Shown: in pieces, positions 1-64,000 of the stretch
Layout of the letters: every line of letters begins with the position of its first letter
Numbering within the stretch: the stretch's first letter is position 1
Assembly (NCBI GenBank): GCA_008933995.1
Contig: WARS01000028.1
Coordinates: forward strand, 2,014,001-2,078,000
Reading direction: 5' to 3'
DNA length: 64,000 nucleotides
Origin: Datnioides undecimradiatus
Taxonomy: Eukaryota > Chordata > Actinopteri > Lobotiformes > Datnioididae
The notes under the pieces: model-generated
What the model was told of the DNA's origin: nothing
Databases searched by the model: none
The model's input: only the letters and a program-made list of their open reading frames with translations
Made by a program: the position numbers and the translations under genes

Positions 1-24
1 TTGAGCACAGAAAAAAAACAACCC

Positions 25-30
25 TTTATT
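25..30 (-). promoter_or_regulatory. Probable polyadenylation signal of the tspan8-like gene
   Basis: An AATAAA hexamer on the minus strand lies about 550 bases past the tetraspanin stop codon, so the 3' UTR would fill most of 1-582. It is the last AATAAA before the window edge. Usage is inferred. Confidence 0.5.
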
Positions 31-582
31 AATAAGACTTTTAAACATTTTTTAAGTGTTATTTTTTTCATAATTCAGAGAAAATATTTAAATCATTCAT
101 GTGCAACATTTCTTGGTATGATAAAAGTAAAAACTTCTCATGCTTGGCTTTGTAACCTTATTTATTTATTTTGGCAGTGATGGGCTTCCATACAGGAAGC
201 CCTTTGGCAACAGGATTTAGATGTTTTTGACAAATATTTCCATTATTTTGTTCCTTGAGGCCACAGTGAGAACAGAACCATAGACTTCTGTTTTAACATA
301 GCTTTGTTTTGACATGAGTGTTTTGGTAAAATGCCCGTTACCATCACAGATTTGCTGTAAAGTTGATAATTTGGGAATTAACATCAACAGTGGTTTTATT
401 TTTATGAGTTCAGACAAAGACAAAAATGAATTCAACCAGAATATCAGCATGTTCCTTCACAGTAAAAGCACAGGTTTAGTTACAGAAGCACTGAGGATAC
501 ACGGTACATGTTACATGGGTCATTTGGGCACTGCTGATTGGCCATTGCCAGGTGCAGAAGGGGCGTGGCCAGGTGTGGGTAT

Positions 583-3059
583 TCAGGCAGTGGTGGCGCC
601 CTCCTTCCTGCCAATCTGACAGTAGAGAATCATGGCGAAGACCATGCCGAAAACCTGTGAAGCAGGAGGATAAACGTCATCACAACAAAGAAAATAATCT
701 TTTTGTGTATTTTTAATATAGTTTTAATATTGTGAGACATTATCCACGAGCATTTAATCCATGTTTGATGGTTGTATAAGTGCTTATCATCAACATATTC
801 ATTTATTTATGGTTTATTAACTCAAATAGTGGCCGGGGGCCTTTAAATGAGTGTGTACCAGGCCTTTATTTGAAGTTGGTTGATCAGAGACAGGCCTTCA
901 TTTCTGATTCCCTGTGTTTTCTAAGAACATTTGGTCTTTTTTTTAGTCTGAAGCACCTTTATTCTGTTTTTGTCAGGGGATTACACTGGTCTCAGCACTT
1001 CCTGTGTCCATTGCAGATTAAAAGCTCTCAGTTCATTGGGTTTTTAATGTGAAATGTCGTGAAGAGTTAAGCAATTCGGACAGTTTACGTTGCTCAAGCC
1101 ATCATGTGTCACTTGTATGCTGTGTTTCTACAAAATAAAATTGTTGACTCTATGAAAGAGATGGACATTAACTGATGTCAGAGCTGCATTTGATAAAACT
1201 GATAAGGATTTCGTTATTAAGGTCCAGATTACTGAGGCAGGAAAGCAGGTTGGCGTGGTGCTGAACAGGTTTAGGTCTGTATTTACTGGACTAGACTACC
1301 TTTATTTTCTCTGTTTTGATTAAAGAGAAACTTCACAAAGAGTAAAGGGTCCAGTCCTGGTCCCCCTTCTTTTCAATCTGTACAACCAACATTCAGCTTG
1401 TATCAAGGGTAAACAAAGCATAGAAGAAGAAGTTCTGTATCTGTTTTATCTGATGATCTGAGCCCTGTTGACAATATAATGAGCTGGAAAACTGTTTCTC
1501 AGACCAGAATTAAAGTTTAAGTCCATAAAACCCCAAAGAAACCTTAAAACAAACATTTTCAAACTGTTTCTTTTACATGTTTTACTTTATTTGACCTCAC
1601 CAACAGTTTTAGTTACTTTTTAATGTATTTTTATTTGGTTGATGCATTTTTTATAAATATTTCTTATTTAGCGTTTCTGTTATATTTAAATGAATTAATA
1701 AAACGTATATTGACAGATCATTTATCTGTGGCTCCAGATTCTCTAAGCTGCAGTAATCACGTCTTGAACTTTGTGTTGAATTTCTTTATTTTTATTCTTT
1801 TCCAGGGTCAAATCAGCGTGAAGGAGCTCACAGGTTGTTTCAGTGTTGATCATCTGAAACAGTCTGTGCAGAGCTGATCTGAGCTCGCTGGAACATAAAT
1901 AATGTCATTGGTGGGTTGTGGGCTGCAGTGAAGAGTCTCATGACATATTTGCACGATTATTTTTAACATGGCAGTTTCTCCTGGGAGATAAAGTTGTGTG
2001 TGTGTGTGTGTGCTCACCAGCAGGATGGCAATGGCAAAGGCGATTCCCAGCACAATTTCCATGTTTTGCTCCATCAGTTCGATGATTTTGGTGGAGCAGG
2101 TCTGCAGGATGAGAGTCATTTAACATAATTACATGCAACAAGTGATATTTTCTAACTCTGTAACTGACGTTAAAACAATATTTACTATTCAATTGTTCAG
2201 TTTAAAAGCTTTAAAGTGATGGGTTTTCTGTCTGCAGAGGACATCAGACTCCTCAGTGGTGATGTGGAGGATCCAGGTTCACAGACTGAAGCTGTGGCCT
2301 CACCGTGGAGTAGACGCCCTGAGAATTGCAGTTCGGATCTGTTGCATTGCAGCGGCACGAGTCGGGAATCTTCGCCCAGTCTCCCGGACCGTTCACCAAA
2401 CCGCAGCACTTCAGCTGGAGGGGAACATACAACCACACATGAGATTCAGCGTCACGGCTCGTTAAAGGCTCACTGATGATCACAGTCCATCCAAACTGCT
2501 GCGGCGCTGCAGCACTGGCTCACCTCATCAAACTGTTAATTCAACATTAATGATGGGAAACAGATAATAACAGATAATTCATTCGTTTTTTAAAATACTG
2601 CCTGGTTTCTCACTTGTGTGGATTCTTACTTTGTCATGTGACACTGAACGTTTTCACTGTTTATCTGACAGTTAAACAGAAGATGCCTCCCTGGGCTCCG
2701 GGAAACTACAACTACTCTTTAATAAATAAAACAATGACTCTATAATGAAAATAATCACTAGCTGCATCATTTGTTATTATAAACGTGAAGTTGTTCCAGT
2801 TCTCGCTCTTGCTTGGCTGCAGACTTGATCAGTATCATGTATTAAATGTTTCTGTGAGAGGAAGCTGAGGCTCGTGCTCCCTCTAGTGGGTCTCCGTGGA
2901 AACTACAACCAGACCGATGGACGAGTAGATCAGTATCAGTACTAATGATATCAATGTAAACAAATATGTAAAGTGGACCTTTATTTGTGTTTGTGGCTGC
3001 TGTTGTTTGTATTGATAATTATTGTTTATTATTACTGGGTTTTAAAATGAACTCTACAA

Positions 3060-3090
<31 letters not shown>

Positions 3091-6000
3091 GTAGTAGTAG
3101 TAGTAGTATTACTAGCCATTGCGTTACCTCCTGCTGCAGCTTCTCCAGGTCGTCCCTCACATCTTGTGGTTGGTTCGTCAGCGGGGTGAACTTTTGCACA
3201 CGCTCTTTTACCCAGTCCTTCACCTGCAACAGTAAACAAACAAACGTCAGCCACAAACATTCAGAACCAACCGACGACTCTGCAGGGCACGTGAGGACGA
3301 CAGCACTTCCTGCTTCACCTTGTTCTCGCCCACGGCTCCCAGGATGCCCGCCGCCAGCAGGAGGATGAAGATGATGAGGAGGCTGATGAAGAACTGAGGG
3401 AGCAGAGGAGAAGCCGGGTTGATTTCACTGCAGCTTTTAGGTTAAAGTTCAATGAGTTGGGAGAGAAATAGAGTAAAGTGATGATTCCCACCAGCATCAG
3501 CATGCAGCGGTTCTCTCTGATGGCTCCACAGCAGCCCAGGAAGCCCAGCACCATGATGATCACCCCGATGGCGATCATCAGGTCGATGCCGGGAAGAGAT
3601 TCATCAGTGATCTGGGGACAGGAGGAGGTGGGAGACAGTCAATCTGCATGTTAAACTGCTCGATTGTCTTAAAGGAAACAGACAGTTGGATTTTGTTTTC
3701 ATATATCAGGTTTCTGAATTCAGTCTCACCTGGTTTCCATCTTTGGTGACTTTCAGGTAGATGGAGACGCCCAGGATGATGCAGCCGCTGATCTGTAGGA
3801 CGATGAAACTGAATTAGAAAACGTTCTGGCGACATCTGGTGGAGAACGACATGCAGCAACTCAAACTCCACAACTACAGACCGACGGGCAGGTTGTCAGG
3901 ACAGGTACATACGTATCATGTGTGTCAGGTATAAAACATTATTTCCATCCATACAAGCCACATGAATTGAATAAGTTGCCATTAGTTGTTCTGCTCACAG
4001 ATCATATATTAAAGCTGCAGCTGTGCCACATGTTTGATTCTCATTACTATGTGATAGAAATGGACACTACAATGCAAAGAAAGAGGGCGAGGAAAGGAAT
4101 CAAGGAAGCACAAACAGAAATGAGGAATCACAGGAGCTCCAGCCAAAACACCTGCACCACCCCCAGTTTTAATCAGTTACTGATGATGTGAAAAGGGGGC
4201 GTGACCTCATGACTAACCACTAAAGTGGGCAGCACCTCGATACCTGCTGCTCCACGCCCCCAGTCACCACTGTGCAGACTCAAAATAACGTCACCAGAGC
4301 AAGATGGCGGCACCTGCATCTGGCATATACTGACTTCAACAGCTCCCTTCTTGTGCAGGGAGGAGGTCTTCCGTCTGAATTATTTGAGGATAAACTTGTT
4401 TTTTGTATTTCATTTGGCTCCAGACCTGAACTGCAGGAGCTCAGGTCTTTTGTTGAACAGTAAAGAGCAAAGACAGAAGCAGCAGCTGACCGTCAGTAAC
4501 CATCAGGACTCTGCAGAGACAGCCCTGTTAGTGGGCGGGGTCCAGCTTTGATGAGCGACATCTATTATTCAGCGCTCACACAATTAGCTTGACACAAACG
4601 AGCTTCTGTGAATTCTGTGAATCATCTGCCATCAATATTTCATCCTCAGAGACGTCGGCACGCCACAGAGATAAAACAGAGCTGATGGACCGAGACCAGA
4701 AACCACAACCGCAGCGTTTCCATGGAGACAAACACAGGGCGGTTAATTACTTCCACCAATGAGGTTGAGTTTCAGTTCATGTCTTGTTTGTTTGTCTCCA
4801 AGAGTACGGGAAAAAGTAGATTTTCATGAAAGCTACTGTACAGATGCAACTTTGGCTTTGGCAGAATATGAGACAATGATCTTAAAGTCCAGCAGGTGGT
4901 GGTGAAGCTCAACAGTGTCAGCACAGCGGGGCGCACAGCGATCCTCCAGGGTCGCCCACACATGACTCAGCACAGTCGTCGTGGACCGCTCGAGGACAGG
5001 GTGGTTTCACAGGAGAACCGGTCTCATTGCAACATCAAGCTAAGGCGTGGCAATGGAAATGTAAATACACACACGTCACACGGTCAATTATATGCAAGTG
5101 TGAATTATCCAGTGCTGTCTGTGCTGATATGAAGAGGCTAAACTAATATAATTTGACATTGATATAATAGGTTTGGAAATGTATCCAGATATGATGTGTA
5201 AAGTGTTGAAGTGTTGCCTTTGAGTTTTAGATGTTTTCTTTATGAAATGTCTCCTTTAGCACTTAAAGAAGATAAGAATTCATTGTTAATAAGATTTCTA
5301 AAACCGTTAAGTCTCAAAGCTTTAACTTTATATTCTTTGTCATTGTTGTAATTGGATCAAAATGAGCTTTTACATATATATTAATATTTTCAATTTCAAA
5401 GTAAATACAATACATACAATACATTCATGTTAGATAAGAGACTTCACATTTTAAATGACAAACAATCAGTTTGTGTCACATTTGTGCAACAAATCTCAGA
5501 CTACAAATAAAAACTAAAAAAAAAAAAGATGGATCGTTCACGCAACTGAATGAATGGAAACAGAGATGACATGACCCGTGTGCTTAAAACATACATGTAA
5601 TGTCACCACGCCCTGAAAAAATAAGAGCATGTGGAGGATTTATGAGTCACGCCTTCAGAGGCACATACCTGACCAGTGCAACCAGTGCAACCAGTGCATT
5701 TGAAGCCTGAGGTCGTTGTGTTAAAGTCAATGCTTCAGCCTGGTAAACTGCTGTATCATGCACTAAAAGTCACCGTGCCAACACGCCATTACTTGACGTT
5801 ACTGGTGACATGATATTGACCAAACACACACTGGCTGAGGGCAGCGTTCATCAAACCTACAGAGGTTTTTTAGCCAAATCTGCAGCTCATCTCAGCTTCA
5901 CGGTGCTTTATAGTGACTTTCATCTCACGGTTCCTCTGCCTGACTCCACCTTTACCATTTCTTGCTTTTCTAAAGCAAAATCTCAGACAAACCCACTGTA

Positions 6001-9000
6001 CACAAACCGCTCAGCAGCTGACAACCCGGTAAACAGCAGCTACGGGACCAAATACAATAAGAGAGTTAAAAGAGGGTGAATATTGGGGTTAGATTCATCA
6101 TAAACATGACTCCAACAGTGATGTGTAAAACTAGCTGCTGATAAGTTCAACATATCAGCTTAAGGTGATAATGTCAGTATTGTGTTTATATCCTGCTCCA
6201 GCTGCTGCACACAGACTAGTGCTAGTGTGTCTCCACCACTAGGTTTGGACCAAAGCAGTGGAGTGGCTGACTCTGGCTAAAACTTAAAACCAACAGAGAA
6301 AACAAACAAAATAATTAATCAATAATAAATTAATAGGACCTACCACATTGGTGTTGATAATAAACAGATGAAACTACCACTTTTCTTTCTGAATGCACCC
6401 AATTTATTATCTAAGCTTTCAGTCAAAAGGACCTTAATCAGAGTAGATTGACACCATATATGATTTTGGGACTGAAGTGCAGATTGTTTGAATACCAAAC
6501 ACAGCAACAGGCCAACACCACCTGAGGACAAAACCTCCATCAGTCCACTCACACTGGGTTTGTTGTGGAGACATCTGCCCTCAAACAATCATGAGTTTAG
6601 AGAGCACAAAAACTGTTCCAGGTCTTCAGGATCATGCTGGTCTCAAAGCTGTTTTTAAAAAGGACGTCCTCACTCTGCTTTTTCTGCCTCTTTCATTTCT
6701 TTACTCTTTGTTTCTAATCTTTCTTTTGTCAATACATTTCTCTAACTTCCTTCTTTGTTAATTCATTCTTATACAGTATTTATACTTTTTAGTTGCACTC
6801 TTCAAATGTGGAAATATATCCGATCTTGTCTGACATCCTTTAGCACTCACAGCAGTGGACATCACATTTCAGTTCATTTTTGCCGTTATGAGGAAAAACA
6901 CAATGCAGAAGACCTCACACTTTAAGTGGAGCGATGACGGGACAAAGGCTACAAGCCAGATATGCAATTTGAGACTGTCCGTTTCATGGTGGCACAAAAT
7001 GCATTAAAAATCACCTGTCTGCTGTAAATAGTAGGCAACTGTTTGACGGTGAATCATTTTAAAAATGAAAAAAGCTTTGAATGCAGCTCCTGGAAACAGG
7101 CGACATGAGACTGTTGCAGTTTGGTTAAGGTTAGGCAACAAAACTACTTGGTTAGGTTTAGGAATAGATTTGGGTTTAAGTTAAAATAAGTACTGTAATT
7201 TACGTACATTAGCTGAAACAAGTTAGTGTTGACTTTTAGTTTCAAATGCAACATCAGCAGGTAAAAGTCCTGTGTTTCTTTGATCCATCAGTCCATTCTC
7301 GCTTTGTCCATCTCACATTGCTTTGAAAACTGACGACAGGTGCTCCAGACCAGAGCTGTCCAAATGTGACAAGTTGGTCCACTTTCTTGTTTTTTAAAAG
7401 TGGTTGCCAACAGCAACAAGCGGGTCAAGCTTGGGTTTTAAAGAACCCAAACAAACACTCAATGAAAAGCCTCTGTTCATACTCGTAGATCTTTGTTATC
7501 ACATCTGGTGGAAGCCATGTAAGTGCTAACAGCACAAATGTACCGACTGGGTGCAGCCACCAGCAGTGAGGTTAAAAAAACAATCAGAGTGGTGATCTCA
7601 TGCAACACAAAGAGCGTCAGTTACTTATTAACATGTCCTTCTGGAAAAAGACACGCACGGAAAACATCGAGAGAACTTCAACAAAGAGAAGCAGAACCAT
7701 AATATGCAAAGCAGAGAGCTATGAAAATGAATCATTCAGTCTCTTTCCTGAAATGTCTGGAACTGTAAGGGCTTGCTGGTCAAAGAGAAGGTCAGATTTA
7801 GAGAATTGGCATGTTGTGGATTTGGAGTTTGGGTAAAATGACAAATCAGACAGAGTCCAAAGGACTGTATTTGTTTTCAGTTAAATGGATTTCTTTTCTG
7901 AATAAATGAAAGTGTAGGTCCAGAAGAGTCATCGCATTTTCAGTTTGATCAGTGAAACAGAGACAGAAGTGTGTAACCTGCGTCACTGCATCAGCTCTAA
8001 CATCAACACACAGAGAAAACCTGCAGAGCAACATCACAATCACCGCCCTCAGCGGGTCTGAAAAGGAAACACACCCTCTGTGTTCGCAGCAGCATGTCCC
8101 CTCTGACGGACTGAACCCAGATCAGACAAAGTGATAACAAACCAGGATTACAGCTCACAAAGATTACAGTTGACTGGAATAACATCTGATCAGGATTACA
8201 GTTGTTTGGGATACTAACTAGAAATCAGGATTTTAACAAAGACTGAATTTATTCTGAATACTAACCGTGATTGCTGTTAATTACAGTGACAGTTAATTGA
8301 CATCAAAACAAATCAGGATTTTCTTGCACTTTGACACTTTGACAACGCTGGTTCCTGTAGATGCGTCACTACAACCACTGTTGATGTTAACACCTGTACT
8401 GTGTGCTAATGAGGTGTGTCTACTTAAAATCACCAGGTAGCTGCCAAGGAAGGTTCTTAACTAAGTGAATTGACCTGGAAGTGGCAGTCAGATGATGTCT
8501 TCTTGTGTTTTTACTTTAGGACAGACTGGACTGCGCTTTACAAAAAGTCTCTTTCCATGAAGGTCAAGGAAAAAGACAGAGGACTTTGTTGTCCTTTGAT
8601 GTTTTTACTGGTCCTGCTGCTTTTTGTTTGGAGATTTTGTGCTGTAATGTTTTAACTTTGCGTCTTGTTGTCTGCATGTCTTCATGTTAATGAATCCTGT
8701 GTGTTCTGTTGTGTTAAGGGTGTTTTTCTGTGGTTGATTTGGGTCAGTGGTGGTAGTGTTCATCCCTGAGACCCACGTTAGAGTGAGGCCTAACAGGTAT
8801 TTCCCCTTCTTGGGTAACAAGCTGTAGACATTATGATAATAATAATTACAACTGAATGCTGCACATCAGTTAGACTGGAGGTGGTGCGGTATATTCCTCA
8901 GCAGTGACTCACAGGCAGTGGGTAACACAATAGGAAGGAGTCACAAGGCTACTGACATACAACTGATCCGCAGGTTTCATTGGAAATCCACGAGACCAGT

Positions 9001-11564
9001 GGGCAGACAAGACAGCGTCATTACACAATAACCACACTTATGAAATTACAGCTGTGATGCAACTATGAGCCTGAGACATCCCAAAGCATCTGCGTCCTTG
9101 TAGAGGTCTACCCGCCTCAACAGGGATTTAATTCAGACAGATATCATGTCTACAAAGGTGTACAACTGCTGATTGACAGTTCTGTCCCTTACTTGAACAT
9201 CAACACAAACCCAACAGGAACACACAACAGGTCCACCAAAAGGACCTGTTGTGTGTTGAGAAAGGCCAAGCAATGAGTGAGGCTTCATTTATGTTTAAAT
9301 CACAGCTGACAAGGTTCAAGAGTGACCTGCAACAATCTTCAAACCGTTTCTTGTTTGTTTCTTGTTACTTAGTACAGTTACTGTCCTCCTGTGGTTCGCT
9401 GCAGCACTGAACCATGTTTTTCTTTGTGTGAATATTCTCTGTCCTCTGTATGAATGCTCCCTGAATGCAGCATCTATTATTCATACAGAGTATATGAGCA
9501 CTCTGCTAAAAAGGCGTTAATGTACAGAGACAGAGCCGCACATGATTGGCTCTTTCTCTTCAATCAACAACTATAAAAGCATTACTGTTTGACGAGATGT
9601 CCGTAGGTTCCTCTGTTAAGTGTTTGGCCAGAGGAACAGTGGCAAACCTAATGAGAGACCCTGAAGAAGCAAAAAGAAAACAAAATTCACATCTTTTCAA
9701 CATCCTTGATTTGGGTTTTGGTTTGGTCGCATCACAATATTACAATCTACAACAATTTCTAGTCTTGTATCACAATATTTATATAATATATATAATATAT
9801 ATGTTGAGCTTTATTTCTGACAGAGAGCTCATTGAGGCACCAGTGATGCAACAGCAGAGCCACGAGTTGAAAACTACAGTAAACAGGCTTCACAGTAAAC
9901 AAGAAACCGACCCCACCCTCACCATCATCATCATTAGGTGAACACATCATGTCCACCATGTCCACTGAGTGGGCAAAATCAAGTTAACATCGATTTAACA
10001 TCCTTTCTGGGAACATGAAAGAAAGTCTGAAAATAACCTGCAGCAGGCAACAGCACTGACGCTCAAACAGCAGGAGGTTCATTTGAAACAAGACACGGAG
10101 CCAAAGGTGGATGTTGTAATTGTTTGCATTACTTCAGACACATTTGCACCTGGCCTGAAAACAGGAAGTGAGTGATGCAGGATATCTGAACAGTTTAATG
10201 AATATTTTAAAGGCTCCAAGCCACTAATAACACTGACTAAAGCACAAACGTGAGATACTTTACTTCGGTATCTCCATTTCTACTCCATTAAATTTTGGAG
10301 TGTATTTTTACTTCACTATGTTTGTCTGACAGCTGTAGTTATTTGTTTTGGTGTTTGACGTTTGATGAATCAATTTGTGGCTTGACAGAAAATCAATGAT
10401 CAACTACGTTAATGATGGTTAAAGTGAGTTCTACTGCAAAACATTTCAAATGAATACTCAGAGGATTTAACATTTTGCCTTTTCATGATCCAACAGACAC
10501 CAGCAGCCTTCGAGTATGGGAACACTGCTCGCCAAAACTCTTTTTAACATGTCTGATTGATGATCTTTTCGGTGGTTGCTGGTGAAGAAACAGCTCCAGC
10601 ACTAACAGCTAACTAACACCACAGCATCTTGTTTGGCTCAATGCCAGCTCCTATAGTTGCACAACTCCACCTTTTACAATAACAACAGAAATGCGTACAT
10701 TTCTATAGAACCATAGCAACAAACCTTCAACAAGTACCATCATGTTCGTGTTGAGCAAGGACTTGAATGAATGAGCAGAGATGTAGATAATGGGCAAGTC
10801 CCAGCAGAAAGTATAATGAAGCGTACTGAGGTGAATCAAACTTTGTATTGTATTGTAATGTTATTTTAAAACAATCCAAACTCAGCAGACAAATTAATGT
10901 TGCCTCATTCATTGAAATTTGAACCCTTGCTGAAGAGGCCAGGCCCAGAAACTGAGCTAATGTTTGCTTGCTGGAGGGGAGAGGCAAAGAGACGAAAAAG
11001 AGCCAACACAACCTGTTCTACACTTCAGACCGGCTGGACAGCTCCACACAGCAACAACAGAGAAACACAATACATGAATTATAAAAGGTCAGAGGAAGAA
11101 ACACCTGTTTGTCTGAGAGTGAGAGGTTCAAATAAAGAGACTTTAATAAAAACAAAACTCAAACAAAAAACCTGTTCCACTTTAACACAATCCAGAACAG
11201 AAAGCAGGCTGATAATAACTGAAGGAACAAAAATGCTTTGTTTCTTCAGGTATTTGGCTTCTTTCAATCAACAATCGCAGATAAACTGAACAACACTGCA
11301 ACAAATGGATCCTACAAGTGACAAATCTTTCCTGAAAACATTACAATGACTGAAATAAAGTATACTGTCTGTGTATATAATAAAGTGTACTGTCATCTCA
11401 ACCAATGACACGAGCGAACGTGTTATGCTGTAATCCAAGCACTGGTCCAAAAGTTTGAAATGATGTAAAAAGATCTGAAATGACAATGTTTGGTTTTCCA
11501 GACTCACCCAGAAAAGAAGGTTGAAGAAGAAGAGAAGGTATTTGATGCATTTATTCACAGCCAT
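583..11564 (-). CDS. tspan8: Tetraspanin-8-like protein, 8 coding exons, 225 aa
   Basis: Four-pass membrane organiser of tetraspanin microdomains at the cell surface and in endosomes. Coding exons on the minus strand: 11564-11508, 3792-3730, 3611-3492, 3393-3319, 3223-3128, 2414-2304, 2101-2018 and 654-583 (stop). Every junction is GT-AG in phase 0 and every exon is a whole number of codons. The start lies in a good Kozak context (GCCATGG). Transmembrane segments fall near residues 10-33, 50-72, 80-103 and 190-214. The large extracellular loop has the diagnostic CCG at about 140-142 and six cysteines in all (CCG, SC, RC, NC, TC), the pattern of TSPAN8. Other family marks are GFLGCCGAI after TM2 and the tail ILYCQIGRK. 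Length is close to human TSPAN8 (237 aa). Intron 1 is 7.7 kb and all others are short. The tetraspanin family is certain; the TSPAN8 orthology rests on remembered motifs, and a related fish paralogue is the alternative. Confidence 0.9.
3059..3108. repeat. (TTA)n/(GTA)n microsatellite
   Basis: About ten TTA units followed by about six GTA units. It sits in the tetraspanin intron between the exons ending at 3128 and starting at 2414, about 20 bases past the splice donor of the 3223-3128 exon. Confidence 0.95.
3793..11507 (-). other. Intron 1 of the tspan8-like gene (7.7 kb), no gene recognised
   Basis: I find no conserved protein-coding exon in this intron on either strand; the open frames are short and unlike known families. 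It holds A/T-rich unique sequence, imperfect repeats around 8130-8290 built on a GGATTACAGTT motif, and a perfect 16-bp hairpin at 9219-9257. Its length relative to the other introns (75 to 1,363 bases) is typical for a first intron that may carry enhancers, but nothing here proves that. Confidence 0.6.
9219..9257. repeat. Perfect hairpin, 16-bp arms, 7-nt loop
   Basis: Arms 9219-9234 (AACACACAACAGGTCC) and 9242-9257 are exact reverse complements, separated by ACCAAAA. It stands alone within unique sequence and does not extend outward as a longer inverted repeat. Confidence 0.8.
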
Positions 11565-14500
11565 GGCTTTTTCTTTTACTCGTCCCTCCTCAGCAGCTTC
11601 ACACTCTCAATTCGCTGCCCTCAACAGACTCAACTGAACGAAGGCAGATACTCCCTCAGGCTAGTAAACAGGCCAGCCTGCTCCACCTGTTTCCTCTAAC
11701 TGAGGGTTGGGTCACCCCCTCCCCCTGGTGCACTTTAGATTACCGTAATTACGTCATGGTTTGTGCTACTGGAAAGATTACACCCGTTTATGAAAGCTGA
11801 GACGTTGCTCCTTAAAGCCAATATGGTGTTATTACGGTAATTTGTGTGTAATTTGTGTTTTTCTTCATTTTAAACTGTTATCACACTCTTGTAACATGGT
11901 GCCAGATGTTGGATGTTCCAGGTATTCTGGAAAAATGGGCAAAGGCACTTACTCACAGGACATTTTCTGACTTTTTGTAGTGAATATAAGCAAAAAAGTC
12001 CAGTCAAAAGCAATGTCTGTTTAGTTTAATTAAAATTTTGCTGACCTTGAGAAAAAAAACAAAAACACTGTACTGCTCAGGCTTGAATTACTTCCCTCTG
12101 TGTCTGGTCTTCTACCTCTGATTCACAGACTTCATGGAATAATTATATAAAATGATGACGACTTACCTGAAGAACCTGGAAGACACGAACACAACATGAT
12201 GGGATGGCATCTTCTCAAGTGAGTTTATCTCAAGTGAGTCTAAAATTGCAATTTCCTTACAATTTGTGAGTAGAGAGCAGGAAAGGACTGCACAGATTTC
12301 AGGCAACAGGATCTTATGATTCTACCCTTGTCCAACAAAATTTTCTTTTGATTTGTCAAATGCAGTGAACATCTTCAGCATGAGGCACGGTAATCAGAGG
12401 TGACAGTGAAATGTGACTCTCTATTTCCATCCAGTGGCAGCCTTATGGAAATACAACACAGTCGGCAACACCTCTTCACAACTCCCTCCCCTTTTTTGCA
12501 TATATTTACTTCCACGTCTGCTTCCTCGCTAGCAGTTACCCAACAACTACAGCTCTCCAAAGATAAGACACGAGGCTATGCGGGGACAATGTTCAGTGTT
12601 TCAACCCAGATCACTGGTAAGTATCCACATTTCCATTACCACTGCTGTCAGTGAGCAATCAACACTGATTTACTGACATTAAATTCAGACTCCAGCTGGT
12701 TTATAACTCACTAACTTTGAAACATCATCGTGTGTGCTCAGCTGCTGCTTATCATAATCACATGATTATCTGGTCAGCTCTATTCCTGTGGGCCAATATC
12801 ACAAGTCACAAACAAGCAGCTTTTCAACCTGCACAGCAGACAACCCCAGGTATTTTGAGACCCTGAACTGAAGAAGAAAACTCTGGAGGAGGAGGGCTCT
12901 GTCTCCGGTGATGGACAAACAGGAAATGACATACGTACAGAGTAGGTCAACATTGCACGACGAGAGGCTACAAAAACTCACAAAAGCACAGCGTTCACAG
13001 AGATCCAGATCCAAAACATCTGGAAGAACTGACGTGAAGAGGGAGGAGGGGGGATAGTTACAGCCATGCTGGATCATTTTAAAGAGACCAGAGGGACAAA
13101 TATAGACTGTAAGTACTTGGCATAACAGATTCCCTGAGACTGAGCAGATACTAGGTTTTAAGTAATCAGACAACAAGCAGAAAACTGAAGGTTAAAGGCA
13201 AAATGAGTAGTTTTAAGTGTGTGTGTGTAAAGGGCCCATCACAGTCAAACTGTCTAATATCAACAGGGTCTTTGAGGATGGGTGCATGATAATGAAAAAG
13301 CCACATTAAAATAATACTGAATGTAGAATTTTATTAAACATGACCATCTTTGGCTAAATGTTGCGATGTGATCAATAAGATATCCTGTTAAGTAACGTTG
13401 CACTCCAAGGCTTTTTAGTTATGACATCCAATGACAACAAAATTTTGATTAATTCTTTAAAACACAAATTGTAAGTGTCTGTTTGGACAGACCTAAAAGT
13501 TCTTTCTCATTCATCTTTATTCATACATCCTCTGAGGACATGCCATCTTAATGTGCTTTCGGTAAGTCTTGAAGATCCTGACTTGTCTGACAGCATGAAT
13601 AAAGAGGTCAGCAAGCAAAACCAGTTTTGACAGAAAAATACAAACCCATTCTTTATATACATACCAGTCCCTGTCTGTTCTTGCTATGCCAGCTCATCAG
13701 TGTGGTGATGCCACGCCAGTATCCTCTTCCTGTTCCTAACTTTGCTCGGTAAATGTGTCTCCAGCCAGTCAGTGACTTTTTCCTGCCTTTGTACTGTTGG
13801 ATATTTCAGCCTGCTCTGCCGACATCTGCACTGAGGGTCCTTTGACATTTAAGGTTACTCAACAGTCAACTTCTGCTTCCACACCAAAGCTGTATTTACA
13901 CTGTATTATTCAGTACGAAGCAGTGAAAACTTGTCTGATGCCATACTAATTTTCCAGGTTGGGATAGTGAAGGTTGGAGGATTTGATGGCAAACACACCT
14001 GCACCATTTGAAATACAGGTAACACCACTTTCAAGACACATACAATGAACAGACTAATGTCACAATAAAGTTAAACTGTAGACATAGATATCACATGGAT
14101 GTGATGTAAAATACGTCTGGTTTGTTGTGGGTTTTGTTTTTTGGGGGTTTTTGTCTTTTTTTTTATCAGAAGTACTTTCAGGTGAGATCAAAACATATCA
14201 GAACTGGCCTGAGAGTCCTTTCAGTGCTGTCGGACCAGAGAGAGCTTCTTTTTTTTCTTTCTTACATTTTCCTCAGTCTGTGTTCAAAACATCAGACTTG
14301 GTGCTCTGTAGTCCTGCAATACAAGGCATCCAATGCGTAGCAAATGTCTGGGGTTTCCTGAATTCAAGATAGTTGTAGATAGTTGATAGTTCTTTTGTTT
14401 GTTTGATTTGTTTTTCAGAAACGGTTAAAACAAATGTTTTAAATTTAATGCTTGTTAACAAACTTTTTGAACATATTCTTTGGAAAAATTCTTATTCAAC

Positions 14501-14846
14501 CAATGCACCATGAAAATACTGAAATAGTATTAAATGTGCAGTCACATACAGAGATAGACATATTGAAGGAATATGGTCATCAGAGTGAGTTAATCAACAT
14601 TTAATGAGCAAGTGCAAGAAAAAGGTAAAAAAGACTTAAGTTCACTGGAAAGTTGTTTGTAACAATAATATGGACTTTATTTTTAGCTCTTATTTATTGT
14701 CAAGTGTCTCTGCTATCTAGAAAAGTGCTATATAAATTAAATGTATTATTATTAGAAGCTGCTTTGTATTTTAGATGCACATTCACAACAGGTGTGCAGG
14801 TAAAGTGGCATGAGATGAGATAAACCATTTCAGTCCCTCCAATAAG
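11565..14846. other. Region between the tspan8-like start and the first PYD exon
   Basis: No recognisable coding exon. Bases 11565 to about 11760 should contain the tetraspanin 5' UTR and promoter; no TATA box is evident. A stretch ending in a good splice donor (CTG then GTAAGT at about 12613) could be a 5' non-coding exon of PYD copy 1, but nothing independent supports it. The rest is A/T-rich unique-looking DNA. Confidence 0.5.
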
Positions 14847-14876
14847 AACTTCTCTTATTTTCAGCAGGGAGCCATA

Positions 14877-16852
14877 ATGGTGATATTTAAAGAAGAGTTC
14901 TTGAAAACCCTGGAGGACTTGGTAGAAAGTGAATATGACAAATTCAAGTGGTACCTGAAGCAGGATAACGTCCTGGAAGGATACTCGGGCATTTCAGCAG
15001 CTCGGCTGGAAAAGGCACAGAGGCAGAACACAGTGGATCTAATGGTACAAAAATATCAGGATCCTGGAGCGCTGAAGGTAACCTTGACGATTTTAGAGAA
15101 GATCGACAGGAATGATCTGGTGCAGCATTTACAAAGCTCCTGCTCAGGACTAAAAGGTAAGTTGTGGAAGGTAAAATATAAAGATCTGAAAGAAGCTTCA
15201 TTATATTTTAGCATGTCCATGAAGGACAACATGACAAGACTTAAAACAACTGAATTAAATTGACAGATGTGCTGAGCCAATCAAAGGGATCAATTATAGA
15301 GTTCAGTTAGGATTGCAAAATAACTGAACACGCTAACGAATCTGATATCACTTTCTCTTTCTTGTTAGCAAAGGTCAAATCTGCTGTTGCTTATTAGTTG
15401 TGAGTAAATTGATGAAAAGCCAAAATGAAACTTGGATGTTGTCTAATGAAAGAGCTCTATGCAGCTGATGTCTGTACTCAGGTCATATCTGTGGACCAAA
15501 CCTTTAATACATTTAAGTGTACCATGACTTTCAGTGTTTAGATTAAGAACCTACTGAAAAGTAAGTCTAAACAGACTTATTACGGCTGTTGTTTTATTGT
15601 GTTAGAAACATTCAATTTACATTTTGATAAAGACAGATCGGACCCTGTATCACTGTATCAGCAGATACCCAATGTTAAACAACTTGATTTGGGATCAGGG
15701 CCAAAAATCCAGGTAGCAGTTTGAAGATGTTTGCCCCTGATTCTTGAAAACATCACAAAGAGTTATTCTGCTAAACCCACTCAAGATATTTTTGTGTTCT
15801 GCTTACTTTTAGACCTCAAGAACCATCACTCTAAGAAGACCGAGCTGGGGGCTAAAATTAAACTGATGATCCAGGAGAGACAGATGAAGATCACTGAAAT
15901 CAAATGCTCAGCAGAAGTCAGCAGCAAGTCTGCAGACAGACACATTGCAGACAGTGAGAGGTTCTTTAGAGATTTGCTGCAGTCCGTCAAGAGAAGTCTG
16001 GCTAATGTCACTGAAGCCATTAACAAAAAGCAGAGAACAATGCAGAAAAAGTCGGAGAAATCAATCCAGCAGCTGGAACAGGAGATCTATGAGTTGACAA
16101 AGAGAAGCAATGAGATAGAACAGCTCTCATGTACTGAGGACCACCTCAACAGCCTGACTGCTATTCCAACCACCAAGGACTGGGCTAAATTCACCATTAC
16201 TGAACCATTTTATGAGAGAAGTATGGAGGAAGCTGTGAATCAACTGCATGATAAATTCAGCAAGGGGAAAGAGAAACTGATTGCAATGGCCAAGCTGAAC
16301 AGCATCAAAGAGTTTGCAAAAGATGTGACTCTAGATCCTGATACGGCAAACCCCTTCCTCATTTTGTCTGAAGACAGGAAACAAGTGTACTGTGGTGATG
16401 TTAAGCGAAACCTCCCAGACAACCCAAAAAGATTTAATACTGTTGCGAATATCTTGGGAAGGCAGAACTTTTCCTCAGGAAGATTTTACTATGAGGTTGT
16501 GGTTAAAGGAAAGATTTCTTGGGATTTGGGTGTTGTCAAAGAGTCAGTCGTCAGAAAGGGGTCAATCAAAGCAAGTCCGGAGAATGGCTACTGGACGATA
16601 TGTTTAAGGGAAGGTGATAAGCTTAAAGCTTCTTCTGTCTATCTCGCTGTAAAATGTCTGCCAAAAAAGGTGGGCGTGTTTGTGGATTATGAAAATGGTT
16701 TAGTCTCCTTTTATGACGTGGATTCTGCAGACCTTATCCACAGCTTTACTGACTGTCTCTTCACTGAGAACCTTTACCCATTTTTCAGTCCCAGTAGTCA
16801 TTATGGGGGTAAAAACTCCTCCCCTTTAATCATCTCTCCAGTAAATTTTTAA
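14877..16852 (+). CDS. PYD / TRIM-type coiled coil / B30.2 protein, 439 aa (cluster copy 1)
   Basis: Two coding exons, 14877-15156 and 15813-16852, joined in phase 1 (donor AAAG then GTAAGT; acceptor ACTTTTAG). Residues 1-93 form a whole pyrin domain, a death-fold module that recruits ASC-like adaptors, with the family marks EEFLKTLEDL, DKFKWYL, TVDLMVQKY and GALKVTLTIL. Residues about 100-225 are a long amphipathic helix like the TRIM/finTRIM coiled coil, ending in the typical EIEQLSCTEDHLNSL. Residues about 255-435 are PRY-SPRY (DVTLDPDTANPFLILSED, FYYEV, GYWTI, VGVFVDYENGLVSFYDVD). There is no RING, B-box, NACHT or LRR, so the order is that of mammalian pyrin without its B-box. The start follows a strong acceptor (TTTTCAGCAG) used again in copy 3. 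The frame is intact, so it is probably functional. Role inferred: cytosolic innate immune sensor or regulator. The gene name is unknown to me. Confidence 0.85.
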
Positions 16853-18240
16853 ATTTGATCAATCATCTCTTTGAAACTGATTTTAAAATTTAACATACAT
16901 CACAAATGAAAGTCATCAGCATAATTTTTGTATTGCCGTTTGGTTTTAGTTCAACTAGATAGTGCCACTTTCTCTTTGACAACATGAATATACAGATGTG
17001 CTGCGTCCCTCTGCTCCCTACCACAGTCTACCAAGCAACAAATTTGTTGCTATGTGCCCTGGATAAGTGTCGTATGTATTGCCCTGTATGGCTTAAGTGG
17101 TAGTGTTTAAATCCCCCGCAGGTCTTTGTAGGCTTTCAGTTTAGCTTGTATTGTTCTGCTCAAAAGTCCTGTCCCGGGTCTTTAATGGTTTTTACAATGA
17201 CCTTGCAGACTCAGAGAGTGGATCTGAGAAAGCAAGCCAACCAAGAACAATGGAAGGGGGTTGCACTATGGCCCAAACATTAATGATCAGACAAATAAAA
17301 TTCAAATAAGGTGTGAGGAAATCAACACGTAAAACAGGTTTATTTTTACAAGTTTTATGAGCTGACAGAAAGCAGTTCCCGGATGATACTCGGTTATAAA
17401 CAGGCAGAGCATCGCTACACTTCCGTTCAAAACATTTGATCAACATCAGACCAATAATACAAAGAATAGTATGTTTATTAGTCTGTTTTGGGTAAATGTG
17501 TGTTCTTCATCATAGGTTATCCTGAGGCCCGTGTGAATGCTTCAAGCCCATAGCAGGTCTTAATACCTGTGTCAGACAATCTAATCTTAATCTCTACTGT
17601 GCTCCAATGGTTCTATGGTTCCTGTCTTTGTAGATTCTCGTTGTCTTGGCTGTTATGTGTGAAATTCAATAAATAAATATTTGCTATTAAAAATTGGCTT
17701 GACATAATCTGACCTGTTCAGTTGGGTAATGATAAACGATGGTGATATGAATCAAGATATTACTTAAAACGTTGAACTAACAAGAGGTTGGTTAGATTAA
17801 TAAAACTGATCTTGCTCCCTAATGGGAGCTGGAGAGAATGAGTTTTAAATGGTTTTCAAAAAAGCAATATTTTCCAACAAATTATCATATAAGATGCCTC
17901 CATCTGCCTTACAACTTTACCCATGTTCTATTCTGTAAGACAAGAAAGGAAATTAAAGCTGTAACATGTCAAGCATTACGTTACTCAATAATGCTCAAAG
18001 GTGACAGAGGCAGGAAGACGAGCAAAACTGAAAGACACCTTCTAGATCAGTGGTTAGTCTGTTAAAATTCACGAGAAGCTTCGTGTCTAACCTTGCAGGA
18101 GGGAAGTCAGACCTTTCTCTGCTCAAAAGGATGCACTGTGGTTTTGACAATGCACTTTTGCTGACACTTTTGACCACAAAATGTAGACACAGACATTTGT
18201 TTTTGAGCTTTTGCCTCTGAAGCAGATAGTAATAATAATC
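16853..18240 (+). other. 3' flank of PYD copy 1 and 5' flank of copy 2
   Basis: Bases 16853 to about 17690 are the likely 3' UTR of copy 1. Bases about 17840-18230 align by eye with the upstream flanks of later copies: the AACAAATTATCATAT motif near 17876 recurs near 19457 and 24095, and GTTAAAATTCAC near 18061 recurs near 24153. They therefore belong to the duplicated unit. No coding exon seen. Confidence 0.55.
17669..17678 (+). promoter_or_regulatory. Probable polyadenylation signals of PYD copy 1
   Basis: Two overlapping AATAAA hexamers lie about 820 bases past the stop codon. The sequence around them (including GTTCAGTTGGGTAAT downstream) recurs after copy 2, where an AATAAA occurs at 19279-19284. 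This suggests a shared gene 3' end. Confidence 0.5.
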
Positions 18241-18250
18241 AATAGCCATA

Positions 18251-18960
18251 ATGGTGATATTTAAAGAAGAGCTCTTGAAAACCCTGGGGAACTTAGTAGA
18301 AAGTGAATATGAAAAATTCAAGTGGTACCTGAAGGAGGATAGGAAGGAGGATCGCCCCAAAAATATTTTGCTACAGAGGTGGCTTGGTCTGGGGACGTGT
18401 TTTCAGCAGCTTTGTGCAGCACAGATACTATTGAATGATACTTGTCACTTTGCTCATGAGGGTGATTTCTAGTAGAACTGTAATCATATGACATACTGCA
18501 TGTTAACACATTAGATTAGAAAAGCTGTTCTGCAAGACTGACTTTATGTGTGCTTTGTCTTGTTTAGCCCTGAAGACACATAGTTTTGATGCTCCTGTCA
18601 ATCACCCACTGAACCTTAAGCCACTTGACTCTGGTGAAAAAACTGAAAGACAAGAAAGAAAAAGCTGAAGAGTGTCCAGCAGTTTGCAGTGGATGTGACT
18701 CTGGATCCTGATACAGCACGCCCACATCTCATCTTGTCAGGTGAATTGAAAGAAGTCTGTCATAGTGATGTGAGGAAAAAACATCCATACAACCCCAAGA
18801 GATTTAAGAGATGTGTTAATGTCTTGAGGAAGCAAAGTTTCTCCTCAGGAAAGTTTTACTATGCGGTTCCGGTTAAAGGGAGGCACACACTAACACATGT
18901 TTTGACTTATTGTGGTTGGATTGTAGAAGATAAGAGATCATTAATCTCTGCTGTACTTTA
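18251..18960 (+). pseudogene. Broken PYD-B30.2 gene (cluster copy 2)
   Basis: It starts like copy 3 (ATGGTGATATTTAAAGAAGA) but the exon runs only to about 18345. There it jumps straight into sequence matching the intron of copy 3 from about 21625, so the last two thirds of the PYD exon, its donor and the first part of the intron are gone. The acceptor before the ATG is also lost: TTTTCAGCAGGGAGCC is replaced by unrelated sequence. The second exon begins at about 18570, nearly identical to copy 3 at 21838, then has a frameshift in an A-rich run near 18660. It loses homology within the SPRY domain at about 18885. Four separate lesions make a functional product unlikely. The near-identical intron sequence shows it is a recent duplicate of copy 3 or its parent. 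Confidence 0.85.
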
Positions 18961-19168
18961 GAAAAAACAACTGCACACAATGTGACACTTGATTAGGCAT
19001 TCTTATCTCCAACAAGATAAGCATGTCAAATAAAGAGTCCCAACATTTGTGCCCAAACTCAAAAAGAGGTGTAATACATGTTTTTTTCTGTTCATTGCTA
19101 ATTAATCATCGCCAGTGCTCTCCAACCACTGGACAACTTTGGTTTTTGCTGAACTTTAACCTTCTACC
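18960..19168 (+). repeat. Duplicated non-coding block, copy A
   Basis: Matches 20495-20720 at high identity by eye; both contain GCACACAATGTGACACTT, GATAAGCATGTCAAATAAAG and GTAATACATG. It lies directly downstream of pseudogene copy 2. Confidence 0.8.
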
Positions 19169-19804
19169 TTATGTTATTTACTGTACTGCAATTCTTGCAT
19201 CACTTCTGTTGGATATAGCGGCCACAGTTTTTTGTTATATATTGTTGCTGTTGTGTTTGGTGGTTTTGTGCAAAACTCAATAAAAAACAGATCACCATGT
19301 TCAGTTGGGTAATAACGCTATATGATGTTGATATCGATGATAAATTTGCCTGACCTGCAACCAGAGATGGGGAAATGTGCTTTGTGGATGACTCAAGAAT
19401 ACATCAACAGGGGGGATTACAAGTATAGATATTGTTCACTGGTTAAACGGTCAAATGTTTTCAACAAATCATCATATTAAGTGCATTCAGATATGATTTT
19501 ATTTCCGTTAACCTTGTCCATGTGTCACTCTTACCTTTTAGGTGGATGCAAACTTGCAAATTTAATGCCTATAAAGTTTACCTCTGTTTTACATGAAATA
19601 CAGGTTCCTAACAATGCTGAAAAAATGACTGGCAGGAAGACGTGAGTAAACTCTAATGTGGCTTTGTATATACATGATTAGTTGCACACAGTTAGCCTCA
19701 CATCCACCGAGAGAGTACTCCCAGCTCCACCTTTTATAACCATTTAAGGATGAGATGTAGATATAGACATCTGATTGGTTATGAACTGTACTGAGTCCAG
19801 AGTC

Positions 19805-20108
19805 CACCTTCATGAGGAACCTAAGATTCATGACAAGAGAGAATAAGTAGGGGTTTGCTTGTGCAAAAACCAAATACGACGAGAAGTCATTGCTTGTGAA
19901 AAACACAAGCTAGTTTTTAAGGGGGGTGGCGAATAAGGAAATGTAACAGGAAGAAGAGCAAGAAGGAAGAGACAGACAAGTCTGACAGCCACAATCTTTA
20001 TCAGAAAACTTATAGGCAACTTTTCATAGAATATACCCTGTGTCAGACTATTTTAATGGGACTGTTCATCTTTCCATATTAGAAGACCTGTGGGCTAAAT
20101 TCTGCTTG
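19805..20108 (+). promoter_or_regulatory. Probable promoter and non-coding first exon of PYD copy 3
   Basis: This stretch aligns by eye with 24453-24678 upstream of copy 4 (shared TGAGGAAC, CTTGTGAAA, GAAGAGCAAG-like runs). Both end in the same splice donor, GCTTG then GTGAGTTGA (GT at 20109-20110). The donor sits about 1.1 kb before the PYD exon, whose acceptor lies just before its ATG, so an upstream non-coding exon is required. The exact transcription start is not visible. Confidence 0.5.
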
Positions 20109-20494
20109 GTGAGTTGAATTTAAGCAGATTATAAATCACATTTTTGCAATCAAGTACTTCATGTTTGGAATGACAGGAAATCCTTCTATAGTGGCGGTCT
20201 TCAAAGTCTTCACAGGACAATACTTTTTAAGTATTAACTCTTCAAGTATGTCCACATTCTTTATCATTATTATCAAAATATACACGTTGTTTAGGTCTGT
20301 GGCAATTTCTTTTTTATCTGCAAACAAAATTCAAAGGGAAACCAGAAAATGAAAAGAGATCATGGTAAAATGAAGTATCATTTGGTAGCTCAACTCAACT
20401 ACAAAGGATTATCAGTCCATAATTAAAGTGGTAAAAAAAGATTGGATAACTAACCATTTCCCTCTCTGAACAATTTTGAGATGCAGTTTTTACT

Positions 20495-20720
20495 TTAGAA
20501 AAAACTGCACACAATGTGACACTTTATTAGGCATGCTTGTCTCCAACAACAAGATAAGCATGTCAAATAAAGAGTACTAACATTTGTGCCCAAACTCCAA
20601 AAGAGGTGTAATACATGCATTTTTTCTGTTCATCATTGCTAATTAATCATTGCCAGTGCTCGCCAACCACTGGACAACTTTGATTTCTGCTTTCTGACCT
20701 TGAACCTTCTACCTTGTGTT
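20495..20720 (+). repeat. Duplicated non-coding block, copy B
   Basis: Second copy of the block at 18960-19168. It lies in the leader intron of copy 3, while copy A lies downstream of copy 2, so it marks an unequal exchange or segmental duplication within the cluster. Confidence 0.8.
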
Positions 20721-21217
20721 CAAGACACAAAACACTCACCACATGTCCAGAAACACAACCCCATATGAGTACTAATGTCTTTCAGTGCCTTCCATGTTAC
20801 CATGTTCACCATATCAACTTTATCAGGTAATATTGTCAACATAGCAACGTACGCCATCTACCTAATGACCAAACAAATCACCAAAGAAAAAAATCATACC
20901 AATCAAAACTTGTTATTCCTTAGTTTGTATACCATACTGTGTATCTTGGTCCCTTACGGAGAATTAAAATATTCAACTTGGTTTTTGATTCTCTCGAGTT
21001 TGAATTCACAAATTTCAAGTAGCTTTGGACGATGTAATCTCACGTAATGTAATCATATGTGGACTGTCACAGTAAAAAAGACTGAAACAATGAAAATGTG
21101 AAAATTTTGGTGATCTATTTTTCAGGCGGTATGTGATTTGAATTTAAGATACACATTTATTACAGCTACACTTAGGAAAGTGGCTTTAACTTCTCTTATT
21201 TTCAGCAGGGAGCCATA

Positions 21218-23159
21218 ATGGTGATATTTAAAGAAGAGCTCTTGAAAACTCTGGAGAACTTGGTAGAAAGTGAATATGACAAATTCAAGTGGTACCTGAA
21301 GGAGGATAACGTCCTGGAAGGATACTCGGGCATTTCAGCAGCTCAGCTGGAAAAGGCACAGAGGCAGAACACAGTGGATCTAATGGTACAAAAATATCAG
21401 GATCCTGGAGCGCTGAAGGTAACCTTGATGATTTTAGAGAAGATCCACAGGAATGATCTGGTGCAGCGTTTACAAAGCTCCTGCTCAGGATTAAAAAGTA
21501 AGTTGGGGGAAGGTAAAAAACAGAAACTCCTGTCAGTGCAGGTTAAATTTCCTCAGTCACATTATCTGATCCACACCCAGGTTACACCAAACATCTAAGA
21601 GTAAAACCTATCACAGTCACGTCTCCCCAAAAATATTTTGCTACAGAGGTGGCTTGGTCTGGGGACGTGTTTTCAGCAGCTTTGTGCAGCACAGATACTA
21701 TTGAATGATACCTGTCACTTTGCTCATGAGGGTGATTTCTAGCAAAATTGTAATCATATGACGTACTGCATGTTAACACATTAGATTAGAAAAGCTGTTC
21801 TGCAAGACTGACTTTATGTGTGCTTTGCCTTGTTTAGCCCTGAAGACACATAGTTTTGATGCTCCTGTCAATCACCCACTGAACCTTAAGCCACTCGACA
21901 CTGGTTATCAAACAGGAGAACGCGAAGGGAAAAGGGCTGAGCTGAAGAGTGTCCAGCAGTTTGCAGTGGATGTGACTCTGGATCCTGATACAGCACATCC
22001 TGCTCTCGTCCTCTCAGATGATGGGAAACAAGTGCATCATGGTGATGTGAGGAAGAAACTCCCATACAACCCAAAGAGGTTTAAGACATGTGTTAGTGTC
22101 TTAGGAAAGCAGAGTTTCTCTTCAGGAAAGTTTTACTATGAGGTTCAGGTTAAAGGGAAGCCTGCCTGGACCTTAGGAGTGGCCAGTGAGTTGAGTGAAA
22201 GGAAGGGAGATATCACAGTGAGTCCCGAAGATGGTTATTGGACAATATGGTTGAGGAATGGAAACCAGTATAAGGTTAATGATAACCCAGCAGTGTGTCT
22301 ACCTCTGAAGTCACATCCTCAGAGGGTGGGAGTGTTTGTGGATTACGAGGGGGGTGTGGTCTCCTTTTATGATGTTGATACAACAGAACATCTCTATTCA
22401 TTTACCGACTGCTCCTTCACTGGGCACCTCTTTCCATATTTTAGTCCCTGTACTAATGACAATGGTACAAACTCAGCCCCCCTCCTCATTTCTCCAGTCA
22501 ACCTCTCACTGAACATTAAGACCAGTGACTCTGATGATCAAAAAGAAGAATATGAAATGAGAAAAGCTAAGCTACAGAGTGTCCAGCAGTTTGCAGTGGA
22601 TGTGACTCTTGATCCTGATACGGCACATCCACATCTCATCTTGTCTGATGACTTGAAACAGGTCCATCACGGCGATGTGAGGGAGAAACTCCCATTCAAC
22701 CCCAAAAGGTTTAAGAGATGTGTTAATGTCTTAGGAAAGCAGAGTTTCTCTTCGGGAAAATTTTACTATGAGGTTCAGGTTAAAGGTAAGCCTGCCTGGA
22801 CGTTAGGAGTGGCCAGTGAGTTGATTGATAGGAAAGGAGATATCACACTGAGTCCTGAAGATGGTTTTTGGGCAATAGGGTTGAGAAACGGAAACAAGCA
22901 TAAAGCTCTCAATGGACCATCAGTGTATCTCTGTCTGAGGTCGCGCCCTCAGAGAGTGGGGGTGTTTGTAGATTATGAGGAGGGTCTGGTGTCTTTTTTT
23001 GATGCTGACAGTGCAGATCTTATTTACTCATTCACTGACTGCTCCTTCACAGATAACATCTATCCATTCTTTAGTCCCTGTACTAATGATAGTGGCACAA
23101 ACTCCGCGCCCCTCATCATTTCTCCAGTCAATCACCCACTGAGCCTTAAGGCACATTAG
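21218..23159 (+). CDS. PYD protein with two tandem B30.2 domains, 533 aa (cluster copy 3)
   Basis: Two coding exons, 21218-21497 and 21838-23159, joined in phase 1 (donor AAAA then GTAAGT; acceptor TTGTTTAG). Residues 1-93 are a complete pyrin domain, 92% identical to copy 1 by hand count. After a short linker come two full PRY-SPRY domains, at about residues 130-313 and 342-525, both inside the same exon. Each has the LDPDTAHP PRY core, SFSSGKFYYEVQVKGK, PAWTLGVASEL, a W-I strand, RVGVFVDYE and a FSPCTND..TNSAPL.ISPVN end. The two domains differ most in the loop after the W-I strand and are nearly identical elsewhere. No coiled coil, B-box, NACHT or LRR is present. The frame is open throughout. 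Known biology: PYD recruits inflammasome adaptors and B30.2 binds ligands. A dual-headed sensor or decoy is my inference. Confidence 0.85.
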
Positions 23160-23655
23160 AGTTGTGATCAACAGCAGAACAACAAAGAAAAGGGGCTGAG
23201 CTAAAGAGTGTCCAGCAGTTTGCAATGGATGTGACTCTGGATCCTGATACAGCACATGAGGTTTAAGACATGTGTTAATGTCTTGGGGAAGCAAAGTTTC
23301 TCCTCAGAAGGATTTTACTACGAGGTTCAGGTTAAAGGGAAGAGTGTCTGGGACATAGGAGACAGAAAGGGAGATATCACAGTGAGTGCTGAAGGTGATT
23401 TCACAAGTATGAGGCTAAGAATGAGGCTAATGATAATTCAACACTGTATCTCTCACATCCTCAGAAGGTGGGGGTTTTGGCAGATTATGATGGGGGTCTG
23501 GTCTCCTTTAATGATGTTGATATCGTAGAACTTCTCTACTACTACACTGACTGCTCCTTCAGTGGGAACTCCTTCCATTCTTCAGTCCCTATACTAATAA
23601 CAATGGTAGAAACACTACTGCCTTGATCATATGTCCTGCCAGCCACAACAACTAA
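23160..23655 (+). pseudogene. Third, decayed B30.2 module behind copy 3
   Basis: It begins one repeat period after the second B30.2 (GTCCAGCAGT at 21951, 22581 and 23210, spacing 630 and 629). The preceding frame ends at the stop at 23159. An internal deletion just after LDPDTAH removes roughly 75-100 bases of PRY, and frameshifts follow. Recognisable remnants include a SFSS..FYYEVQVKGK-like stretch, RKGDITVS and a degenerate SPRY end with CTNDN-like sequence near 23600. It is not translated as part of copy 3. Confidence 0.85.
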
Positions 23656-23770
23656 ACATACTTGCAGGTGTTTTCAGTTATTATAGTCCATGGGACTTTT
23701 AATCTTGTAGAAGTAAAAGTCAAAATTGGCAAGAGTTGTCACTAAGTCTATCAACAGTATGTGCAAGTAT

Positions 23771-23776
23771 AATAAA
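23771..23776 (+). promoter_or_regulatory. Probable polyadenylation signal of PYD copy 3
   Basis: AATAAA about 610 bases past the stop codon, after the dead third B30.2 module, which would then form most of the 3' UTR. Usage inferred. Confidence 0.4.
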
Positions 23777-24452
23777 AGATTGTATTGTCTCAAGTACCAT
23801 CTGTCCACTTATGGTCTGTTTTTTGTATGTCATATTTAATGGGGAAGAACATTCTTTGTAAGTCAACTTCTATGCAACACGAAAAGGGGGAGTTGTCAAT
23901 GAACTACAGTCTGTAGATGTCAATACAGACCTTAGAAGAGGACTGTTGGAGTGTGTCATATGGGTGACTTTCCTTGAAGATATGGCCAATGGTAAAAACT
24001 TGTATACACTGTATTTTATGTTGTATAGCAATGCAATGTTAATAAATGTCATCCTGTAAATATTTTCAAATACACTTAAGATGGTCAGGTTAACAACAAA
24101 TCATCATATCAAGTGTGCTTATGATAGGATTTATGATATGTGGTTAGTCTCTGTTAAAATTCACATGAAAAGTCTTGAGTCTGACAATCAGAGCGGGAAG
24201 TCAGACCTTTTCCTGCACATGATCAGTATGTGTTGTGGTTTTTACATTGCACTGTAGCTGACACTTTGACACTCCTGTATGACCTTTCAAGGATAAAATA
24301 TAGACAGTAATAATGTTAAGTCACATCTATTTTGGCAGATAAAGATATACTTGTATAACCTAAGCGGAGTGATAATCGTTCAACAGAGGTATGAATGTTT
24401 TCATTTCTTTATGAGCTGGTCTGATTCTTTGGGGCCTGTGGTCACGTGGAGT

Positions 24453-24678
24453 CCACCTCAATGAGGAACATGACATGTTGCTTGTACAAAACCAAAAGAT
24501 GAGAAGTAGTGGCTTGTGAAAGACGCAAGTAAGATTCTCAAGCAGGTGGCTAGACTGGAAATTTAAAAGAAAGAGAAGTTGAGGAAAACACATTCAACTG
24601 TGTTTGAAGAAACATCACAAACAACGTCGGGAAACTCATCTTTCTAAACTTTAAAAACTCGGTGCTGAATTCAGCTTG
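24453..24678 (+). promoter_or_regulatory. Probable promoter and non-coding first exon of PYD copy 4
   Basis: Aligns with 19805-20108 and ends in the same donor (GCTTG then GTGAGTTGA, GT at 24679-24680), about 700 bases before the copy 4 PYD exon. Conservation across two copies while surrounding DNA has drifted is the main support. Confidence 0.5.
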
Positions 24679-25384
24679 GTGAGTTGAACTGAAAAATATT
24701 AAACACATACTTTTTTTTATTTTTAGCTTTTCCTTGTTTAAAGAGACACTGTTAACAATGTGGGTTTTCAATTGTATGCCTGTGCCTTTTCAAGTTTGAC
24801 TCTAAATTGTTATTAGTAGTCATAATAGCAGAAGCAGTAGTAGTAGTGGTATGGGAATATGGAAAATCAGGCCATAATTAAATGTGGAACATAAAGTCTG
24901 AATTACTCGTGATTTCCCTGTCTCTGACCAACCTTCAGATGCAGTTTTTACAGTAGGAAAAATCCATCAAAATAATAAAAAATACTTACTTGACTTCTGT
25001 AATCTTTCTGATGACATCACAGCTGATTTAACTTTCACTGGCACAGGTGATATGGCATGATATAAAGCGGACAGACATAGTGAAGCATTTAGCCGCTAGA
25101 GAGCATCTAAGAGGAGGAAGTGAAGAGCAAAGCTAAAAGAGATAATATTGGAACTGTGTTCTCCAGGTGGCCAGAAACATGACTCCTGATGTCTCCTTAT
25201 ACTATTCAGTATACACAACTGTTTGCCAACATGTTCACAATGTTAACTTTATGAAGATGATACAATATTGTGTTTACAACCTATTGGGCTGTCATGGAGT
25301 AACAAGAAGCATTAATGTCAGTCCAATCAGACATAAATGCCCTTTAGACTAAATGGTTCTCTAAATTTTGACCAGGGAACCAAA

Positions 25385-26875
25385 ATGGCAAAACTGTCAG
25401 TGGAGCTGTGGAAAGCACTGCAGCAATTAAAAGACCATGAGTTCAAGACATTCAAATGGCTCCTGCAACAGGGTGACACCTCAGAAGGCCGCTCCAGCAT
25501 CTCTGCAGCTCAGCTGGAGACGGCGGACAGACAGGACACGGTGGATGTGATGGCACAGAAATATGGCAGCACTGGAGCTATAAAGGAAACCATGAACGTC
25601 TTAGAGAAGATCAGCAGAAACGACTTAGTACAGAGTTTGCAAAACTCATGCACAGATCCTAAAGGTAAGTTGGGGAAGTCAAAAATATGAAGATCTAAAG
25701 AATATGCCTGAGTTAAAGTCATCTTCCAAAAATAAATACTTAACATGCATCACGGTACATCACATTCTTTTGCATAGTGTGCACTGCAAGTGTGAATCTA
25801 AGAATCTCTAGAAGACTTCTGGTGAACTGCTCACAACACGAATGCCAGAAGTCAAATACCAAAAATAATATCTAAATTATCTTGAAGGGAAAAGCTTGTT
25901 TATAGTGACATCATATCATACCATACCATGTGTTTCCAACAGATAGTTCACAGATTCACTATGAAAAGACCACAAAGTTCACTGACTTTGACAATGGTGC
26001 TAGCTTCAGAATAGCCTCTAGGTTCCTCATACAACCTGGGAACTTATCAATGTAGGGGTGAGCCAAAACATATCTACACCTCCCAGCAACCTCTACAAAC
26101 TCCTTCCTTCACTACTCTTAGGCAATATTGCTTATTTCAAGAGCTATTTCTGACAGCCAAAAGCTAGTCAGTCCAAGCGCACGTCTTTCAGGCACCCACC
26201 TTGGACATCTTTGACCACATCTGAAACTGACTTTCACCTGTGACAAGTTTAACAATTGAGATCCTACCAGAAGGATTTGGTCCAGACAACAGTGAACCCA
26301 CAGTCACAAAGATGGAGGTTCCAGGGGAGTTTTACCTAACATGGAGTTTATGCTTTATTGAGATCAAACCATTAAGACAAACAAATGTTTATGAATACAG
26401 TTTACTAAAACCACTGGTTGCCTGGCAACCTCTCACACATCGAGTCATCTGGCCAAATAAAGTCTGAGCAAAATCACCAACTGTCATTTCAGCATGTCAT
26501 AATTTTATTATTTATCAAACTGCATATGATTTGTTAATTTGTGAAATTTTGTATTATTAGACAGAGTTGGCTGTCATTCTCATCTTACATGATACAAGTA
26601 TGTGGGTCTCTCTCTTCCTTACTTCAGACCTCATGCCACAAGACCATGACAGAATGAAGGTTGAGTCAAAGAGCCAACAGGAATTTCCAGTGAATGTGAT
26701 TCTGGATCCCGGTACATCGCATCGTAATCTCATCGCATCTGATGACTGCAAGCAAGTATATCATGGTGATGTGAGAAAGAAACTACTGGACAGTCCTGAG
26801 ATGATTTTTAGATGTGTTTGTTGGACAGGACTAAGAATTACTCAACAGGAAGGGACAAATAACACTGAGACCTGA
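25385..26875 (+). CDS. PYD with truncated PRY, about 175 aa (cluster copy 4)
   Basis: Exons 25385-25664 and 26628-26875, joined in phase 1 (donor AAAG then GTAAGT; acceptor ACTTCAG). The first exon is again exactly 280 nt and encodes a complete but more divergent pyrin domain (ELWKALQQLKDHEFKTFKWLL, DTVDVMAQKY, IKETMNVLEKISRNDLVQSL). Exon 2 starts in frame with a PRY (VILDPGTSHRNLIASDD, KQVYHGDVRKKL). It loses the FYYEV part to a deletion and stops at 26875. Decayed SPRY sequence continues out of frame to about 27060. The gene is either a dying copy or a short PYD-mostly protein comparable in layout to mammalian PYD-only regulators. The intact 93-residue PYD beside a ruined SPRY favours some retained function, but this is uncertain. 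Confidence 0.6.
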
Positions 26876-27234
26876 GAATAACTTCTGGACTTTAAGGTTA
26901 AGGAATGAAAATGAGCTCAATGCCAATGATCAAAACACTGTCCACGAGGATGGCAGTATTGTGGATTACGCTATGGATCAGGTCTCCTTTTATAATATAG
27001 ATATTGCACATGTATTGTTTTACCACCTAACTGCTAACTCTACCCATTCTTCAGATCTCTGGTTATCTATTCTGTCAGCCACACTGATTAGATTCATCAT
27101 TTGTGTTCCCAGAAGAGGTTTTCTGTGATTTAACATAAAATCAATGGTACTACACAACTCAAATTCTGTTTAATATGATTACATTAAAGTGCAAGCCAAA
27201 TTTGAAACAAACACTCAAAATGTGTCGAAATATT

Positions 27235-27240
27235 TTTATT
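27235..27240 (-). promoter_or_regulatory. Probable polyadenylation signal of fbxo15
   Basis: AATAAA on the minus strand about 250 bases past the fbxo15 stop codon. It lies close to the end of the decayed copy 4 SPRY, so the two genes converge tail to tail. Confidence 0.55.
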
Positions 27241-27491
27241 CTACGAGTTGAAACAGGGTCTTATTAACAAAATACAAAAAGAATTTCAAATGTTTTTGCT
27301 CTAAAATGATTTTTCCTTTTTCTACTGAAAGCAGCAACTCTTCTAACAAATGATGCCTTCACAGCATAGGCTTATAATAGTCTCTTCAGTCATTCTTACA
27401 GAATGAGACTTTGCTTTGTATAATAAATTAACAAAAAATGTAAACTCATTTTACATTGGTAAGCCGTGATCCTGAGCAGTCCAATTCAGCT

Positions 27492-30400
27492 TCAGTAGTT
27501 TCTGCTGAAATACTTGTTGACTTTGAAAACAGGAACATAGATAGAAAGGCTGATGAGGAAGAACTGCTTCTGCTCCTTCAACCAGACCAGCTTCATCTTC
27601 ACCTGACCCTCTGGGCTCCGGTAGTCCATCTGAAAGTGCTCGCCACTGTAGTCGAAGGACGGTTTATTCTTAGCCATCGTGATGCAAATGGGTGTGCTGA
27701 CACACCAGAAGGGTTTCTGGAACTCGTCCAGCAGAGTCAGCGTTAAGATGCAGCAGTTCTGCGCAGTGTAAGAAAAAAAAAAAAAAACATCAGGCCTGAA
27801 CAAAAAGGATGTGAACCCGATATTTCCCCAACGGCCGAGCCAAACGAAACATATTTTGCTGATTTGTCAGTACAACCACAGTGTGTTAAAGTCAACCTAA
27901 CAAACAACCCATTTTGTTAGTTACATATACTTTAGTTAATACAGGTCTGGAGTTAGCATATATTTTTTTCAAGAGGTCAAGCGAGTACAATTAATTATAG
28001 CAGAAGAAACATTTACGTGGTAAACTAACTACCACTACTACTATTTGAAGCTAATTTACTCTCTTTATAGCGCTTTACATCCTCTGCACTCAATGTCCTC
28101 TGCCTTGCTAAGCTAATAAGCTAACTAAGCTAGCAGTTTTTACATCCCTGAACCACTGTCTTGGCTACTGGCAAAGATGGGCACTGTGGAGAACTAAAGT
28201 CACTGTCACTGCTGTCAATTCCAGCCAATCAAGCTGAAACCAGCTGATGTAGACAAGACATTACTCTTGAAACTGTGTTTTAAAGGAATATTCCAACATT
28301 TTAGGATAAACACTGTAAAAGCTGGAAATCTGGAGTCTCTGGACCTCTGGTCTAGTGACAAAATCATGACAAGTTATCGTTACAACAACTGGTGGCCTGA
28401 GGTCAGAAATCGGCCGAAAGCTGGAACTAAAAAATGTTTTCTTTGTTGTCAAACAGGATAGAACAAACAACTTCATCTAATACATATCTTTATTTTTAGT
28501 CTCTAGCATTACCAAAGCTACCTGGTTGCAGATTTATGGTGATGTGTGTTTGTGATGCCCTGAACTGACACTTACTGAAGAGAACCTGTCCATTTGTTGA
28601 GCTGTCTTCATCACATTGTTTCAAAGGTGTGAGAGCAATGATTGAATGACAGAGCATTTAATAATGAACACACCTACTGATTTATATTCACCATTATCCA
28701 GCCCTGCACAACCGCACATACATGAAGACAGCAGGTGACATGGAGACACCCACTCAGTCCCCATGCATTTTACTCGCATCGGTTTGCACTCTGTGCTGTG
28801 CAGCAGTATTATTATGCAAATCTATTCTTATACTATATATTACATTATTAAACTAAGCATTTAACTAATGCATGAAAACCATTAGTAAGGGCGATCATTT
28901 AACATACGTTCCTACACATAGTTGTCGACTGATAACGGTTTAATCTGATGTTGGAATGAGATTAAAAAGAAAGGATGCAAACAGTAGAAATGTGGAATAC
29001 AGCATAAATCTTCAATTCTTAAATATTTTCAATTTAACGTGTTTAGAAAGGTGGAGGTGGAGGAAATGCCCCACAAGTACCAGCACTGGAGCTATAAAGG
29101 AAACCATGAACAGAAGATCAGCAGAAATGACTTAGTACAGCGTTTGCAAAATTCATGCACAGATCCTAAAGGTAAGTTGAGGAAAGTCAAAAAAATGAAG
29201 ATCTAAAGAATATGCCTGAGTTAAAGTCATCTTACAAAAATACATTAACTACTTGCAAAACGTTGTCTGTTGTTGCTACGGCAAACCATCTAGTGCTGCA
29301 GTGCAAAGGAAGGAAACTGTCACTTCTCCACCGGCCACCATAACCCAGGTGTCTTCAGCTTGTTCGGGGAGGAAACAGGGCATCATGTGCTTTTCAATGA
29401 CTGTAGTTAAGTCCAGAATGCAGCGTGACACGGTTTGAACCCCAACAGGTCAATGAATGCGCGGAATCCTCTGATGCCACGACTCTGGAAAAACATCATG
29501 TTTATTTACTGTCTTTGTTGTTTAAAAAGAACATTTCCTCTGTTCTTAACAATACCTGAGCAAAGTAGGAATAAGTGGCAGTCTCTGCACAACACATTGA
29601 ACAGCATCAGGTAAACTGTGTCAGTGGGTCAGAAATGGGTGGGAAATGAGGGAATGGAGGAAAGGCAGTAGCAACGATGGAAAACACAGATTCCACAGTG
29701 AAAAAAATACTCTTGCTTGGTAAAACTCACAAAAATATCACATGCTTTAATTATTTTAGTCCCTGGCTACAGTCCAGCTAACGCACAGAGCTGGAGACTT
29801 ATAAGGATCGAATCTGTTGACTGCTGGCTGAACCGTGTGTCACTTCCATTAAAGAAACAACTGAATACGACCCATATAAAACATCTGCTTTCTGTTTAAA
29901 AAGCACAAATGTAGGGAGGCAGTACTCACCCGTTTGTCAGTGGAGCAGTTATAATCCCAGGTGCACAGCTGAAAGATGACAAAACTGGACATTTGGCGGT
30001 CCAATATCACATGATACGATGCGACGGTCGGACGCTCTCACTTGAAGTAAGGAACCCACGATCCAGGATAAACCAAACAAGATGTAACATGAATCATGAG
30101 CTTTACAGGTGCTGCTAGGCTAAGCTAAGTGGGGGCTAGCTGCAGCTTCTCTTTTGACCATCGGTGACCAATCAAACAGGTGCAATCCCGAAAATGTCAC
30201 ACAATTCCTTTAAGGTGCTTTGTGTCTGTTTCACATGTTGTAGACTTTCAGCTGTTAGCTCGTTTAGCGCTGTGCAGATAACGTGAAGGAAACCAGGTTT
30301 GCCTCGATGCTAAACCATTTTATTGTTTTGCTGTAGCAGCTGCTGTCTTGTGCCGCTTCGATGTCGTCACATGCTAGCCTTAGCTAGCCTGCTAACTAAA

Positions 30401-33400
30401 GCAGTGTTTGGTGACAGAGAAACACACACTCCAACTGGTTCAGTGTGTGTGCTGTTTAGGACGTCTGTACCTCGACTGAACCCTCCAGTGCGCCGCTCTT
30501 CCAGGGCAGCTTGATGCTTCCGGACAGCGACCTGTGCTGAGACAAGTTGGTCCTGTCGATGACCCTGAGCTCCAGCTGCCCACCCTGGATCTGACCTGAT
30601 CGCAGCAGCACAGACAACTTTCATTTTCAGCATAAACAGGAAAACCTCTGCTGGTTCTCTTCAAATCTGGATGTGTTTTATTATTAATTTATTTACTGTG
30701 GCTCAATATATCCATATCCGCCTGTCGTTGACTTACTTTTATGGATTACATTATGTAATCAGATTACCTGCAGGACAGAAGAGCTGGCCGAAGTGTCCCG
30801 ACATGATCTCTGTGCCAGTGTTGTGCAGGACGACGTTCAGCGTGTAGCTGTGGAGACCGAAGTCAGGGTCCAAGTCATCTACAGGTGGATTGTATACGGG
30901 CTCAGAGTACGGGCTGCAGGAAGGGACAGACCAGAGGAGGAAACCTGCCCGTGTGAGACGTTTGTTTACAAAGAGTCCATCCATCACTCAGCTCAGTCTG
31001 TCACTCTGGATTACAGGCCGACTGAAGCTGCCAGCTCTGTCACTTCCTGTAGAAGCTGACAATAAAAATTAACCAAATAAACGAATGTTTAGCGTTTCCT
31101 GCTCCAGCAGTTTGGACACAACAGACTTGTCTTTGCCTTTAAGCAGCTGCAGTGTTTATTGACCAGCACACTGGATCTTAAACTGCACATTTAGAGGCAG
31201 ACAGATGACGTCCTGAACCACCTTTCACTTAAATTCCATTTGAACTCATCAGGGAGCAGCTGAAATTAACAACAACATGTATTTGTTTTGTTTGATTGTG
31301 CAGACATCACCTGTGTCCGTGCTGGAGGTGTTAACGAGAGCTGGACTCACCAGACCGGAGATCCCAGCAGGCTCCTCTCGACCAACCTGTGGAAGTGCAG
31401 GCTGACCATGATGAAGGCGACGCTGTCCTGACCCTGCAGGAAGACCAAACAAAGCTGCACAATTAAAAAGGTAAAGAGAGGAATATTACACACACACCAG
31501 TAATAGATGCATGGAGAAATACAAATAAAACACAACAGTAGATAACAAACAACATGTAAACACCTGTTTCTGTAGACTGTGAATAAGAACATGGATATAA
31601 CATATGACACACATTATGAATATTTATATTTCTTCCTTTGCATGTTTTTATAGAAACCTTCCACATTTTCAGTCAAGTATTTGTTTATATGTCTGGTTTT
31701 AATAAGTCGTTTGCCTCCTGCACGTCCTCATGAACACCAACAGCAGTGCTTCATGGTTGGTTTCTGCAGGTCAGTGCCGCCCTCTGCTGGACGACACTGA
31801 CACTTTGTTCTCTGCGTCAGGGTTTGACTTAAACTCTTGATGCAAAGAAAAAGTTTGTTCAGTTTTGAAACACAGATCAGCTAAACAGTTGCTCTTTTAA
31901 CATTTTTCATTCAATTATGACGGTTATGGTGTACAGAGACAGATGATTTGTCTCAGTTTGGGCTTTTTAAAGTTGTGCTGCATGAGATCAAACAGGAGTA
32001 AACATCAGATTTCAGGGAATAATGAGACTGATTAGCAAGAGATTAGAGAGAGCGTCCCTGCATGCTCGTGCATGCAAAACATTAATTTTAATAATTGTCC
32101 ATTACTGATGCATCCTGTCATGTCTGAGCTGAGCTACAATGAATATTTAAATGAGACCTTCACCTGAATTAGAGCCCGAGGGATTTATCAGCAGCACATC
32201 AGCCTCAGAGCTGCTGCTCCTGCTGAGTCAGCAGTGTATCTGCTGGTGTGTGAGTCAGAGTGAGTGTGTGGTGATGTGTTGCTGTGACTCCAGAGTCTCT
32301 GCAGAGCATTGAAGCTGAGTCTCTGCTTTAATAAAGAGTCGGAGTCACATCGCTGCTGAATCGCTGCTCAGTCACTGAGAGAAGCTCTGTTTCACTCACA
32401 CACTCACTGATCAGCACATACACTGATCAGCACATACACTGATCAGCTGCAGGTTTAACCTCTGACATCAGAATCAATGATCTGGCTTGAGTTAAACCTG
32501 CTGACACTGAGTTTCCCCGTCAATAGATTATCAAAGGCTGTAAAAGGCTCATAAACTGTTGCCTCACTCTTTCACTTTGTTGCTGTTTCTCTGGAAGTTC
32601 ATATAATAATTCATAAATCCTCCAGTATAATGTTTCAGGAAACCCTGCTAATGTGCTCATGCTAACAGCTATTGGCTAAAGTCAGATTCAGGTTTACAGA
32701 TCCTGGATCTGTCAGGTTATAATCCGAATCATGAAACATGATTCCACCAAACTCTGAGTAAATATTCAGAAGTTTCCAGAGATTCAGGTTCATGCCTTTA
32801 AGAAGTTGGAGCATGTTTTTGTTTTTTCCTGCTGAACACTGACCCTCCAGACGCCGACGATGACGCCGGGCGACAGATGCATAAGTTTGACGAGTCTGTC
32901 TCTGCCCATGGACCGAACCGGCTGAGCCTTCACGTCCAGCTCGAGCATCAGCGAGCGCCAGCCGGGCCTGATGGAGGGGAAGCAGGAGAGAGGTGAAGGT
33001 GTGCTGGTGAAGGTGGAGGTGATGAGGTGTAGTAAAGGCTCAGTGGGTCTCTGACCTCCTGAGGCTCTGGAGCGTCTCCTTGCGAACGCCGTGCAGCCGG
33101 ATGCAGCTGATGTGACGGTAATGGAGGAAGCTGCCGACGCTCCAGCAGATGATGATGGATGAGTTGAAGAAGGAGGTTCGACTCTGCTCCAGCGTGATCT
33201 TATGCCCTTTACGATCACTCACCATCAGCTCCCAGCTCGTATTCATGTTCCTGAAAACAACAACAACAACAACAACCAGATGGAGCTGAGAACAAGGACA
33301 GAGTACATGGAGATAAACAGAGAAACTACAACAAAACAGAATAAACCAGAAACTGTGCAGAAGCAATTATTAATATCAACAGAGCAAACTGACACAGCTG

Positions 33401-35398
33401 TGAGATCAGTTTAGAAGCAGCAAAGTCAGCAAGTATTATCTAATGAAGAGTAATCTGATACGGTCGGCTATAACAGTGTACGTCAGAGTATCATATTAAC
33501 ATGATTACGTAATTGTACTCATCGTCTCTATTAATATGGAGATATGTATGATGTTGTACATGATGCTTGGGTTAAAAATGGATTAATGACAAGTTTGAAT
33601 AAACCTGAAACCTGCAGCTGGCTGATTTAATGTGACTGAAGACCCAGACCACCCCTCGTACCTGAGGACCCACTGTGTGTGCCGCGGCAGCCCCGTGTAT
33701 GGATTGATGTCTCTCAGCTCTCTCCTCCACTTGTTCATTTCTTGCCCAGTCACGGTTCTGAAGTACAGCTTCTTCCAGTGACCCGGTGACCGATCCTCCA
33801 CCGGGTCGACCTTCAGCGCCACGTCGTGCCACTTTGCCTTTGGCCTCCACGTCTGACAGCCAAACTCTGACATGTAAATCTCGTGCCACATGGCGCTGCA
33901 GTGAAACAAGCCGCAGAGACGTACGACTTATTGACTTATTCAGCAGAAACTCTGCAGTTTTAAAACTTTCTTTACGACATGAACATCTTAAGTTCAACAA
34001 CACCCTGTTCTGATCAGATCTGCTGATAAAATATTGAAAATTATACAGATTTTAATCAATCGGTCACACAGAAAGCTTTCCTGTGCACTAAATCTGCAGC
34101 TGCTTCACAGTCAAAGTCCTCCATCACCTTCACGATGAGAGCGCCACATTGCCTGCAACACAGTGAAGAGCTGATTTACAGCAGCTTCACAGTAAAAGCT
34201 GCGTTGAGGTGAAAGCCTTTAACATGACAAGTGTCTGATGGAAGTGAGGCACGAAGCTAAAGATACATTGTTACTGATGGAGCTAACCTGCAAAGACAAC
34301 TTGCTACAGAGCGTCTATAAGAAAGCACCCTCCTGCAGTACTAAACATTGAACTTTGCTGCCTTACTCATCGTTGGCGAGCCAGTGGAAGAGCCTGCTGA
34401 CATGGCCGATGCAGAACAGCGAGGAGGCGTCAAGGTACGACAGAATCTTGAACAGGATCTCTGTCGGCAGCCTGAAGGGAAAGTTAGCAATTAATTTGAT
34501 TTCATTGATCGATTCATTCAGCATTCCAGACATAAAATATCAGAAACTAAAGGTGTTTAAAGTGGTCTGAGTGTACCTCACATTCAGAGTCTTGTTTGGT
34601 TGTTTCAGAAATCCAGTTTACCCTCATAACGGACCAAAAAAACTGAAATACTCACACTTTAGCTGGAATCACCAGTTTCTTTCAACATTACTCAAATTAT
34701 TTGAAGATTACATGGCATTTTTAGATATTTAAAGCCACCTGACACAATGAAAGGGTCTTAAATGTTAATAAACACACAATTTATAGATTCAAATTAATTA
34801 ATTTAGCCAAGTCAAAATATTTTAAATTAGCTTTTTTCATTGTTGGGTATTATTATTTTAATAAAAGGAATCCTTTGTCAAGTTAAACACAATCATCTGG
34901 AATAGCTAACATTAAGATAACTTACAATCTAGTTTGTTTTATCACATATTTAAGAAACAATGTTCAAGCTGCCAGGTGTTAGCAGCAGCTAGCTAACGTA
35001 CCTTTCTATGAAGTTCTCCTGGGATGTGACTTTCTTTCTCTCTGTTTTTGTTTTTGGCCAACTGTATACATATAAATAAACAAAATTAAATAAATAATTA
35101 ATACAGTAAAAAAAATGAATCATGCAAATAAACGTAAAAAATGTTTTTCATGTCACAATTGTAGCATAAAGCCAATGTTAGCCACCGGCAGGGCCTGGCA
35201 CCTGCGGCGATTCCCGCTGAACTGCGTCGGTGCTGCCTTTAGCTGCCTCGTCCACCTATTTCCTGCCGCCTGTCCTCCTCCCGGATTCGGTGTTCGTCTC
35301 ACGACACCCGGCTTTAATCCAGCCGAATCCACCTGCTTCGGTCTCCTCTCTAAACCCTCCAAAAAACTGCGAAAAAACTCGCCTCGTCCCGCCGCCAT
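27492..35398 (-). CDS. fbxo15: F-box only protein 15, 10 exons, 511 aa
   Basis: Substrate-recognition subunit of an SCF (SKP1-CUL1-F-box) ubiquitin ligase. Minus-strand exons: 35398-35202, 35061-35002, 34471-34367, 33895-33662, 33250-33056, 32967-32844, 31433-31351, 30913-30768, 30595-30471 and 27758-27492 (stop). All junctions are GT-AG, phases agree at every join, and the total of 1,536 nt is a whole number of codons. The F-box is at about residues 87-120 (LPTEILFKILSYLDASSLF, then FHWLAND). Marks shared with human FBXO15 include NPYTGLP, PGVIVGVW, VSLHFHRLVERSLLGS, LLDEFQKPFWC and the C-terminal block ending near NKYFSRNY. Length matches human (510 aa). The start was chosen because the first exon then joins exon 2 in phase 2; the ATG is in a CpG-rich region. 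The last intron is 2.7 kb and contains a stray PYD fragment. Confidence 0.95.
29078..29246 (+). pseudogene. PYD exon fragment inside the last fbxo15 intron (cluster copy 5)
   Basis: Matches 25561-25738 of copy 4 closely. It covers the end of the PYD exon (AGCACTGGAGCTATAAAGGA onward), its splice donor and the first ~70 bases of the following intron. A 10-base deletion breaks the frame. No first half of PYD and no B30.2 exon lies near it, so it is a relic. It is antisense to fbxo15. Confidence 0.85.
32405..32447. repeat. 16-bp tandem repeat, 2.7 copies
   Basis: Unit CACTGATCAGCACATA repeated, in the fbxo15 intron between the exons ending at 32844 and starting at 31433. Confidence 0.85.
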
Positions 35399-35440
35399 TA
35401 CGCCCGCAATTAAAAAGACCGCCAGTCACAATTAGGACTT
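35160..35440 (-). promoter_or_regulatory. CpG-rich promoter region of fbxo15
   Basis: CpG-dense stretch covering the first coding exon and the bases just upstream, in contrast to the A/T-rich flanks. No TATA box evident. The dyrk2 start is 2.4 kb away and divergent, so the two have separate CpG-rich promoters. Confidence 0.55.
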
Positions 35441-36552
35441 CCGGTCAGGATATTGCTTTTCTCCACCACTGATTGGCTAGTGTTTGGTAGTCAGTTAGCT
35501 GATTGGTTAGAAAAGAAACTCAGAGCCAATAAGAGAAGGAGGGGCGGGACTTATTTACATAAGCGATAAATAATAATAATTTTGCTGAACAATTAAAATA
35601 AACTCTTTCAACATTAATAGCGCAAACAAACAGCTAGATGGCAGTTCAGGTCCAAACTGTACAAAACTGCAATAAGGTTATTTTACAATTGAAATATCCT
35701 TAAATTATTCATTAAATTAACATTGTCGTTCGTTTGGTCATAATTTCCTGATAATCTTTCATTAATTTGGACTTATTTTGGTTGATTCCTAGTTATGTTG
35801 GATTTTAAATGTGTTCACTCATAGATTACTGACTGCTTAATTAAAAAGATTCATTAAATGCTTACAAAATCCAGTACATGACACCTGACTGATCACCCAA
35901 ATGCAAATGTAAATAAATATCCCAGATGGTTCAGACAGTTACAGTTTCACCCATCATGGCAGGGGTCTTACCTGCCTGAAGGTGGCACTAACAGACGTGA
36001 TTGTTCATTTAACTGACTTTCAACAGTTGCTTTTGTTGTTGCTGTTGTTGTATTTGCTGTTCTTCTTTGAATTTATTATTTATTTACTTCATTCTCTAAA
36101 CCAGGACATTAAAGTCTCCTCCCCATTCCAGGAATTGGTGTAGACTTGCAGTTATCTGCATGAACAGATAATCTGGCAGCAGAGCCTGACACACCAAACA
36201 GCAGTCATCTGAGCAATGTTGCTTAGTGTTGGTTGACTCTTTCTCAGCGTCTCAGAAGTGTTGTATGTCTGACAAAGTGATTTAAAACTCATTGTATATA
36301 CTTCTCTCAACAGATTTTGTACAAAATATCATTAGAAACCATGAAAAAAGGTTGTAATCGAAGTTCTCGGCTATTATTTTAAAAGCTAATCAGTTTTCAG
36401 CCACTAACCCATATTTAAGTTACACTTCAAAGAAAGGTGATGATCTGTCCCTTTTTCTGCTGAGTTAGTTACTTCTGCTTGTGTGTGTGTGTGTGTGTAT
36501 GTGTGTGTGTCTTGCGTAAGTGTAATTTAACTAAAAGCTGTGAAACCTGAGA

Positions 36553-36586
<34 letters not shown>

Positions 36587-37640
36587 GTAGACTGAGCAAA
36601 CTTTATTGTCAACACAACACTGCCCAGAAGCAACACTAGGAAAGCTGTCCACGTCTCTGATGTAAACAAGTTTTAGGTCTCCAAGCAGCCAAATAAACAA
36701 TCGCACACGATGTCCTCATATGGAAAATGCTTGACAATGCAGAGATGAAGAACACCACCCTGCTCTGCTTCACCTGGAGCATCATCTTCTATTTCTGGGA
36801 ACTCTTAAAATTGTTCTTCCTCCAAACAAGAAAAGTCACAAACTGTGGTTCAGACTTCCTCTGGAAAGCGTGGTGAGTAGTCTGATTACCTGATAATGTG
36901 AAGCATCAGTTTTGTTGTCATGGTTTCCTGCTACTCAGTGGATCCTGTTGGTTTGACAAAAGAAAAACAAAGCTTTTGGTTTGAATGTTCTGGAAAATGC
37001 AGGTCGGTAGGTTCTGGTTTGGTTTTTGCGGCTCAGTTCCCATCTGGTTCGGTCTCTGTGTTTTCAGCAGCAGCAGAAGAAGAGGCTGTGTTTGCTGTGA
37101 GTGAGTTGATCATAATGTGTGTCTGAAAACATTCATTATATGAACTTAATTCAGTGAATGTTCATCAGATGTGGTGCTTTTAGCTCAGTCAGGTGCCTTC
37201 AAGCGCCCAAAACATCAAATAATGTTACTTACATTGGCAATTTTATTTTAACTTCGAGGTAAGTGTATCTGAATGCAGCTTAAACAAAAATATGTTTATC
37301 ACCAGTTATTGTTTTATTGTTAGCTCTTTATTCATAGTGTTACTGTAAGATCTGTTGATCCCAGCGCAGTCATGTCACAGCAGCACAGGAAACAGACTGC
37401 AGGGGTCAGAAACAGACCAGGAACCACTACAAATGAAAACTGACTCAAATAATTCATCAAATGAATGAAATGTAAAAGCTTTCTACATGATAAACAATAA
37501 CTTACAACATGCAAAAATATATCTGAGCCAGCATACATGCGTAGGAAAAAGCAAAAAAAGCAAAAATAGAATATAATTTAATTAATTAAGTTACTGTCAC
37601 AGCTGGGCTGGTATTTTTCAGATTTTTCAAAGTCATTCAT
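35441..37640. other. Region between fbxo15 and dyrk2, no gene recognised
   Basis: A/T-rich DNA with a TG tract (36480-36510) and a CA tract (36554-36584) 43 bases apart that could fold back on each other. A short open stretch near 36729-36875 has no family resemblance and no supporting splice or promoter context. Purine-rich GAGGAG sequence begins near 37640 as the dyrk2 leader approaches. Confidence 0.55.
36480..36584. repeat. Facing TG and CA microsatellites
   Basis: (TG)n with one TATG interruption at 36480-36510 and (CA)n at 36554-36584; complementary tracts with a 43-base spacer. Confidence 0.95.
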
Positions 37641-37856
37641 ATTTTAAAACGTAATTTTAAGAGGAAAGTGAGGAGGAAGATTAGGAGGAGCAGAATGATG
37701 GAAAAAGAGGAGCTATTTTGAGGCGTCGGAAGGATCCACCAGAGGGATTAGGAGGAGGAAAAAGAGGAGGGGCGAGGAGGAGGAAGAGGAGGAGCTGCAG
37801 ATGGAGGAAGAGGAGGCGTCCTGCCCGTCGGTGTCCAGAGGAGAGGAGCGGCCGCC

Positions 37857-50765
<12,909 letters not shown>

Positions 50766-50844
50766 GAGTGAATTTGCCCCGCCTGCTGTGGGTGGAGCTG
50801 CCAGCTGAGCCCCGGGGGCGTCCCGGAGCAACGAGCTGCAACTG

Positions 50845-50850
50845 AATAAA
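50845..50850 (+). promoter_or_regulatory. First possible polyadenylation signal of dyrk2
   Basis: AATAAA 80 bases past the stop codon. Other AATAAA hexamers occur far downstream (for example near 56345), so a much longer 3' UTR is equally possible. Confidence 0.4.
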
Positions 50851-53800
50851 AACTGGTCTGTCCAGTTTTTTTTTAAGAGCGTTTGGTTTTTTGAGCGCGC
50901 TGGTTGTCACAGCGTCGCTGGAGTGCGTTCAGGACAAACACAGTCATGGAAAGTGTTTTTAGTCTCTTCTGGTCCGGCTGGGATGGAAGCTGAGCTGAAG
51001 GAAACTGTCGATAACTTGGGGGTGCGTTCGGACTCCTCGGGTCCTCAGTCCCGTCTAACAGCCGATGGTTGTTTTACATTGTGAGCAGCGAGACAGGAAG
51101 CGCCGGCGTCATGTTCAAAAACGGATCGCTGGGCTGCTCAGACAATCAGAACACACCGCTCTGTAGCTCCAAACACACAAACACATCGAAAACATGGTGC
51201 TGACGGAGGGAACAAGGCTTTTTTATGTTTTTAGCACAGAGTCTATTGAGCTGAGCTGATGGTCGACGAATCGATTAGACACCAAAAAAACAACAACCTT
51301 AGTTTTAGAGAGGTTACAGCCTGAGGCGCTTCTGTTTCACTGATTAATACGTCAGATGTTTCCTGTTAATGCTGAGGTAACAGCGATTAGCTCGCTAATC
51401 TTTGTGTCATATCACCAAGACGTTTGGGGATCACGTCGGGCATTTTTATCAGAACTTGTGTAGCTAGCCTGCGTCATCGTGCTAGCTCTGTGCCCGTCAG
51501 CTAGCTAATCGATGACTGGCCAATCGCCGGTGGTTGGTTAGTCGCTGAACTGTCACCTCTATCTATTTACCTTTTTATCCGGCTAGCAGTTAGCCTAGCA
51601 ACTTTGAATCAGTTAGCTAGCTGTAGCTGGCTCACTATATGCCTTTTTTTGGCAGTGTGGTGGCTAGCCTTAGCCTTTTTTTAGCCATAGCCTGTTAGCT
51701 CTCCACTGCCCAGCCTTATGAAGCACAGATTCAGTTTTATTTCAGTTTAAAGATTTAAAAAAACACCAGAAAATAACTGTTTGTGTTAACTTTCACCATT
51801 TTGTTGCCTGTTTTTAATTAACCAAAGTCCGATGAGCGAAGGACACAAAATGGCCGAAGGAGATGTGAAGAGAGAGACGAAGGTGGAGTAACGTAGGGTT
51901 GAAATCATGTTAAAATCAAAGGGCTGTGATATAAAAGAAATGGGAATGTCAGAAGCTAAAACCTGTTGGACTTTGAGCTTTTGCTGCTGCAGAAATTTGC
52001 TAAGTTAACGTTTGTAAACCATATATTCCATATTTTAACAGTTTTAACCAGTCGCTGTCATGAATTGATACAATTAGAAGGAAAACAAACGACCGTTTGT
52101 CCGCACCGCTCCGTTTTTAGCTCGCTAATGAAATTTCAGGCTTCAGACACGCAGAAATCACACGACTCGTCAAAATGTCCTCCGTGATGTCACGGCACAG
52201 AGCGGCGTTTGTTTACATGGCTGGAAAATGTGGCGACGTGGCATAAAAGAGCCGGGCGTCACTTCCCTCCCGCCGCTCGCCTCCGAGGAGTAAAATCGAT
52301 TCTGTGGAGTCTGTGTGTCTGAACAATGGGCTTTATGAGCTCGGCAGCAGCGAAAGCCTGAAGGTCGTTCACATACAGAGAGCGAAATGTGGTCTTCACT
52401 GTCAGCTTTAAACACACAGTCGTCCTTTAACGTTAAACTGTGGCCATGACAGGTTTGGTCCCGACTCTGAGTTAGGAGAATTCAGGGTTTTAATATCGAC
52501 TGAATGATCAGTAATGAGTGGAAAGGGGCTCCGGTCACATCAGGAAGTGTCGAGGCTGCAGCTTGCGTCGCCGTCCGGTGCTTTAATGTTTTGTTTTTAA
52601 GCGTTTTGAGCAGGTCGCTTCGGTTTTCGGACAAAAATCAACAAAAGAAATCGCAAATGAGCTCAAGTGTCCGGTCGGATAAACGGTGAGCGGCGCTAAA
52701 AGAGGACGAAGACACACGGCTTTGTTGACCGTCAGTCAGCTCATCATTTTAACCTGCTGAATCAGCTTCTTCCCCCGTTCATCTCTGAGCTCATCGGTCA
52801 TGTGACCTCAGCGCTCGTTATGTCACAGCTTCATTTAAAAAATGTGCTTCCAGCTCAAAAACCAGTTTGATTCACATGGCGCTGGATCGTCACAGACGTT
52901 ATCTCAGGGCACTTCTTCATTTTATTAGAAACAAGCAGCAAACAGTAACAATACTCAGCTGCTAAAGACACTGAATCAACCACTGCCTGGTTCATTTATA
53001 CATGAAATGTTCATTATTAGACTCTCCAGACATGAGTAGCCTGATGTGTAGAAATCTATTTAAGTTGTTTCATAAAAGCGAGATAGTATGAAAATATAAA
53101 AATAAAATAAAAACAATGGAAGTGAAGCTGAAACAAGTCAAATCAGAATAATTTGTCAGGTGAAAGTGTGCTGGACTGAAAATGATGCAGGATTATAATT
53201 ATTACAGTTATATTGATTTTAAATCATTAGTTTAATCGTACGTGTGATCTTAACCTGTTGGTTTGTCGGGTACATGCTCTGTAGTCGCCTGCTTCCCTCT
53301 CAGTGCATGCTGGGAAAGCCTGGCGCTTCCTCCTGAACTGGATAATCCGGTGTGTGCTGCTGTTACCGCCTCCTGCCTGTTCTCTGGGCGTCACATGGTG
53401 TGGTCGCACTTCCTGGTATGACTCGAGTCCCGATCAGACGGCGTCGATTCGATAAAACGGGATCTTTGTGCGCGGTGCGTGACGCAACACAGCGACGATT
53501 CAGCAGATTATTAAATAAATAAATGACAAAATAACGACGATAATGTGATCAGTCAGAACGACAGGTCAGGTATTGATCAGAGGTCAGTATTGGTAAGCGG
53601 ATCTATCAATGTGATCAGGGAGGGGAGGGGTCTTTGAAGATGCTTCTTATTTATTTACAACAATTTAATTAATATTTATTAATCTACATATTTACTACGA
53701 TGTGCAGTTCATACCGTATACTTGAATGTGTGTTTGCGTGTGTCGTATGTAGCAGCGTGTGTGCGTCAACGTCGCGAGAGGTTTTCTAAAAGCTTGTTCC

Positions 53801-53904
53801 CTCACACACACACACACACACACACACATTTATATCTTTACTCACACACACACACACACACACACACTTATATCTTTACTCACACACACACACACACACA
53901 CACA
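53801..53904. repeat. Three CA tracts linked by TTTATATCTTTACT
   Basis: CA runs repeated three times with an identical spacer, unit about 40 bp. Confidence 0.95.
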
Positions 53905-54285
53905 ACTGTTAACGAACGCACTCTGCAGTTTGTCAAGTGAGGAGGAGGAGGAGGTCATGTGACACATCGGCCTGGCAACCGTGATGTAGCGCGTGTGCGA
54001 CGACGACGTGACGCACAGAAGGAACTGATGATGCACACAGACACTACCTGCTCCGCCCATCTCAGGGGAAGCTCCGCCCCCCTTAACTCCCCCAGCCTCC
54101 TGTACCTGGACAGGAAACAGGAAGTAACTGTTTGTTGTTTGTTTGTTTTTTAAAAGATTTGATTGGTTGGTTGGTTGATTGTGTTTTTCTGTTTGTTTTT
54201 TAATTTTTTAAAGGTTTTTTTAGTGACGAGTGCTGAGTCGTAACTTTGTGCCTTCAGTATCTCATCGCCATGCCACGCCCACCCA

Positions 54286-54334
54286 ACACAGACACACACA
54301 CACATTAACAGACACACACACACATTAACAGACA
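54286..54334. repeat. CACATTAACAGACACA minisatellite
   Basis: Just over two copies of a ~22-bp unit made of a CA run and ATTAACAGA. Confidence 0.85.
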
Positions 54335-56318
54335 CGTTGTCATGGCAACAACCTCAGACTTTCAGTCGGTATCTTTAGGTGCAACTCACGATGGTGTCAC
54401 AAAGACACGGGTGAGTTTCAGCGGCCAAAGTCTGCGTCCTGATTGGCTCCTGGTTCGTTTCAGCAAAGCCCAAAGACGTCATGTGAACCGTGTGACCTCT
54501 GACCTCTGCCTCCAAAACCCCTGAGACCAGTGTGAGCACCCAGTAACAGAGTGTAGTTGTTGTTTTGTCATTTTGCCCTGAACCGTGTCTGGCTGGCTGT
54601 AGTTATAGTTCAAAGAGCCATTTTACTGCTCACACACGTGAATTTGATTAGAAAACACACAAAAAACAGAATCCTCAAAGATTTTTAAACAGAAATTAAT
54701 TAAAAATGTTAAAAATAAGACCTCATGATTGTCTGAATGTTGGTTCAGACAGTGCCAACACACTTTCTTTATGTCTGTAGATGAGTGGCCATAAACTACA
54801 AACTGGATCGTCCGGTTTAGATCCGGATCCAGTCTGAATGCATTAGGTTTGGCTCAATACAGCTGCACCTTTATTGGCAAGAGGCTGGATACTCGATTAT
54901 CCCAGCTGTCTTGAATGCAGCATTATTAGCAGCTGCTCAATATTAATGTTTCATGGAGGCCCATTCCCACCAGGAAAAGAAAACATCACATTTCTTTATT
55001 TTCTGTTATAAAATTTAAACAGTTTTCAGTCAAAACTGTCACAAATTGTGGTTTCATTTGAAAACTTAATTATTTTTACCCAGTTTATATTCATCATTCT
55101 TCATATTTATACTGAAAAAGTCAAAGTATTGATTTAATAGCTCATATTTTTTATTTACCATCAGTATTTTGTTGATTTCATCAGTCATATATCATCTGTG
55201 CAGGTTTTCTGGTAGTAATGGGCTTCCGTAGTGTTTACAGAGCCAGCAGCGCAGGCTAATGCACCAACCACAGACTGTAGCTTTAAACTGATTCAACACT
55301 GACATCAAAAGTGTGTGTTTGTGTGTGTGTCGGTGTGTGGGTGGGTTGTATAACATGGCTGCACAATGTACAGACACATATCAGCCAACTGTCGCCGCGT
55401 GTCGCCTCAGGACGGACGGGCGACGCCTGATGACGACAGGGCTAAGCTAACACTAGCCGTTTGACCGCTAGCGTCGAGCCGCTAGCTGCTGCACTGATGT
55501 TTTCTCTACAGTGAAGCTAACACTAGCCTACTGCTAACTGACTGCTAGTAGCACCTAGGAAATTTGTACCTGCGAGCTACAGTCGCGTGGCGCGCCTCAC
55601 AGAGGTGCTCGCTGACGCGCACTGTTAGCATTAGCATTAATGTGGTTCTTTTTTCATGTTGGTACCTCAGACTGCTCAGTTATTGTTTTTATGATCATTA
55701 CTGTTGTCATTGTTGTGACTAACACCCAGGGCATTTGGTTGAATCTACCAAAGTGCATTCCTTTACAGAGCTAGCTGAAAGCTAGCTGCTCACGGACAGA
55801 CAGGTGGGGCAAAGGGTGGAAAGTAGGACAGAAAGCAAAGAGTACGTGAATCAAGGGGCAATCAGAGGAAACTGCTGCCTTTCAGACAATGAGGAGGGAA
55901 AAGAGAACATGTGATAGTGTTTTTGTTTTTTTAAAGTTTTTATCAACAGGCTGCAGTCCCACAGAAACATGGAGTTCAGCGGACCTCCTGGTAGCATTCA
56001 GAGTGTGAAAGCAGCTGTAGCCTAACAAGCCTGCTAGCCTGTTAGCATTTAGCTTCTACCGGGAGGTCTCTGCAGCCAGAAGTTAGCCACTGTTAGCGTG
56101 AAGCTGCGCTGTATTTCTGTGACATTTGCCAGCTGAGTTTTATTGTGGATTTTATCTGTAAATAATGTTGAAAAATGTTTGAATAATACTTTTTTTTGGT
56201 TGAATGCGCTGCTGTGCCACGCCGCGGCCAGTTTTACAACGTACTGTATCTACTGTACAGAACACAGAAGTCGACACTTTTTCTAGTGAGCCTTTGTTAA
56301 ATTTTATTGTGGTGGAAA

Positions 56319-56345
56319 ATTATTATTATTATTATTATTATTATT
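56319..56345. repeat. (ATT)n microsatellite
   Basis: About nine ATT units followed directly by AATAAAAC. Confidence 0.95.
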
Positions 56346-57246
56346 AATAAAACAGTTTTATTGTTCATGTTTTTGTATGTTTCTTTCAGTGAGTTGGTGT
56401 GTGGACGGCTGACAGCAGAATCAAGTCGGCCCCAGTTTTAAATTGTGTTTATTTGTTTTCAAATTTGATTTTAAATTTAATTATTTCCTTTTTGCATTTT
56501 CAGCTCAGTTCAGCTCAGTGTTTTTAGTTTAACAAGCCAACAAAACTGCATTAGATTAGCATTTCGGCTTGATTAGCTAGCTAGCTAGAAATGTTCTGTT
56601 AGCTCACTAGCTCATTTAATTTGGCATTTCAGGTGTTTTTAAAACATGAACTGTCAGGACTACGGCACAGAAACAGACATCATCTGAATGTGTGTTACAA
56701 AGATGAGTATAGCATGCTAGCTAATGTTCCGCATTCTAACAACAAAGGGGAATTTCAAGAAAACTTTATATTGAGATAAATAGTTGCTACAGCTTGAAAG
56801 TGGGTTATAAATGTTAATAAGCTATTAATAAATTGATGATTGATGGACTGATACTGATACCAGAGCAGCTGAGACAGACTCCAGTGTTTTCACACCTGAT
56901 GGACACATGTTAAAGACATAAAGTCTTAATTTCAGGTGGAGGATGATTTAATAAACTGCTGCAGGGTGAATTCTTCCTCTTCCATCCCAGGTGGAGATTC
57001 ATCCCACTGCACATCAAACATCTCCAAACACAGAGGGATCCTGGTTTAGACCGGGGTTACCATGACGACGTAGGCTCACAGGTGCTAATGAATGCAGTGT
57101 TGCCAAGGAGTAGGAGGATGTGACATCACAGCTCTGTGACAGGGAGCCAGGAAATAGCAAGCTGCATTGCTGTGACAACCGGTAATAGCAGGGAGGCGTT
57201 AGCGGCGCCGTTTTAGATTAGTGCACACAAGCAGGAGGTGCCGAAT

Positions 57247-57270
57247 CACACACACACACACACACACACT
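57247..57270. repeat. (CA)n microsatellite
   Basis: Pure CA tract followed by CTCACTCACAGG. Confidence 0.95.
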
Positions 57271-59136
57271 CACTCACAGGATGTAAGGGTGTCATTCAGA
57301 GAAAATCTTTATTTATCTTGATTCACAAAAACAAAAACCTGACATTTTGGACCACGCTCAGCAGAAACTGGTGCAGACAGTAATGGTCACTTTTCATTCA
57401 ATACTAACGACATATTATGCTAGCATGCTAACACACTGAGCTTAGATTATGCTAATGTTAGCATTGTCATTGTGTGCATGCTGAAACCTGATTGTGTCGT
57501 TCAGGATCCAAACACCTGAACTTATTGTTTATCTGGGTAGTTTTTAATTTTATAAGATGTGCTCATCATTTTGGCTCCTCCCAGCTTCCATACATTCACT
57601 GAGCCTGTCTGTATGACATGTCCATTGTGCGACTGGACTGGTTGGTGTGTATTTCACTTAGTCCTCCCTCTGGTTAGCGCTGCTGCTCATGATTATTTTC
57701 ATTACTGGGTTGAAAAATGCCCAAAACGCTGATTCACGTTGAAATGCACACAGAATAGTTACAGTCAGAGGAAATGTTGTCACTGTAAACTGACCCACAT
57801 GGTTAACCAGTTATCAAAATAGCTGCAGATTAACTCTCATGGGATCAATCAATCAGTGAACTGACCACAGTTAAACAGCTTCGACCAGACTGCTGAGCAA
57901 CATTTTACTGTTTCCGTGCTCATTCTCTCCTTCACTCTTTCCGTCTTTCCCTCCTGCCAATGCAAGATAATTAATTCGCCATGGTAACGAGGAGCAGCCA
58001 TGTGATTGGAGCAGCTGTGTTCCATATTAGGCCGCAGGCAGATTAGCTGGAAGGGCACGGCTGCTAATTATAGAAGCTAGCATGAAGCTAACAGGCTAAC
58101 GCGTTCAGAGCAGATCTGCACGAGCAGCTGCTGCCTGGCTCGAGGGCTGGGGTGGTCAGAGGACTCTACCCACAATGCACCAGTCCGGTTGGTCATTGAG
58201 AGAACAGCTCATTTAAAGGGGCATTACACTTTTTTTCCAGACAAATGTCTGATTGATGAGCCTTTTGCTTGGTTTATTCAACATACCTTGAATAATTAGT
58301 TTTACCTAAACCTCCATTTAGCAGCTTTTCTGGAGCTTTCAGTCATACCACATGGTCTTTATCAGGAGATGGACGACGTTTTCTCGAATTTACAGTTTTA
58401 TTTGTTTAAAAACTTAAATTTTACAGTTGATTCCTTCGAAACCAAGTGAATTCAGTCTACCATTCATGCAGGAAACATCAATACAGTGTTTTTATGGCTT
58501 CAACATCATGTTGGATGGAAATATTCTAAACGTTCTGTTTTCTGTTTTGACCACATTTCTAAATATTGAACAAAACAATAAAAATATACCCGCAGCCGAG
58601 CGTCAGAGCATCAACAGTGATGGCTGTTGTTTGGCGAGGGCGCGGTGAGGAAGTGATTAATCAGATAAAGCTCCAAATTTAACCTGACCCTGTTTACATA
58701 GCGTCACTCGGTCCGCCAGGTCGGCCAATCAGAGCCTGAGAGAGCCAGGAAACAGTTTCACTTCTGATGTCACGACTCCAGATATTTGAAATTCAACAAT
58801 GTTCATTTCCATGTTCCTCTGTGTGTGACAGCTGAGCCTGTTAGCCTTTAGCCTCAGTCTGTTAGCAGGATAGCATGTACGTAGGCACGAAGATCAAACA
58901 GTGTTTTAGACTTTTTACCTTTTTATCATTTTAAAAATGATAAATAAAAACGTGTTTCTGTGAATCTGTCTCACGTCATTTGATATGAGGATTATTAAAA
59001 ACATTAGCGGTAAATAAAGAAAACAGTTTATTAGCTTAGCTTTTATTAGCTTAGCTGCTTGAACCAGTCACGTCTACTTCCTGTCTGTATTCAGCCCACA
59101 CATATGAAGATAAACCCTTAAACATTTTCATATTAA

Positions 59137-59140
<4 letters not shown>

Positions 59141-59186
<46 letters not shown>

Positions 59187-59188
59187 CA
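59141..59188. repeat. (TG)n(CG)n microsatellite
   Basis: About 20 TG units ending in four CG units, a Z-DNA-prone alternating purine/pyrimidine tract. Confidence 0.95.
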
Positions 59189-59317
59189 GGTTGGTGTCCA
59201 GCTCTGACACACCTCCAACCTCCGTCACGTCATCAAAGCTGGTGCTGAGTCAGTGACGGAGGTTAATCTGGAGGATCCACCGCGTGACGCCTCCTGCTGC
59301 AGGTCTGAAACAGGCCT

Positions 59318-59320
<3 letters not shown>

Positions 59321-59355
<35 letters not shown>

Positions 59356-59425
59356 CCGTCATGATCTCCTGCTGAGCTCTGAGCTGCATCCAGTTTTAAA
59401 TAGACACACACACACACACACACAC
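59321..59425. repeat. Facing TG and CA microsatellites
   Basis: (TG)n at 59321-59354 and (CA)n at 59403-59425, complementary, with a 48-base spacer. Confidence 0.9.
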
Positions 59426-61439
59426 TGGTAACCTGATAGAGTGTGACTTGCTGCAAGGGATTATGGGTCCAAATTAATATCCACTTACTGTACAAATGTC
59501 AAAGCACCGTGGCTCACAGCACTGACTGTGTGCGCTTCATAACTCAACGTGACTTTTATTGTTTCATAAATTCAAACGGCTGCGCGTCCGAACCTGACGG
59601 AGACCTTCGGTTCGCTGCTGCCAGGGGATCTGATCCCGGACCTGTTTTCTATTCACACTGCACGTACAATACACACTTTATGGTAACAAACGTGCAAAAC
59701 CAGGCGTCGGTCACGTGTTAGGCTGCTGCAGACTGAGGACTCCCGCTGGCTTGGTGCCGCGTCTGCAGGACTGTTCATCACCTGTTTACTGTTTAATGAT
59801 ACTTTGATTCAGAATGATCCACGATCAGCCCAAACACCTCAGCCTCCTCCGTCACTGTCCGTGTCTCTGTCCGCGCTGCTGTCACAGTCTGTGGTCTCTG
59901 GACGAGTTCAGTTGTATTTAAATGTATTTTATAATAAAATTGTTTATTTCCGTGTGTGTAATGGAAATCAACAGTTGAATCTATGTTTTTAGGTTCAGAC
60001 TGCCTCGCCTGCAGCACCACAGGTGATCTGTTTCACACCTGCGCATGTTTTTATATTGATCAGTGATTCATTTCTCTATTAACTGATTAATCGTTTGATC
60101 TCAAAACATCAAATAAAAGTGATAAATTCACAGATCACGCAGCGACGACCTGTCAAACCCCCAAAATGTTGTGTTTTCTGTCATCTGAGAGCAAGAAATC
60201 AGAAAAATTCTCACGTTTGATCCTTTTTTGAGTCGATATCTCAGCTGTTTGCAGCTCCATCAAAACGTGTTCAGGCTTAAAACCATGTTTTCAAACATCG
60301 TGTATATTTAAACTGAAACACGCTGAACATTACTATTATTCATTACTGTTTGAACCTTTGGATTGTTCGGTATCTTCCTCCTTATATATGTCACATGATC
60401 TCTATTTGATCTCTATGTTGTGAATGATTTTATGTCCCCAAGGCGTTTAGCGTAGCATAGCATAAAGCCTGGAAGTGAAGGGAAACTGCTAGCATAGCCA
60501 CCATGTTTGCTGAAAACCTTGAAAGTCCAGAGTCCTGCTGTGCAGACACACAGATCCCCTCTCCATGACAGGCAGCCGACTCTGCACACCCCCCGCCAGC
60601 TCTCCCAGCATGCACTGGGCTGTCACCTGAGCAGGTGGAGGAGAAGGGGGGGGTCTCTGACCTACAGACCCACATAATGAACAAAAAGGAGAGAGAGCGG
60701 GGGGGGGGTCGGCTGATGAGAGCAGAGATGAATTAGCAGCAGGTGTCACACTCATCGCCGGTGGCCATGTTGGCTGCAAGGCTGTTGCCGGGGTAACTGT
60801 TGGCCGGTGTCCTGTTTATGTTGCCGTGGCGACCAAACTGTCTGCGTGGCGCTTTGTGTTTCGCACCTGGTCTCATTTACACTTCATTCATTTGTTCTGA
60901 ACGTGTTCAGTGGACTTTAATTCACTGAGCCCGACCAAACCAACACGTCGGGCTACAAATGATAACTAACCCACACAGACCAGCGGGACCAGTTTAACCC
61001 AATGTAAAACTGCTGAGTCATTATAATCCAGTCTACATCCATTAGATTAACCCATTCTGAGCCGTGCCAAACAATCCTGCGCAAACCTGTCCAGTCAGTC
61101 CCGAACATGGTCTGAACTCATACCAACTCTTCTAATCCACATGTTGTACCCCGCCCCCCCTTCAGACCCCAGCCTGAGCCCAGATTAACCCGACTGTTCC
61201 AACCCGAGACAACCAGTAAACCAGTTTGACTGAAGCTGTTCAGACCCACTCAGTCTCGCTCTCACCCAGTGTACCAGTCCACACTGTAACCCAACATGAC
61301 CAGCTGAACCAGTTCAAACCAGTCTGACAGCATGTAATCCAAACCCTGGTAGACCACATTGTGAGAATGGACCAGGCCCAATTGAACACACATCAAACCA
61401 GTTCAGACCTCTTGCGAACTTGTGATTGGATGAGCCATC

Positions 61440-62010
61440 TGTGACAAGGCGGGTCTATGAACCCAATAGCTCGACTCCACACTCAGAATAAAGTTCAAAG
61501 GATTTTATTTGCTAAGGCAAAGTCACAGAAACCGGGAAAAAATAAACACAAAGTATCAACGTAAATCTCTCAGCGGCGCTGAGGAAAAATAAGGCCGAAG
61601 CCAACAGAAAATCACTCTTTCGAGGAAACACCAGAAATAAGCGGCTCCAAAGTAAACAACACAAAATCGCTCGTAATCGAGGAACAAAAGCAAACAAAGT
61701 AACAACCAAACCTTGAAGGCAGACAGGAACAAGTGCAAGGAACTTTTTAGTAAGGTAACGACACTGGTTCTCGGTTCAGACATGACACGACGAACTGGCA
61801 CAAGACAGGGGGAGACGCAGACTTTTATACACAAGAGGAAATGGGGAACAGGTGGAAACAATCAGGGCGGGGAAGACAATCAGACAGGCGGGAAACACGA
61901 GAGGAAGGGCAAGCCACCTGAAACGAGAGGGAAGTTAGATCTTTCAAAATAAAACAGGAAATCACGAGACAAGACACAGACACCAGCTTGACCAGACTTA
62001 GATCTTGACA
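61440..62010 (-). repeat. 3' LTR of the gypsy element, 571 bp
   Basis: Bounded on the minus strand by TGTCAA at 62010, directly after the polypurine tract, and by TGTCACA ending at 61440, giving the expected TG...CA ends. The inner boundary is firm. The outer one is inferred from the terminal CA, since the 5' LTR is out of view. Confidence 0.7.
61822..61829 (-). promoter_or_regulatory. TATA box in the gypsy LTR
   Basis: TATAAAAG on the minus strand about 180 bases into the LTR. Transcription would start near 61795, with an AATAAA at 61509-61504 for the 3' end. Together these divide the LTR into U3, R and U5. Confidence 0.6.
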
Positions 62011-64000
62011 GTACCCCCCTCCCTAGGGACGGCTCCCGACGGCCCAGGAATCTGAGGGTGCGCTCGGTAGAATTCTGTGATGAGGTTCGGGTCCATAATG
62101 AAGCTGGCCGGGACCCATGAGCGTTCCTCCGGACCGTAGCCCTCCCAGTCGACCAGAAACTGTCTGCCCCGGCCCCTGTTACGTACTGCCAATAACTTCC
62201 TTACTGCATATACTGGGCCCCCGTCCATCATCCGAGGGGGCGGGGGGGCCTTGACCGCTGGAACTATCTGGCTTTCTTTAACAGGTTTTATCCGGCTTAC
62301 GTGGAACGTCGGATGTACTTTTAGGGACCGAGGCAGGCGCAACCGGACAGCGGAGGGACCGATAATCTTTGAGATCGGGAACGGTCCCACGAATCGAGGA
62401 GCCAGTTTTCTGGATTCAACTCGCAGAGGAAGGTCCCGGGTTGACAACCACACCCTCTGATCCGGACGGTAGCTCGGCACTGGACGGCGTTTGCGATCTG
62501 CTGCTCTTTTCATTTGAGCTGAGGCGCGCATGAGCATCCGGCGCGCGGCCGCCCAGGTGCGGCGACACCGTCGGACCAATGCGTGGGCCGATGGTACCGA
62601 GACCTCCCCCTCCAGATCTGGAAACAAAGGAGGTTGATAGCCAAAAACACACTGAAAGGGGGACATGCCTGTGGCAGATGTGGGAAGGGAGTTGTGGGCG
62701 AACTCCACCCACGCTAGGTTCCTGCTCCAGGATGTCGGGTTTTGCGAGACCAAACATCTCAGGCACGTCTCCAGCTCCTGGTTAAGGCGTTCAGCTTGGC
62801 CGTTGGATTCTGGATGATATCCTGACGACAGACTCACCGTGGCGCCAATCAGCTTGCAAAACTCCTTCCAAAAATGAGACACGAACTGGGGCCCCCTGTC
62901 AGAAACAATGTCCCTGGGAAAACCATGAATGCGGAAAATATCAGTCATCATAATTTCTGCCGTTTCTTTGGCTGACGGCAATTTAGAGAGTGCGATGAAG
63001 TGAGTCATCTTGGAGAACCTGTCAACCACCGTTAAGATGGTAGTATTTCCGTTCGATACCGGAAGGCCGGTGACGAAGTCCATGGAAATCCCCGCCCATG
63101 GGCGTGACGGCACCGGGAGTGGTTGTAGCAGCCCCGCTCGTGCTTTTGAGGAGGTTTTGTTTCTAGCGCAAATGGTGCAGGCCTCCACATACTCCCGCAC
63201 TTGACGAACCATGGCTGGCCACCAGAAACGCTGGGAAATAACCCACACCGTTCTCTTGACACCGGGATGGCAGGTAAGGAGCGAGGTATGAGCCCAGTGA
63301 ATAACCTGAGGACGCAGAGCCATCGGAACAAACAAACGGTTCCTTGGGCATCCTCGAGGTGGCGGGCTCTCCTCATTTGCTTGCTGTACCTCTGACTCTA
63401 TCTGCCAGGAGACGGCTCCTATCACACGGTCAGGTGGTAGGATCGGCTTCGGCTCCTTGGCAGGCGGCTCGGGGTCGAACAGGCGAGATAAGGCGTCTGG
63501 TTTTACGTTCTGGGACCCCGGCCTGTAAGACATGACAAAGTTGAAGCGGTTAAAAAACAATGACCATCTGGCCTGACGAGAATTTAGTCTCTTTGCTTTC
63601 CTAATATACTCGAGGTTTTTGTGGTCAGTCCATACGATAAACGGGTGCTGCGCCCCCTCTAACCAGTGACGCCATTCCTCCAGAGCCATTTTTACGGCTA
63701 ATAATTCCCTATCCCCGATATCATAGTTTCGCTCCGCTGGAGATAACTTACGTGACAGGAAAGCGCACGGATGGAGCTTGTTATCCTTCTCTGCCCGCTG
63801 GGAGAGAATGGCCCCAACTCCCTCACTGGAGGCGTCTACCTCTACAATAAACTGCCTGTGCGGGTCAGGGACAACCAGAATCGGGGCTGTGGAAAAAAGC
63901 CGCTTTAAACGTGCGAACGCCGCCGCCGCTTCAGGCGACCATCTGAACGGCGTTTTCGGAGATGTTAATGCGGTGAGGGGGGCAGCTATTGCGCTGAAGT
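61998..64000 (-). CDS. pol: Gypsy Pol polyprotein, C-terminal 667 residues (RNase H, integrase, chromodomain)
   Basis: Open from the window edge to the TAA at 61998, partial at its 5' end. Domain order: end of reverse transcriptase/RNase H ([29 protein letters not shown]); the H2C2 zinc finger of integrase (H..H...CTICARNK); the integrase core with D in [11 protein letters not shown] in VSDRGPQF and E in [16 protein letters not shown], the D,D-35-E triad; the GPF/Y-type module (RFVGPFPI); and a C-terminal chromodomain ([21 protein letters not shown]). Its last four codons and stop lie inside the 3' LTR, with the polypurine tract forming coding sequence. No frameshift or stop is seen. In this class of element the product is cut from a polyprotein and inserts element cDNA, the chromodomain guiding it to chromatin marks. 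Confidence 0.95.

Follow-up and report, generated by a model that had tools for sequence, protein, structure and literature searches.

In a tandem array in the genome of the teleost Datnioides undecimradiatus, a two-exon gene (hereinafter copy C) joins a pyrin domain (PYD) in frame to a single exon that encodes two complete B30.2 (PRY-SPRY) domains. Its intact neighbor, copy A, encodes a PYD, a TRIM coiled coil and one B30.2 domain (439 aa). Judging from the comparison of their sequences, copy A looks like a pyrin-like chimera made in fish, and copy C looks like its derivative, in which the coiled coil was lost and the B30.2 domain was doubled in cis. The window analyzed is a stretch of 64,000 nucleotides of contig WARS01000028.1, and all coordinates below are positions in this window unless another locus is named.

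Gene model and tandem array

The original prediction, namely a 93-residue PYD exon starting at 21218 and spliced from a donor at 21498 in phase to 21838-23159, proved exact in its coordinates (Table 1). The join (donor A/GTAAGT at 21498, acceptor TTTAG/CC, exon 2 from 21838) yields 533 aa in one frame, and the other five of the six donor/acceptor pairs tried break that frame. Exon 2 lies within an open frame of 460 codons; in 500 Markov shuffles of the 7-kb region, no plus-strand open frame was longer than 195 codons. The predicted presence of two PRY-SPRY domains in this exon was likewise borne out, Pfam giving two stretches each of PRY (1.2e-45) and SPRY (2e-49) in one open frame. By its coordinates, unit 1 follows the PYD exon after 35 residues; the two units, as delimited here, are separated by 23 residues. 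Among solved structures, pyrin and the NLRPs rank first as relatives of the copy C PYD, the best being the PYD of human pyrin (2mpc, 1.6e-8), and unit 1 is 48% identical to the B30.2 domain of human pyrin (9r6y letters). Downstream of the stop, the DNA of a decayed third unit (23258-23613) is 74.8% similar to 22076-22472, the frame at 23235-23528 has no Pfam match, and the third unit of the other haplotype has one internal stop.

Upstream, the segment 20066-20131 is 74% identical to 24636-24701, which precedes copy D. Donor-like GTs are located at 20109 and 24679, and an acceptor-like TTTTCAG lies directly 5′ of the copy C ATG; together, these features probably mark a first exon of copy C that is non-coding. 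The promoter motifs found in 12000-30000 comprise three GAAANNGAAA sites, one of them on the other strand, and four GAS-like sites; no regulatory argument is drawn from them.

Table 1. Features of the PYD-B30.2 array and their positions in the window
Feature	Position	Strand	Basis or remark
Copy A PYD exon	14877..15156	+	92% aa identity to copy C PYD
Copy A exon 2: TRIM coiled coil and one PRY-SPRY	15813..16852	+	Pfam TRIM_CC 7.1e-26, PRY, SPRY; in-frame join
Copy B (pseudogene): first part of PYD, to 18340, fused to intronic sequence and a PRY remnant	18251..18881	+	
Putative non-coding first exon of copy C	20066..20131	+	5′ leader piece, donor-like GT at 20109
Copy C PYD exon	21218..21497	+	ATG to donor, phase 1; Pfam PYRIN 1e-21
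Copy C intron	21498..21837	+	GT...AG; only frame-keeping pair of six tried; same in other haplotype
Half B-box relic across acceptor, mostly intron, copy C	21777..21869	+	six-TRIM B-box model; end set by eye
Copy C exon 2 lead	21838..21941	+	exon-start and unit-tail alignment: ~24 nt as copy A exon 2 start, then B30.2 tail and linker
Copy C B30.2 unit 1 (PRY and SPRY)	21942..22502	+	Pfam PRY/SPRY
Linker between units 1 and 2	22503..22571	+	between copy C B30.2 units
Putative conversion tract: unit 2 of C473 with unit 1 sequence	22504..22696	+	linker and PRY
Copy C B30.2 unit 2	22572..23132	+	Pfam; 78% aa identity to unit 1
Unit 2 tail and stop TAG (23157-23159)	23133..23159	+	
Third B30.2 unit, decayed	23160..23640	+	internal deletions, frame lost
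Copy D PYD exon, intact	25385..25664	+	54% aa identity to copy C; Pfam PYRIN 1.3e-22; donor AAAG/GTAAGT
Copy D PRY-SPRY, broken	26561..27128	+	
Fragment E: 3′ end of copy-D-like PYD exon	29081..29242	+	91.7% to 25567-25734

Comparison of the window with itself by tblastn and blastn delineates five plus-strand copies, A to E. Copy C shares its donor, acceptor and phase with copy A, and positions 18352-18881 of copy B are 89.6% identical to 21622-22158 of copy C. The array is flanked by minus-strand tetraspanin matches (3315-3638 above and 2253-2519 below the Pfam cut-off) and by plus-strand kinase exons (49389-50765). Long simple repeats of the CA/TG type at 46500-47060 are open in several frames and are ordinary. 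The PYD exons of copies A and C are 96.4% identical, over just 331 bp, with a dS of 0.035, whereas dS between the B30.2 units of the two copies is 1.3-1.8. Thus, the PYD exon appears to have been recently copied between A and C, most simply by gene conversion.

The original prediction also singled out copy C as the best candidate for an undescribed architecture. This stands insofar as no description of PYD + B30.2 + B30.2, or of a fish PYD + coiled coil + B30.2, was found in those parts of the open-access literature that were searched; the neighboring copy A, however, had been missed. Because copy A, with its coiled coil and single B30.2, is its neighbor, copy C is to be viewed as a derived member of the array rather than as a free-standing new design. 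Automated gene models with either architecture may well exist. The “PYD1” of a paper on grass carp TRIM47 (PMC12286827) is a yeast vector and not a pyrin domain.

Missing domains and the probable sources of the parts

Copy C had been predicted to lack a coiled coil, B-box, NACHT and LRR, and scans with dedicated models and with Pfam agree, the only trace being half of a B-box that is mostly intronic. Models of the RING, B-box and coiled coil were built from six TRIMs of the same genome, with leave-one-out controls. Among the 610 open frames of 12000-31000, the coiled-coil model detects copy A only (116.6 bits; next 6.6). The best RING and whole B-box scores are 10.0 bits (73-103 in the controls) and 12.9 bits (53-80 in the controls), respectively, and Pfam detects neither FISNA-NACHT nor LRR in copy C. 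The half B-box relic, which appears to lie across the exon 2 acceptor in both copy C (21777-21869) and copy B (18507-18665), scores 11.0-12.9 bits, and 12.9 bits was reached by one of 100 shuffled sets; in copy A, it is barely visible (0.9 bits). The frame that enters exon 2 in copies C and B resembles the second half of the B-box of a btr-like TRIM. The position of the relic is as if the acceptor had arisen within former TRIM coding sequence.

All matches to NCBIfam models were far under the cut-offs, Rfam gave nothing at gathering scores, and no relatives of copy C exon 2 or of the PYD were detected in viral contigs. An AlphaFold2 prediction for exon 2, made with five rows from the window, had a mean pLDDT of 35.6 and was not used.

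The search of the 581-Mb genome for PYDs, in which all 37 candidates were scored, yielded 27 matches, six of which are copies A, C and D on two haplotype contigs. For the other 21 matches, flanks were examined at 19 and 20 chosen open frames were scanned. FISNA-NACHT follows the PYD within ~5 kb at seven loci (three on C489, and one each on C160, C470, C493 and C30), with an additional B30.2 at the C160 locus; C29 encodes PYD-CARD in one frame. An open frame of 15,535 codons listed for C30 in the search for B30.2 domains was discarded as the product of a run of N, the actual frame there being TRIM-like. On the minus strand of C465 (L013:3117-4121), a PYD frame has a RING frame close behind it and, further on, a frame that by eye is coiled-coil-like; this locus may represent another fusion of a PYD with a TRIM. 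Outside the array, the best tblastn relatives of the copy C PYD are the three PYDs of C489 (44-47% identity). In the phylogenetic tree of PYDs, copy D joins A and C with support of 86/92, but the tree gives this group no firm place among the other PYDs.

The corresponding search for B30.2 domains, with 150 of 201 candidates scored, identified copy C as the sole case, by position, of two units in one frame among the 74 matches listed. Among the matches listed, the best relatives outside the array each consist of one open frame. Six of them were taken; they are 541-561 aa long from the ATG, and each encompasses RING, B-box, TRIM_CC, PRY and SPRY in one open frame; we take btr (bloodthirsty) to be the name of these single-exon RING-B-box-coiled-coil-B30.2 TRIMs. 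Copy A exon 2 corresponds to all that comes after the B-box in these proteins, with 48.7-53.0% identity to five of the six and 42.0% to the sixth, and a btr-like TRIM is located on the same contig ~42 kb before the window. In the B30.2 tree, the four copy C unit sequences group together (96/96), but neither they nor copy A receive a firm place. Taken together, the match to the C489 PYDs, the alignment of exon 2 with btr-like TRIMs and the B-box relic indicate that a PYD exon, most likely of the NLR type, replaced the RING and B-box of what was probably a btr-like TRIM.

The probable derivation of copy C can be read from its exon 2. The first bases match the start of copy A exon 2, and from 21862 a B30.2 tail and linker follow instead; the same tail recurs at the junctions between units 1 and 2 and between units 2 and 3. 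The repeat period is ~630 bp, and the first two units are 81.7% alike. On the simplest reading of these junctions, the coiled coil and the leading B30.2 were excised within the exon and the B30.2 unit was repeated. The junction in exon 2 is common to copies B and C and accordingly predates their split.

Haplotypes, conversion and constraint

Contig C473, the other haplotype, is colinear with the window, with 99.6-100% identity at four sampled places over ~63 kb, and its copy C has the same 533-aa design, donor, acceptor AG, frame and stop. That C473 is a separate duplication was set aside on the basis of this colinearity and of paired B30.2 matches, among those listed, at offsets of 2.7-3.4 kb over ~0.77 Mb; a duplication that is both large and very recent is improbable. 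B30.2 matches among those listed are paired on C471/C472 and on C473/C474, yet most PYD loci are found once, and the assembly seems to separate the haplotypes in part only.

Around the exon, the haplotypes differ at 35 of 12113 aligned sites (0.29%), compared with 74 of 1322 sites (5.6%, 19 times this background) in copy C exon 2 and a single site of 1035 in copy A exon 2. Units 1 and 2 of the window are separated by 117 sites, at 42 of which unit 2 of C473 has the base of its own unit 1. These informative sites are concentrated in the linker and PRY, where 36 of the 42 fall in 22504-22696, and in 60-column comparisons there unit 2 of C473 is 92-100% identical to its own unit 1. Among the 58 differences between the haplotypes in unit 2, 45 are bases of unit 1 of C473 itself and 13 match no unit of either contig, most of the latter clustering in 22788-22912. 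The divergence of exon 2 therefore appears to be largely due to conversion of unit 2 by unit 1, with a further contribution from another source or from an old allele. In fish B30.2 domains, the conserved variable sites have been reported to concentrate in the β2-β3 loop of PRY (PMC3137616), a loop which by analogy can be placed in the PRY of copy C.

Between the two units there are 48.7 non-synonymous and 45.3 synonymous substitutions (dN/dS 0.24, dS 0.50), which argues against the absence of constraint (binomial P 3e-8). Outside the conversion tract, the differences between haplotypes are close to neutral (24.5 non-synonymous vs 9.5 synonymous; P 0.20-0.33 against neutrality), a pattern that both relaxed constraint and diversification fit. 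This pattern, as well as the frequency of decay in the array, where copies B, D and E are broken and so is the third unit, counts against a working copy C and would suit a transitional or decaying array member, generated by unequal crossing-over, that has no lasting function and is still open by chance. The retention of the open frame and the splice sites on both haplotypes and the dN/dS of 0.24 between the units at a dS of 0.50 speak against such decay, and so, weakly, does the lack of stops among the haplotype differences (P is 0.03 if 76 differences are treated as independent, and 0.20 when the 42 that match unit 1 are omitted). On balance, we consider it rather unlikely that copy C is merely decaying.

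Proposed function and relationship to known receptors

The original prediction named a bivalent sensor and a decoy as possible roles of copy C. We tentatively favor, with somewhat less than even confidence, the reading of copy C as a working innate-immune receptor made in this lineage, with B30.2 domains that would be bivalent in cis and a PYD that would recruit ASC. It is general for PYD receptors that the PYD is silent until the molecules cluster and then recruits ASC. In pyrin (TRIM20), the isolated B30.2 domain is reported to be a monomer, whereas the coiled coil-B30.2 fragment dimerizes and so carries two B30.2 heads; neither the isolated B30.2 nor the CHS fragment was able to bind pro-IL-1β (PMC4455283). 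By analogy, copy A could in principle present its B30.2 domains as such a dimer. In copy C, two B30.2 domains per chain would replace the dimerizing coiled coil; the resting protein would be a monomer, both heads would bind a repeated or two-part ligand, and clustering on that ligand would bring the PYDs together and nucleate ASC. Conversion between the units would vary the ligand surface, and conversion with copy A would keep the PYD uniform. According to a review, however, the B30.2 domain of fish NLRP3 has no function in assembling the inflammasome or in activating caspy (PMC9978379), so that a B30.2 domain need not be the trigger.

The loss of the dimerizing coiled coil, combined with a PYD nearly identical to that of copy A, would also befit a decoy or brake, that is, a single PYD that caps ASC or caspase filaments, or a B30.2 pair that soaks up ligand, in either case weakening the signaling by copy A or by NLRs. 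PYD-only proteins (POPs) have a PYD that is likewise able in principle to cap ASC, and read-through of the donor would yield a PYD-only protein from copies A, C and D (14814-15263, 21176-21598 and 25337-25690, respectively). Unlike POPs, copy C possesses two B30.2 units, and these are held under constraint although a simple PYD cap needs none, which makes a decoy unlikely. Intron retention, with the PYD exon reading to the stop at 21598, would be compatible with two products, one PYD-only and the other a B30.2-B30.2 protein made from a different promoter or by separate splicing; given that the donor, acceptor and phase are those of copy A, whose full-length protein results from the same join, this possibility appears quite improbable. 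Very improbable, finally, is an assembly or polishing artefact in which misplaced reads created the repeated B30.2 or made the contigs differ as if by conversion: such errors are known to threaten assemblies where two contigs carry near-identical repeats, and most unit 2 differences are indeed unit 1 bases of C473, but both contigs have two units, the differences that match no unit are left over, and C473 is colinear with the window at the sampled places.

In overall plan, copy C resembles the pyrin (MEFV) of tetrapods, with which it shares the N-terminal PYD and the C-terminal B30.2. Human pyrin is the best solved relative of both modules of copy C, although the B30.2 of TRIM21 scores within a bit of it (188.8 to 188.0), and for the coiled coil-B30.2 part of copy A, TRIM21 (180.6) outscores pyrin (4cg4, 162). 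The B30.2 domains of exon 2 are 60-67% identical to those of btr-like TRIMs vs 47-48% to pyrin, and, as in the btr TRIMs and unlike in pyrin, the coiled coil and B30.2 of the array are encoded in one exon. Copy C further differs from pyrin in having two B30.2 domains instead of one and in lacking a whole B-box, a coiled coil and a long linker; where pyrin has a long linker, copy C has the 35 residues noted above. Two regulatory phospho-serines are reported for pyrin (PMC10653879). The pyrin gene itself is described as absent from teleosts (PMC9978379), and its origin has been traced to the base of tetrapods, by recombination between an NLR and a fintrim (PMC4852459). The array thus seems pyrin-like in plan, without being assigned to pyrin.

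Some groups of fish NLR-B30.2 proteins (NLR-C/NLRC3-like and NLRP3-like) also combine an N-terminal PYD with a C-terminal B30.2, and gene conversion and selection on their B30.2 domains have been described (PMC4852459); in contrast to these, copy C has no FISNA, NACHT or LRR. The btr/TRIM39-like single-exon TRIMs of fish (class IV) are the likely source of the coiled coil-B30.2 exon. The array departs from them in having a PYD exon in place of RING and B-box and in the TRIM domains that are left, namely the coiled coil and B30.2 in copy A and B30.2 alone in copy C.

A broader proposition, which we regard as doubtful, is that teleosts independently remade a pyrin-like receptor from an NLR PYD and a btr coiled coil-B30.2, and that a descendant of it exchanged bivalency through a dimer for bivalency in cis and retains, through conversion, divergent alleles of the second head; it would then be an inflammasome receptor whose recognition is diversified among alleles. 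The array is likely to exemplify, in a fish, a recombination of NLR and TRIM such as has been invoked to explain how human pyrin arose. If expressed, it would constitute a natural test of how PYD-B30.2 sensors are constructed: copies A and C have nearly the same PYD, to which A adds a coiled coil and a single B30.2 and C adds two B30.2 domains but no coiled coil, so that their comparison may show whether B30.2 sensors need bivalent binding, be it through a dimer or in cis.
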